This document shows, piece after piece, positions 1-51,897 of a stretch of DNA of 51,897 bases. The position numbers were made by a program, and so were the translations under genes. The DNA comes from a virus, in IMG/VR virus record IMGVR_UViG_3300020156_000459, positions 1 to 51,897 of that record. One strand, given 5' to 3'. The stretch's first letter is position 1, and each line of letters begins with the position of its first letter. Under the pieces are notes generated by a model. It was not told the origin of the DNA. It saw only the letters and a list, made by a program, of their open reading frames with translations, and searched no databases.

Positions 1-564
1 TCACCCCTCGCCCACATGCCGGCGCAGGGCGGCGCGGGCGTGGCTGTCGAGGATCGGCAGACCGGCGCGGGCCTCCAGGATGAAGGCGCCGGGATCGGCC
101 AGCGTGCGCAGCGCGTAGCCGATCACCTGGGGCGGGGCCGAGTCGCGCCAGGGCGCCGGGGTGTCCTCGTAGATCGGCGAGAAGGTGCAGCCCAGGAGGG
201 AGGCGCGCAGCATCAGCGCGTTGTCGGCCACCGAGGAACCGGCGGCGCCGGGCGAGGAGAAGGCCATGGTCTCCGCCTCCTCCTCGCTGACGAGGCCGCG
301 GTCGACCAGCACCTCCACCATGGCCGAGGACACCAGAACCGGCGACGCCCGGCCGCGCCAGTAGAAGCGCCCGTCGTCCCAGCCGACGTCCAGGCAGCGG
401 AACACCATGTGCGGCTCCGCCCCACCGACGTTGGCGGCGACCAGATAATTCACCCGCAGCATCCCGTTCCACGAATCGGTCGGCGCCAGGATGCAACTGA
501 CGCCGTTGCGCGTCAGGCGGATGTAAGTGTCGTTGACGCCCGAGGGCTCGAATTCGAACAGCAT
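1..564 (-). CDS. Hypothetical host protein, 187 aa
   Basis: The reading frame runs from an ATG at 564 to a TGA at 1-3. A purine-rich stretch (AGGCGAGG) about nine bases upstream can serve as ribosome binding site. The product begins MLFEFEPSG, is acidic and soluble, and shows no signal peptide or membrane segment. I do not recognise a family. A WDDGRFYWRGR stretch and an acidic SEEEAETM stretch are the only notable local features. It lies downstream of the cysteine-cluster gene with a 158-bp gap holding a short tandem repeat, so it is probably a separate transcription unit. It belongs to host DNA outside the prophage. The coding assignment is supported by the open frame and the codon pattern; function is unknown. 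Confidence 0.6.
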   Translation of the reverse strand: MLFEFEPSGVNDTYIRLTRNGVSCILAPTDSWNGMLRVNYLVAANVGGAEPHMVFRCLDVGWDDGRFYWRGRASPVLVSSAMVEVLVDRGLVSEEEAETMAFSSPGAAGSSVADNALMLRASLLGCTFSPIYEDTPAPWRDSAPPQVIGYALRTLADPGAFILEARAGLPILDSHARAALRRHVGEG

Positions 565-594
565 CGTGCGGACCTCGCCTGACGGATTCCTGCG

Positions 595-638
595 CCCCGA
601 TCGCCCCTGCCCCCCGATCGCCCCGATCGCCCCGATAG
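595..638. repeat. Short tandem repeat, unit CCCCGATCG
   Basis: Copies of CCCCGATCG lie at 595-603, 612-620 and 621-629, and a variant CCCCGATAG at 630-638. They sit in the intergenic gap between two host genes. Each unit contains the palindrome CGATCG, so the array could fold or bind a protein, but nothing else supports a function. It may be simple slippage in GC-rich DNA. Confidence 0.6.
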
Positions 639-722
639 ATGGACTCAGGTTGAGGTCCGGATCCACGAGCGCAACACCCCCTCGCGTATAGGGCAGCACG
701 CCCGTCCGGATACGCCCGAAGG

Positions 723-1139
723 TCAGTCCGTGGTCTCCATCAGCACCGTCGAGTCGCCGCACAGCCGGTAAACCCGCCGCCCGCTGGCGCACAGCGCGGC
801 GACCAGCGACCGCACCGCCGGGGCGTCCGCCGCCTCCGGATGCGCGGGGTCGACGTGCACGACGAAGTCGTCGGCGGCACCGTTGGTGGCGACCAGCGCG
901 TGGCAGCGGTCGGGCCTCAGCGCGTCGGGGAAACGCCGGTCCATCAGCCACAGGCAGCGGAAGCCGCGGCAGGACTCCGGCCGCCCGGCGTAGACGCGGC
1001 ACCCCGCGTCCGGCGCGCAGTGATCGCACCAGCGGGCCGCCGGCTTGTCCAGTTCGGGAACGCGCATCAGCTTGCAGCACAGGGTGCAGGTGCCGCAGGC
1101 GTGTTCCGTCGGTTCATCCGTGTTCGCGTGCGCCGTCAA
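723..1139 (-). CDS. YkgJ-type cysteine-cluster protein, 138 aa
   Basis: The protein has eight or nine conserved-looking cysteines in its first 80 residues: C15, C18, C21, C22, C38 and C41 (WCDHC), C47, C57, C62 and C79. This pattern is typical of the YkgJ/UPF0153 family, thought to bind zinc or an Fe-S cluster; the biochemical role is unknown. The context HACGTCTLCC near the N-terminus is the family hallmark. A TTG start at 1137-1139 is chosen because it overlaps the TGA of the upstream membrane protein gene, implying translational coupling; extending further upstream would run through that gene in another frame. The C-terminal half has no recognised motif. Family call is fairly firm, function unknown. 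Confidence 0.8.
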   Translation of the reverse strand: MTAHANTDEPTEHACGTCTLCCKLMRVPELDKPAARWCDHCAPDAGCRVYAGRPESCRGFRCLWLMDRRFPDALRPDRCHALVATNGAADDFVVHVDPAHPEAADAPAVRSLVAALCASGRRVYRLCGDSTVLMETTD

Positions 1140-1375
1140 TCGTCGTTCTCGTCGAAGACGCCGACCTCGTCGTCGTGGCCGCTGCGGCTGGAGTGGAACA
1201 GCAGCGCCATCAGCCCGATGCCGACCGCGCTGGTCAGCACGATGGCCAGAACCAGCGCGATGATCCCATGCAGGCTGAGGCCGAACCCGTCCTCGCCCTC
1301 GAACACCCACAGGGCACCGAAGGCGACGCCGACCAGCAGCGTGCAGGTGCCAGCATAGACGAGGAGCCAGTGCAC
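1136..1375 (-). CDS. Small two-helix membrane protein, 79 aa
   Basis: The GTG start at 1375 is preceded by a GGAGG ribosome binding site (complement of 1381-1385), which decides the start. Two hydrophobic stretches, about residues 3-24 and 34-61, are separated by a short acidic loop (EGEDG), and the C-terminus is an acidic tail (DDEVGVFDENDD), so both ends are probably cytoplasmic. No enzymatic motif is visible. Its stop overlaps the start of the cysteine-cluster gene, so the two probably form an operon. It lies 58 bp downstream of the 3' end of the disrupted MBL hydrolase gene and may have been co-transcribed with it before the phage inserted. Confidence 0.7.
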   Translation of the reverse strand: MHWLLVYAGTCTLLVGVAFGALWVFEGEDGFGLSLHGIIALVLAIVLTSAVGIGLMALLFHSSRSGHDDEVGVFDENDD

Positions 1376-1433
1376 GGCGCCCTCCGTTTTCCCCCAAAGG
1401 CGAGAATGTAGGGCGCTTGGCGTCGCCGGGCAG

Positions 1434-1539
1434 TCAGGCCGCTGTGGCAAACATGCGTGTCTCGCCGAACGCCGGCACGACGAAGCGCTCCGGCGCGATC
1501 CCCCGCCGGCCGAGCGCGTCGGCCAGTGCCCGCACCGGT
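1434..1539 (-). pseudogene. 3' fragment of the disrupted MBL-fold hydrolase gene
   Basis: Joining 43555-44292 to this segment, and removing element 1 plus one copy of the 5-bp duplication, restores one open frame: IDAPVRALADALG, then GIAPERFVVPAFGETR, then the stop at 1434-1436. The RALADALGRRGIAPERF...GETR ending is typical of the UlaG/NAPE-PLD-like branch of metallo-beta-lactamase-fold hydrolases. The fragment now lies 42 kb away from the rest of its gene and has no start of its own. This is read directly from the sequence; the family assignment rests on the motif pattern. Confidence 0.85.
1535..1539. repeat. Target-site duplication CCGGT, low-coordinate copy of element 1
   Basis: CCGGT directly precedes the terminal TG of element 1 and matches CCGGT at 43555-43559 directly after the terminal CA. 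Mu transposition makes 5-bp duplications, and CCGGT fits the degenerate N-Y-S-R-N preference of Mu. Confidence 0.9.
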
Positions 1540-1586
1540 TGTAGCGCGCCGAATGGTTTGACGGGCTGCGCCGGATGGTTTGACGG
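1540..1586 (+). other. Right end of element 1 with two transposase-binding-type sites (R1, R2)
   Basis: ATGGTTTGACGG occurs at 1553-1564 and again at 1575-1586, same orientation, starts 22 bp apart, beginning 14 and 36 bases from the terminal TG. In phage Mu the R1 and R2 sites for MuA are also adjacent 22-bp sites. No clear third copy was seen just inside. The element 2 end has the same two-site arrangement. Confidence 0.8.
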
Positions 1587-1591
1587 AACAA

Positions 1592-2173
1592 TCACGTCTC
1601 ACCGGCCCCCAGCGCCCGCCATGGCGCATCCGGCCGGTATCGCGCCTTGATGGCCGCGATGGTCTCGTCCTGCTCGGCAAGCTGGGCGCCGCTCCCCTGC
1701 CTGTCATGGAACAGGGCGTCGAACTGGTTGCCGGCCGCGTCCTTTAAGCTCAGCGACCCGCCGATCTGCGTCAGGTAGGCGATGGCGCGCAGGGTCCGAT
1801 AGCTGGCCGGCGGGACCGGGGGCGCCGGGGCCGGCGCCTCGGGCACCACCATCTCCGTGCCGATCTGGTTGCCCTCGGCGTCGTAGACGGGCACCGCAAC
1901 CGGTTCCGGCACCGGCTCGTCGGCCGCCACCAGCGCCCGCACCTCCGCGTTGGCCTGGATCTGCGCGGCGATTTCCTCGTCGCTCGCCTCCAAGAGCGAC
2001 AACGGCGCCTGGATGCACCTCGGACCGAACACGGCGGGGGTGATGACCTCCTCCGTCTCCGCGTCCACCTCGGCCGGGACGATCTCCACCCACTCCCAGC
2101 GGCGGAGCAGCACCCCACCATCGCCGCCGGGCGGGACCCGGTAGAAGTCGTCGATCTCGTGCTTACGCAGCAT
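1592..2173 (-). CDS. Tail-fibre-associated protein, 193 aa (last late gene)
   Basis: This is the last gene before the right end. It starts at the ATG at 2173, overlapping the end of the tail fibre gene by 11 bp, and stops six bases after the inner end site. The middle (residues about 85-125) is rich in Pro, Ala, Glu and Val (VVPEAPAPAPPVPPAS) and looks like a flexible linker. The C-terminal third (AYLTQIGGSLSLKDAAG to AIKARYRPDAP) is the best candidate for a folded domain. Genes in this position commonly encode fibre chaperones or small tail-tip proteins, but I cannot assign a family. Position and translational coupling make a fibre-related role the best guess. Confidence 0.65.
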   Translation of the reverse strand: MLRKHEIDDFYRVPPGGDGGVLLRRWEWVEIVPAEVDAETEEVITPAVFGPRCIQAPLSLLEASDEEIAAQIQANAEVRALVAADEPVPEPVAVPVYDAEGNQIGTEMVVPEAPAPAPPVPPASYRTLRAIAYLTQIGGSLSLKDAAGNQFDALFHDRQGSGAQLAEQDETIAAIKARYRPDAPWRALGAGET

Positions 2174-5150
2174 AGCGGGCCTCCTCGGAGATGCGCGTGA
2201 CGATGAACTCGACGGCCCAGACGATGCGGGTTGCGGCGACGCCGGTAGGGCGCGCGAACACGGCGTTGTTGGTGGTGTCGAGGTAGAGCGTGGCGTCGGC
2301 GGTGGACGTGACCTCGGTGTCGGTGCCGATGGTCTGTACCGACCCTTGGAGCGTAACCACGCCTCCCGCGTCCCGGTAGACTGTGGCGCGACGGACGTAG
2401 CTGATCCTCTGTCCGTCCGTTGCGCCGTAGACGCGGCCGACGAAGCGCGCCTCAATCATCAGTTCTTCCCGCTCGCCCACCCACACCGGGAGCGGAAGGT
2501 TGATGGGTGTCTGGTCCGGGGTGACGCCGCCGGTCATCCATCGGTTGCCCAGGTCGTTGGCCCGGCGGTGGTGATCGAGGACGGCCTCCTTGCCAGCGAC
2601 GTTCTCCATGAGGAACGCCGCCTCGGCGGTGCTGGCGAGCAGCGTCATGCCGTTGCGCATGGCCCCGGCCCGGACCGTGCCGGCCGTCCAGCCGGCCGCC
2701 GCCGCGTTGTCGTAGAAGGCGGTCACCAGAAGGCCGGCGAAGACGGTGAGCCCCTGGTCCGTCCAGGCGCCCATCAGGCCCCGGCTCTCGTCTCCGCACA
2801 CGTCGATGACGTTGTTGCTGGTGCCGCCCAGGAACGCCTTGGCGGCCGGCCGGAACAGCGGGGCCTCGGCCGCATACATCCGCCTGATCTGCGCCGGGGT
2901 GGGGGCGTAGCCTGCGATCCGCAGCATGGCGACCGAAAGCCCCGTCGCCGCGCCGCTGCTGGACACCCTCCCGCCGATCCGCAGTTTTGCGGCGGTGTTG
3001 TTCAAGCTTCCAACCGCCGCCGCGGACGCCGTCGCGTCGAGGTTGCCGTCGCACCAGAGTTCGAGCGTGGATCCACGTTTGACGAGGGTCCAGGCGCGCC
3101 GCCCGACGTTCACGAAGTCACTTGCAGAGACAAGAATGACGGAATTCGTCCCGTCGCTGATACGCGCCGCGAGTTTCGTTCCATTCGCCAGCAGGCTAAA
3201 GCTTGGTCCCGTGGGCGCGCTGTCGCGGTCCAGGTGGTAACCACCGCCAAAATTGCACGATCCCCACAGCGTGACGAAGAAATCACCGGTCCCGAAATCA
3301 TAGTCAGCGCTGTACGGCTGCTCCAGGTGGTTGCCGTCGCTGAAGCCTGACCACGCCGCCAGATCCGCCCCCGTGGCAACGGCGGTACGGGTCAGCGTTC
3401 CAGCGACATGCAGCCCCTTGCCCTTGCAGCTTCTGTCGGCCGCCCCGAGCTTCACGGAAACGCTGTCGAAATCCACGCTGTCGGCGGCAGTGGCGCCGAC
3501 TTGAAGTATAATGGTGGTCTGGCTGGAACTGGCGGTGAACTGAGCCAGATGCCCGGTAACGCTGGATGTGACGTATCCGCTGCTGTAGAGCCCGGTTCCG
3601 CCTGTTCCAGGCCCATTGACGATGACCAGCGCCCACGGTGCGGTGCCGTTCTTGGCGGCATCGACGGTCACCACGTAGCTCTGCCCCGCGACGGTCGCTA
3701 TGGTCTGGTAAGCCTGGGGCGTGGCGGCGCCGTTGTAAGCCACCCGCAGCTTCCCCGATACCGAGGACAGGCTCGCGGAATTGCCGGCGCTCCAGCCCGT
3801 CGTTGAGGAGCCATCACCACTCGTCACCAGCTCGCCCGAGCCGGTGATAGCGCCGGTCGTCCCGTCGCAGAGGTAGGCGCCGACCACGGAGCCGGGCAGC
3901 CAGCCCGTTGAGTAGTCCTTGGTGATAAAGGCCGTCATGCCGGCGGCGGGGTTGCCGAGGTCTTCGGCGACCAGCGACAGGCCGAAGGACGATGCCGCCG
4001 CTCGTCCTGGAACGAGTCTCTGCGCCGTGCCTCCGAGGATGCGCAAGGACGCTGAGCCTGCCGTCAAATCATAGATCACCGAACGCCAGGACGTATTGGC
4101 GACAGAAGCATACGGCAGCGGTCCAACATCCACGAAGGTGCCCGCCGCGCTGGCCGCCCAGAGACGACCATCAGTCGCAAAGCCAACCTGTGCGTACCCA
4201 GACGCCAGGGAAATATTGACGACTTGTCCGGATGCGTGGATCACCGACACGCCGCCGGCCGAAGCCACCGCCACCGTGGGCACCGGCAGATCGGCCGCAT
4301 CGAGCAGCGCCGCCGGCAGGACACGCGCCGCGACGTGCTTGCAGTCGGCCGCGACGATGGCGCCGGCCGCGCTGACCAGCCCCCACCCCCGCCCCGCGTT
4401 GCGGTCGGCCAGCGTGCCTTTGTAGCGATGCAAGCCGGCGGCGTCGCGCCGCCACGCCTCGTCGGTGGCGAGGTTCAGCGTGTACAGCCCCGTCGAGGTG
4501 CTGACGAAGATCCGGCCCTGCCGGTAGGCGACACTGGTCGGCGTGCCCTCGATGGCGTTCCCGGTCGCCACCGTGAAAACCGCCCACAGGCGCGGCACGG
4601 CGGGTGTCACCGACACGTCCAGGTCCAGCCCGTCGAGGATCACCAGCGAGCCGGAGCGCAGCAGGATCTGGCCAGCGAGCGGCACGTCCTTGCGCCAGCC
4701 GCGCGTGGCGCTGGCGGCCTCGTGGTAGAGCGAGCCGGCGCGGGCCTTGCGCGTCCAGTCACCGAAATCGGTGTCGTGCGTCGCGTCCAGGAAGTCCACG
4801 TCCACGTAGTCGGCCGCCCCGTAAGCCGTGGGCTGGGCGGTGGTGGCGCCCGAGCCGGACCATGCCGAGGGGAGGCGCACGTCAATGGACGGGAAGCTCA
4901 GCGCCGTCGTGCTGCCGGTCGTCACCTGACCGACCAGGGCCTCCACCGCCGCCTTGATGGTCGCGGCGGCGTCGCGGGCGGCGATGGCCGCGTCGCGGGC
5001 GCCCTGGGCGTCGCCGCTCGTCAAATGTCGGAATGCCGCCGCTTGGCAGGCTGCGTATCCCTTGATGGGATCGGCGTAGCCCTGGCCGGCCCAATCGCTG
5101 GCCTTGAAGTGCTGGCCGTCCCAGATCCATTCATCAACGCCGAGGGTCAT
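2163..5150 (-). CDS. Tail fibre/tip protein with LamG-like domain, 995 aa
   Basis: The ATG at 5150 overlaps the stop of the preceding tip gene (ATGA). The N-terminal part (MTLGVDEWIWDGQHFK) is followed by an alanine-rich, partly helical stretch (residues about 45-75), then a long beta-rich region. Residues about 600-760 look like a concanavalin/LamG carbohydrate-binding domain: DFFVTLWGS strand, then SFSLLANGTKLAARISDG, then TLELWCDGNLD, ending APTPAQIRRMYAAEAP. The last about 200 residues form another beta-rich part with an EFIVTRISEEARYAA end. The natural reading is the receptor-binding fibre at the tip of the non-contractile tail. The sugar or surface target cannot be told from sequence. 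Fibres evolve fast, and its place at the end of the late operon fits. Confidence 0.8.
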   Translation of the reverse strand: MTLGVDEWIWDGQHFKASDWAGQGYADPIKGYAACQAAAFRHLTSGDAQGARDAAIAARDAAATIKAAVEALVGQVTTGSTTALSFPSIDVRLPSAWSGSGATTAQPTAYGAADYVDVDFLDATHDTDFGDWTRKARAGSLYHEAASATRGWRKDVPLAGQILLRSGSLVILDGLDLDVSVTPAVPRLWAVFTVATGNAIEGTPTSVAYRQGRIFVSTSTGLYTLNLATDEAWRRDAAGLHRYKGTLADRNAGRGWGLVSAAGAIVAADCKHVAARVLPAALLDAADLPVPTVAVASAGGVSVIHASGQVVNISLASGYAQVGFATDGRLWAASAAGTFVDVGPLPYASVANTSWRSVIYDLTAGSASLRILGGTAQRLVPGRAAASSFGLSLVAEDLGNPAAGMTAFITKDYSTGWLPGSVVGAYLCDGTTGAITGSGELVTSGDGSSTTGWSAGNSASLSSVSGKLRVAYNGAATPQAYQTIATVAGQSYVVTVDAAKNGTAPWALVIVNGPGTGGTGLYSSGYVTSSVTGHLAQFTASSSQTTIILQVGATAADSVDFDSVSVKLGAADRSCKGKGLHVAGTLTRTAVATGADLAAWSGFSDGNHLEQPYSADYDFGTGDFFVTLWGSCNFGGGYHLDRDSAPTGPSFSLLANGTKLAARISDGTNSVILVSASDFVNVGRRAWTLVKRGSTLELWCDGNLDATASAAAVGSLNNTAAKLRIGGRVSSSGAATGLSVAMLRIAGYAPTPAQIRRMYAAEAPLFRPAAKAFLGGTSNNVIDVCGDESRGLMGAWTDQGLTVFAGLLVTAFYDNAAAAGWTAGTVRAGAMRNGMTLLASTAEAAFLMENVAGKEAVLDHHRRANDLGNRWMTGGVTPDQTPINLPLPVWVGEREELMIEARFVGRVYGATDGQRISYVRRATVYRDAGGVVTLQGSVQTIGTDTEVTSTADATLYLDTTNNAVFARPTGVAATRIVWAVEFIVTRISEEARYAA

Positions 5151-6010
5151 GCGGGGAACTCCAGAACCTTGAACGACTTCGCGCGCAGGCCGAAGGCGGC
5201 GCCGGCGCGGATGGGGGTGGTGTCGTCGAGCTGACCGTAGACGGTCAGGTCGTGCCGGTGCTCGGTATCCAGCGGGTCGATGCAGACGAAGACGCCGGCA
5301 AGCTTGTCCGAGCGCTGGTCCATGCGGAGGAAGAGCCCGGATGCCTCGGACTGCGAGAGGTCGGCGAACGTCACGTCCATCTCGCGCCACTGAAGGCCGG
5401 GCACGACGCGCCGCACGCCGATGGTGTTGCGCGACGCCGTGGCGCCCGATGCCCAGCGGAGGCTCCAGTCGTCGGTGATGCCCCACTCCGACTGGATGCC
5501 GGGCCCGACGATCAGGCGGGACAGGTCCATGCCGGGGGATCCGGCGGGCAGGAACCACTCGACGTCGACGCCCCACGCCAGCCGGGCCGGGCGGGGGAAG
5601 ACGAAGGCCGGCCAGCCCAGCGCCGGCAGATCCTCGTCGGCCGGGAAGCCGCCCCAGGTGAACAGGCCCTCCGGCAGGACGCCGAAGGGTTCGGTGGCAT
5701 ACCAGACGGGCTCCTCGATGACGAAGCCGCCGGAGAAGGACGAGCTGTCATGCAGCGTGATCCGCCAGGACGAGCCGCGCGGCGCCGTGTGCCCCAGCGC
5801 CACGACGAGGCCGACGAGGCGCGGCGCCGCGAAGGCCAGCCGCCGCTTGGTCGAAGCGTACAAGCCGTCGACCGAGCGGGCCCGCCACCGCATGTCGTCG
5901 GACTGCGCGGCCTCCCAGGGCAGCGATGGCATCCAGCTTCCCAGCGTGGCCGTGGCGGTGTCCGCCCAATTCTGCCAGTTCACGAGGCACGTGCGGCTGT
6001 TGTCGGTCAT
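5147..6010 (-). CDS. Tail tip protein, 287 aa
   Basis: Start ATG at 6010 overlaps the stop of the upstream hub gene, and its own stop overlaps the fibre gene start, so three tip genes are tightly coupled. The protein is rich in Trp and Pro (WQNWADTATA, SLPWEAAQSDDMRWRARS), contains many short beta-type segments and has no membrane segment. I recognise no named family. The location between a hub-like protein and the fibre is where siphophages of the B3/GTA type encode baseplate or tip components. A structural role at the distal tail is inferred from order and coupling only. Confidence 0.65.
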   Translation of the reverse strand: MTDNSRTCLVNWQNWADTATATLGSWMPSLPWEAAQSDDMRWRARSVDGLYASTKRRLAFAAPRLVGLVVALGHTAPRGSSWRITLHDSSSFSGGFVIEEPVWYATEPFGVLPEGLFTWGGFPADEDLPALGWPAFVFPRPARLAWGVDVEWFLPAGSPGMDLSRLIVGPGIQSEWGITDDWSLRWASGATASRNTIGVRRVVPGLQWREMDVTFADLSQSEASGLFLRMDQRSDKLAGVFVCIDPLDTEHRHDLTVYGQLDDTTPIRAGAAFGLRAKSFKVLEFPA

Positions 6011-7530
6011 GGCTGCGGTCCCACCAGCGTCATGCGCATCGGCCCTTTGCGCGACCGGCGCGTCTCGATCACCACCCCCGACCAGCCGCCGTCCAGCAGG
6101 TACTCCGGCCACGCGATCCGCACCGTCTTGCCCAGCCGCACGCCGTCGACCGGCCGGGGGAGGTCGACGTCGAAGCCGGCCATGGCGATGCCGAACAGGG
6201 CTCCGTAGCGGTCGGCCAGCGCCTGGGCGGCCGTCACGCCGTCGAGCGGTGCGTCCAGGTTCTCCTCGGTGGCCAGCAGGTCGACGGGCGACGGGTCGGT
6301 CCAGGCCACGGTGAGCGTGCGGGCGAGGAGGCGGTCCCGGTCGGCCGCGGGCATGGTCGGCACCAAGTCGCCCTCCGAATAGGCCGCTGCCAGCGGCGCA
6401 TAGCCGATGGTCTGCTTCTTGATCCGCTGGGCCACCTTGCGCGGAGTCACGCCGTCGATCTCGCGGGCGTCGAGGGTGATGTCCGCCGCGGCGGGGAGGT
6501 CGAAGCGGCCCACGTCGAGCAGACCATCCTCGTCGGTGTTCCACCAGATCAGGTCGCTGGCGGCCAGTTCGTCGATCGCCTGCTGGATGGTGAGGTCGCG
6601 GTCGCCGTCGAAGTACCAGGACAGCGTGGCGGTGGAGGCGGTGCCGATCGCTGTCCAGGAGGCGGGGCGGAGCGGCAGCGTCGGCGCCATCAGGCCCAGG
6701 ATGTATTCGGCGAGTTGGCCGAAGGTCTGGAGCCAGACGCCGCCCACCTTCGCACCGCGGCCGGTGACCCTCGGCTCGCCCTGGGGCGTGGCGCGCAGCC
6801 GGAACAGGCCCAGCGCGTTGCAGGTGGTGTAGTCGACCGGGGTGCCGCCGGGCCCGGCGGTGGACAGGTCGGCCGCCGCCAGCGCGGCGTAATCCGCATA
6901 GTCCGGTCCGACCACGTCGAGGGGGTCGCCCTTGTCGCGGATCAGCTCCACACCGTCGACCCCGCCCGCGTGCCACTGGTAGATGTTCTTGACGCCGTCC
7001 AGCAGACGGGCCTTGCCCTCGCGCACCCGACCGCCGGCGAAGGGCCGCTTTTTTTCCTTCAGCGACGCTGGGCCGCCAATGCCCCCGGTGCCGTCGTAGG
7101 CGCCCGGCGAGAACTTCCCCTCCACCAGCGCCTGGAGGTCGCGGAGGTCGATGGTGCCGCCGGTGCGGGTGGGGGTGAACGCCGCAGCTTGGCCCTTGAA
7201 GAAGCGAACCGCATCGGCGAAGGCGCCGCCGCTGGGCAGGTCCAGCAACTCGATCGACCGGCCGCCCCAGACGAAGCGAGCCCAAGGCGCCAGCGCGCCC
7301 TTGTCGGCGCCCAGCACAACCTGCCCGTAATTGGTGCGGCTGTATCCACCGACGCGGGTGCCGGACCACAACGACCGCGTGACCGTGGGCGCGGCGTCAA
7401 TGCGGCGGACGAAGTAGGTGTTGGCCAGCATGTCGACTCGCCCGGTCGTAAAGCCGGTGTCGCTGGAGTAGAGGCGCGTCGTGGCGCCGGTCGCGGGATC
7501 GTACGGGTCGGCGATCATGAGGATGGCCAT
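6007..7530 (-). CDS. Tail hub/tip protein, 507 aa
   Basis: The first ATG (7530) lies one codon after the tape measure stop (7534-7536), so translation is coupled. The product is soluble and mostly beta-rich, with a helical segment DLTIQQAIDELAASDLIWWN near residue 310 and a conserved-looking C-terminal segment LGKTVRIAWPEYLLDGGWSG. Gene order tape measure, this gene, tip protein, fibre matches the tail-tip modules of siphophages and gene transfer agents, where the gene after the tape measure builds the distal tail or hub. No catalytic motif was recognised. The hub role is inferred from position. Confidence 0.6.
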   Translation of the reverse strand: MAILMIADPYDPATGATTRLYSSDTGFTTGRVDMLANTYFVRRIDAAPTVTRSLWSGTRVGGYSRTNYGQVVLGADKGALAPWARFVWGGRSIELLDLPSGGAFADAVRFFKGQAAAFTPTRTGGTIDLRDLQALVEGKFSPGAYDGTGGIGGPASLKEKKRPFAGGRVREGKARLLDGVKNIYQWHAGGVDGVELIRDKGDPLDVVGPDYADYAALAAADLSTAGPGGTPVDYTTCNALGLFRLRATPQGEPRVTGRGAKVGGVWLQTFGQLAEYILGLMAPTLPLRPASWTAIGTASTATLSWYFDGDRDLTIQQAIDELAASDLIWWNTDEDGLLDVGRFDLPAAADITLDAREIDGVTPRKVAQRIKKQTIGYAPLAAAYSEGDLVPTMPAADRDRLLARTLTVAWTDPSPVDLLATEENLDAPLDGVTAAQALADRYGALFGIAMAGFDVDLPRPVDGVRLGKTVRIAWPEYLLDGGWSGVVIETRRSRKGPMRMTLVGPQP

Positions 7531-7533
7531 GGC

Positions 7534-10500
7534 TCAGTGCCCTCCGGCCGCGCGCATCAGGACCGGCTCACCGTCGCCGGTCACTTCCTCGCGCAGCTCG
7601 TCGACGGCATCGACCACCGCGCCAACCGCGTCCTTCACCGCGCCGCCGGTGCCGGCGACAACCTGCATGAGCTGGTCCAGGCGGTCCCGGATCTCGCCCA
7701 GGCCGCGCGCGATGGCGGCGGTGTCGACGCTGATGACGGCGGGGCCGCCGTGGCTCTCGGCCAGCCGCTCGATCAGGCGCGACTGCTCGACCGAGAGCAC
7801 GCGCTCCTCCGGCATCAAGAGCGCGCGCACGCTGTCCAGGCCGCTCACCGCGCCGGGGAAGGTGCTGGGCACCTTGCCGCCTTGGGCGAAGCGGCGCCCC
7901 TCGAAGAAGCCCGACCGCAGGTAGTGCTCCAGGCCTCGGCCGGTCGGATAGCCGCCGAGCGCCTGCGCCACGTCGGGATTGAGGCGCAGGTAGCGCTCTT
8001 CGGACCACTGGATGCCGGCGGCGCCGAACTGTTGCTCGAACTGGTCGAGGATGCCGTTCAAGTGCAGCTTCGACTGCACCAGGTCGTTGGACAGGTAGCT
8101 GCTGAAGCTCCCGCCGTACATGTTCTGGATGGTCCAGGTGAGCGGGCCGCCGGAAGCGCTGGCGACCTGCGACGCCTTCCCGCCGTCCAGGACGGTGCCT
8201 TCGGGCTGCGGCGTGGTGCTGCCGCCGCCGGTGCCCGTCCCACCCGTGCCCGTCCCACCCGTGCCCGTCCCACCCGTGCCCGTCTTGGCGTCGATCGACC
8301 TCAGCGCCTCGACCATCTCGCGGAGGTAGCCGCCGCCGGTGCCGAAGATGCCCTCGAACAGCGTGCCCAGCGGCACCTGCTTGGCCAGCGGACCGCTGAT
8401 GCCCGTCTGCTTCTCGATCTCCGACAGGGGCGCGCCCTCGGCGTTCAGCGCGGCGGCGAGCAGCTGCGGCATCGCGTTCAGCGCGTCGGTCTGCCGTTGC
8501 GCCTCGGACTTCACCATGGGCAAGCCGCCCAGCGCGGCGTCGATGAAGTCCTCGACCCCCTTGTAGTCCAGGCCGCTCGCCTGACCCTCCTGGGCGAGCT
8601 TGCGGTAGGTCTCGGCGTACTGCGTGATCTGGCGCAGGGCCTCCTGCACCGTCGTCGGGTCGCTGGACGTGGCGATCAGCGAGAGCTGCGACACGAACTG
8701 CTCACGGGCCGCCTTCAGCCGCTCGTCATAGCCGGCGGCACCGTCGTTGCCCGTCTTCAGACCGTCCCGGTAGCGCTGGATATCGGCACCGGTCGACCGG
8801 GCGAAGCTGGCCAGCTCCTCCATCGCCGATTGCGCCGTCGCCGCCGCCTCGCTGGCGGCCAGCCCGGTGCGGTCCCAACGGTCGATGGCCTCGCTGTAGA
8901 GGGTGTTGAACTGCTCGGTGGTGATCCGGCCGTTGCGGAGGTTGGCTTCCAGGCCCTCGATCGCGCGGTTGAGCAGCGACACGTCCTGGATGCCGGCGGC
9001 CAGGGCGCCGAACAGGAGGCGCAGGCGGCGGGTGGTCTCCGGAAAGGCGTCGCGGTTCAGCCCGGTGCCCGAGTACAGTTCGTCGACCGTGACCACGCCA
9101 TCGCCGCGCAGGGTGCGGGCGGTGCGAGCGCGCGACGCATTCAACGTCGACTCCATCGCCAGCGCGGCGGCGCGGCCGTCTTCGAAGCTCTGCGTCAGCA
9201 GCCCCAGGATGCTGGAGAACTGGTCGGCGGTGATGCGCCCGTTGCGCAGCCGCCGGATCAGCTCGTCCTTGGCGCCGATCAGATCGTCCAGCGTGCCCTT
9301 GCCCGAACGGGCCTTGTCGAAGAAGCCGTCCAGGCTGGCCGTCAGGGCCGGGAACTCACCGGCCTTCAAGCCCAGCTCGTCGAGCACGTCGGCGGCGGTG
9401 CTGCGGAAGGTCGGATCGTACTTCGCGCGCAGGGACCGCGTGGCGCGGCGGTCGACGGTCTGGATGCCCTCCTCGAACGCGTTCACCGCGGCGGCAACGT
9501 ACCGGCGGGAAAAGTCGGCCTGCGCCTCGGCCGTATACTCCAGGGCGGTCAGGGTGGAGCGCAGCCCTTCCAGTGCGATCTCCGCCTGCTTGGTCACCCC
9601 GGCCACGCCCGTCAGCGGCCGGTAGTCGGGGGTCCGCAGGCCCAGTTCCGTCTCGAACGACTTTTGCAGCAGCGGAAGGGCGTTTTCCTTGGTGTCGAGG
9701 CCCAGCTTGGTCACGCGCGTCAGCAGGTCGACGTACGTCTCCTGCATCGTCGTGCCCATCTCCTTGGCGGAGGTGGTCCACTGCTTGATCTGATCGTCGA
9801 AGGGGTTGTACCCCTCGCGGGTGATCTTCTTGACGTTGGTCCAGGTGGCGGCGGCGCCGAGGTCCTTGGTGAATTCCTCAACCGTCTTGGCCGTCGACAT
9901 CTTCAACGCCTTGGTGACGTTGTCATCTTCGAACGCCAGCTTGCCGGCCTGCACCAGCTTCGCCTGGAAGCGCCGGACGCCGTCGATCACGGCCTCTTCG
10001 GCCGTGTCGAAGCCCGCGGATTTTTGATTGTCCAACTCGGAATAGAACTTGCCGTCTTTCGCAAAGTGCGAAATGACCAGCCCGTAATCCTTGGCGGCCT
10101 TGTCCAGGCGGCCGGAGCCGATATCAAGCAGGCCGTTGAACAGCTCGGCCGCCGCGTTGCCCAGCGCCTTCGCGTTCTCGTCCGATCCCTCGTTGTCCGT
10201 ACCCCACGACTTGAGGCTGGCCTTGCCGTCGTCGATGCCCATGCGGCCGGCGGAGATGGGGCCGACCGTTTCCTTTTGCGTGCCGAGCACGGCCATGACG
10301 GCGGCCAGCACCGCCGCCGCCGCCCAGCCGTAGGGGCCGAGGCTCAGCAGGCCCATCTGCGTCGCGGCATAGGCGCTCAAGCCGCCGATCGCCGCGCCGG
10401 CCAAGCCGCCGGCCAGCTTGCTGTTCAATGCGGTGCCGATCATCGCGCCGCCCGCTCCGCCGATGGCGGCCGGGGCGAGCACCTGCCCGAACGACGCCGC

Positions 10501-13500
10501 GCCGCCGACGAAGGACTCACCGGAAGTGGTCAACATCGGCGTGTTGGCGATCGCCGTGTCGCCGATGACGTCGACATAGACGGTCGACAGGCCCGCCTGC
10601 TGGCCGAGCGACGACGTCGCGAACCAGTTGGCCGCGTTCCCCAGCGTCGAGGCGCCGTTGTAGATCGAGTAGGCGCCGGACGCGGCCGACAGGCCGTTCG
10701 ACACCGTGGAGAACATGCCGCCCTGGCCGGCCGCCTGGGCCTGCCCGGCGATGTTCGACGCGGCGCTGGCGCCGCTGGAGAACATGGACCACAGCGACGG
10801 GCTGGAGCCGCCGGTCATCCAGTTCTTCATCGGGTTGATGACGGCCAGCTGCAACGCGGCCTGCACCAGCTCCGACAGGACGGCCTTGGCGACCGAGCCG
10901 AAGGTGATGGCCGATCCCTTGCCTTCGACGAAGGCTTGAGTGATCGCGCTGCCTATGCGGTCGAAGGCCCGCTCGCCGATCCGCGCCAGCTCGTCCCACA
11001 GGGCGCGCTGCTCGCCGATGGAGCGTTGGGTGCGCAGGATCGTGTCTTCCTTGCGCAGAAGGGCCTTGACCTCCTCCTCGGTCGCCTGGGGGTTCTGCCG
11101 CCGGATTTCCAGCTCCGCACGGGCCAGGGCCAAGATGTGTTCGCGCACCTCGGCGGACTGCCCCTGGAGCGACAGCTCCAGCTCCGCCAGCTTCAGCTCG
11201 TCGTCCTTGGCCTTCGACGCCGCTTCGTAGTTCTGCTGCGCCTGCCACCTGGCCAGCTCCGCCGTCTTGGCGGCGATGGCCTTGCCGCGCTCACTGTCGA
11301 GGCGGACACCCTCCCGCTCGGCCTGGGCGGCGGCGGCGTTCTTGACGGTCGCCTCCGTCACCGCCTTGGCGCCGTCGCGCTCGGCCAGCGCCAGCGCCTT
11401 GGCGGCGGCGATCTGGAGGTCCATGTCGCGCGTCCACTGCGCGGCGGCGAGCGCGCGGCGGGCGGCGTCCTCCTCCTTCAGGGCCCGCGCCAGGGCAGAG
11501 TGCGCGCCGGCCCCGGACTTGGCCGTCTCCGTCTCGATCCGGTTGGCCAGCTCCTGGGCGGCCACGGCGTCGGCGCCCTGGGCGTAGGCGTCAGCCAGCG
11601 CCAGCATCTGGCGGGCCGACCGCGACGTGACGTTGGCCTGCGCGCCGATCTCGCCGGACAGCTCGGCCATGCCGGACTTCAGGACGGCGGCGCGGGCCGC
11701 CTTGGCCTGTTCCTTGTCGCCGGACTTGGCCAGCTCCTGGTCGTAGGCATTCTCGGCCTGCGCGGCGACCACGGCGGCTTGACTGCCGCTGGCGCGTGCC
11801 TGGGCGAGGCGCTCCGTCGCCTTGGCTTCCAGGTCGAGCTGCGCCACCCGGTCGGCGCCACGGGCGGACTGGTTGCGGCGGGTGGCGGCGGTGAGGTCGG
11901 CCGCCTCGTCGTCGGTGAGGGGGCGGCCCTTCTCCTCCGCTGCCTTTTCGAGCGTCTGGTAGAGTTCGCGCCGCCAGCCGTCCGGCACGGACAGGGCGGC
12001 TGTCGTGTCGTTCAGCGCCTTGATGGCGGCGGTGACCGGGTCGATCTTCTCGCGCAGCCGGTCCATCATCATGGCGATGTCGGCCGCCGTGACGCCCAGC
12101 TTCTTCAGCTCCTCCGGCGGGAGCGCGGCGACCTTGGTCAGAAGCCCCATGCCCTGGGCCAACGCGGCCTGCGACGCGGTGAGCAACCCGGTCTTGCCCG
12201 GCAGCAGGTCCAGTTCCTTGGCCAGTTCGGCGAAGGGGATGGCCAGCTTGGCCGCGGCGCTGGCGACGGTGCCCAGCCCGTCGCCGGTCACGCCCCACAT
12301 TTCCGCCCAGCCGTCGCTGCTGGTGACGACCACCTGATCCAGGGCGTTCCAGCGTCGGGTGACCTCGTCCAACTCGCGATTGATCCGCGCGAGGTCCGCC
12401 TCCGCGGCCTTGGCGTTGCGGCTGGCGTAGACGCCGCCGGCCCCGGCGCGGTAGCGGGCGAGTTCCTTCTCCTTGGCGTCCCGCTCCGCCAGCAGCTCGT
12501 CGAAGCGCTGGCTCTCGAACAGTCGCGCGGCGCCGGCCTGCCCGTTGTTGCTCCACTGGAGGAAGCGGGTGCCGAGGTTCAGTGCACCGGCGCCATAGTC
12601 GGCGGCCGACGTCGTGCCGGGCAGCGCAGGCTTACCGACCTCGGCCAGGAACTTCTTGCGGGCGTTCTCCAACCGCGCCCACGCGCCCTCGACACCCTGG
12701 GCCGCCGCCGCCGCCTCGCCGCTATAACCCTTCAGGGCCTTGACCAGGGTGTCGCGGAAGACCTCGGAGGTGACCTTGCCCTCGTTGATCAGCCGGCGGA
12801 AGCCGCCGGCCGGCAGGCCCGCCGCCTTGTCCAGGTCGAGGAGAAGGCCGGGCAGCGGCTCCACAACCTGGTTCAGCTCCTCCATGTGCACGATGGGCGA
12901 GGCGAGAGCCTGTCCCAGGCCGTACATCACGTCGCCCATGCGGCCGGCGTCGGCCGCGAAGTGCGCCTGCGCGTCCTTGAGACCGACCGTCAGGTCGCGG
13001 GCCTGCTGGACGGTGAGCAGGCCGCCCTTGGCCAGCGTGAGGAACCGGGCGTAGCCGTCGCCCATCTCGCGCACGCTGGTGCCCAGCGCGTTGGCCGTGT
13101 TGCTCAACCAGAGCTGTGTTTCGCCGAAAGCCGTGCCGGAGCCGACCAGCCCCTTGAGGCGCCGGTCGAATTGCTCGGCCTCGGCAGCGGCGGTAACCGC
13201 GGCCTTGCCGAACGCGATGAGGCGATCGGCGGCGACCACCGCCATCAGGCCGCGGAAGCCGACCGTCAGTGCGTCGACGCGCTCGAACAGGCTGGCGGCG
13301 TTGTCGTTGACTGCGCCGGCCGCGCGGTTCCAGCCGAGCATGGCCCCGGCGTGCTGGCCCAGGTCGGCGGCGGCGTTGCGGTGGGCCGCCGCGCCGGCGA
13401 GGACCGCATCGTGCAACACCTGGGCGCGCGACGAGGCGAAGCCCATGTCCTCCCCCAGCCCTCGCGCGGCGCCGCGCTTGGCAGCAAGGGTGGTGACGTT

Positions 13501-13641
13501 TTCGGTTACGCCGGACAGCGAGCGGCCGGCGTCGTTGGCGGTCTCCTTCAGCCGTTCCAGCGTCTCGCGCGTGCGGCCGACCTCGCCCACAAGGCCCGAG
13601 GCGTCCGCCGTCAAGAGAAGGGCTAGCTTTTGGTCCGCCAC
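7534..13641 (-). CDS. Tail length tape measure protein, 2035 aa
   Basis: The GTG start at 13641 follows a strong GGAAGGCGG ribosome site. Residues about 90-330 match the tape-measure N-terminal domain style (GTSVREMGDGYARFLTLAKGG, then EELNQVVEPLPGLL). Long Ala/Glu/Lys-rich coiled coils follow, then a glycine/alanine-rich hydrophobic stretch at about 1045-1120 that could insert in the host membrane during DNA entry. Two related segments with LRNGRIT at about 1465 and 1568 look like an internal duplication. At about 1785-1803 a (GTGGT)-type linker is encoded by a DNA minisatellite, and at about 1885-1912 there is an LNPDVA...HYLRSGFFEGR motif. At about 0.15 nm per residue, this length predicts a tail near 300 nm. 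It sits between chaperones G/GT and the tip genes, as in lambda-type tails. Confidence 0.92.
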   Translation of the reverse strand: MADQKLALLLTADASGLVGEVGRTRETLERLKETANDAGRSLSGVTENVTTLAAKRGAARGLGEDMGFASSRAQVLHDAVLAGAAAHRNAAADLGQHAGAMLGWNRAAGAVNDNAASLFERVDALTVGFRGLMAVVAADRLIAFGKAAVTAAAEAEQFDRRLKGLVGSGTAFGETQLWLSNTANALGTSVREMGDGYARFLTLAKGGLLTVQQARDLTVGLKDAQAHFAADAGRMGDVMYGLGQALASPIVHMEELNQVVEPLPGLLLDLDKAAGLPAGGFRRLINEGKVTSEVFRDTLVKALKGYSGEAAAAAQGVEGAWARLENARKKFLAEVGKPALPGTTSAADYGAGALNLGTRFLQWSNNGQAGAARLFESQRFDELLAERDAKEKELARYRAGAGGVYASRNAKAAEADLARINRELDEVTRRWNALDQVVVTSSDGWAEMWGVTGDGLGTVASAAAKLAIPFAELAKELDLLPGKTGLLTASQAALAQGMGLLTKVAALPPEELKKLGVTAADIAMMMDRLREKIDPVTAAIKALNDTTAALSVPDGWRRELYQTLEKAAEEKGRPLTDDEAADLTAATRRNQSARGADRVAQLDLEAKATERLAQARASGSQAAVVAAQAENAYDQELAKSGDKEQAKAARAAVLKSGMAELSGEIGAQANVTSRSARQMLALADAYAQGADAVAAQELANRIETETAKSGAGAHSALARALKEEDAARRALAAAQWTRDMDLQIAAAKALALAERDGAKAVTEATVKNAAAAQAEREGVRLDSERGKAIAAKTAELARWQAQQNYEAASKAKDDELKLAELELSLQGQSAEVREHILALARAELEIRRQNPQATEEEVKALLRKEDTILRTQRSIGEQRALWDELARIGERAFDRIGSAITQAFVEGKGSAITFGSVAKAVLSELVQAALQLAVINPMKNWMTGGSSPSLWSMFSSGASAASNIAGQAQAAGQGGMFSTVSNGLSAASGAYSIYNGASTLGNAANWFATSSLGQQAGLSTVYVDVIGDTAIANTPMLTTSGESFVGGAASFGQVLAPAAIGGAGGAMIGTALNSKLAGGLAGAAIGGLSAYAATQMGLLSLGPYGWAAAAVLAAVMAVLGTQKETVGPISAGRMGIDDGKASLKSWGTDNEGSDENAKALGNAAAELFNGLLDIGSGRLDKAAKDYGLVISHFAKDGKFYSELDNQKSAGFDTAEEAVIDGVRRFQAKLVQAGKLAFEDDNVTKALKMSTAKTVEEFTKDLGAAATWTNVKKITREGYNPFDDQIKQWTTSAKEMGTTMQETYVDLLTRVTKLGLDTKENALPLLQKSFETELGLRTPDYRPLTGVAGVTKQAEIALEGLRSTLTALEYTAEAQADFSRRYVAAAVNAFEEGIQTVDRRATRSLRAKYDPTFRSTAADVLDELGLKAGEFPALTASLDGFFDKARSGKGTLDDLIGAKDELIRRLRNGRITADQFSSILGLLTQSFEDGRAAALAMESTLNASRARTARTLRGDGVVTVDELYSGTGLNRDAFPETTRRLRLLFGALAAGIQDVSLLNRAIEGLEANLRNGRITTEQFNTLYSEAIDRWDRTGLAASEAAATAQSAMEELASFARSTGADIQRYRDGLKTGNDGAAGYDERLKAAREQFVSQLSLIATSSDPTTVQEALRQITQYAETYRKLAQEGQASGLDYKGVEDFIDAALGGLPMVKSEAQRQTDALNAMPQLLAAALNAEGAPLSEIEKQTGISGPLAKQVPLGTLFEGIFGTGGGYLREMVEALRSIDAKTGTGGTGTGGTGTGGTGTGGGSTTPQPEGTVLDGGKASQVASASGGPLTWTIQNMYGGSFSSYLSNDLVQSKLHLNGILDQFEQQFGAAGIQWSEERYLRLNPDVAQALGGYPTGRGLEHYLRSGFFEGRRFAQGGKVPSTFPGAVSGLDSVRALLMPEERVLSVEQSRLIERLAESHGGPAVISVDTAAIARGLGEIRDRLDQLMQVVAGTGGAVKDAVGAVVDAVDELREEVTGDGEPVLMRAAGGH
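8231..8285 (+). repeat. 15-bp minisatellite inside the tape measure gene
   Basis: GTGCCCGTCCCACCC is repeated about 3.7 times in tandem on the plus strand. In the minus-strand gene it encodes a (GTGGT)n linker between the coiled-coil body and the C-terminal domain. Because the unit is 15 bp, copy changes keep the frame and would change linker length only. Confidence 0.9.
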
Positions 13642-13651
13642 GTTCCGCCTT

Positions 13652-13663
13652 CCGTCAAACCAT
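13652..13663 (-). other. Internal copy of the transposase-site motif (ATGGTTTGACGG)
   Basis: The complement of 13652-13663 is exactly ATGGTTTGACGG, the 12-base core found at the element ends. It lies in the short gap between the GT extension and the tape measure start, just upstream of the ribosome site. Function unknown; other internal copies are at 17667 and 29865. Confidence 0.6.
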
Positions 13664-13666
13664 TCG

Positions 13667-14059
13667 TCACGTCTTCGGGCGGCGGCGCTCGTACTCCGCC
13701 TCCCACACCGCCAGCGCCGCCTCTTCCATCGCTTGCAGGCTGGTCACCGTCTCCGCGTCCCAGGGAACCCCGTGGGCGTCGGCGAGCTGGCGGACCTGGA
13801 GGAGATCGAGGCCGAGCGGAACGCCCCCCATCGGCGGCTTGCGCCACATGCGCCGGGCGGCGTCGAACAGGGCGAAGATCGGCCAGACGGCGGCGTGCAC
13901 GACGAAGACGGGCGGCTCCGGCTCATCCTCCGGGTCGGCGGCTGGCGGGTCCTGTCCTGTCAGGGCCGCCAGCTCGTCGGCGTCGGGCTTGGCCGAGAAG
14001 CGGCGGCGCGCGGTGGAGGCGTCACCGCCGGCCCACCGCCGCGCCGCCGCTACGAGTTT
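13667..14059 (-). CDS. Tail assembly chaperone extension T (made as G-T by -1 frameshift)
   Basis: This frame has no convincing start of its own. It continues from gene G by slipping one base back at GGGAAAC (complement of 14056-14062), giving ...GGG AAA CTC GTA and then LVAAARRWAGGDASTARRRF to the TGA at 13667. The extension (about 130 residues) includes PDADELAALTG, a Pro/Glu-rich linker (DPPAADPEDEPEPP) and a helical C-terminus (LQVRQLADAHG, AVWEAEYERRRPKT). In lambda and most long-tailed phages, gpG and the frameshifted gpGT load on the tape measure protein to guide tail tube assembly. The next gene here is the tape measure, as expected. The frameshift is inferred from the classic heptamer and the two overlapping frames. 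Confidence 0.8.
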   Translation of the reverse strand, partial: KLVAAARRWAGGDASTARRRFSAKPDADELAALTGQDPPAADPEDEPEPPVFVVHAAVWPIFALFDAARRMWRKPPMGGVPLGLDLLQVRQLADAHGVPWDAETVTSLQAMEEAALAVWEAEYERRRPKT

Positions 14060-14544
14060 CCCGTCTTGCCACCGTTGACCAGCTTCCAGAACGCCTGCTC
14101 CAGACCGACGCCGATGGGGCGGAAATCGGCCATGGCCTCCACCAGGTCGGACGAGAACTCCGGCAGATCCTGGAAGATGCTGCCCCAGTTGTGGTTGTCC
14201 GGCAGGCCGACGACGACGCGGCGCAGCAGCGAGAGCCGCCAGCCCTTGTAATCGGCCTCCGCTTGCTCGGCCTCGCGCTTCGCCTCGGCCTTGGCCTCGT
14301 CGTCGGTGGCGTCGCGGACCTTCTTGGCGGCCGTGTTGATGCGGTCGATGTACTCCTGCAGCTCCTTCTGGAGGTCGTCCAGTTCGCTGTCCGGGACCAG
14401 CTCGAAGGTGACGAAGCAGGTCTTGGTGGTATGGCGGCCGGTGGTCGTGCGGCCGGGCTTGGCGGACTCCGGCCACTTGATCTCGACCGGCCAGTCGAAA
14501 GTGAGGCGGTCGCCCTGGACGAACTGAAGTTGCGGCTTGCTCAT
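14050..14544 (-). CDS. Tail assembly chaperone G, 164 aa
   Basis: The ATG at 14544 begins MSKPQLQFVQG. A beta-rich N-terminal half (DRLTFDWPVEIKW, TCFVTFELVPDSE) leads to a charged coiled-coil stretch at residues about 56-105, then LLRRVVVGLPDNHNWG and a C-terminal helical part. The zero-frame product ends ...GKTGNS with TAG two codons after the slippery heptamer GGGAAAC. It lies between the tail tube and tape measure genes, the normal place for the G chaperone. A clear homologue in element 2 (44892-45416) shares VVVGLPDNH and DLVEAMA but lacks the slippery site. The role comes from order and the frameshift arrangement. Confidence 0.83.
   Translation of the reverse strand: MSKPQLQFVQGDRLTFDWPVEIKWPESAKPGRTTTGRHTTKTCFVTFELVPDSELDDLQKELQEYIDRINTAAKKVRDATDDEAKAEAKREAEQAEADYKGWRLSLLRRVVVGLPDNHNWGSIFQDLPEFSSDLVEAMADFRPIGVGLEQAFWKLVNGGKTGNS
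14056..14062 (-). promoter_or_regulatory. -1 ribosomal frameshift site GGGAAAC
   Basis: On the minus strand the heptamer reads G GGA AAC in the zero frame, the canonical X-XXY-YYZ form; lambda uses GGGAAAG at the same point. The zero-frame stop follows at 14050-14052 and the -1 frame stays open to 13667. The downstream RNA is very GC-rich and could form a stimulating structure. Confidence 0.8.
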
Positions 14545-14576
14545 GGTAGCGGGCTCTCGAAAAGGGGATGGGATGA

Positions 14577-15860
14577 TCAGCGGGCGGAGATGAGCCACTC
14601 GTCGTCGCCGGTCACCGGCAGCAGCGCGGCCTGGACCTCGACGAGCGTGTCTTTCTTCGACTCCACCAGCTTGGGGGCCTTCAGCTGGGCGGCGGGAGCG
14701 GAGATGCGCACCACCTCGCCGGCGTTCCTGCCGTGCTGGAACAGCAGCGCGCCCCCGGTGCGGGCTTCAGCCGTGGCCCAGATGTTCCACTCGCCCAGGC
14801 TGGGGTATTCGAACTTGATGTTGGCCGTGCTCTTGCGGTCGTTGATGCGCACCGCCGTCCGGCCGACGCGCTCGACCAGTTCGACTTGGTTGCCCGCGTC
14901 CCAGCCGAACGTCTCGACAACCAAGTCGTTGCCATGCATCCGGAAGATCGGCGTGTTGGTTGTCGACACCTCGATCGGGTCGGGCCACACGGTGAAGTCC
15001 GGGGCCACACTCGCGGCCAGCGCCGGCGCCGTCCACAGCGAGGTGAGTTCCACCTCCAGGTACGGGAAGCCGTTGATCTCGCCCATCCCCTTGATGGCCC
15101 CACGCGTTCCGAGCATGGCGAACTTCTGCTGCTGGCCACCGGGATCGTTCATCAGGAAGTGGATGGCGCCGGACTTGTGGTTGTTGCGGTCGGAGCTGGG
15201 AGCGTAGTCGCTGCGCGCGGCCGACAGGGTGATGGTGAAGACGTCGCCGGCGGTGAAGGGTGTGCCGATAGCGTCAATGGTGATGACCGCCCCGCCCGGC
15301 AGCGCGAAGGGACTGCCGGTGGTCATCGTGACGGCGGTTTGGTTGTAGGCCGGCAGGTACTCGGTCCCCGGCGCGGCGACGGTGAACTGCGCCACGCCGG
15401 AGCCGCCGCCGGTGGTGCAGGTGAGCGTCGCCGTGCGGTCCAGCGTCCCGGCGCAGGCGGTTGTGCGGGTGTAGGTGAAGGCGCCGTCGCCGCTCGTCTT
15501 CACGGCGGCGGCGGCGATCGTCGCGCTGGCCGTCTTCGCCACCTGGGTGCGAGCGGTGCCACAGATGCGCATCACCGTGTCCCAGCACGGCGTGCCGGAG
15601 GCGCCGGCGCCGACCAGCGGCAGTTTGCCCGACAGCTTGTTGCGCTTGGCCACGAAGATGGAGCTGTTGGCGCCCATGTAGGGCTTCAGGTACGGCAGCT
15701 CCTTCTCCTCCACCTCCATCGGAGTGAAGGTCACGTCGTACAGGCGAATGGCGGTGGCGCCGTCCAGGGTCAGTCCGGCGTCGCTGCCGTAAGTGGCCTC
15801 CAGCGCCAACAGGATCGTCTTATGATCCCAATGGACCGGATGCGAGGGGATCTGCGGCAT
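14577..15860 (-). CDS. Major tail tube protein, 427 aa
   Basis: The ATG at 15860 begins MPQIPSHPVHWDHKTILLALE, and EATYGSDAGLTLDGATAIRLYDV is typical of siphophage tail tube starts. The protein is beta-rich throughout. Residues about 105-230 contain a Thr/Ala/Gly-rich insert (SGDGAFTYTRTT, CTTGGGSGVAQFTV) that resembles a surface-exposed beta-sandwich or decoration domain, and the C-terminal part (WNIWATAEARTGGALLFQHG) returns to the tube-like fold. It is larger than a minimal tube protein, which fits an added domain. It lies after the terminator/completion genes and directly before chaperone G, as expected for the major tail protein. Family name not certain. Confidence 0.75.
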   Translation of the reverse strand: MPQIPSHPVHWDHKTILLALEATYGSDAGLTLDGATAIRLYDVTFTPMEVEEKELPYLKPYMGANSSIFVAKRNKLSGKLPLVGAGASGTPCWDTVMRICGTARTQVAKTASATIAAAAVKTSGDGAFTYTRTTACAGTLDRTATLTCTTGGGSGVAQFTVAAPGTEYLPAYNQTAVTMTTGSPFALPGGAVITIDAIGTPFTAGDVFTITLSAARSDYAPSSDRNNHKSGAIHFLMNDPGGQQQKFAMLGTRGAIKGMGEINGFPYLEVELTSLWTAPALAASVAPDFTVWPDPIEVSTTNTPIFRMHGNDLVVETFGWDAGNQVELVERVGRTAVRINDRKSTANIKFEYPSLGEWNIWATAEARTGGALLFQHGRNAGEVVRISAPAAQLKAPKLVESKKDTLVEVQAALLPVTGDDEWLISAR

Positions 15861-15866
15861 GGGGCG

Positions 15867-16019
15867 TTACTCCTTGAGCTTGCCGCGACGGCGCGGGGCG
15901 GCGTCCTCGGCCTTGTCGGCGTCCTCGGCCTTCTCGGCCGGCGCCGGGGGCTTCTCGTGCTCGTCGGGCTCCGGCTCGGCGCCGTGCTCCTTGATGACGG
16001 TGTCGATGCAGGGCCGCAT
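15867..16019 (-). CDS. Small charged protein, 50 aa
   Basis: The start ATG at 16019 overlaps the stop of the preceding gene. The product is mainly a Glu/Ala/Lys/Pro-rich tail (PPAPAEKAEDADKAEDAAPRRRG), probably disordered. Similar short acidic proteins lie between the tail terminator and tail tube genes in related prophages, but I can assign no function. Confidence 0.55.
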   Translation of the reverse strand: MRPCIDTVIKEHGAEPEPDEHEKPPAPAEKAEDADKAEDAAPRRRGKLKE

Positions 16020-16498
16020 CAGGCTCCTCCTGTCGTGCGCTTGTGGAGTTTCCACTCGGTGGTGAAGGTCAGGGTGGCGGCGACGGCGCCGGTGCGGCCC
16101 TCGCCGCCCAGGCCGCGCAGGGCGTCCTCTTCGAAGAGCAGCTCGGCGTAACCTTCGGCCGGGGCCCAGCCGGTGAGGCAGTCGATGACGGCCCATTCCA
16201 GCGGCCAGCAGGCGGCGCGGGCCGCCTCGCCGGTGGCGTCCTTGGCGCTGCCCTGCACCAGGATCACGGTGACCGCCTGGGCGACCTCGATGGACACGGC
16301 GCCGACGCGGCGGACGCCGTCGCCAACCAAGGCGCCGGCAACGACGAACGCGGCCGGCAGACGGGCCGGCAACAGCTTCTTGGACACCAGCTCGGCGAAC
16401 TCGACCGCGCCGGCGGTGGTGTGCTTCAGGTCCGCGACGCTGCCGCTGATGCGGGTCTGGACGGCGGCGGCCAAGTCGATGGGGGTGAAGCCGCTCAT
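16019..16498 (-). CDS. Probable tail terminator/completion protein, 159 aa
   Basis: The start ATG (16498) overlaps the stop of the morphogenesis gene. The protein starts MSGFTPIDLAAAVQTRISG, has a central VRRVGAVSIEVAQAVTVILVQG strand-like segment and ends LTFTTEWKLHKRTTGG. Size, position (after the gpG-like morphogenesis protein, before the tail tube) and an alternating helix-strand composition fit tail terminator or Mu gp37-like proteins, which cap the tail tube and join it to the head. No single decisive motif is seen, so this is an order-based call. Confidence 0.6.
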   Translation of the reverse strand: MSGFTPIDLAAAVQTRISGSVADLKHTTAGAVEFAELVSKKLLPARLPAAFVVAGALVGDGVRRVGAVSIEVAQAVTVILVQGSAKDATGEAARAACWPLEWAVIDCLTGWAPAEGYAELLFEEDALRGLGGEGRTGAVAATLTFTTEWKLHKRTTGGA

Positions 16499-17058
16499 GC
16501 GCGTGCCACCCCGCCGGTGTTCCGGCGCAACCAGTCGCGGGTGACCTCGCGCAGTATGCTGCTGAGGCGCGGCCCCACGCCCAGGAAGGGACGCTTGGGC
16601 ATCGTGACTGTGTAGGCCCCGCGGACGTGTTCAGTCGCGAAGTTGGACTTGGACTTGCGGCGGAAGCGCGGGTCGAACGTGTCGCTCTTCGCGTCGTAGT
16701 GGCGGTACAGCGTGACGGTGCCAGCCTCGTGCTTCACCTCACCGCCGAACTGGTGGATGGCGGCATAGACGACGGGGGTGCCCACCTCAACCGCATGCGC
16801 TGAGACGCGGCGGGTGATCGACTGGCGCAGGCGCGCCGTCAATGTGAGTGTCTGGCCGCCCTTGGCCAGGGCGCGGAGCGACTTCGGCCAGGGGTTACCG
16901 TCCGGGTCCTGCTCGGTTTCGAAGCTTCGCTGGGTGGCTAGCTCCACTTGCGCGCCCAGCTCGTCCAGCAGCCCGGTCAGATCGCGGCCGGCGGCTGCGG
17001 CGTTGTCCAGCATCGCCAGGAGGGCCGCGTCCTCGATCTTGATGGAGGCGCCGGTCAT
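16495..17058 (-). CDS. Virion morphogenesis protein (Mu gpG-like), 187 aa
   Basis: The start ATG is at 17058, the last base of the preceding gene's stop region. The N-terminal helix (IEDAALLAMLDNAAAAGRD), the DPDGNPWPKS loop, the TARLRQSITRR segment and VYAAIHQFGGEV followed by PKRPFLGVG are the signature of the phage virion morphogenesis family that includes Mu gpG and P2 gpS-type proteins. These act in head-tail completion. Length is normal for the family. It forms a coupled string with the DUF1320-like gene upstream and the terminator gene downstream. Confidence 0.85.
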   Translation of the reverse strand: MTGASIKIEDAALLAMLDNAAAAGRDLTGLLDELGAQVELATQRSFETEQDPDGNPWPKSLRALAKGGQTLTLTARLRQSITRRVSAHAVEVGTPVVYAAIHQFGGEVKHEAGTVTLYRHYDAKSDTFDPRFRRKSKSNFATEHVRGAYTVTMPKRPFLGVGPRLSSILREVTRDWLRRNTGGVARA

Positions 17059-17486
17059 CAGAACCCCGCCATGTTGTCGCGGCCGAACAGGCGCTCGCCG
17101 GCTACGACCTCGATGGAGCCGGCCTGCGCTGCGGCCGGCTCCACCCCGGCGACGTCGAGCGCCAGGGAGCCGTCGCGGATGTCGCGCAGCATCTTCATGG
17201 CCTGCTGGTAGTCGGCGGTGACCTTGGCCGGTGCGTCGTCGATGTACAGGCCGGCGATGGAGAGCGTGCCGGCGATCTGCGCCACCACCGCCGGAACGGA
17301 GGCGAGCGGCAGGGCGTAGCGGCCCGCCAGATGGGCGTCGATCACCGCGGCGGCCGACGCGATGGCTTGGTCAAGGACGGCGTCGACGATGGTTTCCGTG
17401 TAGGGCTGCTCGCGGTCGGTCAGGTCGACCAGCTTCTTCGTGCCGTAACGGGCGACCAGCGCGGCCTTGTCGGTGTAGGCGGGCAT
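17058..17486 (-). CDS. Mu gp36-like protein (DUF1320), 142 aa
   Basis: The sequence starts MPAYTDKAALVARYGTKKLV and continues LDQAIASAAAVIDAHLAGRYALPL, the recognisable DUF1320 pattern of Mu gp36, a neck protein that helps join head and tail. The C-terminus SIEVVAGERLFGRDNMAGF also fits the family, which often ends in an arginine-rich xxFxRDxMxGF motif. It overlaps the start of the small gene 17486-17695 and is followed by the gpG-like gene. Confidence 0.88.
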   Translation of the reverse strand: MPAYTDKAALVARYGTKKLVDLTDREQPYTETIVDAVLDQAIASAAAVIDAHLAGRYALPLASVPAVVAQIAGTLSIAGLYIDDAPAKVTADYQQAMKMLRDIRDGSLALDVAGVEPAAAQAGSIEVVAGERLFGRDNMAGF

Positions 17487-17695
17487 CAGGCGCGGCCCTC
17501 CACGGCGGCGACCAGCGCGCGCTCCTCGGCCGTCAGGTGGGGCGAGGTCGCGCCGGTCTCGCGGATCAGCGCCGCCACCTCGCCGGCGGCGCCGACGATG
17601 CGCTCGATGCGGGTGAGGGCCGCCGCGTGCTGCCCCTTGGTGCAGCCGCGGGCGCCGATGCGCCGGATGGTTTGACGGAGCTGGTCGGTGTTCAT
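17486..17695 (-). CDS. Small phage protein, 69 aa
   Basis: Starts at ATG 17695 (MNTDQLRQTIRRIG) and overlaps the gp36-like start. Helical and charged, with ALTRIERIVGAAGEVAALIRE likely forming a long helix; no family recognised. Codons 6-11 contain the exact transposase-site motif at 17667-17678. It lies between the gp35-like and gp36-like genes after a 119-bp gap. Confidence 0.55.
   Translation of the reverse strand: MNTDQLRQTIRRIGARGCTKGQHAAALTRIERIVGAAGEVAALIRETGATSPHLTAEERALVAAVEGRA
17667..17678 (+). other. Internal copy of the transposase-site motif (ATGGTTTGACGG)
   Basis: An exact 12-base match to the core of the end sites, within the first codons of the gene 17486-17695. On that gene's strand it reads CCGTCAAACCAT, encoding RQTI. 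The flanking GCGCCGG also matches the context at 1568-1574 and 29859-29864. Confidence 0.6.
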
Positions 17696-17814
17696 GGAAC
17701 CGCTGCTGCTGGAGGTCGCAGGAGGGGGAAGGCCGCGCCCCCTCCGCGCTTCGTGGGTTCCCAGGGGAGCCGCGCGCGGTCGCCGCTCCCCGGATCATCC
17801 CCGCTGGTATCCCG

Positions 17815-18072
17815 TCAGTCGGCCGGCGCCTTCGCCGCCGGGCCTTTGGCCTTGCCGCCGGGCTTCTCCTCGCCGCCTTCGGCCGGCTGCGGGTCGACCG
17901 CCACGACCAGCAGGTTGGGCTCGGCCATGAGCTGCTCGATCTGCTCCGGGGTGAAGGTGCCAGCCGGATGGCGCTTCTGCTCAGGCGTATGGTGCACGCC
18001 GCAGCGGCGGAAGCCGCCGGCCGGGCGGGCGGCGATGACGAGGTCCGGCTGAAACATGTTGAACTTGTCCAT
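17815..18072 (-). CDS. Mu gp35/FluMu-type small head protein, 85 aa
   Basis: Begins MDKFNMFQPDLVIAARPAGGFRRCGV and then HPAGTFTPEQIEQLMAEPNLLVVAV, a pattern seen in the Mu-like gp35 (HI1506-type) proteins encoded just after the major head gene. The C-terminal third is Pro/Gly/Lys/Ala-rich and probably disordered. Start ATG 18072 lies 14 bp after the major head stop. The precise role is unknown; it is part of the head-neck gene cluster. Confidence 0.7.
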   Translation of the reverse strand: MDKFNMFQPDLVIAARPAGGFRRCGVHHTPEQKRHPAGTFTPEQIEQLMAEPNLLVVAVDPQPAEGGEEKPGGKAKGPAAKAPAD

Positions 18073-18086
18073 GCGCGGTCCTCCGA

Positions 18087-18980
18087 TCAGGCGAGCCAGG
18101 GAACGACGACGAGCTGGGCGGTGCCCTTCCACTCGTTGTCCTCGCCGTTGGCCTTGCGCTGGTTCTCCAGGATCTGGCGGCCCTTGCCCTCCAGCGACGG
18201 CGGCACCACCAGGTGCGTGGGGTTGACGCCCAGCGGCTCGCCATGGTCGCGCTTGAGGTTCTGCATGGCGGTGCGGGCGGCCTCGTAGTTCGCGTGCGTC
18301 AGGTCGGCCTTGGACCCGTGGGCGAGCTGCCAGAAGCCGAAGCCGACATTGGCGCGGCCATCGACGCCGTAGCGGTACTGCTTGCGATCGAACACGATCT
18401 CGCCGGTCGGAGCGTCCATGCGCACGAAATCGAAGCTGCGGCGCTTCTGGTAGACGATCGGCTTGATGGCCCGGCTGAGGTCCATCAGGAACCACGGCGT
18501 GCCGGCACCGGCCTGATAGTTGGAGACGGAGACCGTGCTGCCGTCCTCCGCGATCACCGGGTGATCGGTGTCGAAGAAGTACTGGCCGTCGTAGCAGGGC
18601 TTGGCAAAGCCGGACTTCAGCAGCGGGAACACCAGCGTGTTGGGGAAGTTCGCCGTCTGGCGCCCCATCTCGGTGAACATCGGCGCGTAGAGGCCGAACT
18701 TGTCGTCCTCGATGTTGTTGCGGTCGACGCCGATGGTGAGTTCCCAATCCTTGTTGCGGATCAGGTAGGACGCGGTTTCCAGGTTGTGGACGACGCGCGG
18801 GCCGATCCACTCCCGGAAGCCGGGGATGTCCTTCATCCAGCCGTAGTTCTCTTCCGAGGTGGTCGACGGCGTCTCCATGGCGACCATGTCCCACTGGGAC
18901 TTGACGCTGCCGAAGCCGTTCTGGAAGGACGTCTGGAAGCCGGTGTACAGCGCGAGCAGGCTGGACGCGGTGATGAGCAT
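18087..18980 (-). CDS. Major head protein (Mu gpT-like), 297 aa
   Basis: The ATG at 18980 gives MLITASSLLALYTGFQTSFQNGFG, the typical start of Mu-like major head subunits. Further family landmarks are YGWMKDIPGFREWIGPRVVHN, ELTIGVDRNNIEDDKFGLY, CYDGQYFFDTDHPV and the C-terminal GTAQLVVVPWLA. Length is normal. It assembles the icosahedral capsid shell with the decoration protein upstream and the protease/scaffold two genes upstream. The element 2 copy (47985-48905) is clearly homologous but diverged. Confidence 0.95.
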   Translation of the reverse strand: MLITASSLLALYTGFQTSFQNGFGSVKSQWDMVAMETPSTTSEENYGWMKDIPGFREWIGPRVVHNLETASYLIRNKDWELTIGVDRNNIEDDKFGLYAPMFTEMGRQTANFPNTLVFPLLKSGFAKPCYDGQYFFDTDHPVIAEDGSTVSVSNYQAGAGTPWFLMDLSRAIKPIVYQKRRSFDFVRMDAPTGEIVFDRKQYRYGVDGRANVGFGFWQLAHGSKADLTHANYEAARTAMQNLKRDHGEPLGVNPTHLVVPPSLEGKGRQILENQRKANGEDNEWKGTAQLVVVPWLA

Positions 18981-18993
18981 GCGGGCGGCTCCT

Positions 18994-19407
18994 TCAGATC
19001 TCGACCCAGACGCCCTGGGCGTCCACGTCGCGGATGATGCCGGCCTGCGGACGCGCCCCGGTGTCGTCGGTCTTGGCGACCGTCTGGTCGTCGACCGCGT
19101 AGCAGGGCTTGCCGTAGTCGGCGATGGTGATGGCGTCGCCGGCGGCAGAGTTGGCGAAGCGGAAGACGCCACGCTCGATCACCACCTTCGACGGCAGCGT
19201 CGAGCCCGCCACGGTGGAGGCGCGGTGCTGGGCGCGGCCGAGCACGGTCAGCGTGTTGGTGGCCGAGGCCGGGACGGCGGCGCCGGCGGCGTTCTGCGCC
19301 ACCATGGAGCCGGCGAAGACGGAGGTGTTGGCGGCGAGGTCACGCTCCATGTGTGTGAAGCCGCCGTTGCGGGCCAGGGTGTTGCGGTCGGTCGTGAGGG
19401 CGGCCAT
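18994..19407 (-). CDS. Putative head decoration protein, 137 aa
   Basis: MAALTTDRNTLARNGGFTHM then VFAGSMVAQNAAGAAVPASA and TLTVLGRAQHRAST: this small, beta-rich, Ala/Val/Gly-rich pattern resembles capsid cement proteins encoded between the protease/scaffold and the major head gene in B3/D3112-like phages. It sits there here, 3 bp downstream of the protease stop. Element 2 lacks this gene: there the major head follows the protease directly. The decoration role is inferred from composition and position. Confidence 0.7.
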   Translation of the reverse strand: MAALTTDRNTLARNGGFTHMERDLAANTSVFAGSMVAQNAAGAAVPASATNTLTVLGRAQHRASTVAGSTLPSKVVIERGVFRFANSAAGDAITIADYGKPCYAVDDQTVAKTDDTGARPQAGIIRDVDAQGVWVEI

Positions 19408-19410
19408 CGG

Positions 19411-20040
19411 TTACGCCCCCGTCTTCTGCGCGGCGAGCGACTTCTTGAAGGCGTCCTCGGACAGGCCCATCGCGGCGCACACCGCCTTCTGCTCCGCCGT
19501 CAGCTCGCCTTCGGCCGCTTGGCGGGTGCCGAGGTCGGTGGAGCCGGGCGAGAGGATGACCGGCGCCGACGCGATCATGCGGTCGAGCAGGTCGGGGTTG
19601 GCCGAAGCCAGCGCCAGCAGGTCGCCGCGCTGGGCGGGGGTGAACTTGCCGGCCTTGATGGCGTCGTCGACCTTGGCCGTGTGCTTGTCGCCCACCAGCG
19701 AGTTGACCTGGGCGGCCAGCGTGGCGACCTGCTGCTCCAGCAGCGAGGCGCCACCCTTCAGGCCCTTGACGGCGGTGATGACCTGTTCGGCCGGCGTGGC
19801 CTCCGGCAGGCCGGCGGCGGCGGCGATGGCCTTGACCTGACCGGCCGCCGTCTTCAGACCCGTGATGGTGGCGGCCAGCTGGTCGATGGTGGCCGACGCC
19901 TCCAGCCCGGCCGCCGAACACAGGGCGGTGAGCTGGCCGGTGCCGGCCTTCAGGGTGGAGACGGCAGCAAGCGCCGTCGTCTGGTCGGCGGTCTCGGGCA
20001 GGCCGAGTGCCTCCAGGAGCTTTCGCAGAAGCTCGTTCAT
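19411..20040 (-). CDS. Internal-start scaffold protein (Mu gpZ-like), 209 aa
   Basis: Within the protease gene, ATG at 20038-20040 is preceded by ACGGAGAG at good spacing, better than many starts in this phage. The product MNELLRKLLEALGLPETAD... would be the coiled scaffold domain without the protease, as in Mu where I and Z share a C-terminus. The element 2 protease has an equivalent internal ATG at 49409 (MSPETIKRLCALLNLPD). Confidence 0.6.
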   Translation of the reverse strand: MNELLRKLLEALGLPETADQTTALAAVSTLKAGTGQLTALCSAAGLEASATIDQLAATITGLKTAAGQVKAIAAAAGLPEATPAEQVITAVKGLKGGASLLEQQVATLAAQVNSLVGDKHTAKVDDAIKAGKFTPAQRGDLLALASANPDLLDRMIASAPVILSPGSTDLGTRQAAEGELTAEQKAVCAAMGLSEDAFKKSLAAQKTGA

Positions 20041-20550
20041 GGGCTCTCCGTGATGGGCCGCCAGAGCTGGCAGCTGGGGTAGCGCCGGCCGGTTCACGAG
20101 CGCGGCGCCGAGGATCCGTGTGACCGTGCCGTCCTTGGCGTGCAGGAAGGCGGGTGAAAGGAAGCGGTACTCCCTGGAGGCGACGGCTCGCGCACCGGCG
20201 TCGGTCCACTCGACCTTCGCCCAGATGCCGTCCGCGCGGGCTTCCAGCGCGGTCATCCATCCGGCGGCGGGAGCGCGCCCACCCTGGGGAGCGGCGAGGT
20301 CGAGCGCGTGGTCGTAGTCCATCGGGAGCATCCCGCCGGCAGCGGCGGCGAGCGACGCGCCGATGACCGCCTGGGCGTCCGGCAGGGTCCAGCCCGGCCG
20401 GCCGTCCGCCGGCTTGAAGGCGCCGGCCGGCATCAGCTGGACCCACTCCGGCGGCTTGCCGGAGGAGACGTCCAGGGCGCCGGTCAGGACGGCGCTGGCG
20501 AGCGCAACGTCGGACGCAGCGGTTCCGGTGGTGGGAACGCGGGTGGGCAC
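19411..20550 (-). CDS. Head maturation protease/scaffold (Mu gpI-like), 379 aa
   Basis: The N-terminal domain has PPEWVQLMPAGAF, MLPMDYDHALDLAAPQGG, PAAGWMTALEARADGIWAKVEWT and ASREYRFLSPAFLH, the Mu gpI-type protease landmarks. It is followed by an Ala/Leu-rich coiled scaffold part (residues about 171-340) and a C-terminal EGELTAEQKAVCAAMGLS region. An internal in-frame ATG at 20040 (MNELLRKLLEALG) with a GGAGAG site would yield scaffold alone. It is the first gene of the head operon and has a Mor/C-type palindrome 73 bp upstream. Its likely job is scaffolding and then processing the prohead. Confidence 0.93.
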   Translation of the reverse strand: MPTRVPTTGTAASDVALASAVLTGALDVSSGKPPEWVQLMPAGAFKPADGRPGWTLPDAQAVIGASLAAAAGGMLPMDYDHALDLAAPQGGRAPAAGWMTALEARADGIWAKVEWTDAGARAVASREYRFLSPAFLHAKDGTVTRILGAALVNRPALPQLPALAAHHGEPMNELLRKLLEALGLPETADQTTALAAVSTLKAGTGQLTALCSAAGLEASATIDQLAATITGLKTAAGQVKAIAAAAGLPEATPAEQVITAVKGLKGGASLLEQQVATLAAQVNSLVGDKHTAKVDDAIKAGKFTPAQRGDLLALASANPDLLDRMIASAPVILSPGSTDLGTRQAAEGELTAEQKAVCAAMGLSEDAFKKSLAAQKTGA

Positions 20551-20752
20551 GGGTGGCCTCGGCTCGAAAAGGCGGGATGCGATGGAGCCGAGATTAGGGG
20601 GATGGGCGCGCGGAACCGACGCGGAACGGGTTCCGCGTCTCCCCCGTCCGGGCGGTTGGTGCCAGACGGGGTATCACCCTTGCGCGCGCGATACCGATTG
20701 CGGGGCGTTTGAACGGGGTTTTGAACGCCTGCGGGTGGCGGAGGGTCCCGGA
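20551..20752 (-). promoter_or_regulatory. Putative late promoter region of the head operon (PI-like)
   Basis: The 202-bp gap before the protease gene holds a perfect palindrome at 20618-20639: GACGCGGAAC, GG, then the inverse arm. Its core GGAAC-N2-GTTCC is at 20623-20634, 73 bp upstream of the ATG, with an extra GGAAC half-site at 20612-20616. Further upstream, a TTTGAACG direct repeat (20708-20727) is shared with element 2. Both palindrome and spacing recur at the lysozyme operon and in element 2, so this is probably where the Mor/C activator turns on head genes, as the Mu PI promoter. Confidence 0.7.
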
Positions 20753-20950
20753 CTACCCGGCGGCACGGACAGGGCCACCAGCGGCGATCCTATCGCGTTC
20801 CAGTTCGGCGATGGTCGCGCGGGCCTCGTCGAGCAACCCGGCACGCACCGGATCGTCAACCGGCAGTGCCTCCACAAAGGCGAGATGGGCACGCCAAGCG
20901 TCGATGCCGTCCCACAGGGCGGGCGGGTCGATGAAGCCGGGATGCGTCAT
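20753..20950 (-). CDS. Small phage protein, 65 aa
   Basis: MTHPGFIDPPALWDGIDAWRAH then DEARATIAELERDRIAAGG: short, acidic, helical, no recognised family. The ATG (20950) overlaps the stop of the MuF-like gene, so it is coupled to it. It is the last gene before the head-operon promoter region. An alternative frame (20674-20892) ends with a RRSKPRSN peptide that resembles one read from element 2, but that similarity is probably due to conserved DNA rather than a gene. Confidence 0.6.
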   Translation of the reverse strand: MTHPGFIDPPALWDGIDAWRAHLAFVEALPVDDPVRAGLLDEARATIAELERDRIAAGGPVRAAG

Positions 20951-22368
20951 GCCGTCCTCCCGATCGCCAGTCGCGCCGCGTCCATCGCGGCCTTCAGGAA
21001 CGCCGCGCGATCGGCCAGCAACTGGTCGAAGGACGGCGATGCTTGGACAGTGTAGACCAGATGCCCGGCATCGGCCAGTGCCTGCACGGCGGCGTGCGCG
21101 ACCACGCGGTTGGCCTCGACCGCCGGCAGCGCGCCCGTGACGACGGCGTCCAACAACGCCTGCTCGGCCGCGCGCCGGGCAGCACGGGCCATGGTGGCGA
21201 GGGATTCCGCGGGAAGCGTGCGGTCCACGCTGGCCGCGTACCGCGTGCCGTCGTGGCCGATGGCGCGGATCTCGGCGATGCCCGGATAGTGGGCCGTGGC
21301 CGACAGGTCGGCCGGGCTGAGCGACGAGCCGCCGGGGTGGTTGTGCACGACGACGAGCCGGCGGGCCGGGTCCGCCAGCTGCGCGGCGGCCTCCGTCGAT
21401 GGGTTGACGGTGTTGGTCCGGCCGTCGGTGCGCGCCTCGATGACGGTGCCGGAGGTGGCGTCGACGATGACCAGGTGCTCATGGCCGGTGTCCCGGCCGC
21501 GCTCCAGCACCTGCGATTCCGCTTGCGCCACGGCACGGGCGGCGGGCGGGACGGACGGCTCTCCGCCGGGGCCGTCCACCGCGCCGCGCAGCGCCGGCGG
21601 TAGGGCGTCGCGCTTCTGCGCCAGCAGGCGCGCCGCCTGCGCGTCGCGGGCCGCCTTGCCCTTGTGGTAGGCGAAGCCGGGATCGACGCCGGCGGGCACC
21701 ATGACCTCTTCGCCGGTGCGCTTGTTGGTCCAGGGGCGCGGGTCGGACGGCGGCGGGTTCTCGGTGACCGTCCAGCCCTGCCGCTCCAGGTCGCGCGCCG
21801 AGAGCTGCTGGAGCGTGCAGCGGCAGCGCCACCCGCAAGGCGGTGAACGCTCGTCCCACCAGGCATGGTCGACCGGCAGGATGGTGCCGTGCCACGCCGC
21901 GTGATCCGGCCGCGTCTTGGTGTCCTTCACCGCGACGTAGCGCAGGTACGGCCGGGCCGCCTTGACGCGCTCGATGCGTTCCCACTGCCCGGCCGCCTGC
22001 GCCATGCGGACGTTGGTGTCGAAGATGATGCGCAGCCGGCGGGGACTGCCAAGCTGCACCACCTTGGCCCGCCCATCGGCCGGATCGACCATGGGCTTGC
22101 GCCCCCACCAGCCCGCGGCCTGGAGGCGCGGCTCGATGTCCGCAGCCCACTGCTCGTAGCTCTGCCCGTCGGCGATGGCTTTGACCAGCGAGCCGTGCAC
22201 CTCGGCCAGCAGGTCGGCCTTCATCATCTTGGCCACCGTGAAGGCGTGCGCGTGCTCGGCCTGCCACATGTCCTGCCAAGCGAAGGAGACGCGATAGCCC
22301 TTGGCCTTCAAGAAGCCGATCGCCTCCTCCGGCGGCAGCGGCGTGAGCGTGGGGGTGGGATCAGCCAT
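20947..22368 (-). CDS. MuF-like minor head protein fused to an HNHP (JAB/RadC-like) domain, 473 aa
   Basis: Residues about 1-190 are the SPP1 gp7/MuF head morphogenesis region: helical N-terminus (FLKAKGYRVSFAWQDMW), then TNVRMAQAAGQWERI, RPDHAAWHGTILPVDHAWWD and the Cys-rich CGWRCRCTLQQLS motif (C178, C182, C184). After a Pro/Ala linker, residues about 290-385 carry a second domain with LVVVHNHPGG, S351, PADL (D354) and ATAHYPGIAEIRAIG. The HxHP...SxxD arrangement resembles JAB/RadC-type metalloproteins. The MuF part acts in portal-region head assembly and may enter the cell with DNA; the second domain could be an enzymatic cargo. The start ATG 22368 overlaps the methyltransferase stop region. 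Confidence 0.85.
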   Translation of the reverse strand: MADPTPTLTPLPPEEAIGFLKAKGYRVSFAWQDMWQAEHAHAFTVAKMMKADLLAEVHGSLVKAIADGQSYEQWAADIEPRLQAAGWWGRKPMVDPADGRAKVVQLGSPRRLRIIFDTNVRMAQAAGQWERIERVKAARPYLRYVAVKDTKTRPDHAAWHGTILPVDHAWWDERSPPCGWRCRCTLQQLSARDLERQGWTVTENPPPSDPRPWTNKRTGEEVMVPAGVDPGFAYHKGKAARDAQAARLLAQKRDALPPALRGAVDGPGGEPSVPPAARAVAQAESQVLERGRDTGHEHLVIVDATSGTVIEARTDGRTNTVNPSTEAAAQLADPARRLVVVHNHPGGSSLSPADLSATAHYPGIAEIRAIGHDGTRYAASVDRTLPAESLATMARAARRAAEQALLDAVVTGALPAVEANRVVAHAAVQALADAGHLVYTVQASPSFDQLLADRAAFLKAAMDAARLAIGRTA

Positions 22369-23041
22369 GGGCAGTCTCGAACAGCGCCAGCCCGTCCACC
22401 GGCTGGTGGTCGATGTAATCCTCGTCGCGCTCGAACCGGGCGCGGGTGCCAGGGCGCAGGCGGACCAGCCCTTCGGCGGTGGCACCGAGCCGGAACACGA
22501 ACCAAGCATAGGCCGAGGCGGAACGCGCGCGACGGTCCAGGCGGCCTTTCAGGAGCGAGATGCGCTCGATGAAGGGGCAGTAGGTCACCGGGTGCCGGGT
22601 GAACAGCGCGTCGCGCGTGTCGGTCTCCAGCCACTGCACGCGGCAGAACAGCGCAACGCCCATGCGCGCGACGGACAGCGCTCGCCAAGCGAAGTCTTCC
22701 GCCGCATTGAAGGGTGGATTGGTGATGACCCAGTCGACCGGGCCCGGCGGCATCCAGTGGGCGCCCAGCGTCGTGTCGAGGAAATCGCCCACCTCGCCGA
22801 AGCCGTAGCGGAAAACGTCGCTGGCGTAGACTTGGCCGAAATATTCGGCCAGCGGCGTGGCCATGTGCCCTCCGCCGCAGGCCGGCTCCCAAACTGACAG
22901 CGGCGCCAGCGCCTCGCGCCCGCCCAGCACCAACTCGCACAAGGCGCGCGTCCCCCAGGGCGGAGTGGGGAAGTAGTCGAGCGAGTCCGGCGGCTCGACC
23001 CGGCGGGCCATGACGGCGGTAGAGCGGTTCTGCCCGGCCAT
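22361..23041 (-). CDS. Class I SAM-dependent DNA methyltransferase, 226 aa
   Basis: Motif I is WEPACGGGHM (residues 51-60) and the catalytic motif IV is NPPF (108-111), the adenine-N6 type of (D/N)PP(Y/F). SLDYFPTPPWGTRAL before motif I is the usual start of phage-borne orphan methyltransferases. The ATG at 23041 is preferred over longer starts because it overlaps the upstream stop (ATGA). There is no partner nuclease gene, so it probably modifies phage DNA against host restriction, analogous in purpose to Mu mom. Its place within the head operon means late expression. Target sequence is unknown. Confidence 0.85.
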   Translation of the reverse strand: MAGQNRSTAVMARRVEPPDSLDYFPTPPWGTRALCELVLGGREALAPLSVWEPACGGGHMATPLAEYFGQVYASDVFRYGFGEVGDFLDTTLGAHWMPPGPVDWVITNPPFNAAEDFAWRALSVARMGVALFCRVQWLETDTRDALFTRHPVTYCPFIERISLLKGRLDRRARSASAYAWFVFRLGATAEGLVRLRPGTRARFERDEDYIDHQPVDGLALFETAHG

Positions 23042-23295
23042 CACGCGCGCCATTTCCGATGGCGCCAAGCGGCGCGACGGGCACGGAACGCATGAAGGAC
23101 GAGTAAGAGGCCCATGAGGAACGCCTCGCGCGGCGTCATATCGATCCGGGCCCGGTTGTCCTCGTCCGGCTTCATGACAATGTGCACGGTGCCGTAGCGG
23201 CTCGTAATGACCTTTAGCCTGGGAGAAGGCGCGACCTGTGCGACAATGGCAGCGCCGGTGGTGCTGGCCCGCAGCTTCGCCAATTGGTCAGACAT
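23041..23295 (-). CDS. Small phage protein, 84 aa
   Basis: MSDQLAKLRASTTGAAIVAQ followed by LKVITSRYGTVHIVMKP and a C-terminal basic helix (LLLVLHAFRARRAAWRHRK). I chose the ATG at 23295, eight bases inside the portal gene end, with a GGGGGTGG stretch upstream; a GTG at 23301 is possible. The REAFLMGLLLVLHAF segment is hydrophobic but short. No family recognised. It is coupled to the methyltransferase gene by a 1-base ATGA overlap. Confidence 0.55.
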   Translation of the reverse strand: MSDQLAKLRASTTGAAIVAQVAPSPRLKVITSRYGTVHIVMKPDEDNRARIDMTPREAFLMGLLLVLHAFRARRAAWRHRKWRA

Positions 23296-24901
23296 TGCCA
23301 CCCCCCATCACGCCGGCCCGCGCGGCGACGCGGGCCACGAACTGGCCGCGGGCCAGCATGTCCTGGAGCGGCGCCAGGTCGGCGGCGCCGGCGAGGTCGG
23401 CGAGGCGGCGCAGGAACTCCTCCGGTCCCGCCGCCTCGCGGGCGGCCTGGATCACCGCCTCCACCAGCGGGGCGGCCAGCGGTTCCCAGTCGCCCAGCAT
23501 CTCGTCGACCAGCCGATCGACGGCGTCGCCGTCGTCGGCGCCAGGGATCTGGGCGGCGGCCAGCGCCTTGTCGGCGGGGCCCCTCGCCGGCGGGGGTGGC
23601 GCGGCGGGGCTCCCAGCGGGATCGGCCGCCGGGTCCGGCGCCGACGCCGACGGGGCGGCCAGCAGCTCGTCCCCCTCGTCCGGGTCGCTGAAGTTGTAGC
23701 GGTCGCGGACCTCCGACATGGACACCTTCATGCCCATGGGCACCAGCGTCTTCAGCGCTTCCAGCTGCAGCTTCAAGTCCTGCTGGTCCGGCCGGCCGAT
23801 GCGCAGCAGCGGGGGCTTGGCCTTCGGGATGTTGAGGGCGACGGCGGGCGCCGCGAGGTCGCGCATCAGCGTGGCGGCGAGCTGGCGGGCGTCGGCGCGC
23901 TCGATGTCCTCCTGCACCTGGCGGTGCTCCTGCGACACGGCATGCCCGCCGGAGATGGCGTCGGTGGTCGTCGTCTGGCCCAGCACCAGCTTGCTGGTCT
24001 GGCGCTCGAAGAACTCGACCAGCCCCTTGAAGATGTCCGCGTTGGCCGAGGCGCCCTCGGCGCGGATGAACTCCAGCATCATCGACTGGGGAATGATGGC
24101 GGCGGCGTCGGCGGCGATGTTCCGCACGGCGCGCAGGAGGGCGTCCATATCCGACTTGCTGGCGCCGGGGCCGTACCGGCCGACGCGGATGGGCTGGCCG
24201 TAGGTCTCGACGAAGGAAAGCCAGTCCTTCGTGCCGAACGATGTGAACAGCCATGCCCAGCAGGCCGGCCGGGCCAAGCCGCCACGGATGGGGATGCCGG
24301 ACTTGGTGCGCGGGCGGTGCACGATGAACTTGAAGAGATCGAGGTCCCGGCCATCCGGGTAGCCGGACTCGCGCATGCGCAAGGTGGTATGGTCGACGCG
24401 GTCGAACTGGAACCAGCTCGGCTCGCGCCAGATCAGCTTGCGCGGCATCCACTGCCGCTCGGAGGTTTCCCAGACGATCTCAGAGACGGCGTAGCCCTTG
24501 GCGAGGCCGTCCAGCAGGTCGTACAGCGCGTCCGGGAACTCCGGATCGGCGACGATCTCGCGCACCAGGTCGGCGGCGGCCACGTCCTCCAGCTTGTCGG
24601 ACGCCGCCTCGACGGTGACCTCCAGCCCGGAGACGGCCAAGCGGCGGGTGGCGAGGACGGAGCGGAAGTGGATGAACTTCTCCTCGATGTCCTCGCACAG
24701 CGCCAGATAGGCGGCGGTGTCGCCGCCCTCGGCCGCGCGCAGAATGGTGCCCAGGCGCGCCGGCGTCAGGCCGTAGGAGGGATGATCGGCCAGCACCTGC
24801 CGCACGCCGGTCACGCTTGGGCCGGCAATCTCTTCCGTCAGCACCTCGCGCCGAATGGGCTGGCCCTCGGGGCCCAGGATCGGGGATAGGACGGTCGGCA
24901 T
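23288..24901 (-). CDS. Portal protein (DUF935, Mu gp29-like), 537 aa
   Basis: Begins MPTVLSPILGPEGQPIRREVLTEEIAGP, the characteristic start of Mu gp29-type portals. It continues with SYGLTPARLGTILRAAEGGD, KFIHFRSVLATRRLAVSGLE, KGYAVSEIVWE, GIPIRGGLARPACWAWLF and FGTKDWLSFVETYGQPIRVG, all family landmarks. The C-terminal quarter is a Pro/Ala/Asp-rich linker followed by helices. The portal ring is the DNA entry and exit channel and the terminase docking site. The ATG at 24901 overlaps the terminase stop. No homologue is visible in element 2. Confidence 0.95.
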   Translation of the reverse strand: MPTVLSPILGPEGQPIRREVLTEEIAGPSVTGVRQVLADHPSYGLTPARLGTILRAAEGGDTAAYLALCEDIEEKFIHFRSVLATRRLAVSGLEVTVEAASDKLEDVAAADLVREIVADPEFPDALYDLLDGLAKGYAVSEIVWETSERQWMPRKLIWREPSWFQFDRVDHTTLRMRESGYPDGRDLDLFKFIVHRPRTKSGIPIRGGLARPACWAWLFTSFGTKDWLSFVETYGQPIRVGRYGPGASKSDMDALLRAVRNIAADAAAIIPQSMMLEFIRAEGASANADIFKGLVEFFERQTSKLVLGQTTTTDAISGGHAVSQEHRQVQEDIERADARQLAATLMRDLAAPAVALNIPKAKPPLLRIGRPDQQDLKLQLEALKTLVPMGMKVSMSEVRDRYNFSDPDEGDELLAAPSASAPDPAADPAGSPAAPPPPARGPADKALAAAQIPGADDGDAVDRLVDEMLGDWEPLAAPLVEAVIQAAREAAGPEEFLRRLADLAGAADLAPLQDMLARGQFVARVAARAGVMGGGNV

Positions 24902-26511
24902 CACCAAGCTCCATTGCGAAATAGCCAGACCTGCTGGTCATCATCCCAGACGGGCTCGTCACCGGGCCTCGGTTCGTAGTCGAGCACCGGATCCCGCTGG
25001 AGCGCAGGCGTGTAGGCGTACTCCGCCGGGTCCTGGCGGCTGGCGAAGTGGCACAGGGCGGCGGCGATGCCGGCGTCGCCGTGGCGCATGTTGCCGTCCG
25101 CGCCCATGGTGCGTGCCTGGGTGCGCTTCAGCTGGGCGACGCCGTCGCGCACCTCGAACTGGCCGAAGTCGACCAGCCAGTCGGCGTCCCTGGGCAGCAG
25201 GATCGAGGCGCCCTCGAACGCCGCCTTGAACGGCGGCATGTTCACGCGATACCACTCGGTGCTGAACTTCACCTCGATCACCGTCTGGGGCCCGAAGTGC
25301 TGGCGCATGCGTTCGGCCAAGCTGGCGCCGTTGCCGCCCGCGTCGATCGCCGCGCGCGTCAGGCGCGGCAGACGGTCGAGCACGTACTTGACGACGAACT
25401 TCTGCTCTTCGTCGGGGACCTGCCGCATCTCCAACGCGCACGCCGCGCGCAACGTCAGGTCGGACAGGAGCTGGGCCGGCATGCCGATCGAGGCATCGCG
25501 CAGGCGGGCATAATCATGGCCGTAGAAGGACTGCCGCTCGCGGTCGCAGCGATCCAGAACGGGGCGCAGGTTCTCCTCGCACCATGCCAGGGCCACCGCT
25601 TGGCGGGCGTAGTCCGGCAGGTCGACGAAGCCGGGCTCGACCTGCCAGCGCAGCACGGGGATCTCGTCCGACATGCGGGCCAGCACCAGAGGGCGCGGGA
25701 GCCATGTGCCGCCCTTGTGCTTGGGGATGACGTGCAGTTCCTCGTCGGCCGCGTCGCCGTAGCTGGCCACGATCTCCGCGCGCCACGCCGCCTCCTTCTC
25801 GGCCGTCCACTCCTCGCCCTTGACCATGCAGATACGTCGGTACAGCCCATCCGCGATGGCCTCGTCGAAGGTGACGCGCAGCACGGCATAGGGCTTCTTG
25901 CCGGCGCGGATGGACTCGATCAGCTGGTTGAACGGGTTGTCGGTGCCGTCGTGGGTGGAGATGATCGCGACCTTGCCGCCCCAGATCAGCAGCGCCATGG
26001 CCGCCTTGATCAGCTCGTCCAGATCATCGTGGAAGGCCGCCTCGTCGACGATGACGTACCCCTGCCGGCCGCGCAGGGAGCGCGGGCGGCTGGCCAACGC
26101 CAGGATCTCGAACCCGCTGGCGAAGGTGATGCGGAACGCCTTGATGCCGTCGTCGCTGCCGTCGTCGAACAGGATCTCGTCGCTGGCCGAGCACGCCTTG
26201 TCGAACAGCCGGGACCAGGAACCGGCGGTGTCCACAAATTCTCTGGCCATGTCGAGGTTGTAGCCGATGTACAGCACGTCCATGCCGCCGGCCTTCTTCT
26301 CGGCGGCGGCGGTGAGGACGGCGTCGGCGGCGACGGCCCAGGTGAAGCCGATGCGGCGGGACTTCTCGCACACGATGACGGTGTGCATTCCCGTCGTGGC
26401 GAGGAACTTCTGCTGATAGCCGAGCAGCAGGTCAAGGCCGTCTCCGGCGTCGCCCAGCAGCGCGGCCGGCAGGTCGGCCGGCCTGCTCTTATCGGGCCAG
26501 GGGGCGCTCAT
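24901..26511 (-). CDS. Terminase large subunit (Mu gp28-like), 536 aa
   Basis: The ATPase part has an atypical Walker A, CEKSRRIGFTWA (residues 48-59), as in Mu gp28, and a clear Walker B, GYVIVDEAA (151-159), followed by the coupling motif IISTHDGT (183-190). The C-terminal half has AAIDAGGNGASLAERM and later acidic residues of the RNase H-like nuclease region. This motor packages DNA into the prohead; in Mu-like phages it cuts just outside the phage ends and packages host DNA with the phage. It starts at 26511, overlapping the small-subunit stop. No terminase gene is visible in element 2. Confidence 0.95.
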   Translation of the reverse strand: MSAPWPDKSRPADLPAALLGDAGDGLDLLLGYQQKFLATTGMHTVIVCEKSRRIGFTWAVAADAVLTAAAEKKAGGMDVLYIGYNLDMAREFVDTAGSWSRLFDKACSASDEILFDDGSDDGIKAFRITFASGFEILALASRPRSLRGRQGYVIVDEAAFHDDLDELIKAAMALLIWGGKVAIISTHDGTDNPFNQLIESIRAGKKPYAVLRVTFDEAIADGLYRRICMVKGEEWTAEKEAAWRAEIVASYGDAADEELHVIPKHKGGTWLPRPLVLARMSDEIPVLRWQVEPGFVDLPDYARQAVALAWCEENLRPVLDRCDRERQSFYGHDYARLRDASIGMPAQLLSDLTLRAACALEMRQVPDEEQKFVVKYVLDRLPRLTRAAIDAGGNGASLAERMRQHFGPQTVIEVKFSTEWYRVNMPPFKAAFEGASILLPRDADWLVDFGQFEVRDGVAQLKRTQARTMGADGNMRHGDAGIAAALCHFASRQDPAEYAYTPALQRDPVLDYEPRPGDEPVWDDDQQVWLFRNGAW

Positions 26512-27047
26512 GCGGCGGCCTTGCGGATACCGAGGAAGTCTTCCTTGATGGCCTTGACCATGTCGGCCGACAGGCCCTTCTTCTTGCCCACCGCCTCAAG
26601 CGTGGCGAGTGCCTTCTTGTCGGCCTCGGCCTGGAGCTTCAGCACCAGGTCGGCGTCCGTCTTCCGGGCCGATGTCAGCTTCTGGATGGCGCCGGCCGCG
26701 AAATTGGCTTCCTGGGCGTCGAGTTGGACCGGCTCGCCGTCCTTGCCGGCCAGCAGGCGCATCAGCATGGCGTGACCAAGCTCGATGTTCAGCCGCGCCA
26801 CCTTGCTGTCGGGTTCGTCGCCCAGCTCCCTCACCAGCGCTTCAGCGGCCTCGCGCGTCTCGCGCAGCTGCGCGCCGATCTTCTCGATCTTCTGGACGTG
26901 GCGGCCAACCGCACTGCGCGAGACGTCGACCTGCATGCCGCGCAGGTGGGCGAGGATCTCGTCGATCGTCGCGCCGTCCTGCCGCAACTGGCCGATGGCC
27001 TCGCGGATTTCCTTGGGCAGACGGTCGATGCTGGAGCGGGCGGCCAT
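26508..27047 (-). CDS. Terminase small subunit-like protein (DUF3486, Mu gp27-like), 179 aa
   Basis: MAARSSIDRLPKEIREAIGQLR then GATIDEILAHLRG and VSRSAVGRHVQKIEKIG form an N-terminal helix-turn-helix typical of DUF3486 (Mu gp27). The remainder is helical. The proposed role is recognition of the phage packaging start and delivery to the large subunit. Start ATG 27047 follows the gp26-like stop by four bases. Length is normal for the family. Confidence 0.9.
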   Translation of the reverse strand: MAARSSIDRLPKEIREAIGQLRQDGATIDEILAHLRGMQVDVSRSAVGRHVQKIEKIGAQLRETREAAEALVRELGDEPDSKVARLNIELGHAMLMRLLAGKDGEPVQLDAQEANFAAGAIQKLTSARKTDADLVLKLQAEADKKALATLEAVGKKKGLSADMVKAIKEDFLGIRKAAA

Positions 27048-27051
27048 GGCG

Positions 27052-27348
27052 TCAGCCCAGGCTGGGCAGCTTGACGCCCGGCAACGGAGCGCCCAGGCGC
27101 TTGAGGTGGTTGTCGCCGGCGGCGCGCAGCTCGGCGACCAGGACGGTTCCCACCTGCTCGGTGGCCACGGCCTGGAGCGTGCCGAGGTATCCAAGCTGCT
27201 GCACGACCTGTTCGCGCGTCACGTGGTGGCCCAGCCGGTTGGCCAGATCCTGGAGGATGGAGGCGTTGGCCCTCGCCCCCGGCGCCTCGGCAAGGAGGCG
27301 CAGGAGCACCAGGCGCAGATCCTCGATCAGATGATCCTGGAAGCTCAT
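27052..27348 (-). CDS. Mu gp26-like protein (VpaChn25_0724 family), 98 aa
   Basis: MSFQDHLIEDLRLVLLRLLAEAPG, ASILQDLANRLGHHVTREQVVQQLGYL and VATEQVGTVLVAELRAAGDNH give the recognisable pattern of this small winged-helix-like family found before the DUF3486 gene in Mu-like phages. Function unknown, probably linked to packaging because of its fixed position. The start overlaps the gp25-like stop by 4 bp. Confidence 0.8.
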   Translation of the reverse strand: MSFQDHLIEDLRLVLLRLLAEAPGARANASILQDLANRLGHHVTREQVVQQLGYLGTLQAVATEQVGTVLVAELRAAGDNHLKRLGAPLPGVKLPSLG

Positions 27349-27650
27349 GCCTTGGCCTTCGTGTTGAGGAGGTAGTCCTCGATCCGCCGGACGCTGGCGC
27401 TGATGCCGGCGAGCAGCTGCTGCTGCGCGTCGACCTTGCCCTCCAGCTGGGCGACGTCGTCGCGCAGGACGGCGAAGTCCTTGTGCGTCGGCAGGTGGCG
27501 CAGCTCCTGCTCGATCAGCGCGACGCGCGTGGCCAGCTTGTCGAAGTCGGCGCGCGGCACGAAGGCGGCGCGCATCGACCACAGGAGCCAGCCGAGGAAC
27601 AGGTTGATGAGCAGGACGATGGCCCAGCCCCATTTGACCAGCTCGTCCAT
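27345..27650 (-). CDS. Mu gp25-like membrane-anchored coiled-coil protein (DUF2730), 101 aa
   Basis: A single N-terminal membrane helix (WGWAIVLLINLFLGWLLWSM, residues 7-26) is followed by a long coiled coil (ATRVALIEQELRHLP, LRDDVAQLEGKVDAQQQL). This is the DUF2730 layout of Mu gp25. The location in the lysis-to-packaging block suggests a spanin-like or lysis-associated role, but no lipoprotein partner was seen. Start ATG 27650. Confidence 0.75.
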   Translation of the reverse strand: MDELVKWGWAIVLLINLFLGWLLWSMRAAFVPRADFDKLATRVALIEQELRHLPTHKDFAVLRDDVAQLEGKVDAQQQLLAGISASVRRIEDYLLNTKAKA

Positions 27651-27695
27651 CAGCGCATCTCCCGGCCGGCGGTCAGTCGTAACGGCGTGTCCACG

Positions 27696-28301
27696 TCACA
27701 CCCCCTGGGCGGGGGCGGTCGCGTCCAGAACTGCGGACTCCGCCGGCGGCATGACGTTCTTGTCCACCAGCATCAGCAGGCGGGCCTCGACCATGTTGTG
27801 CAGGCTGATGTCGTCGATACCGAAATGCTTCAGCGCGCCGGGCACGCGATCCAGGGCGTATTGCGCGGCCAGCGCCACGGTGGTGTTGTGCAGGTCGATC
27901 GGCTCGGCCTGCTTCGCGACGAAGGCTTCGGCCTTGGCGGTGCCGTAGCTGATGGCACGGTCCAGCGCCTTTTCCAGGTAGTCGCGGGTGTGCGCATCGA
28001 CCTCCAGGCCGGTGCGGCGTTCGATGGAGCGGACCAGCGCCCGCGCCAGGATGCCGACGATCGCCGTGATGGCGGTGCCCACCGTGCCGACGACGGTGAC
28101 CAGGAGGGGCGAGAGATCAACGGTGGTGCCGTCGCCGGCCAGGGCGGTGAAGGGCATCAGGACGAAGCCCACGGCGAAGGCCGCCGCCATGGCCGCGCGA
28201 TCGTCGCGGGTGAAGCAGAGGTGGATGACGACGGCGACGAAGCCGATCATGGCCACCGTCAGGGCGGCGATCAGCAGGAAGGGCGCGGCGGAGACGGGCA
28301 C
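27696..28301 (-). CDS. Candidate holin with three membrane helices, 201 aa
   Basis: Hydrophobic segments at about residues 6-29, 37-55 and 66-90 precede a soluble C-terminal half containing RTGLEVDAHTRDYLEKALDRAISYGTAKAEAF and ISLHNMVEARLLML. The membrane-plus-helical-tail layout resembles LL-H-type phage holins, and the gene follows the endolysin gene, a usual lysis arrangement. I see no sequence motif that proves holin function. Start ATG 28301, 15 bp after the endolysin stop. Confidence 0.65.
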   Translation of the reverse strand: MPVSAAPFLLIAALTVAMIGFVAVVIHLCFTRDDRAAMAAAFAVGFVLMPFTALAGDGTTVDLSPLLVTVVGTVGTAITAIVGILARALVRSIERRTGLEVDAHTRDYLEKALDRAISYGTAKAEAFVAKQAEPIDLHNTTVALAAQYALDRVPGALKHFGIDDISLHNMVEARLLMLVDKNVMPPAESAVLDATAPAQGV

Positions 28302-28316
28302 GGGGAACCTCCAGGA

Positions 28317-28904
28317 TCAGGTGGGCTGGGCGTAGGCGCGGTTGAGCCAGCCCTTCTCGAACGTGCCGAGGGGCGGACGGGCGAGGACGAGGCCGCGGTA
28401 GAAGCCGGCCGCCTCGCTCTTCAGCGCGGCGATCAGCGACCGCGCGTCGGCGGCGTTGACGGCAGAGATGGACTTGGGACCCAGGACGCCGTCGTCGGAG
28501 ACGGGGAACCAGCAGGCACGCACCGCGCGCTGGAGGCAGCGGTGGGCGGGGCCGGGGCCCATGTTGACCGCGAGGTCGAAGGTCTTGATGGCGATGGCCG
28601 GGTCGATGATGCGCGCGTAGCCGTGGCGGTCCCACCAGCGCGAGCGGTAGAGCTGGGCGGCGCGCTCACGCGGCATCGTGCGGATATCGTCGGCATCGAC
28701 GTCGCCGTCGCCGTCCACGTCGCCATCGGCCAAGCCGTCGTGGTCGAGGTCGAGCAGCCCTTCGGCGCGCAGGAAGCGCAGGCTGATGCCGAAGTTGGTG
28801 ATGCCGCCGGGATCGGCGGGATCGTTGGACAGGCCGCCCTCGTGCTTCAACACGAAGACGAGCGCGCGCTCGAACAGGTCGTCGGCGGGGGACAAAGGCG
28901 GCAC
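28317..28904 (-). CDS. Endolysin, GH108 muramidase-like with an acidic Ca-binding-type insert, 195 aa
   Basis: HEGGLSNDPADPGGITNFGIS (residues 21-41) is the GH108 signature, with E22 the likely catalytic acid; RSRWWDRHGYARI and TFDLAVNMGPGPAHRCLQRA are further landmarks. The C-terminal half fits the peptidoglycan-binding part. Residues about 52-73 hold two Asp-rich loops (DLDHDG and DGDGDVDADD) resembling EF-hand or dockerin calcium loops. It is the first gene of the lysis-packaging operon and has two Mor/C-type palindromes upstream, 57 bp and 120 bp from its ATG. Expected role: cutting host peptidoglycan at lysis. Confidence 0.9.
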   Translation of the reverse strand: MPPLSPADDLFERALVFVLKHEGGLSNDPADPGGITNFGISLRFLRAEGLLDLDHDGLADGDVDGDGDVDADDIRTMPRERAAQLYRSRWWDRHGYARIIDPAIAIKTFDLAVNMGPGPAHRCLQRAVRACWFPVSDDGVLGPKSISAVNAADARSLIAALKSEAAGFYRGLVLARPPLGTFEKGWLNRAYAQPT

Positions 28905-29038
28905 TCCCGTGGGTGGTGGGATGCCGCGAGTTTCGCGCGCATGCGTCTTCAGGCGGGCACGGAACTGGTTCCGCCCCCGCGTCGCGGGTCAGGGTAGTCC
29001 GTAATGGGGAGGATGCGACCGCCGGAACCGGTTCCGCG
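28905..29038 (-). promoter_or_regulatory. Putative late promoter region of the lysis operon (Plys-like) with two palindromes
   Basis: GGAAC-TG-GTTCC lies at 28961-28972 (57 bp upstream of the lysozyme ATG) and GGAAC-CG-GTTCC at 29024-29035, touching the mor stop codon; starts are 63 bp apart. The second site continues into GCGTC on its right, as the perfect site at 20618-20639. Together with that site and two in element 2, these are the best candidates for Mor/C activator binding. In Mu, the lys operon also starts with a C-dependent promoter just downstream of the C gene. Confidence 0.7.
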
Positions 29039-29413
29039 TCAGTCGAACAGGCTGGGTGCCTTGGGGTCGACGGCGCGGACCTCAGCATTGACCTTGCGGA
29101 CGTGCCGCTCGGTGCAGCCGAGTTCCATGGCAATCTGACGCGTTGTGCCAGTGGCGCGCAAGATGTGTTGCTTCAGGGCTTTGGTGGACTTGGCGTTCGG
29201 CACGTCCACCTGTTCGCCAGGGTAGATGGCGGCGAGCACCTGCGCCGCCTCAAGCCCGATCAATTCCACCAGCGGCTGGCCGAGGCGCGGGTTGGCCGGA
29301 ACCTTCCGCTTTGTGCCGCCCCACGCCTGCACGAGCTTCCACGCCGCGTCGACGTGGCCGGCGCGGGCGAGGTCGCCCAGGATGCCGGGCAAGTGGACGC
29401 GCTCCTCCGTCAT
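29039..29413 (-). CDS. mor: Mor/C family late transcription activator, 124 aa
   Basis: Landmarks are AWGGTKRKVPANP, LVELIGLEAAQVLAAIYPGEQVDVP and the C-terminal helix-turn-helix RQIAMELGCTERHVRKV, the Mor/C (PF08765-like) layout: dimerisation region then DNA-binding HTH. In Mu, Mor activates the middle promoter and C the late promoters. Here a single gene sits between GemA and the lysis operon and probably does the late job. Palindromes suitable for a dimer lie directly downstream (28961, 29024) and before the head operon (20623). The element 2 protein (49873-50247) has the same length, 124 aa, and shares GGTKRK, YPGEQ and GCTERHVRKV. Confidence 0.9.
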   Translation of the reverse strand: MTEERVHLPGILGDLARAGHVDAAWKLVQAWGGTKRKVPANPRLGQPLVELIGLEAAQVLAAIYPGEQVDVPNAKSTKALKQHILRATGTTRQIAMELGCTERHVRKVNAEVRAVDPKAPSLFD

Positions 29414-29886
29414 CCTTTGGCCTCGGCCTTCTGGGCGCGGGCGTGCATGGCCTTCAGCGCCTCGATCACCTTGGCCGCCTGGGCGATCGGCAGGCGGCCC
29501 ATCTGCTGACCGGTCACCTTCGCGATGAAGGCGTCCATGGCCGGAACGCCCCGGCTCTTGACGGTACCGGCCTGGTGCAGGTCGATCCACAGCGCGCGGA
29601 TCTTCCCGAGCTGCGGCGTATCGGCGTAGCGCGACGTCGGCCGGCCGGCGGCCTTGCCCTTCGGTTGGCCGGCGCCGAGGGCGCGGAAGCCGTCGAGCAG
29701 CGCCCGGCGCTCCGCCGTGGTCAGTTCGGCGGAGCTGTCCGTCCGCCCGTTCGAAGCCTGAAGGACGCGCGCCCGGTAGCAATCATCGGCGAGCGCCAGT
29801 TCCTTCTTCATGGCGTGGATGGCCGCCAGCTCCCTCTTGCGCTGCTGGTCACGATCCGCGCCGGATGGTTTGACGGGAGTTCGCAT
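29410..29886 (-). CDS. gemA: GemA/gp16-like protein (DUF1018), 158 aa
   Basis: The N-terminal part IHAMKKELALADDCYRARV and the C-terminal RADT-like region PQLGKIRALWIDLHQAG, RGVPAMDAFIAKVTGQQMG give the GemA (gp16, DUF1018) pattern of Mu-like phages. Mu GemA alters host DNA gyrase/supercoiling-linked gene expression; here the role is inferred by family. The ATG at 29886 is chosen because the frame upstream has no good site. Codons 4-8 contain an exact transposase-site motif. Its stop overlaps the mor start. Confidence 0.85.
   Translation of the reverse strand: MRTPVKPSGADRDQQRKRELAAIHAMKKELALADDCYRARVLQASNGRTDSSAELTTAERRALLDGFRALGAGQPKGKAAGRPTSRYADTPQLGKIRALWIDLHQAGTVKSRGVPAMDAFIAKVTGQQMGRLPIAQAAKVIEALKAMHARAQKAEAKG
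29865..29876 (+). other. Internal copy of the transposase-site motif (ATGGTTTGACGG)
   Basis: Exact copy of the 12-base end-site core, extended by CCGG before and G after as at the right end. It lies within the first codons of gemA, which on its strand read CCC GTC AAA CCA TCC. Confidence 0.6.
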
Positions 29887-29982
29887 TTCAATACCCTCGT
29901 TTGGTGGCGTACCGCAGTTGCGGTGCAGCGCGGATAGGCCGGCGCTCCTACGGAGCCTTGGCGCTATCTCGCGGGTGCGGTA

Positions 29983-30004
29983 GTGGCGGCCCGAAGGCCG
30001 CCAC
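29983..30004 (-). terminator. Strong hairpin with TTCG loop downstream of the gene at 30012
   Basis: On the minus strand GTGGCGGCC pairs perfectly with GGCCGCCAC around a TTCG loop, a very stable tetraloop, and flanking GTGCG/CGCAC can extend it. It lies eight bases after the stop at 30012. There is no T-run after it, so it may be an attenuator or mRNA stabiliser rather than a strict intrinsic terminator. Confidence 0.55.
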
Positions 30005-30011
30005 CGCACGA

Positions 30012-30674
30012 TCAGCCGGCCGGCGTGAAGTCGAGGAAGTATTCCTTGCCCTGCTCGAACGCGCCCCAAGCATCGGGGTTGCTGATGTACATGTGAAGCT
30101 GGCCGCCCGGCGTTGCCGCCGACCACTTCGCATTCTCGCTGTTGGGGTCGGCGGAGTACACCGGGGCGAAATAAACTTCTTCGGCGACCTTGGTCCCGGC
30201 GGTATCGTTTCGCTCGGCGAGGTTGTTGCAGCAGAACTTGGCTCGGATGTTCATAGTGTGCTCTCCATGTGGTGCCGGGAAACCGCCCGGCGCGGGTTCG
30301 GTTGATCGCGAAGAAGGCTCGCCGTGCCCGACCGGGCAGAGCGGTATGTCCAGCAGATTGCCGTCCCATCCGCACTCCGGGCAGGGATGCGCCGCCGACA
30401 CCGGCCGGGCCTGGAACTGCTGCACCAACTCATTCAGCCGCGCGACGGCAGCGGCTGGATCCATGCGGCGCCATGGCCGGTCTTCCAGCACCGCCACCAA
30501 TTCGGTGGGCGACAAGCCGCCACGCTCGGCGAGGCGGCGAAGCGACTGGCCGTGATTGCGCTGCGCCTGGGCTTCGTGCGGTTGGACGAGAGACAACGGG
30601 ACCGTCTTCGGCTGGCCGGGCAGCGGCTTGTTGCCAAGTCCTGTCAGGACGGGAAAGGTGCTGGTGGTGCTCAT
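30012..30674 (-). CDS. Two-part early protein, 220 aa, with internal start for a conserved 80-aa C-terminal protein
   Basis: The N-terminal part (residues about 30-90; RNHGQSLRRLAERGGLSPTEL and VLEDRPWRRMD) resembles a small unnamed family common in phage early regions. It is followed by a zinc-ribbon-like CPECGWDG...CPVGH. Residues 141-220 (MNIRAKFCCNN, VYFAPVYSADPNSENAKWSAATPGG, EQGKEYFLDFTPAG) match a widespread stand-alone phage protein of about 80 aa. The internal ATG at 30254 has a GGAGAG site six bases upstream, so this part may also be made alone (30012-30254). No stop separates them, so a natural fusion or overlapping product is possible. Functions unknown. Confidence 0.6.
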   Translation of the reverse strand: MSTTSTFPVLTGLGNKPLPGQPKTVPLSLVQPHEAQAQRNHGQSLRRLAERGGLSPTELVAVLEDRPWRRMDPAAAVARLNELVQQFQARPVSAAHPCPECGWDGNLLDIPLCPVGHGEPSSRSTEPAPGGFPAPHGEHTMNIRAKFCCNNLAERNDTAGTKVAEEVYFAPVYSADPNSENAKWSAATPGGQLHMYISNPDAWGAFEQGKEYFLDFTPAG

Positions 30675-30740
30675 GACGGCCTCTCTTTGGGATTGGGGAC
30701 CACAGTCCCATTGCTGCGCTGCACGCGTTTTGACGCGCGT

Positions 30741-31481
30741 TCAAACGGTGGGTTTGCCGGGCTTGCGGCCACCCATGCGGAGCTTGAAAAGACGCTCGGA
30801 ACCAGCGTGCAAGAGTTGGCAGAAGTCGGGATCTTCGGTGGCGCACAGGCCCTTTTCGGCCAGATGGATGATGGCGCGGCCCAGATCGGGAATGCCGGGA
30901 AGGCTGTCCTGCTCAACCTGGAAGCCCCGCATCCCGCTGTGGGAGTGCTCGTCCATCCACTCCAGGACGCAGAGTTCCTGTGCTTCCGTCAGGCGGAAGA
31001 CGGTCCGCTTGGTCGCCCTGGCTCCCGCCTTGCCGCCCCGTCGCTTCGGCTTGGCGGCCTGCCAGTCAGCCAGGCGCGTACCTTGGCGGCGGAGCTGCAC
31101 CAGCCCCTCCCAAGTGGATAGCTCTGCGTGCAGCCGCTCGTAGTCCTTTGTGAAGCGGTCACGAACTTCGGCAGTGACGGGGGCCAGCCCGAAGGTGAGG
31201 AACACCTCATGGACCAGCACCAGCGCCAGTGCGTCCTTGCTGTAGCGCTTCGTCAGCTCCTGGGCGGTGGCCTGCAACACCGCGTGTCCGCCGGTGCGGG
31301 TGGCGTCGTTGCTGGTGGCGTCGAACAGGGCGAGGTGGGCGTTCATGCCTCCCTTCACTTCTTCGCCCAGCGCCAGCAAGCGGTTGAGCCAGTAATCGGC
31401 AATGCCGTGGTCGACAACGTTGCGCACGCCGTCCGGCGTTCGCGCCAAGTCGAGGATGGAGGTAGCGGTGCGGCGCTTCAT
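30741..31481 (-). CDS. Early phage protein of unknown function, 246 aa
   Basis: MKRRTATSILDLARTPDGVRN, IADYWLNRLLALGEEVKGG, TRTGGHAVLQATAQELTKRYSKDALALVLVHEV and a C-terminal GRAIIHLAEKGLCATEDPD region. Mostly helical and charged, no membrane segment. The central KPKRRGGKAGARATKR stretch is very basic and could contact nucleic acid. I do not recognise a family. The ATG at 31481 overlaps the stop of the ASCH-like gene. Confidence 0.65.
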   Translation of the reverse strand: MKRRTATSILDLARTPDGVRNVVDHGIADYWLNRLLALGEEVKGGMNAHLALFDATSNDATRTGGHAVLQATAQELTKRYSKDALALVLVHEVFLTFGLAPVTAEVRDRFTKDYERLHAELSTWEGLVQLRRQGTRLADWQAAKPKRRGGKAGARATKRTVFRLTEAQELCVLEWMDEHSHSGMRGFQVEQDSLPGIPDLGRAIIHLAEKGLCATEDPDFCQLLHAGSERLFKLRMGGRKPGKPTV

Positions 31482-31921
31482 CGGAGGGGTTCCTGTGCAG
31501 GCTGCCAGCGGACGAGCACCCCGGCGAACTCCGTCACGCCGGGGTGGTTGTCGCGCCAGAAGGCGGCCATGTCGTCGAAGTCGTGGAAGCCATCCCAGCG
31601 GGCGAAGATGTCCAGCTCGGTCGCATCGGCCATTTCGATCCAAGTGGGGGCGGTGGCGCTGTACAGGATCAGGCGGGCCGCTTGTGATGGCGACGGCAGC
31701 AACAGCCGGACGCGCTGCACGGCCGTGCAGGTGGGCGAGCCGATCCGGCGGCAGTGCTTGGTCCGCATGGCCGCGTAGAGCTGGATGACCTCGCCCGGCC
31801 GGGCATGGCGCTTGCGCGGGGCGCGGATGGTTTGGCGCTTCATCCCCGGCACCAGCGGCCCCGGCTCCAGGCCGGCGACAACGGGGTCGATGAAACGCTT
31901 CTGAAACGAGTAGGCGACCAT
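31478..31921 (-). CDS. ASCH-like domain protein, 147 aa
   Basis: MVAYSFQKRFIDPVVAGLEPG, QTIRAPRKRHARPGEVIQLYAAMRTKHCRRIG and a C-terminal RWDGFHDFDDMAAFWRDNHP fit the phage-encoded ASCH-like proteins: a PUA-related beta-barrel thought to bind RNA or modified nucleobases, with the QTIR...HARPG strand-turn typical. The enzyme or ligand is not known. It lies in the early block and is coupled to the next gene by an overlap. A degenerate transposase-site motif (ATGGTTTGGCG, 31827-31837) lies inside. Confidence 0.75.
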   Translation of the reverse strand: MVAYSFQKRFIDPVVAGLEPGPLVPGMKRQTIRAPRKRHARPGEVIQLYAAMRTKHCRRIGSPTCTAVQRVRLLLPSPSQAARLILYSATAPTWIEMADATELDIFARWDGFHDFDDMAAFWRDNHPGVTEFAGVLVRWQPAQEPLR

Positions 31922-31928
31922 GGAGACC

Positions 31929-32222
31929 TCACTGCGGAGCGACCGCGCTTTCCAGCGCGTCGTTGACGGTGGCGACGATGTCGATGTTCGACTCCCCCGC
32001 GGCGCGGGCGGCGGCGATCGCCGCCTCGACCATCACCAGCGGGTTGGTCGGCGTCGGCGCCGGGGTCGGCACGGGCGGGGCGGCGTTGGTTGCCATCAGC
32101 TCGCCGCTCGCTTCGCACAGCATGGCGCGCAGCCGGCGCCGGCCGCGCTCGCCGATGGGGCGCCGCAGCTCCACCGCGGCGTGGGCCAGGCGCAACGCAA
32201 GTTCGAGGTGCGGCGTCGTCAT
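31929..32222 (-). CDS. Small early phage protein, 97 aa
   Basis: MTTPHLELALRLAHAAVELRRP and a basic GERGRRRLRAMLCEASG form an N-terminal helical half; after a Pro/Thr linker (VPTPAPTPTNP) comes a second helical half (MVEAAIAAARAAGESNIDIV). No recognised family. Overlaps the winged-helix gene stop/start by 4 bp. Confidence 0.55.
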   Translation of the reverse strand: MTTPHLELALRLAHAAVELRRPIGERGRRRLRAMLCEASGELMATNAAPPVPTPAPTPTNPLVMVEAAIAAARAAGESNIDIVATVNDALESAVAPQ

Positions 32223-32947
32223 GCGGCAGCCCTTGACAACGGCGGACGGTTCATGAGCTGCAGCGTGCGGTTCGCCATGCTCACCAGCTCGTCGGCGGTC
32301 CGGATCCGGCCGTCGACCTTGAAGAGGGCGGGTCCGGCGGAGAGCACTTCGTAATCGCGGCTCATCAGCAGCCGGCGGGCCTGGTCAACGACCGAGTGGT
32401 CGAAGCCGGGCGGCGTGATGGCCATGCCGCCTCCGCGCGAGCGTGGATGCGGCGACCAGTCGGTCGTGCATCCGGCGTTGACGATCGAGATGCGCCGCTG
32501 CGGCCCCTTCCGGGCGATCCGGATCAAGCCGTGCTCGGCCAGCACTTGCACCGCCCGACAGACGCTCGACTGGCCGAGCGCGAGGATGCCGGCCATGGCG
32601 CTGTTGGCGGGGCACCGCAGACCGGCCTGTGCCGCCGCCGTCAGCAGTTCCAGCACCCGGCCCTCTATCGGATCGAGGGTGTATGGCGCAGGCGCGGCCG
32701 AAGGTTCGGCCGCTTCCGGCTCGGCCTGGGGAATGATGGTGACGGGAGCGGCGGTAGCGACCTTGGCGGGCGGCGAATCCGCCTGGACCGGCGGCTCTTC
32801 CGGCGCGGCGGGCGCGGGCTGCACCGCCGGGCCCAGCACGCGGGCGACGCGCTGCCACGACAGGCAGAGGCGGACGCAGATCTCCTCGGGCGGCAGCGAC
32901 CGTGCCGCGAGCTGGCGGATGCGGGCGTCGATCTGGCGGTCGCTCAC
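32219..32947 (-). CDS. Winged-helix DNA-binding protein, 242 aa
   Basis: An N-terminal HTH-like part (QIDARIRQLAARSLPPEEICVRLCLSWQRVARVLG) is followed by a long Pro/Ala linker and a MarR/GntR-like winged helix at about residues 95-155: VLELLTAAAQAGLRCP, SSVCRAVQVLAEHGLIRIARKG and a RRISIV wing. The C-terminal part (DQARRLLMSRDYEVLSAGP) is unassigned. Two DNA-recognition modules suggest an early regulator or a replication-initiator-type protein. Start ATG 32947 overlaps the next upstream gene. Confidence 0.7.
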   Translation of the reverse strand: MSDRQIDARIRQLAARSLPPEEICVRLCLSWQRVARVLGPAVQPAPAAPEEPPVQADSPPAKVATAAPVTIIPQAEPEAAEPSAAPAPYTLDPIEGRVLELLTAAAQAGLRCPANSAMAGILALGQSSVCRAVQVLAEHGLIRIARKGPQRRISIVNAGCTTDWSPHPRSRGGGMAITPPGFDHSVVDQARRLLMSRDYEVLSAGPALFKVDGRIRTADELVSMANRTLQLMNRPPLSRAAA

Positions 32948-33195
32948 GATGCGTCCTCCTGGGGCTGGACGGCGCCGCGCAAGATGGCGGCGATGCTGGG
33001 AAGGCCGGGGGCGAGCGGGCGCTCAAGGCGGGGCACGGACAGGCCGCGCGCCGCATTCAGCGTCCGCACGCGGCCGGCGTCGATGAGGAAGGCGACCTCC
33101 GCCTCCTGGTGGCCGGGCAGGCCGGCCACCAGGATGACGAGAATGCCGGAACCGCCGATCGGCTCGACGGTGAGGGTCGGCGCGGCGGCGGTCAT
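32944..33195 (-). CDS. Small early phage protein, 83 aa
   Basis: Beta-rich N-terminus (APTLTVEPIGGSGILVILVAGLPGHQEAEVAFLID) followed by a helical, basic C-terminal half. No recognised family. Coupled on both sides by short overlaps in the early operon. Confidence 0.55.
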   Translation of the reverse strand: MTAAAPTLTVEPIGGSGILVILVAGLPGHQEAEVAFLIDAGRVRTLNAARGLSVPRLERPLAPGLPSIAAILRGAVQPQEDAS

Positions 33196-33533
33196 GCGTT
33201 GCCCACCGTGCGGCGGGTGACCATGCTCGTCCGGCCACCGGCCATGCCCTTGGGCAGCGGCGTGCCGTTCTCGACCGCGAGGCGCGTCGACGCCACCAGT
33301 TGCTGGGCCTTCGCCAGCATCGCCTCGATGTTGTCGAACGCCATGGAGCGGTTGGCCGCCGCCGTGGTGGCCGCGCCCACAAAGGCCGCCAGGATGGCGC
33401 CCAGGGCGTCGGCGCTGCCGACCTTCGTCTCGGCCTCGCCCAGGGCGTTCACGAAGAAGGTGATGGCCGGACCGAGGTCCAGCTCGCGCGACATTTCGGC
33501 GTAGCGCTTGAGTATTCCGAAGTCTTCGGCCAT
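33192..33533 (-). CDS. Small early phage protein, 113 aa
   Basis: MAEDFGILKRYAEMSRELD then ALGEAETKVGSADALGAILAAFVGAATTAAA and FDNIEAMLAKAQQLVAS: helical, with a short Ala-rich hydrophobic stretch that is too weak to call a membrane helix. The C-terminus is basic. No family recognised. Its stop and start overlap neighbours (the start touches the ACP-like gene stop). Confidence 0.55.
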   Translation of the reverse strand: MAEDFGILKRYAEMSRELDLGPAITFFVNALGEAETKVGSADALGAILAAFVGAATTAAANRSMAFDNIEAMLAKAQQLVASTRLAVENGTPLPKGMAGGRTSMVTRRTVGNA

Positions 33534-33811
33534 CACGCGATCTCCATCTGCTGGCGGGGGACGAGGGCGAGGATGGCGGCGGCGAGGTCCGCGACCGTCA
33601 CGTCGGCGTATTGGGCACTGCCGTTGGTGAGCAGCAGGGCGGCGCGAACGCCGAAGGCGTCCTCGATGTCGGTGAGCAGCTGCGCGAACTCGATCGCCTT
33701 GCCGCCCAGGTCGCCGCGCAGGGTGGCGGTGGAGACGACGCGCGCCTCCTCGACCTGGAAGGCGTCGGCGATCAGCGGGCGCAGGCCGTGCAGGATCTCG
33801 CCCAGGGTCAT
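33533..33811 (-). CDS. Acyl-carrier-protein-like protein lacking the pantetheine serine, 92 aa
   Basis: The sequence runs parallel to acyl carrier protein: LRPLIADAFQVEEARV for helix 1 and loop, ATLRGDLGGKAIEFAQLLTD for the DLGADSL region and helix 2, IEDAFGV, then YADVTVADLAAAI for helix 4. At the modification site DLG-x-D-S-L reads DLGGKAI, so Ser is replaced by Ala39 and Asp by Lys38. If it has the ACP fold, it cannot carry phosphopantetheine there, so a structural or regulatory role (protein-protein contact with host fatty-acid, SpoT- or MukB-type partners) is more likely. The next gene upstream looks like a second such protein. Fold call is inference from pattern. Confidence 0.6.
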   Translation of the reverse strand: MTLGEILHGLRPLIADAFQVEEARVVSTATLRGDLGGKAIEFAQLLTDIEDAFGVRAALLLTNGSAQYADVTVADLAAAILALVPRQQMEIA

Positions 33812-34293
33812 GCGGCGGACCTTTCCTGGCTGGGGGTGGCGTGGTGCCGGGCAAGCCATTCGGCGTGCAGGGCGGCGTTGGTGGCTGGCTCGCCCTTCCA
33901 GTGGAGCCAGACGCCGGGCCGCCAGAGGCCGGGGTGGTCGATGTCCAGCCGGCCGGCGCCGTCCAGCGCGTAGTCGGCGTCGATCGGCACGTCGGCCGCG
34001 TCCGTCTCCACGTAGGGCCAGCCGAGCCGGGCGGCGGGAACCGGGGTTCCCGGCGGGATCCGCCGGGCGACCCGTTCGGCCAGCGAGAACGCGCTGTCAT
34101 CCCGGAAGACGATCAGGTCGACGTCCCACACGGCGTGCAGCGCGTCCTCCAGCGCGTCGAGGTCCGCCTTCTCCAACTCCAGGGCATGCAAGGTGGCGGT
34201 GACCGGGATGGACCGGCCGCCGAACTGGCGGTGCAGGCGCTGGGCGACGGCGCGGCGGATATGCGCTTCGATGATGGGCAAGAGGTCAGCCAT
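33808..34293 (-). CDS. Second ACP-like protein with C-terminal extension, 161 aa
   Basis: Residues about 8-80 (IEAHIRRAVAQRLH, ATLHALELEKADLDALEDALHAVWDVDL, AFSLAERVARRI) follow the ACP helix pattern, again without a serine at the modification point (LELEKAD). The C-terminal half is different: Pro- and Trp-rich (GWPYVETDAADVPIDADYALDG, GLWRPGVWLHWKGEPA). It overlaps the downstream ACP-like gene by 4 bp and the upstream HDD-motif gene by 8 bp, so the three are co-translated. Function unknown. Confidence 0.55.
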   Translation of the reverse strand: MADLLPIIEAHIRRAVAQRLHRQFGGRSIPVTATLHALELEKADLDALEDALHAVWDVDLIVFRDDSAFSLAERVARRIPPGTPVPAARLGWPYVETDAADVPIDADYALDGAGRLDIDHPGLWRPGVWLHWKGEPATNAALHAEWLARHHATPSQERSAA

Positions 34294-34633
34294 GGGCCGC
34301 CTCCTCGGGATGGGCGGTGGGCGCATGCCGCCGGTCCCACGCCTGTGCGGCGGCGACGGCGAGCGCGGCGATGTTGATCAGGCGGTGGCGGAAATCGGGC
34401 TGGGCGTTGGCGGTGCAGTCGACGAGCCGATCGACCTGGGCGTAGAGGAAGCTGTACCAGTCCGCCGGGATGTGGGCGTCGTCGTGGGAGGTGCCCCCCC
34501 ACTGGAGGTCCTGGCGCCAGCGTTCGCTGCCGACCTCCGACAGGACGTCGGCCAGCGCGTCGCCGTGCGGCCCGTCGTAGGCGTCCGGGTAGTGGACCAG
34601 CTCGGCGATCACCGGGAGAGCGGAGACGTCCAT
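34286..34633 (-). CDS. Phage protein with QWGG..HDD motif, 115 aa
   Basis: The core ERWRQDLQWGGTSHDDAHI followed by DWYSFLYAQVDRL and FRHRLINIAALAVAAAQAWDR is a common phage pattern; the helical layout with acidic and His residues recalls MazG-like nucleotide pyrophosphohydrolases, but the match is not good enough to claim that activity. It starts at ATG 34633, three bases from the GapR-like stop. Early-operon member. Confidence 0.6.
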   Translation of the reverse strand: MDVSALPVIAELVHYPDAYDGPHGDALADVLSEVGSERWRQDLQWGGTSHDDAHIPADWYSFLYAQVDRLVDCTANAQPDFRHRLINIAALAVAAAQAWDRRHAPTAHPEEAAHG

Positions 34634-34636
34634 CGC

Positions 34637-34900
34637 TCAGCCCTCCATCCCGAGGGCGACCTTGTACAGGTCGAGCAGCGACTCCTGCTCCTGCCGGTCG
34701 CTCTGGTCCATCTTCCGCAGCTTGATGATCTGCCGGATGATCTTGACGTCGAAGCCCTGGCCCTTGGCCTCGGCCATGATGTCCCGGATGTCGTCGGCGA
34801 GGCCCTTCTTCTCCTCCTCCAGGCGCTCCACGCGCTCGATGATGCTGCGGAGCTGGGCGCCGGCGATGCCCTGGACGTCGTTGACGGTGGTGTCAGCCAT
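34637..34900 (-). CDS. gapR: GapR-like nucleoid protein (DUF2312), 87 aa
   Basis: VNDVQGIAGAQLRSIIERVERLEEE, then ADDIRDIMAEAKGQGFD and KIIRQIIKLRKMDQSDRQEQE and LLDLYKVALGM are the DUF2312/GapR pattern over nearly the full length. Chromosomal GapR of alphaproteobacteria binds overtwisted, AT-rich DNA ahead of moving polymerases and helps topoisomerases. A phage copy in the early operon could manage supercoiling during replicative transposition or transcription, together with GemA. Family call is firm; phage role is inferred. Confidence 0.88.
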   Translation of the reverse strand: MADTTVNDVQGIAGAQLRSIIERVERLEEEKKGLADDIRDIMAEAKGQGFDVKIIRQIIKLRKMDQSDRQEQESLLDLYKVALGMEG

Positions 34901-34908
34901 CTCGTACC

Positions 34909-35529
34909 TCACAGCTTCGCGAGGTCGAGGGAGATGGCCCGTTCCTGGCCCTCCGGGGTGTCGCGCTCGTAGAAGCGGACGTAGCTCTTGGAGCCGGTGG
35001 AGACGATGCCGTCGGCGATGGCCTTCATGGCCCGGTGCCAGCGTTCGTCGTCGATGGCGATGCGGCGCAACGCCAGGACGGCGCCGGTGCTGACGTTGCC
35101 CTCCTTGTCCGTCTTGAAGGCGCTTTGAACGAGAAGCTTCAGCTCCGGGCGGGCCTCGGCCGACCAGTCGGCGACGCACTCGCCCACCAGCTTCTCGGCG
35201 ACCTGGAGGCGCTCGTCGAAGGCCAGACGGTCGGCGACTTGCACCCGGACTTCGCGGAGGCCGTCGAAGCTGCGCAGGGTCAGGTTGCCCTTCTTGCCGC
35301 CCATGGCGGTGTCGTACTCGGCCGCCGACAGCTCCACGAAGGCGGCGATCTCCGCCATGGTATCGGCCTTGAACGTCGCCATGGTCTCGCGCAGGCCCTT
35401 GGCGCGCTGGATGGCGCGGTTGACCAGGTCGGTGCGCAGCTTGTCGATGGGTTTGACCAAGCTGGAGGGCCAGCGGGCGCCCTTGGCGTCCGTCCAATCC
35501 TGCTCGGCCGTTTGGGTGTCGGTTTCCAT
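34909..35529 (-). CDS. DUF3164 protein (Mu-like early gene), 206 aa
   Basis: WTDAKGARWPSSLVKPIDKLRTDLV, FKADTMAEIAAFVELSAAEYDTAMGGKKGNLTL and RRIAIDDERWHRAMKAIADGI followed by SKSYVRFYER are the DUF3164 landmarks. The family is nearly always in the early region of Mu-like phages; function unknown. Start ATG 35529; the gap to the upstream gene is 26 bp. Length is normal. Confidence 0.85.
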   Translation of the reverse strand: METDTQTAEQDWTDAKGARWPSSLVKPIDKLRTDLVNRAIQRAKGLRETMATFKADTMAEIAAFVELSAAEYDTAMGGKKGNLTLRSFDGLREVRVQVADRLAFDERLQVAEKLVGECVADWSAEARPELKLLVQSAFKTDKEGNVSTGAVLALRRIAIDDERWHRAMKAIADGIVSTGSKSYVRFYERDTPEGQERAISLDLAKL

Positions 35530-35555
35530 GGGGTGCTTACCTCCTGGGGGATGGA

Positions 35556-35903
35556 TTACGGGGCGCGTCTGGACGCCAGCGACAGGACGGCGCCGGCGAG
35601 CATGGACAGTTGCAGGGTGACCGGGATGCGCGGCTGCGCGCCGCCGACGATCTGGCCGGCGAGGCTGATGGCGTCGGACAGCGACACCGGCGGCGTGACG
35701 ATGCACAGGCCAAGCGCGGTGTCGGGCAGCACCTTCAGCCGGTGGCGATGGCCGGTGTCGTCGATCAGGGTCAGGACGATGCCGTCGCTGGCGTTGACCA
35801 GCGTCTGCACCTCGCCGCGCAGGCTCAGGCCGTCGCCCAGCGGCACCTCGACGCGCGAGCCGGGGCGGATCTCCGGGCGGACGGCTGCGGCGGGAACGCT
35901 CAT
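35556..35903 (-). CDS. Small early phage protein, 115 aa
   Basis: Beta-rich N-terminal half (EIRPGSRVEVPLGDGLSLRGEV, GIVLTLIDDTGHRHRLKV) resembles a small barrel; the C-terminal part has a mildly hydrophobic helix (VTLQLSMLAGAVLSLAS). No family recognised. Start overlaps the upstream gene by 4 bp. Confidence 0.55.
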   Translation of the reverse strand: MSVPAAAVRPEIRPGSRVEVPLGDGLSLRGEVQTLVNASDGIVLTLIDDTGHRHRLKVLPDTALGLCIVTPPVSLSDAISLAGQIVGGAQPRIPVTLQLSMLAGAVLSLASRRAP

Positions 35904-36412
35904 GCCGCGTCTCCCCCGTCGCCGTCCTGGCGCGGCCACCAGCCCAGCCGATCGAGCAGGCGGGAGACGCGCCCCTTGGCGTCCTGCCGGCGCATCTCCT
36001 TCCGACGCGCGTGGTAGGCGGCGAAGTCGGACACGCCGGGCGGCAGTGCCCGCGGCACCTGGGGCACCTGGGGCTCCGCCGGGAAGCGGATGGCCATGGC
36101 GGCCTGCATGTGCTCCACCTGCGCCACCTCGCCGGCGATGCGGACCAGATCCTCGGCCAGGATCATCAGCTCGCTCACGTACAGGGGGCGGTAGGGGTCG
36201 GCGTCGGCGCGGCTGCGCAGCATGCGGGCCTTGGCTTCGATCCGGACGGCATAGGTCAGGTCGGCGGCTTCGGCCTGGGCGGCGACGGTGTCCAGCCGGT
36301 CGGCCAGGGTGCGCGTCTGGTCGGGCGCCTGCTGCGCGGGGCGGACGGTCAGGCCGTTGATCAGCTGCGCCACCACCGTGATGGCGTCGGCGATGGGGGT
36401 TGCGATGTTCAC
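35900..36412 (-). CDS. Early phage protein, 170 aa
   Basis: GTG start at 36412 overlaps the upstream stop (GTGA). Helical N-terminal two thirds (IADAITVVAQLINGLTV, RTLADRLDTVAAQAEAADLTYAVRIEAKARML, ELMILAEDLVRIAGEVAQVEHM), then a Pro-rich linker and a basic C-terminus (YHARRKEMRRQDAKGRVSRLL). No family recognised. Confidence 0.6.
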   Translation of the reverse strand: MNIATPIADAITVVAQLINGLTVRPAQQAPDQTRTLADRLDTVAAQAEAADLTYAVRIEAKARMLRSRADADPYRPLYVSELMILAEDLVRIAGEVAQVEHMQAAMAIRFPAEPQVPQVPRALPPGVSDFAAYHARRKEMRRQDAKGRVSRLLDRLGWWPRQDGDGGDAA

Positions 36413-36780
36413 GGGGCACCTCGTTCGGCGGGAGGGGCGGTGCGGTGGGGACAGGACGGGCAGGACGAGCGCAGCAGGCGGGCCAGCGGCGCGTGGGGGC
36501 GGAACGGTTGATCCTGTTCGGCGCGGCAGCGGTTGGCGTCGATCTCGCCCAGCACCGGGCAGGACAGCGGCGCGCCGAGGGTCTGGATGACGGCGGCCTC
36601 GATCTTGGCGGTGCCGGCGGCGTAGCTGGCCGACAGCACCGCCGACACGGCGGGCTTGCCGTAGCCGATCCGGGCGGCGGCCTGGGCCAGCGACGTGGCG
36701 TCGGCCTCGGCGGCGAGGCGCAGGACCCAGGGCGGCGGATCGCCCCAGGCGGCGGCGGCCTTGGCGACGAAGGGCGTCAT
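36409..36780 (-). CDS. HTH transcriptional regulator with C-terminal Cys motif, 123 aa
   Basis: The HTH is SLAQAAARIGYGKPAVSAVLS (residues about 30-50), followed by YAAGTAKIEAAV. The second half has CPVLGEIDANRC, QPFRP and SSCPSCPH, cysteines in zinc-ribbon-like spacing. This combination is a known small regulator type in Mu-like early regions. It probably tunes early transcription. Overlaps neighbours by 4 bp. Confidence 0.75.
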   Translation of the reverse strand: MTPFVAKAAAAWGDPPPWVLRLAAEADATSLAQAAARIGYGKPAVSAVLSASYAAGTAKIEAAVIQTLGAPLSCPVLGEIDANRCRAEQDQPFRPHAPLARLLRSSCPSCPHRTAPPAERGAP

Positions 36781-37373
36781 GCGGCCTCCATCGCGGCGGC
36801 AACCGCGTCGCTCGGGCGCCAGACCACGTCCCACAGGTTGGGGTCGTACAGGGCCCCGTCGCGCAGCGGCATCGGCGGTTCCGGCCCGGTGTTCTTGCCC
36901 CGCGCGATGCGGTAGCGGTAGAGGCGGGCGCCGGGGTCGGCCGCTTCCAGATAGCCGGCGCGCGCCAGGGCGGCGATGTAGGTCTTGGTCGTGTTGATGT
37001 TGACTCGCGCCAGGCCGGCCAGCTCCTCCGACGTGAAGCCTCCGCGCAACGGGCGCATGGCCGACCACAGCCGTTCGGTGGTCGTCGGGTGTGGATCGAG
37101 CTTGCCGCCACGGAAGCGAGGGGCGCGGCGGCCGAGATCACGCGCCAGCGTGTACACCGACGGCAGCAGTTTTCCCCGATGGCGTGGCCGCTCGGATGTG
37201 ATGATGCCGTTGCCCATCAACAGCTTGAGGAACGCCTTGACCTGCCGCTCCGGCACGGCGGCGCCGGCGCGCAGCTCGTCGAAGCCGAAGGTGCGCAGCC
37301 GCCGCGCCTCGCGCCACAGCAGGGCGTGATCGACGAAGCGCATCCGCCGTTGACGCTCGTCGGGGCGGATCAT
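36777..37373 (-). CDS. Winged-helix early protein, 198 aa
   Basis: Two winged-helix-like parts can be seen: TFGFDELRAGAAVPERQVKAFLKLLMGNGIITSE with a following basic wing, and GFTSEELAGLARVNINTTKTYIAALARAGYLE near residues 112-142. The C-terminus WDVVWRPSDAVAAAMEAA is also typical of a small family found next to MuB-like genes. Probably a DNA-binding early regulator. ATG 37373 overlaps the B stop. Confidence 0.7.
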   Translation of the reverse strand: MIRPDERQRRMRFVDHALLWREARRLRTFGFDELRAGAAVPERQVKAFLKLLMGNGIITSERPRHRGKLLPSVYTLARDLGRRAPRFRGGKLDPHPTTTERLWSAMRPLRGGFTSEELAGLARVNINTTKTYIAALARAGYLEAADPGARLYRYRIARGKNTGPEPPMPLRDGALYDPNLWDVVWRPSDAVAAAMEAA

Positions 37374-38137
37374 GCGAAGCGCCTCACCGCAGGAGCCGCG
37401 CCGGTGTTGATCCGCTGGCCGGCGTAGTCGGCCAGCGACACGCTGCGCAGCCCCTCGCCCTTGGCGAAGGTGGCGACGTTGACCAGGTTCATCGATACGC
37501 GGCGCGTCGACCCGTAGGTCTGGCCGATGAGATGTTCCAGCAGATCGTCGGCGACGGTGATGTCCGGGCAGTACAGCTTGGCCAGCTCGCGCGCGTCGTC
37601 GCCGTCGCAGGGCTGGGCGGCGACGAAGTCGAACACGCGGCTGTGGAAGCGCTCGTACCGCTGGAGCTTCTGCGGCAGCCCCTCCTCGCCGATCAGGATG
37701 ATGGAGGCGGTGCCGGGCGCGGCCATGTCGTGGAAGGCGCGGACCTTGTCGATCATCTCCTTCTTGGCCAGGAAGTCGCCCTCGTCGATGACCAGGGGGC
37801 GGCGCGAGGTCTCCAGTTCCTCGGCGATCTTCTCCGCCATCTCGTTGTTCGTGGCGTGCGTGGGGAGCGCCAGACCCATGGCGTCGACGATGGCGCGCAG
37901 CATGGCGCGCGGGGTCCAGTAGTCGTTGGCCTCGACGTAGTAGGCCATGTGCTCGCTGGCGGCGATCCAGGCGGCGGCGCGGCTCTTGCCGTCGCCGCTG
38001 CGGCCATGGAAGACACCGAAGCCGGAGACGTCGGAGGAGCGCGTCTTGAGCCCGATGACCAGCTCTTCCAGCAGGGTCAGGTTGCGCAGCGGGGCCCAAC
38101 GGCTGGCGGTCTTGCGGGGGGCGGCCGATTTCTGCAT
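37370..38137 (-). CDS. B: Transposition ATPase B (MuB-like AAA+), 255 aa
   Basis: Walker A is GRSGDGKS (residues 45-52) and Walker B PLVIDEGDF (114-122), with ASIILIGEEGLP as sensor-1-type segment and YGSTRRVSMNLVNVA near the C-terminus. Mu B binds ATP and DNA, captures target DNA, delivers it to transposase A and underlies target immunity. I chose the ATG at 38137 (MQKSAAP) with an AAGGA site; a longer frame to 38197 has no good site. It is shorter than Mu B (312 aa), lacking most of the N-terminal appendage. Confidence 0.92.
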   Translation of the reverse strand: MQKSAAPRKTASRWAPLRNLTLLEELVIGLKTRSSDVSGFGVFHGRSGDGKSRAAAWIAASEHMAYYVEANDYWTPRAMLRAIVDAMGLALPTHATNNEMAEKIAEELETSRRPLVIDEGDFLAKKEMIDKVRAFHDMAAPGTASIILIGEEGLPQKLQRYERFHSRVFDFVAAQPCDGDDARELAKLYCPDITVADDLLEHLIGQTYGSTRRVSMNLVNVATFAKGEGLRSVSLADYAGQRINTGAAPAVRRFA

Positions 38138-38216
38138 GGTGGGGGTCCTTCGATCAGTGCTGTTTTCCGTGCGGTCCGCGGCGTCCCATCTGGCCATGGG
38201 CGCCGCTGGCCGGATC

Positions 38217-40391
38217 TCATTCGACGGGACGGGCGAAGCGGGCCTTGCGCTCCTGGTCGCGGCGGCGGGCCTGGTACCAGGCCGACGTGCGGTTCGACGC
38301 CAGCCAGTCCAGATCGTCCTCCGACACCTCCTCGCCGGCCTCGATGCGCGCCTCGATCGCCTGGGCGCGGCGCCACCAGCGGTCCTCCGGCTTCTCGGCG
38401 GCCTGGGCCGGGGCGGCGAGGCGGCGGGCGACGTCGGCCTGCCGGACCGTGTCCGCCTCGGTGCGCGGCGCCGCGACGGCGGGCTTCGACGCGGTGATCG
38501 CGCGCTGGGCGGCCTCCAGGCCGGCGGAGGGCGGCGGCAGGGACGAGCGCGGCAGCGCGGAAACCGTGGCCGCGGGCCTGCCGATCAGCGCGTCGGCGAG
38601 CTGGTGCGGCTTGAACCCCTTGCCGGCGGCGCGGATGGCCGCCTTCTGATCGGCGATCAACTGCTGTTGCAGCGCCTTGGCCTGGGCCGACAGCTCGGCC
38701 CGCGACAGGCCGGCGCGTTCCGGGTTCTGGGCGATGCAGAGGAATTGGAACGGATCGGGGCGGTACACGAAGACCCGGTCCATCCGCTCCGGATCCAGTC
38801 GGACCTCCAGGCGGTCGCCGGTGCCGACGTAGGGGATCAGCTCCGGCGCCCAGAAGTCGGCGTTCTCGACCCGGATTCCCTTTTTGCCCACGGTGCGGGT
38901 GCCGTCGCCGTCCGCGCAGGGCATCAGCAGCAGGTCGAGTTGGCGTTCGTCGACGACGCGCCACTCGGATCCTGCGTGCTCCTCCGCCACGGCGGCCGGG
39001 GTGCGGTCGCCCAGGCCGGCGTGCGGGCTGGTGTGATAGCGGTTCTCGACCCACGCATCGGCCAGCATCTGCAGCTCGGCCGCCGGCAAGGCCGCCTCGA
39101 ACACCTCTTCGTCCTTCTGGCCCAGGCGGGCGGCGAAGGTCTGGCGCGAGCGGATCTCCTGACGCTTGGCCACGTTGTGGCCGGTGTAGCCGGGCAGCAG
39201 CGGCATCAGCCCGTGCTGAACCGTGCCGATCGCGCGCTCGACGTGCGGCTTCTGCTCGGGCGAGTACGGTGTGCAGACGGGGTGCCGTATGGCGTCGCCA
39301 ACCAGCGCGAAGAAGCGTTGCGTCTCGCGGGCCAGGAAGTCGGAGCCGTTGTCCGTCTTGATCGCCTCGGGCATGCCCCAGGCGAGGATGGCCCGGCGGA
39401 TCAGCAGCAGCACGGCCGAGGCGCGCGGCACCTTGGTGACCAGGATCAGCATGCGGCGCGTGAAGACGTCGACCACGACGTAAATCGTGTGCCGCCCATC
39501 GGTCAGCATCAGGTCGGTCGGGCTGGCGTCGATCTCCCACAGCTCGTTGGGCTTGGTGATCGCCTCCGAATAGGAGCCGACGGCAACGAGGCTGCGGTTC
39601 TTCCAGGCGTCGGGGTTGGTCAGCCGCAAGTGGAGCTGCTTGTACTCCTCGCGCCATTGGTTGAGGCGGCGGCGGATCCAGCCGGCGGTGGGCATCTTCG
39701 CCTGACCGCCGCGCAGCAGCTCGAACCCCTCGCCGAAGCGCTTGACCAGGGCCGCCCGGTAGGCGTCGGCGTTCCAGTCGGGCTTGGCCAGCGCCACGGC
39801 GACCAGATAGCCCATGATGTCCTCGCGCGCCTGATCCAGCGACCCGGCACCCTTGCGGTTGCCGTAGGCGCCGGCCAGCCGGGCGGCCTCGCCGGACTCC
39901 ACGGCCTCGACCCAGCGGCGAAGGGACGATGGGGACACCGTGGGCTTGGCGGCACGGGCCCAATCCGGCACGTCCACCTCGCGGGCGTTGTAGAAGCCGG
40001 TGAACTTGTGCACCAGCCGGTCGCGGGACAGGCCGCCGGCCTGCCGCTCGAAGGCGAGGAAGGCGTTGGCGATGGTGGCCTTGGCGTCCAGCCGGGCCTT
40101 GCCGGCCTTGGTCAGCACCACCGGGGCGGCGGCGGTGCCTTTCAGCGTGGCCGCGAGCTTGGGCGGCGCCGGCGGGGTGGCCTGCTCGGCGGCGCGGCGG
40201 CCCAGTTCGATGCGGGCTTCCGGCGGAAGGGCTGTGACGTGGTACTCGGTGCCGCCGCCGCGGCCCTGGCGGGGGCGAGCGGGCGACCAGCGTTCCTGCT
40301 GGGCCCGCATGTTGATGCCGCGCTTGGTGGACGGCAGGCCGGGGAGCGCGAAAAAGGCCAGTTCAGAAGCCGTGTACCAGCTTTCATCCAT
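38217..40391 (-). CDS. A: DDE transposase A (MuA-like), 724 aa
   Basis: The N-terminus (WYTASELAFFALPGLPSTKRGIN) is the Mu-type HTH that binds the internal enhancer. The next about 150 residues would bind the end sites. The catalytic core has ELWEIDASPTDLML (D288), EAIKTDNGSDF (D347) and HVERAIGTVQHG (E385), the DDE triad with normal spacing. A beta-barrel and C-terminal helical part follow (to residue 724) for contact with B. Its substrates are the TG...CA ends with ATGGTTTGACGG-type sites. Length is slightly above Mu A (663 aa). It starts at ATG 40391, 8 bp inside the CII-like gene end. Confidence 0.97.
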   Translation of the reverse strand: MDESWYTASELAFFALPGLPSTKRGINMRAQQERWSPARPRQGRGGGTEYHVTALPPEARIELGRRAAEQATPPAPPKLAATLKGTAAAPVVLTKAGKARLDAKATIANAFLAFERQAGGLSRDRLVHKFTGFYNAREVDVPDWARAAKPTVSPSSLRRWVEAVESGEAARLAGAYGNRKGAGSLDQAREDIMGYLVAVALAKPDWNADAYRAALVKRFGEGFELLRGGQAKMPTAGWIRRRLNQWREEYKQLHLRLTNPDAWKNRSLVAVGSYSEAITKPNELWEIDASPTDLMLTDGRHTIYVVVDVFTRRMLILVTKVPRASAVLLLIRRAILAWGMPEAIKTDNGSDFLARETQRFFALVGDAIRHPVCTPYSPEQKPHVERAIGTVQHGLMPLLPGYTGHNVAKRQEIRSRQTFAARLGQKDEEVFEAALPAAELQMLADAWVENRYHTSPHAGLGDRTPAAVAEEHAGSEWRVVDERQLDLLLMPCADGDGTRTVGKKGIRVENADFWAPELIPYVGTGDRLEVRLDPERMDRVFVYRPDPFQFLCIAQNPERAGLSRAELSAQAKALQQQLIADQKAAIRAAGKGFKPHQLADALIGRPAATVSALPRSSLPPPSAGLEAAQRAITASKPAVAAPRTEADTVRQADVARRLAAPAQAAEKPEDRWWRRAQAIEARIEAGEEVSEDDLDWLASNRTSAWYQARRRDQERKARFARPVE

Positions 40392-40878
40392 GATCGGCCT
40401 CCCGGATGCGGGCCTTCAGCTGGCTCCGGGCGGCCATGTAGCGGGCGACCATCCCATCGCCGGCGTCGAGCATGCGGGCGGCTTCCCTGGCGTCGACGCG
40501 GCCGTCATTGCCCATGGCGGCGGCGAACTCCGCGAAAAGCCGACCTACCTGCTCACCAACGGCGGCCAGATCCTGGGGCAGGTTGCCAGCGTCGGCGTCG
40601 GTGAGGGGGCGGAACAGCAGGTAGCCCTGCTCGGCGGCCAGGAACTCGGTCACCACCATGCAGCCGGAGGCCGCCTGTAGGGCCCGCACGTCCGGGACCT
40701 TGAAATGCGCATTGCGGTTCGCGGAGTCCGGATCCGTGATGCGCTGGATCGTGGATTGCGACAGGCCAGTTAGTTCGGCCGCGCGATCCTGGCCCCGGCA
40801 CCTCTCGACCAGTTCGGCGTAGGACGCTTTGAGGGTGCCGGGTTGCCGGGGCTTATACGCGCCTGGGTATTGGGCCAT
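40384..40878 (-). CDS. CII-like phage regulatory protein, 164 aa
   Basis: ELVERCRGQDRAAELTGLSQSTIQRITDP is an HTH followed by VPDVRALQAASGCMVVTEFLA, the pattern of the phage regulatory protein CII-type family seen at the start of transposase operons in Mu-like phages. The C-terminal half is helical (DGRVDAREAARMLDAGDGMVARYM). It probably regulates the early operon. It is the first gene of the A-B operon. Confidence 0.75.
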   Translation of the reverse strand: MAQYPGAYKPRQPGTLKASYAELVERCRGQDRAAELTGLSQSTIQRITDPDSANRNAHFKVPDVRALQAASGCMVVTEFLAAEQGYLLFRPLTDADAGNLPQDLAAVGEQVGRLFAEFAAAMGNDGRVDAREAARMLDAGDGMVARYMAARSQLKARIREADHG

Positions 40879-40945
40879 GGTTTTACCCGTTGTGCGAGTA
40901 GCGGTTGCGATGCGACGGTCAAGGCGCGAGGAAATGGAGGATTAA

Positions 40946-41206
40946 ATGCGGCTTGATCGAGCAAACTTCGGGCGGGAGGCGGTCAAGCACCTACTGGTGG
41001 GACTCGCCGCGCTGGGCGCGGCGATGTCCTCCGGAGGATCGGCGCGGGTGGCGCTGGTTGATGAGGCGGGCCGCCGGTTCGGCTATGCCGCGGCAGTGTG
41101 GAAGGTGCGGGGTCTGTACCCGGCGCGGGACGGCGAGGGTCATGCCGCAGCTCTTTCCTCGGCGCCGCCGCGGGTGCGGCAAAGCCGGACACCGTCTGGC
41201 CGGTAA
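40946..41206 (+). CDS. Doubtful small rightward gene, 86 aa
   Basis: This frame opens at an ATG preceded by GGAGGATTAA, an excellent ribosome site, on the strand opposite to all early genes around it. The product (MRLDRANFGREAVKHLLVGLAALGAAM, then RVALVDEAGRRFGYAAAVW) has plausible composition up to about residue 65, after which it is antisense to ner. No family recognised. It could be a real small gene or a chance frame. Confidence 0.35.
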   Translation: MRLDRANFGREAVKHLLVGLAALGAAMSSGGSARVALVDEAGRRFGYAAAVWKVRGLYPARDGEGHAAALSSAPPRVRQSRTPSGR

Positions 41207-41427
41207 CGCTCCGGAAACAGGTCGTGCACGGCGACTTCCAGCCGGTCGGCCAGCGCCCGCTCGATCCTTTCTGACGGTAGGAACAGGGCCTGCGACACGG
41301 CCTGGGCGCACACTTCCAGCTCGGCCGCGATCTGGCGCAGGCTGGAGCCCTTCCGCTTCAGGGAGGCGACCACCCAATCTCTGCGGTCCTGTGGGTCCGA
41401 GGGTACTCCGGATCTACGCATCGTCAT
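41140..41427 (-). CDS. ner: Ner-like DNA-binding protein, 95 aa
   Basis: SDPQDRRDWVVASLKRKGSSL then RQIAAELEVCAQAVSQAL and IERALADRLEVAVHDLFPERY match the Ner/Nlp (SfsB) winged HTH family, including the basic start and DLFPERY end. Mu Ner is the first early protein; it represses the early promoter and the divergent repressor gene. It is divergent from the repressor at 41564, the Mu switch arrangement. I chose the ATG at 41427 (TAGGG upstream); the longer frame to 41547 would overlap the operator area. Confidence 0.85.
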   Translation of the reverse strand: MTMRRSGVPSDPQDRRDWVVASLKRKGSSLRQIAAELEVCAQAVSQALFLPSERIERALADRLEVAVHDLFPERYRPDGVRLCRTRGGAEERAAA

Positions 41428-41636
41428 CCCTACGACTATCGATATGTCTACCGTCGTATCACGAGCATGCTTCGCATGCAACGAGCATTTTCGATGTGGG
41501 AATCCTTCCCGGTTCGGCCCACGCTTGAAGGGCGCGCGCATGTGCAAAGGCGACGGGATAACAATGACTTACGACAACCGGGAAGGGCCGGACGAAGTGG
41601 GAAGGGCTCTTCCCACTTACGAGGCGGAACTGGGAA
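41428..41636. promoter_or_regulatory. Putative lysis-lysogeny operator region with GGGAA half-sites
   Basis: Between and into the divergent ner and repressor genes there are six GGGAA/TTCCC half-sites: GGGAATCCTTCCC at 41498-41510, GGGAA at 41580-41584, a 10-bp palindrome AAGTGGGAAG...CTTCCCACTT at 41595-41618, and GGGAA at 41632-41636. Two ACGAGCAT repeats (41461, 41481) and GCATGC pairs also occur. The dense palindromes inside the first codons of the repressor suggest autoregulation. Confidence 0.55.
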
Positions 41637-42124
41637 CACGGATTTCCCTCGTCATCGACCTGTACGATCTTAAGGCCGACGCGGCACGGGTCGCGGATGT
41701 TACGCCCGAGATGTTGAACCGGTACGTGCGCGGACAGCACAAAATACCCTTCACCAACGCCGCTCGGCTGGCTTCAGCCAAAGGTGTCAGTCTTGACTGG
41801 CTGTGGAGCGGAGAAGGACCAATGCTTCTGCGTGATCGCGTGCACGACTCGCCGCCAGCGGCGGTCGAGTCATTCGACCTTGCGTTGATGGGCAATCTCG
41901 TGTCCGGCCTGATGGCATTCCTGCAAAGGGAGAGCCTGGATCTAGATCCGGAATACATTGGTCGGGCGGTGACCCTGCTTTACATGCTGATGGAGCGCGA
42001 GCGCCGCGACACCACCCCGGAGGATCGGCCGGATCTGTGGGTGGAGGGGCACCCCGTGGACATCGCAAACGATAAAATCCTGGCGGAAACCGTACGCCTC
42101 GCACTCGGGCGGTTGCGTAGGTAG
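41564..42124 (+). CDS. Prophage repressor (HTH, Mu c-like position), 186 aa
   Basis: The HTH lies in YDLKADAARVADVTPEMLNRYVRGQHKIPFTNAARLASAKGVSLDWLWSG at about residues 34-85, typical of XRE/CI-type repressors; the rest is helical and acidic with no LexA-like peptidase motif. It is transcribed away from ner and the early operon and toward the left end, as Mu c. The ATG at 41564 was chosen because the frame upstream lies within the operator region. It should keep the early promoter off in the lysogen; induction may not involve RecA cleavage, as no catalytic dyad is visible. Confidence 0.8.
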   Translation: MTYDNREGPDEVGRALPTYEAELGTRISLVIDLYDLKADAARVADVTPEMLNRYVRGQHKIPFTNAARLASAKGVSLDWLWSGEGPMLLRDRVHDSPPAAVESFDLALMGNLVSGLMAFLQRESLDLDPEYIGRAVTLLYMLMERERRDTTPEDRPDLWVEGHPVDIANDKILAETVRLALGRLRR

Positions 42125-42614
42125 GACTATCAGGTGTAGCTTCATGGCTCGCCGCAACCCTGAGTACGTGAGTATGCAGGCCGCGGTGGGGGCCAGGGCT
42201 ACCAACCCCGGTCGCCCAGGGTGCGCACACACCCCGGAACGAGAGAACGCAACGACACGCGCTAGTCGCGTCTCGCCCCCCAGCCGCCACGCGGCAAGGG
42301 GAAGTGTAAGGCCGGGAGTGTGCATGAAAAGCTTAGATGTCGAAGCGTGCTTCCCTTCAAAAACCGTGATCCTCGCCGAATTTGAGGCGATACTCATCCA
42401 CGCTCGCCCACGGCGTGTGGTCGCATGCCCCTTGTGGAATGGAGAGTTGAGAGCGTGTCAAAAAGACGATATTTCAACTCGGCCAGAACAGAGGGGCAGC
42501 CTTGCTCCTCATCATGATCAATGTGGTCGGTGAGCGCTGAATTTTCCGTGCGTGTGTAGACGATTGTAGACGGTAAAGCGACAACGCAAAGAGACACATC
42601 GGAGGAACGCAGCA
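42125..42614. other. 490-bp region without a convincing gene, lower GC
   Basis: Only short frames on both strands, none with a recognisable product or good start, although a frame from 42324 (MKSLDVEACFPSKTVILAEF) is conceivable. The second half (42340-42600) is visibly less GC-rich than the rest, with CAAAAAGACGATATTTCAAC and a TGTAGACG direct repeat (42555, 42565). It probably contains the promoter for the two cargo genes. No tRNA or hairpin terminator was found. Confidence 0.4.
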
Positions 42615-42851
42615 ATGAAGCCGGAAGACCGTCCGACATCCATGGTTTCTTTTCCGCTAACAATAGTTGGCGTGCTATTTCTTGCCGGAGGCGGGATGAT
42701 GCTAACCGGCACTCCGCCGAACTTCATCGGCTCGATCGGCGCGGTGGGGATCGGGCTAGCCCTGATCGGCTTGGCCGGCATCAACACGCGCTTGGCCGAG
42801 GTGATCCACGAGTTGCGCCTCATCCGCGCCGCCGCAGAGAGGGTGCCATGA
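42615..42851 (+). CDS. Two-helix membrane protein (cargo), 78 aa
   Basis: ATG preceded by GGAGG nine bases upstream. Hydrophobic segments VSFPLTIVGVLFLAGGGMML (11-30) and GSIGAVGIGLALIGLAGI (39-56), followed by a charged C-terminus. No family recognised. It is transcribed with the next gene (ATGA overlap) in the opposite direction to the lytic genes and in the repressor direction, so it may be expressed in the lysogen. Confidence 0.65.
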   Translation: MKPEDRPTSMVSFPLTIVGVLFLAGGGMMLTGTPPNFIGSIGAVGIGLALIGLAGINTRLAEVIHELRLIRAAAERVP

Positions 42852-43372
42852 AAGCCGGTCACCTCGCCCTGTCTGCTTTCTTCCTTCTCGGATCAGCCGG
42901 GCCTTGCGCGGCCGATTGGCAGTTCACCCGATGGGGAATGACGGTCGAGGAAGCTGTTCGTGCAGCTGGGGCCGCAGGGGTGAATGTGGATGCGGGCGGC
43001 ACTGTGCCTTCCGGCGACGGCAAGCTTACGAAGCTCCCCATTCCATACTACAAGGTGGGCAGTATATTTTTTGATATATCTCTGGTGTTCGAGTCGCCGG
43101 ATAATAGGCTTGTCATGGTGCTGATGACGGTGAGTCAGCGCGGCGATTTTGACAGGCAGAAGCTCGACGCCCTGCGTATGGATTTGCTTCAGGCGTTCGG
43201 CTCTCCTTTTGCTGTGAATCAGCAAGACGGGTTTGACCTCGCGATGTGGCGCGACGTGACCCGCAACAACCGGATATTCGCGAAAATCCGCGTCGATCCG
43301 CCGGGCAGAACGGGCGGCCTGCGCGACACCTCCATCATGTACACGCCGCTCGTTCCCGTCAGCGCCTTCTGA
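42848..43372 (+). CDS. Exported protein (lysogenic cargo), 174 aa
   Basis: A signal peptide is clear: MKAGHLALSAFFLLGSAGPCAAD, with cleavage probably after CAA. The mature protein starts WQFTRWGMTVEEAVRAAG and has a beta-rich domain (GSIFFDISLVFESPDNRLVMVLMT). The WGMTxEEV-type opening is seen in small periplasmic proteins of proteobacteria, but I cannot name a function. Overlap with the upstream membrane protein gene and position next to the left end make it a moron. GC is lower than the structural genes. Confidence 0.65.
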   Translation: MKAGHLALSAFFLLGSAGPCAADWQFTRWGMTVEEAVRAAGAAGVNVDAGGTVPSGDGKLTKLPIPYYKVGSIFFDISLVFESPDNRLVMVLMTVSQRGDFDRQKLDALRMDLLQAFGSPFAVNQQDGFDLAMWRDVTRNNRIFAKIRVDPPGRTGGLRDTSIMYTPLVPVSAF

Positions 43373-43379
43373 CCGGCCA

Positions 43380-43554
43380 CCGTCAAACCATCCGTCCGTC
43401 AGCGTACAATGCGGCGATGTCCGTATGGTTTGACAGAACGGAGTGGACGCGTCTCGAAAACCTAGGCATCACAACGCCTGCACGTCCCACTCGATCCCCC
43501 AAAATCCCACCGTATCCCGGCCCCCTATCCCGTCAAACCATTGGTCTCTCTACA
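43380..43554 (-). other. Left end of element 1 with three transposase-binding-type sites (L1, L2, L3)
   Basis: ATGGTTTGACGG-type cores lie at 43530-43541 (minus), 43425-43436 (plus, ending ACAG) and 43380-43391 (minus). Measured from the terminal base these are positions 14-25, 119-130 and 164-175. In Mu the L1, L2 and L3 sites of MuA are at about 6-27, 111-132 and 155-176, so spacing is conserved almost exactly. This supports A acting here and fixes the left end. Confidence 0.82.
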
Positions 43555-44292
43555 CCGGTGCGTCGATCGCCTCGGGCGTCAGGCGGAAGGTGCCGAAATG
43601 CATGGCTACGCTGGTGCGGGCACCCAGGTCCTCGTGCGCCGCCACCGCCTCCTCCGGGTTCATGTGCTGCGGCGCCATGAACCAGCGCGGCTCGTAGGCG
43701 CCGATGGGCAGCAGCGCCACGTCGATGCGCGGGAAGCGGGCGCCGATCTCCTTGAAATGCGGGCCGTAGCCGGTGTCGCCCGCGAAGTACAGCGTGCCGG
43801 CATCCGTCTCCACCACGAAGCCGCCCCACAGCGTCGTGTTGCGCCGGAAGGGCGCGCGCGCCGACCAGTGCTGCGCCGGCACGAAGGTGACGCGGCAGCC
43901 GGCCGGTCCCCGCGTGCTCTGCCACCAGTCCAGTTCCTCGACGTGCGCGAAGCCGTCGCCGTTCAGCAGCGGCCCGTTGCCCAGCCCCACCACCGCCCGC
44001 GGCCCGAAGCGCCGGGCCAGCGCCGCCAGCGACGGCCGGTCCAGGTGGTCGAAGTGCCCGTGGCTGACCAGCACGAGGTTCGGGTCCGGCAGCCGTTCCA
44101 GCGGCACGCCCGGCGGGCGGGCCCGCTTCGGCCCCAGCCGGCCGAACGGACCGGCCCGTTCGGAGAACACCGGGTCGGTGAGCAGGCGAAGGCCCGCCGC
44201 CTGCACCAGGAAGGTGGCGTGGCCGACATGGGTGACCGCCAGCGCGCCCGGTGCCGGGGGTGCCGGGACCGGCTGCGGCGGGTCCTCGACGC
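43550..44292 (-). pseudogene. MBL-fold hydrolase gene, middle part, disrupted at both ends
   Basis: The frame is open from 44292 down to a TAG at 43550-43552 supplied by element 1. It reads VTHVGHATFLVQAAGLRLLTDP, then LVLVSHGHFDHLD (metal-binding HxHxDH), VGLGNGPLLN, GCRVTFVPAQHWSAR, GDTGYGPHF and MHFGTFRLTPEAIDAP. This is a UlaG/NAPE-PLD-like metallo-beta-lactamase-fold hydrolase, substrate unknown. The true C-terminus lies at 1434-1539. The N-terminus is missing: the frame runs into the end of element 2 at 44293, before the VGHAT motif with only about 25 host residues. The gene is therefore cut twice. Confidence 0.88.
43555..43559. repeat. Target-site duplication CCGGT, high-coordinate copy of element 1
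   Basis: Directly follows the terminal CA of element 1 and matches 1535-1539. Confidence 0.9.
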
Positions 44293-44339
44293 TGTAGCGC
44301 GCCGAATGGTTTGAATTGGCGCGCTGGATGGTTTGACAG
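44293..44339 (+). other. Right end of element 2 with two transposase-binding-type sites
   Basis: TG at 44293-44294; cores at 44306-44317 (ATGGTTTGAATT, degenerate after nine bases) and 44328-44339 (ATGGTTTGACAG), 22 bp apart as in element 1. The end interrupts the MBL frame. Confidence 0.8.
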
Positions 44340-44390
44340 CGCTGACACCCCGTTTCAGGCTTACCGGGAATTGAAGAAGCCTTGGCGCTT

Positions 44391-44807
44391 CTAGGCTAGC
44401 GCCGGCAGTGTCGCATCGTCGCCCAGGTGCGCAATTTGAACATTCCTTCCCGGCGGCTTCCCCCCTGGAGGCTCGATGATAACAACGCCGTCTTTCGTAT
44501 GATAATGGATAATCAGGACTGTGCGCGCACATCTGGCGGGATTGGAAAGACGGGACAGGGCTTGCCGATTGTACTTTTTCAAAAAGCGAAAGCATTCACG
44601 CATATAGATCCTGTATTCTTCCTGAATATCTTTGCGGAGCTGTTCCAATGCCGTTGGGCATGGCGGGTTGCCGCACAGATCGCTTTCCCACTTGGCAAAT
44701 ACATTATTCAAACGCGATGAAAGGTCGGCCGCCACTTCCCCTGACAGCAGGCGCGCGGTTACCTTCTGTGGGCGCTCCCCTGTGCCGTCATACGCGTGCT
44801 GCATCAA
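44391..44807 (-). CDS. Hypothetical element 2 protein, 138 aa
   Basis: MMQHAYDGTGERPQKVTARLL, then RLNNVFAKWESDLCGNPPCPTALEQLRKDIQEEYRIYMRE (helical), and a beta-rich C-terminus (TVLIIHYHTKDGVVIIEPPGG). No family recognised. It lies next to the right end, where element 1 has fibre genes, and has lower GC than those. A strong hairpin lies upstream (44856-44883), so it probably has its own promoter. Cargo is a possible explanation. Confidence 0.55.
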   Translation of the reverse strand: MMQHAYDGTGERPQKVTARLLSGEVAADLSSRLNNVFAKWESDLCGNPPCPTALEQLRKDIQEEYRIYMRECFRFLKKYNRQALSRLSNPARCARTVLIIHYHTKDGVVIIEPPGGKPPGRNVQIAHLGDDATLPALA

Positions 44808-44855
44808 CGTCCACTCCTGATTGGTTCGTTATGCCCTCCCGCTCGACAAGAGGGC

Positions 44856-44883
44856 CGCTCGGCCGGATCTGGCCGGCCGAGCG
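44856..44883 (-). terminator. Hairpin downstream of the chaperone-G homologue
   Basis: CGCTCGGCCGG (44856-44866) pairs perfectly with CCGGCCGAGCG (44873-44883) around a 6-base loop, eight bases after the stop at 44892. Minus-strand sequence after it is CCCTCTTGT, only weakly T-rich. Confidence 0.6.
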
Positions 44884-44891
44884 CGCCGGAA

Positions 44892-45416
44892 TCACTTCGG
44901 CTGCTCGCCGTTGACGAGCTGCCAATAGGCGTCCTCCATCGCCTTGCCGATCACGCGATAGCCGGCCATGGCTTCCACGAGGTCGGGCGAGAAGTCCGGC
45001 AGCGTCGAGAAGAAGGCATTCCAGCCGTGGTTGTCGGGCAGCCCCACCACCACCTTCCGCAGCAGCTCCGTGCGAAAGCCCTTGTGCTGGCTTTCCAGCT
45101 TCTCGACTTTGGCGTTGAGTTCCTTCAGATCCTTTTTCGCCTTGGCGGCGTTGCCGTCCGACGCTTCCAGGGCGAGTTTCGCGGCCTCCTGCTTGGCCTC
45201 CGCGATCTCGCTGACGCGCTGGCCCAGCTCGGCGATGAGCTGATCGTGCTCGCTGTCCGGCAGCAGCATGAACGACAGATAACAGGTCTTTTTGACCTGT
45301 TTCCCACCCACCCAGCCGCCGCTGGCACGCTTGGCCGTTTCCGGCCAGTTGAACATGACCGGCCACACAAACGTCATTTCGGTGGGGGCTGCAAGAGTAA
45401 TCTTAACCTGTTCCAT
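44892..45416 (-). CDS. Tail chaperone G homologue without frameshift signal, 174 aa
   Basis: MEQVKITLAAPTEMTFVWPVMFNWPETAKR, TCYLSFMLLPDSEHDQLIAE, a coiled-coil middle, then ELLRKVVVGLPDNHGW and DLVEAMAGYRVIGKAMEDAYWQLVNGE align throughout with the element 1 protein at 14050-14544. The end, VNGEQPK, has no GGGAAAC heptamer, and no T-like frame follows; a hairpin does. It also lies downstream of the tape-measure-like gene, opposite to the standard order. It could be a remnant, or a protein that competes with or captures the helper chaperone. Confidence 0.75.
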   Translation of the reverse strand: MEQVKITLAAPTEMTFVWPVMFNWPETAKRASGGWVGGKQVKKTCYLSFMLLPDSEHDQLIAELGQRVSEIAEAKQEAAKLALEASDGNAAKAKKDLKELNAKVEKLESQHKGFRTELLRKVVVGLPDNHGWNAFFSTLPDFSPDLVEAMAGYRVIGKAMEDAYWQLVNGEQPK

Positions 45417-45439
45417 TTCCGCTCTCACTCGTTCTTTAG

Positions 45440-45820
45440 TTAATCCATCAACGAATTGAAGTATTCTGCAATGTCTCTCCATTCGCCTGTCAAAGACTGC
45501 TTTGCTGATGCGATCAGGTCATTGATGTACACCTCAACTTCGAACCTGACATTCTTTCTTTTGTTTTGGTACAGCGCGCTCAGTCGGCGCCTCTGCCAGC
45601 GCTTTGTTAACATGGACCCGAGAAGGCGTTCGGTGTCGTCAATGTGCGCCACCAGTATTCTCTCAATGCTTGCTCGCAGATCGGAAAACAGAGGATGTCT
45701 GGCATCAAAATGTTCTGATGATCCAACCAGTTCAGAAAACGCATTGCGATTGCTGATATCCCAGCGTTCCAGCACGCTGCGGATTGCGTCAGCTCCGTTT
45801 GTCGGCATAGCGGGGCGCAT
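45440..45820 (-). CDS. Hypothetical element 2 protein, 126 aa
   Basis: ATG at 45820 overlaps the TAA of the upstream gene (TAATG), which decides the start. The protein is helical and basic: ADAIRSVLERWDISNRNAF, FSDLRASIERILVAHIDDTERLLGS, LTKRWQRRRLSALYQNKRKNV. No family recognised. Lower GC than the phage core genes suggests different origin. Confidence 0.6.
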   Translation of the reverse strand: MRPAMPTNGADAIRSVLERWDISNRNAFSELVGSSEHFDARHPLFSDLRASIERILVAHIDDTERLLGSMLTKRWQRRRLSALYQNKRKNVRFEVEVYINDLIASAKQSLTGEWRDIAEYFNSLMD

Positions 45821-46482
45821 TATCCGAAACTCGACGCTGTTGCGGTTCTGGATCGGTATTCGGCCGCGTGCGGGCACCCAAAGCGGTCGTAATACTCGCT
45901 ATAATCAGGGTAAAATCCTGCTATTTTTTGATCGGCGCCATGCTCATTTACTTCGGTAAGATGCATGACGCCACCAATGCACATTGGTTGACTAAATTTC
46001 TCCTGTACCTTGTGCTGCCCAAGCGCCATCTTTACCATCATGGCCTCATCGGCATGCGCGGGAAGGCGCACACCCGGCGCCATTCTGGGCGCAAGATGAA
46101 TGCCCGGCTCCATCGTGGTCGCCTGGACAGGCACACCACCGGCGCGAAGCTTGTACCTCGTGCTCTGCGGCGCCTGCTTGTTGGCGGACCAGCACATCAA
46201 CGTGATTTCACCACCGGACGCTTCGAAGAATTCATCACCGATACGCTCGGGGACGCCGCGAATAACGATATCCACATGCTCTATGCTTTCGACGCGCGCC
46301 AGTACAGGCCCAAGGACTTGAAGAAGCGCATGTGTTCCGCGCATGGAGAATGCAAATCGGCCGCTCTCAGAGACGAAACACTTTCGTTCGCAAAGGCCAA
46401 CCGGCATGTTGCCCCGGTATATCATCGTGTCCGTCAGGCACAAAATGCGGTCGCTTCCCACGAATACGTTGCTGACGCTCAT
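45820..46482 (-). CDS. Possible Ntn-hydrolase-fold protein, 220 aa
   Basis: SVSNVFVGSDRILCLTDTMIYRG, CERKCFVSESGRFAFSMRG and VDIVIRGVPERIGDEF recall proteasome/HslV-like Ntn hydrolases, where a strand-turn with a DT motif is followed by a strand bearing SG..A. The N-terminal nucleophile is not obvious here (no Thr/Cys/Ser directly after a processing point), so activity is uncertain. The C-terminal half (VMHLTEVNEHGADQKIAGFYPDY) is unassigned. The ATG at 46482 overlaps the upstream stop. No counterpart in element 1. Confidence 0.5.
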   Translation of the reverse strand: MSVSNVFVGSDRILCLTDTMIYRGNMPVGLCERKCFVSESGRFAFSMRGTHALLQVLGPVLARVESIEHVDIVIRGVPERIGDEFFEASGGEITLMCWSANKQAPQSTRYKLRAGGVPVQATTMEPGIHLAPRMAPGVRLPAHADEAMMVKMALGQHKVQEKFSQPMCIGGVMHLTEVNEHGADQKIAGFYPDYSEYYDRFGCPHAAEYRSRTATASSFG

Positions 46483-47867
46483 TTAATTGCCTCTTCGAAC
46501 GCGGAGACGACTTCGGGGCAGGTCAAGAATTCGTCCGAGAACTCACACTCGGCCATAACCTTCTCAAGCTCGTTGGACAGATCCTTCAGATTGTCCGTCT
46601 GGGTCACGACACCGCCACTGCCGTTGGCGGGCGGGGCGTTGTCCTGCTTCGTCAGGTCGTTGAGTTCGCGTTGCAGCTCGATCCGGCGCTTGACCAGCGC
46701 CTCATGCATGGCGGGAACGCCGCTCGTTTTCTCGGGAAGGCGCCCGTACTCCCGGTCTATCCGCTCGATCTCCGCCCGCAACAGCGACGCCCTGTCCGAC
46801 TCGATGCCGGCGCGAAGCGCCTTGGCCGCGTCACTGACCTTGCCCGCAACCAGCTTGGCAATGTCGCTCCGGGCGAGGCGGTCAACGTAGGCGTCCCAGG
46901 CCACGCCAGCGTCATGCAGCGCGGCGCCCCACTCGCTGCGCATGGTCTGGGCCGCGCCACCGTACCGCTGGCGCAACGCCTCGATGGCGACGTTCAGCGC
47001 GCCGGCCTTGTTGCCGTGGTCAGCCAGCATGCGCACCTGGCGCTCTTGCTCGACCGACAGGAAGTTCAATTCCGCATCGAGTCGCTTGACGCCCTCGCCC
47101 CCCTTGCCGAGAGCGTCCCCCATCTTGGCGGCGGCGGCCGGGATCGTGTAGCCCAGCACCGCCGCAACATCCGGCGCGAGTTCCAGGATGCTGCGGAACA
47201 GCTCCGGGTCACGGAGGTCGGGGTTGCGCACCAGCTCCAAGGTGGACTGGTATGCTTCGCTGCGGGACGCCCCTGCATGGATCGCGACGTTCGCCATGTC
47301 GCGGAGCTGGCCGGCCGTGATGCCGGCCTCATTGCCCATCGCCTTCAGGATGGACGCGAGTTCCCGCCCCTCGGCACCGATGCTCGCCATGCGCGCGGCG
47401 ACGATGCCGATCGGCGCGGCGATCACGGCGGCGGCGGCGCCGATGCCCAGGATGCGGCCCGTGATGCCGGGGAACGCTTGGAGCAACTGCCCGCCCTGTT
47501 GCATCAGGACGGTGAACGGGCTGGCGCCGGACGACAGCGATGCCGCAACGTCGCTGGCCGTGTAGCTCAGCGCCTGGATCTGCTGCGTGCTGAACCTCGT
47601 CTTGGTCGCCAAGTTGTCGTTGGCGCTGGCCGCACCGCCGAACGCCGCACCGGCCCTGTCGGCGGCGCCGGCCGCAGCGCCCAGCGATTGCTTCGCCTCG
47701 TCCGCCAGTGTGTCCAGGCGGCCAAGCGCCTGTGAAAGTTGCTGGCCAGCTTCCCGGCCAGTATCACCAAGCTTGGACACCTCGCCCGTTGCCTTGCGAA
47801 GCTCCACTACGAAGTCTTCGGCTTCCGCAGTCAGCTTGAGGACGACGTGTTCTGCAACCTTGGTCAT
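46479..47867 (-). CDS. Short tape-measure-like protein, 462 aa
   Basis: MTKVAEHVVLKLTAEAEDFVVEL is a normal tape-measure start, and QIQALSYTASDVAASLSSGASPFTVLMQQGGQLLQAFPG is the hallmark of the prophage tail length tape measure family. A hydrophobic stretch (LGIGAAAAVIAAPIGIVAARM) and helical parts follow. It then ends after about 460 residues with an unusual tail (ECEFSDEFLTCPEVVSAFEEAIK), where true tape measures run 700-2000 residues. It is not homologous in detail to the 2035-residue protein of element 1. Either a truncated gene joined to other sequence or a deliberately short protein. Confidence 0.7.
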   Translation of the reverse strand: MTKVAEHVVLKLTAEAEDFVVELRKATGEVSKLGDTGREAGQQLSQALGRLDTLADEAKQSLGAAAGAADRAGAAFGGAASANDNLATKTRFSTQQIQALSYTASDVAASLSSGASPFTVLMQQGGQLLQAFPGITGRILGIGAAAAVIAAPIGIVAARMASIGAEGRELASILKAMGNEAGITAGQLRDMANVAIHAGASRSEAYQSTLELVRNPDLRDPELFRSILELAPDVAAVLGYTIPAAAAKMGDALGKGGEGVKRLDAELNFLSVEQERQVRMLADHGNKAGALNVAIEALRQRYGGAAQTMRSEWGAALHDAGVAWDAYVDRLARSDIAKLVAGKVSDAAKALRAGIESDRASLLRAEIERIDREYGRLPEKTSGVPAMHEALVKRRIELQRELNDLTKQDNAPPANGSGGVVTQTDNLKDLSNELEKVMAECEFSDEFLTCPEVVSAFEEAIK

Positions 47868-47888
47868 GACGATACTCGCTCGCGATTG

Positions 47889-47926
47889 GGCCGGCGCTGG
47901 ACTGCTAGACCAGCCCAGCGCCGGCC
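47889..47926 (-). terminator. Hairpin between the element 2 head gene and tape-measure-like gene
   Basis: GGCCGGCGCTGG (47889-47900) pairs perfectly with CCAGCGCCGGCC (47915-47926); the 14-base loop can pair partly too. It is 58 bp downstream of the major head stop. No T-run follows on the minus strand. It probably ends or limits the head transcript. Confidence 0.6.
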
Positions 47927-47984
47927 GCACTCCGATGCGGTAAGGAGAGCCGGCCCCCGCACCGGATGCCGCTGGGATGCCCGG

Positions 47985-48905
47985 TTACAGGTACGGGGAC
48001 ACCACCAGTTCGGCGGTGCCGGCCCACTCGTTGGGCGCCGCGACCGTCTGTTCGTTCGGCGCCGTGCCCACCGTGACCAGCTTCATGTTGTTCTTGATGA
48101 GACGCAGCCCGTCGCCTTCCAACTCGTCCGGCACCACGAGGATGTTGGGGGTAAGGCCCAGCTTCTTGCCGTTCTCGCCCCGGATGCTCTTGATCGCCAC
48201 GCGGGCCGCCTCGTAGTTGTCGTGCGTCAGCGGCGCCTTGCTCGCATAGGCGAGCTGCCAGAGCCCGAAGCCGGCGTTGGCGCGCGCGCGGACGCCGTAG
48301 AAATACTCGTCTTTCCAGAAGACGTTGTCGTCCGTGGCGGCGTCCTGCCTCTGGAACTCGTACGGCAGCCGCTCCTGAAACACGAGGGGTTTGACCGGCT
48401 GGCCGGCGTCCATCAGGAACCACGCCGGCCCGGCCCCATCCTGATAGTTGCTGTAGGACGTAGGCTGACAGTCGATATCCACGACATGATCAGTGGAGAA
48501 GAACGGCTTGCCGTCGTAGCACAGCTCGGTAAACCCGGCTGCCAGAAGCTCGTACACCAACTGGTCGGGGTGCTTCGCCGCGTCGGCGCCCATCTTCTCG
48601 TACAGCGGGCCGAAGACGCCGTACTGGTCATCTTCGATGGCCGTACGGGGAACGCCAATGGTCACCTCAAACGTGCGGTTCTTGATGGTGTAGCCCGCGA
48701 CTTCAAGGTTATGGATGATACGCGAGCCGATCCATTCCCGAAGCTGCGGAAGTTCCTTCAACCAACCATAAGCTTCTTCGCCCGTCGCGCTGTTTGTCTT
48801 CATGGCGATTTTCAGGTACGTGCTTTCGACGCCCTTGAAGCCCTTGTTGAAGGAGGTCTTGAACCCGGCGAACATGCCGGCGAGGTTGGGGGCGGTGATG
48901 AGCAT
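47985..48905 (-). CDS. Major head protein (Mu gpT-like) of element 2, 306 aa
   Basis: MLITAPNLAGMFAGFKTSFNKGF, YGWLKELPQLREWIGSRIIHN, EVTIGVPRTAIEDDQYGVF, CYDGKPFFSTDHVVD and GTAELVVSPYL match the Mu-type head subunit over the full length and align with 18087-18980, with clear divergence. The frame is intact, which argues for selection on capsid formation. It follows the protease directly; the decoration gene of element 1 is absent. Confidence 0.94.
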   Translation of the reverse strand: MLITAPNLAGMFAGFKTSFNKGFKGVESTYLKIAMKTNSATGEEAYGWLKELPQLREWIGSRIIHNLEVAGYTIKNRTFEVTIGVPRTAIEDDQYGVFGPLYEKMGADAAKHPDQLVYELLAAGFTELCYDGKPFFSTDHVVDIDCQPTSYSNYQDGAGPAWFLMDAGQPVKPLVFQERLPYEFQRQDAATDDNVFWKDEYFYGVRARANAGFGLWQLAYASKAPLTHDNYEAARVAIKSIRGENGKKLGLTPNILVVPDELEGDGLRLIKNNMKLVTVGTAPNEQTVAAPNEWAGTAELVVSPYL

Positions 48906-48914
48906 GGCTGTCCC

Positions 48915-49880
48915 TTACAGGTTCTTGGCGTATTCGGCCGGATCGTGTCCGAGGGCCGCGCAGATGGCCTTCTGTTCGGCGGTAAGGCGCCCATCGGCGC
49001 CCGAGTTCGGATCGGGCGGCCGGCCCCCCGGCACCACCTCACGGGCGAGGTTGCCGAACACGGGCGGAGCGCTGGCGGCGAACTGGTCGAAGCTGGCCGG
49101 GTTGGATCGGCAGAGGACGAGCCCCCACTCCCGCTGGGCCGGTGTCATCTTGCCGGCGCGGATCGCGGCGTCGACCTTGGCCGTCGCCTGCTCCTCCGAA
49201 AGGTTGGTGCGCATGCTGGCGAGCTGCGTCGCGGCTTCATCATAGAGATGGCGCGGCACGTAGAGGGACGGGTCGGGCACGGCGGCGGCCGTCGCCTTCT
49301 CGCTGGCGTCCTTGACCAGCTTCGTGACGGCCTCGATCACGGCCGCTTCGTCGCTGGTGTCGGGCAGGTTCAACAGCGCGCACAAGCGCTTGATGGTTTC
49401 GGGCGACATGGGCGCTCCCATACTGGCAAGGGCCTTGAGTTCGAAGGCCGGGTTGTTGACCAGGGCGGCCCGAAGAATGCAGGTGACCGCGCCTTCCTTG
49501 GTGTGCCGGAAGACGGGGGACACGTAGCGGTACTCCCTGGCCGCGATCTTGGCAGCGGCGCGCTGCGTCCACTCCACGCGGCCCCAGATGCCATCAGGGC
49601 GGGCCTCAAAGGCCGCGATCCAGCCTGCGGCGGGCGCCTGTCCACCGTGCGGGGCGGCGAGGTCAACGGCGTGGTCGTAGTCGATCACCGGCTTGACCGG
49701 ACCGGCCATCGTCAGGGACGCGGCGATCACCTGTTGCGCGGCGGCCATGCCGGGAAGGGACCAGGGGCCGCGACCGTCGCGGCCCTTGATGGTGCCGTAG
49801 GGCAGAAGCTGCACCCAATCCGGCGGTGCGGCGGGGAGTTCGGAAGAGAAGGAGGCGAGAGCGATCAGGGGATCAGTCAT
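48915..49880 (-). CDS. Head maturation protease/scaffold (Mu gpI-like) of element 2, 321 aa
   Basis: PPDWVQLLPYGTIKGRDGRGPW, PVIDYDHAVDLAAPHGG, PAAGWIAAFEARPDGIWGRVEWT and AAREYRYVSPVFRH show the Mu gpI-type protease; the rest is the coiled scaffold part ending GRLTAEQKAICAALGHDPAEY. It is 58 residues shorter than the element 1 protein, mainly in the scaffold part. ATG 49880 overlaps the mor stop. An internal ATG at 49409 with a GGGAGCG site could give scaffold alone. Confidence 0.92.
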   Translation of the reverse strand: MTDPLIALASFSSELPAAPPDWVQLLPYGTIKGRDGRGPWSLPGMAAAQQVIAASLTMAGPVKPVIDYDHAVDLAAPHGGQAPAAGWIAAFEARPDGIWGRVEWTQRAAAKIAAREYRYVSPVFRHTKEGAVTCILRAALVNNPAFELKALASMGAPMSPETIKRLCALLNLPDTSDEAAVIEAVTKLVKDASEKATAAAVPDPSLYVPRHLYDEAATQLASMRTNLSEEQATAKVDAAIRAGKMTPAQREWGLVLCRSNPASFDQFAASAPPVFGNLAREVVPGGRPPDPNSGADGRLTAEQKAICAALGHDPAEYAKNL

Positions 49881-50247
49881 TGCTAATATCCCCATAGATC
49901 TCGCGGCGCACTTTCCTTACGTGGCGTTCAGTACATCCCACGGCCTGTGCGACGACACGCGTTTTCGCGCCTTCCATCGCCAATATCAGTTCCTTCTTGG
50001 AACCAGCCGGCGGCGGCAACACCGGGATGTCAATCTGTTCTCCAGGATACATATTTCCTATTATTTTGGCGTGCTCCAGTCCGACAATCTTTGCGATCTT
50101 GGATCGTTCCGAAGGGCTCGCGGCAAATTTCCTCTTAGTGCCGCCCCAAGAAAGGCCAAGTTTTATTGCCGTTTCGTATGATGTCGCCCGCGCAATACCC
50201 GCCAAGAAGGGAGGAAGCCTCTTGATCCTGTCATCAGTGATCGCCAT
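49873..50247 (-). CDS. mor: Mor/C family activator of element 2, 124 aa
   Basis: LSWGGTKRKFAASPSERSKI, GLEHAKIIGNMYPGEQIDIP and the HTH TRVVAQAVGCTERHVRKVRRE match the Mor/C family and the element 1 protein (same length). ATG 50247 (MAITDDRIKRL) is chosen because longer starts (50271 ATG, 50289 GTG) would lie in or at the palindromic operator 50273-50284. Unlike element 1, it is the first gene of the head operon, so an operator pair upstream (50273, 50319) would give positive autoregulation of mor, protease and capsid together. Confidence 0.88.
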   Translation of the reverse strand: MAITDDRIKRLPPFLAGIARATSYETAIKLGLSWGGTKRKFAASPSERSKIAKIVGLEHAKIIGNMYPGEQIDIPVLPPPAGSKKELILAMEGAKTRVVAQAVGCTERHVRKVRREIYGDISND

Positions 50248-50588
50248 AGCCTTGACGTAGCCCCCCGGCATCGGAATTGGTTCCGACACTAGGGGGACGG
50301 AGAAGCGTCTATCGACGCGGAACTAGTTCCCCTTTGTCGGGGGAGCTGAGAGATATCCAGCTTTGATGAAGAGGAGCGGCCGATACGCCCGGCCGATTGC
50401 CGCCCGTTTGAACGGGGCTTTGAACGCCTCTGGGGCGTAGGGCGCACCCACGCTACCGGAAAACGCCAGAACGCACCAGCGGGCTTCCTGTGGGCTTCCA
50501 GGGCGGGGCACCCGGCAGCCACCTCCAATGCGAAACGCCCCGCCGGTAGACCCGGCGGGGCGTTGGTGTCGGCAGCGCGGCGAGGCGT
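50248..50588 (-). promoter_or_regulatory. Element 2 late promoter region: two palindromes, TTTGAACG repeat, terminator
   Basis: This 341-bp gap has no gene. It holds GGAAT-TG-GTTCC at 50273-50284 and GGAAC-TA-GTTCC at 50319-50330 (extended to GACGC on the left). The second lies 72 bp upstream of the mor ATG, compared with 73 bp for the site before the element 1 protease. CGTTTGAACG (50405-50414) and CTTTGAACGCC (50418-50428) repeat the element 1 arrangement at 20706-20729. The far end is the terminator of the previous gene (50535-50563). Confidence 0.68.
50535..50563 (-). terminator. Intrinsic-type terminator of the gene at 50589
   Basis: ACGCCCCGCCGG (50535-50546) pairs perfectly over 12 bp with CCGGCGGGGCGT (50552-50563), loop 5. 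On the minus strand TTT follows the stem, and the stem begins 26 bp after the stop at 50589. Confidence 0.75.
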
Positions 50589-50921
50589 CTACGCCTCGCG
50601 GGCGTGCCCGCCAGCGCCAACCGCGCGCTCCATGATCGTATCGACCTTCTCCGTGACTAGCTCCAGCATGGCGATCCACTGGCCCCGCTCGGTGGTGCCC
50701 ATGATCATCGCTTCAATGGCGCGCAGTCCGGCCTTCACCTGCATCAGGTCGTCGCCCAGGCTGTGTTCTGCCTCGCCAGCGACGTAGCCGGCCATGCCCC
50801 TCCTACGCGCCTTCCCCATGATGGACGTGAGTTCTTCGATCACCGCTTCTCTGACCGCGCTCCCCCGCTCCGCGCTGTTCTTGAGGAAGATCACGTTGTT
50901 TCCGGTGTTGTCGTGGGCCAT
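50589..50921 (-). CDS. Small element 2 protein, 110 aa
   Basis: ATG 50921 with an AGGAGG site ten bases upstream. Helical, charged: NNVIFLKNSAERGSAVREAVIEELTSIMGKARRRG, GDDLMQVKAGLRAIEAMI, AMLELVTEKVDTIMERAV. No family recognised. It ends at a strong terminator, so it is a separate unit from the head operon. It lies downstream of the BRO-like gene with a 107-bp gap. Confidence 0.65.
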   Translation of the reverse strand: MAHDNTGNNVIFLKNSAERGSAVREAVIEELTSIMGKARRRGMAGYVAGEAEHSLGDDLMQVKAGLRAIEAMIMGTTERGQWIAMLELVTEKVDTIMERAVGAGGHAREA

Positions 50922-51028
50922 ATTCGAAGAGCCTCCTATGGGTTCGCCCGGTGGCACGGTGGCGGGGCACGGTTTTCCAGGCCAAGCGCCCCGCCACCAC
51001 CCGTCGCGGGCGGTGGGGTGGTAGGGAA

Positions 51029-51553
51029 TCACGATCCGGCGATGTCGAGGATGCGACGCGCCTTCTCGATGGTGACCGTCAGTTCCATGCGCACGAGGTT
51101 GGTTGTGGGGATGCCAGCCCCCGCCTCGCCCATGTCCAGGCCCGGCGGGATCGGCGGGGCCTCACCCTCCGGCCCGAAGGTCGTGTAGAGCCACCGCAGC
51201 ACCCCAACGGCGTGGGCGGAGCGACTACGGGCCACCATCACCTTCGCGGCAGGGATGGAAAGAAGGCGGGTTGCGGCGCCTCTCCCGTCGTCGATCTGGC
51301 GCAGTAGGACGGCGCCCGGCTCTCGCAGTTCCGGGAAGGTTGACGCGGCATGGTCCACCGACTGCCTTGCCCAACTGGCGCCGGCCGCCCGCATCAGGTC
51401 GTTGCCGAGGACGTAGGTTGTGCCGTCCACCGAGAAGACGCGGACGGGGGCCGCACCACAGTAGAGGGTGCAGACAGGCGGCAGGCGGGCGTTGTCGGCT
51501 GGCACCTCGGGCCGTCCTTCGGCGGGGGCCGCTGGTGTGCGGGGATCGTCCAT
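51029..51553 (-). CDS. BRO-N/antirepressor-like protein, 174 aa
   Basis: After a Pro/Ala-rich start, VCTLYCGAAPVRVFSVDGTTYVLGNDLMRAAG recalls the BRO-N/antirepressor opening (strand, VRV, strand, W/YvlgkDva+aLG), followed by GAVLLRQIDDGRGAATRLLSIPAAKVMVARSRSAHAVGVLRWLYTTFG, also family-like. These proteins act as antirepressors or DNA-binding regulators in prophages. The match is partial. It diverges from the HTH gene at 51661 across a palindromic promoter region. Confidence 0.6.
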   Translation of the reverse strand: MDDPRTPAAPAEGRPEVPADNARLPPVCTLYCGAAPVRVFSVDGTTYVLGNDLMRAAGASWARQSVDHAASTFPELREPGAVLLRQIDDGRGAATRLLSIPAAKVMVARSRSAHAVGVLRWLYTTFGPEGEAPPIPPGLDMGEAGAGIPTTNLVRMELTVTIEKARRILDIAGS

Positions 51554-51660
51554 CTACTGCTCCAAACTGCGGTTGCGTTGGCCCCATGCATGGGGTAATT
51601 TGCCCCAGATTGGGCGCCGTTGCAATGGCAAAATGCGCCAACGTTGGGGTAAATCGCACC
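51554..51660. promoter_or_regulatory. Divergent promoter region with palindromic operators
   Basis: CCCCATGCATGGGG (51582-51595) is a perfect 14-bp palindrome; GGGG-N7-CCCC overlaps it (51592-51606). GGGGTAA occurs again at 51646. GGCGC...GCGCC (51613-51639) adds another inverted pair. This dense dyad symmetry between an HTH gene and a BRO-like gene suggests a switch. Confidence 0.55.
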
Positions 51661-51897
51661 ATGATTACGGGTGACCAAATCCGGGCCGGCCGGGAACTGC
51701 TCAACTGGTCTGCCCGCGTCTTGTCTGAGCGGGCAGGCGTGGGGCCGAACACGGTGCAGCGCATGGAAAGCGCCGGAGCGGCGGTGCCATCAGGTCTTGC
51801 CGCCAACCTGGACAAGGTGCAGAAGGCATTAGAGGCGGGTGGGATTGAGTTCCGGGACGGCGGGTGGGTGCGTAGGTCACCGCAGAACGGCGCGTAA
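51661..51897 (+). CDS. XRE-type HTH regulator, 78 aa
   Basis: MITGDQIRAGRELLNWSARVLSERAGVGPNTVQRMESAG is a standard Cro/CI-type HTH covering residues 4-40; DKVQKALEAGGIEFRDGGW completes the family typical of small alphaproteobacterial HTH proteins. The frame is complete, TAA at 51895-51897. It reads away from the BRO-like gene. It could be the immunity regulator of element 2 or host-derived; the window ends here. Confidence 0.8.
   Translation: MITGDQIRAGRELLNWSARVLSERAGVGPNTVQRMESAGAAVPSGLAANLDKVQKALEAGGIEFRDGGWVRRSPQNGA

Follow-up and report, generated by a model that had tools for sequence, protein, structure and literature searches.

Two Mu-type insertions in one Azospirillum-type MBL-fold gene: a complete Mu-like phage and a compact, possibly satellite-like element

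Several families of phages that use an integrase have known satellites. For Mu-like and other transposable phages, nothing relevant on satellites was found in the open-access literature. The satellite phages Mulch and Flayer of Streptomyces keep encapsidation genes and lack key replication genes (PMC10690885). Early after induction Mu does not insert within 1.5 kb of its own ends and inserts only rarely up to about 5 kb from them, a protection that depends on MuB (PMC7350765). In phage Ab30 0.4% of the events struck a phage copy, and insertion hotspots exist for some Mu-like phages (PMC5977238). Here we describe a locus at which two Mu-type elements of very different gene content are separated by exactly 738 bp of host DNA (43555-44292, both target duplications included). 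The stretch of DNA analysed (the window) corresponds to one virus record of IMG/VR with a length of 51,897 bases. It begins and ends on stop codons, those of a gene at position 1 and of a small HTH gene at 51897, and therefore was probably excised as a provirus from a contig of greater length. Positions 1-1539, to the left of element 1, are host DNA. When phage records were searched for sequences nearly identical to the right half of the window, no match was obtained, and a search for defence-gene cargo gave a single negligible hit. The features are collected in Table 1.

Table 1. Positions of the host gene fragments, of the two elements and of their main genes in the window.
Feature	Position	Strand	Evidence or remark
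Target duplication CCGGT, left copy	1535-1539	.	sequence
Target duplication CCGGT, right copy	43555-43559	.	sequence
MBL-fold gene, C-terminal codons	1438-1539	-	frame restored with element 1 left out; ends PAFGETRMFATAA* as in intact homologues
MBL-fold gene body, N-terminus missing	43555-44292	-	PF12706 (Lactamase_B_2) E 2.8e-43; 62-69% identity to Azospirillum homologues
Element 1, complete Mu-like phage, 42,015 bp	1540-43554	-	TG...CA ends, CCGGT duplication, A, B, portal, terminase, gpT, tail genes
Element 1 right end, two ATGGTTTGACGG sites at 22-bp spacing	1540-1584	+	sequence
Element 1 major capsid gpT	18087-18980	-	PF10124 E 1.5e-130
Element 1 B-type AAA ATPase, 255 aa	37370-38137	-	phrog_296 DNA transposition protein E 1.6e-54; AAA_22
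Element 1 transposase A, 724 aa	38217-40391	-	phrog_310 E 1.8e-114; Mu-transpos_C, rve, HTH_Tnp_Mu_1
GACGC beside element 2 right end, presumed target duplication	44288-44292	.	sequence only; second copy expected outside the record
Element 2, compact element of Mu type, truncated at the record end	44293-51897	-	right end and gene content
Element 2 right end, two ATGGTTTGA sites at 22-bp spacing, followed by ATT and CAG	44293-44337	+	sequence
Element 2 homologue of element 1 tail-region gene g10	44892-45377	-	51% identical to 14050-14544
Element 2 short tape-measure protein, 462 aa	46479-47867	-	PF06791 E 3.8e-24; phrog_24
Element 2 major capsid gpT	47985-48905	-	PF10124 E 4.9e-113; compact-element clade
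Element 2 head protease (gene I type)	48915-49895	-	PF10123 E 2.7e-71
Element 2 Mor/C-like late activator	49873-50289	-	phrog_836 E 2.2e-12
Element 2 divergent gene for a small, repressor-like HTH protein of Xre type; the record ends with its stop codon	51661-51897	+	HTH_3 E 7.5e-06

If element 1 is left out and one CCGGT is kept, the MBL frame is open over 278 residues from the junction at 44292 to the stop, and its last 34 codons are found in the left flank of element 1. The best homologues are encoded in Azospirillum and are up to 69% identical. Because the intact Azospirillum homologues have about 39-52 additional N-terminal residues upstream of the 44292 junction, element 2 must have cut the gene near its 5' end. 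The preliminary description had a single MBL-fold gene struck near its 3' end by element 1 and near its 5' end by element 2, with 738 bp in between, and this holds at the three of the four insertion junctions that can be read in the record. The fourth junction, the left end of element 2, lies beyond 51897, and because the record stops there neither this end nor a second GACGC nor the MBL N-terminus can be read. With only one junction of element 2 visible, the one at 44292 could also have been created during assembly, by fusion of an MBL fragment with the end of an unrelated phage. This is very improbable, since exact matches between the two elements do not exceed 22 bp, which is too short for a plausible assembly jump, the MBL frame continues up to the junction, and element 2 starts precisely at the family consensus TGTAGCGCG. 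A misassembly between similar prophages, which had been named as a refutation, is unlikely for the same lack of long matches and because of the duplication and the restored frame around element 1. Two insertions in one gene could further point to a strong hotspot for this family of Azospirillum Mu-like phages, as it is known for some Mu-like phages (PMC5977238). However, the survey of 45 Azospirillum genomes gave 37 long uninterrupted matches to the MBL gene, and the other phage-flank loci examined do not contain any MBL sequence. The hotspot option of the preliminary description is therefore hardly credible. The gene itself looks dispensable.

Element 1 is a complete Mu-like phage in a simple insertion with a 5-bp duplication. 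Its late or right end is at 1540 and its A-proximal or left end at 43554, and it combines a DDE transposase A, an adjacent B-type ATPase, the ends and duplication, and head, packaging and tail genes. Portal, gpT, neck, adaptor and tape measure (2035 aa) were identified by profile, as was a CII-like regulator, while terminase and MuF have homologues in relatives that are annotated as such in one of the loci (L300). The gpT protein groups with those of complete Azospirillum phages. Element 1 shares A/B transposition, the gpT capsid, the protease, the 5-bp duplication and a length of about 40 kb with Rhodobacter phage RC1 and Rhodovulum phage RS1, which are Mu-like siphophages of Alphaproteobacteria, and with the B3/D3112-type saltoviruses. 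However, its A protein has no more than about 34% identity to the A proteins of RC1 and RS1, which are among the nearest isolated phages, and it is also set apart by its right end TGTAGCGCGCC..ATGGTTTGA and its dispersed ATGGTTTGACGN sites. Two complete relatives are flanked by 5-bp duplications as well (CGCCC in G007, AGGCC in G039).

The right end of element 2 reads TGTAGCGCGCCGAATGGTTTGA from position 44293. The right ends of the two elements are identical over exactly 22 bp (1540-1561 and 44293-44314) and diverge thereafter, and these 22 bp are the longest exact match anywhere between element 1 and element 2. The core ATGGTTTGA is found ten times in the window compared to 0.13 occurrences expected by chance. 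Allowing for up to two mismatches, the right-end pattern is present in 8 of 45 Azospirillum genomes, and a looser exact form of it in 9 of 82 Azospirillaceae genomes. The shared 22 bp thus had been counted correctly in the preliminary description, but the conclusion that one transposase should recognise both ends is weakened. They follow a right-end consensus common to an entire family of Azospirillum phages, some of which have strongly diverged transposases, for example that in G014, which has the same right end and only a distantly related transposase. Because phages with this end carry distant transposases, the 22 shared bases do not prove a common transposase. In addition, the three bases following the core are phage-specific, being CGG at seven of eight sites in element 1, CGT at eight of nine sites in G007 and at seven of eight in G045, and CGA at four of seven in G039. 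The two element 2 sites are followed by ATT and CAG and do not have the CGG-type extension of element 1. Further ATGGTTTGACGG-type sites are located in element 1 at 13655, 17667, 29865, 43383 and 43425, in short gaps and at gene ends. The last base of these sites is phage-specific in the relatives, and the sites resemble dispersed repressor sites (stoperators). In two genomes the same phage right end occurs repeatedly, three times in G025 (L287, L288, L289) and twice in G042 (L292, L293), so that each of them contains a Mu-like phage in more than one copy. A right end of the kind seen in elements 1 and 2 is also present in G017 (L206 1-16876), where the adjoining 17 kb comprise tail-type genes and do not encode any element 1 or element 2 proteins. 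The right-end matches in G056 are located at contig ends.

An A/B pair of the same specificity would be expected to refuse a target at a distance of 738 bp. Cis-immunity did not block the second insertion, probably either because the end of element 2 carries a different variant of the A site or because a matching A/B was absent at that event. The site variants together with the missing A/B in the visible part of element 2 favour that no matching A/B acted at the second event. Alternatively, immunity might just have been leaky. With its 738-bp spacing the locus also lends itself to testing whether target immunity of the Mu type needs matching A-binding sites.

Element 2 is a Mu-type insertion with one junction in the record. 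The preliminary description had treated it as a related transposable element, which is right with respect to its Mu-type right end. However, it differs in kind from element 1 and is a compact element in which no A/B, portal or terminase genes are visible. From the right end inward it encodes one unassigned protein, the g10 homologue, two unassigned proteins, the tape measure, gpT, the protease, the activator, two small proteins, and the divergent HTH protein. The structure predicted for the product of the gene at 45820-46482 is of low confidence (pLDDT 37). Portal, terminase, MuF, neck, and adaptor genes are all missing from the visible 7.6 kb. A and B are missing from this part as well, including the interval in which relatives carry them; the left end is beyond the record. 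The repressor-like gene occupies the place where the A operon should start. An integrase is not among the visible genes. In base composition element 2 (44391-51897) is a mosaic, with a GC3 of 0.84-0.86 in the protease, gpT, tape-measure and g10-like genes and of 0.57-0.62 in four others.

In a tree of 95 gpT proteins element 2 belongs to a clade (support 97/95) together with G049:C77, G051:C156, G039:C27 and L116, and the same clade was obtained in a second gpT tree (support 98/93). This clade consists of compact elements of Azospirillaceae only, so that element 2 has a gpT lineage of its own apart from the complete phages in addition to missing portal and terminase in its visible part. None of the four clade partners shows packaging genes, which for G051 and L116 could be judged only downstream of gpT because the stretch upstream of the protease is outside the data. 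The compact element of G039:C27 (L193, about 3430-11540) has a length of about 8.1 kb and encodes an HTH protein, A', B', GemA, protease and gpT. Its terminal GGGAATTATCCTGCACTGGC repeats differ from the end type of element 2. The G049 element encodes a Mu-type A (DDE_2) and MuB. The lineage is therefore not inherently dependent on a helper. The A proteins of the G039 and G049 elements can barely be aligned to each other or to that of element 1, and it follows that a single capsid and protease lineage has become associated with various transposition modules and in some cases with no visible one. Based on the two members with their own A and B, and given that the record is cut before the left end, element 2 could be compact and autonomous with A/B beyond 51897. 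This is quite improbable, because the relatives have their A/B genes in the interval from the divergent repressor to the late genes, which in element 2 contains only two small genes, and because its right end is of the element 1 phage type and not of that of G039.

Compact layouts are also found in Acetobacter, Vibrio, and the records L207 and L245/L247. The element on the Acetobacter aceti plasmid pAACEN2 (L409 2956-11608) is of Mu type and has a repressor, transposition-type genes, GemA, protease, gpT, and a connector; portal and terminase are not annotated. The one on the Vibrio campbellii plasmid pVCGX2 (L410 2465-17446) has a DDE transposase, an AAA ATPase, Mor genes, gpT, and a tape measure, and portal, terminase and protease are not annotated. 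A single origin of all ten compact elements was rejected (p-AU 3e-9). The compact layout is polyphyletic and has evolved separately on several occasions.

The absence of A, B, portal and terminase could also mean that element 2 represents a Mu-like prophage in decay with internal deletions, and that two ordinary prophages met in one dispensable gene by chance. The mosaic GC3 of its genes would fit decay, an insertion into an already dead gene would be neutral, and related remnants do exist, such as that in G050, in which gpT and protease are broken. However, the gpT and protease reading frames of element 2 are open and differ from those of the relatives mostly at third codon positions. Furthermore, its gpT groups only with compact elements and not with phages, and a comparable subset of genes is found again in several lineages. 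Decay is thus unlikely, although a serious contender.

A second case of a compact element next to a Mu-like phage is found in another IMG/VR record (2622736628_000006, L116). This record contains a relative of element 2 (protease 56%, gpT 64-66% identical) that ends at 4067 with TGTAGCGCG, a right end of the element 2 type. There it abuts a ner-like gene in its middle, and this gene belongs to a phage resembling element 1 (61% identity in A, 77% in B). The matching ner gene is intact through that point in G007 and L117, with 97% identity. The orientation of compact element and phage to each other is the same as in the window, and the left end is outside the record. The gpT gene of this compact element is split by an IS256-like insertion (L116 1513-2945). 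Both cases come from a virus collection, in which a full phage nearby favours viral calling, and because of this ascertainment bias an enrichment cannot be claimed.

Considering all data we favour the reading, with a probability of about 0.6, that a single MBL gene of Azospirillum type received two Mu-type insertions, element 1 being a complete phage and element 2 a compact, satellite-like and apparently non-autonomous element. Two separate transposition events would have struck the gene, in either order, and the second insertion would have been tolerated because the gene was already dead. Element 2 would most likely move when the A/B of an element-1-type phage acts in trans on its matching ends. 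Such a trans-mobilisation, which would make element 2 a satellite of Mu-like phages, is suggested by its lineage, its gene content and its end type. The matching right end is a circumstantial sign of mobilisation or packaging by a helper. Element 1 itself may or may not be the mobiliser, given that its CGG site variant is missing in element 2. The lineage of element 2 is a little-noticed one of stripped-down Mu-like elements, which may live off full-size transposing phages. It is a wider and somewhat doubtful proposition that compact Mu-type elements in general form a class of transposable phage satellites. Such elements would retain Mu-type ends and the genes for a late activator, a capsid protein and a protease. 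Their own gpT would serve to build capsids or to redirect them, and they would obtain transposase, portal, terminase, and tail from Mu-like helpers and insert into or beside these helpers. Their layout would have evolved several times. Compact elements that combine Mu-type ends with capsid and protease genes and have no packaging genes recur beside and inside Mu-like phages, which makes satellites of transposable phages a directly testable possibility.

Of the known systems, the capsid-forming PICIs (cfPICI) resemble element 2 in being small elements with their own capsid genes, and their capsids, too, are distributed over more than one clade when placed among those of phages, namely over several (PMC11389934). 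However, cfPICIs are defined by their own head and packaging module and an integrase, whereas the ends and the regulation of element 2 are of Mu type and portal, terminase and integrase are all missing from its visible genes. Like Mulch and Flayer, element 2 keeps encapsidation-type genes, but those phages are unrelated and element 2 is in addition devoid of portal and terminase. Non-autonomous elements of the MITE type likewise have an end matching that of an autonomous element and no transposase is seen in element 2 either, which, unlike them, carries a conserved capsid and protease module together with regulators.
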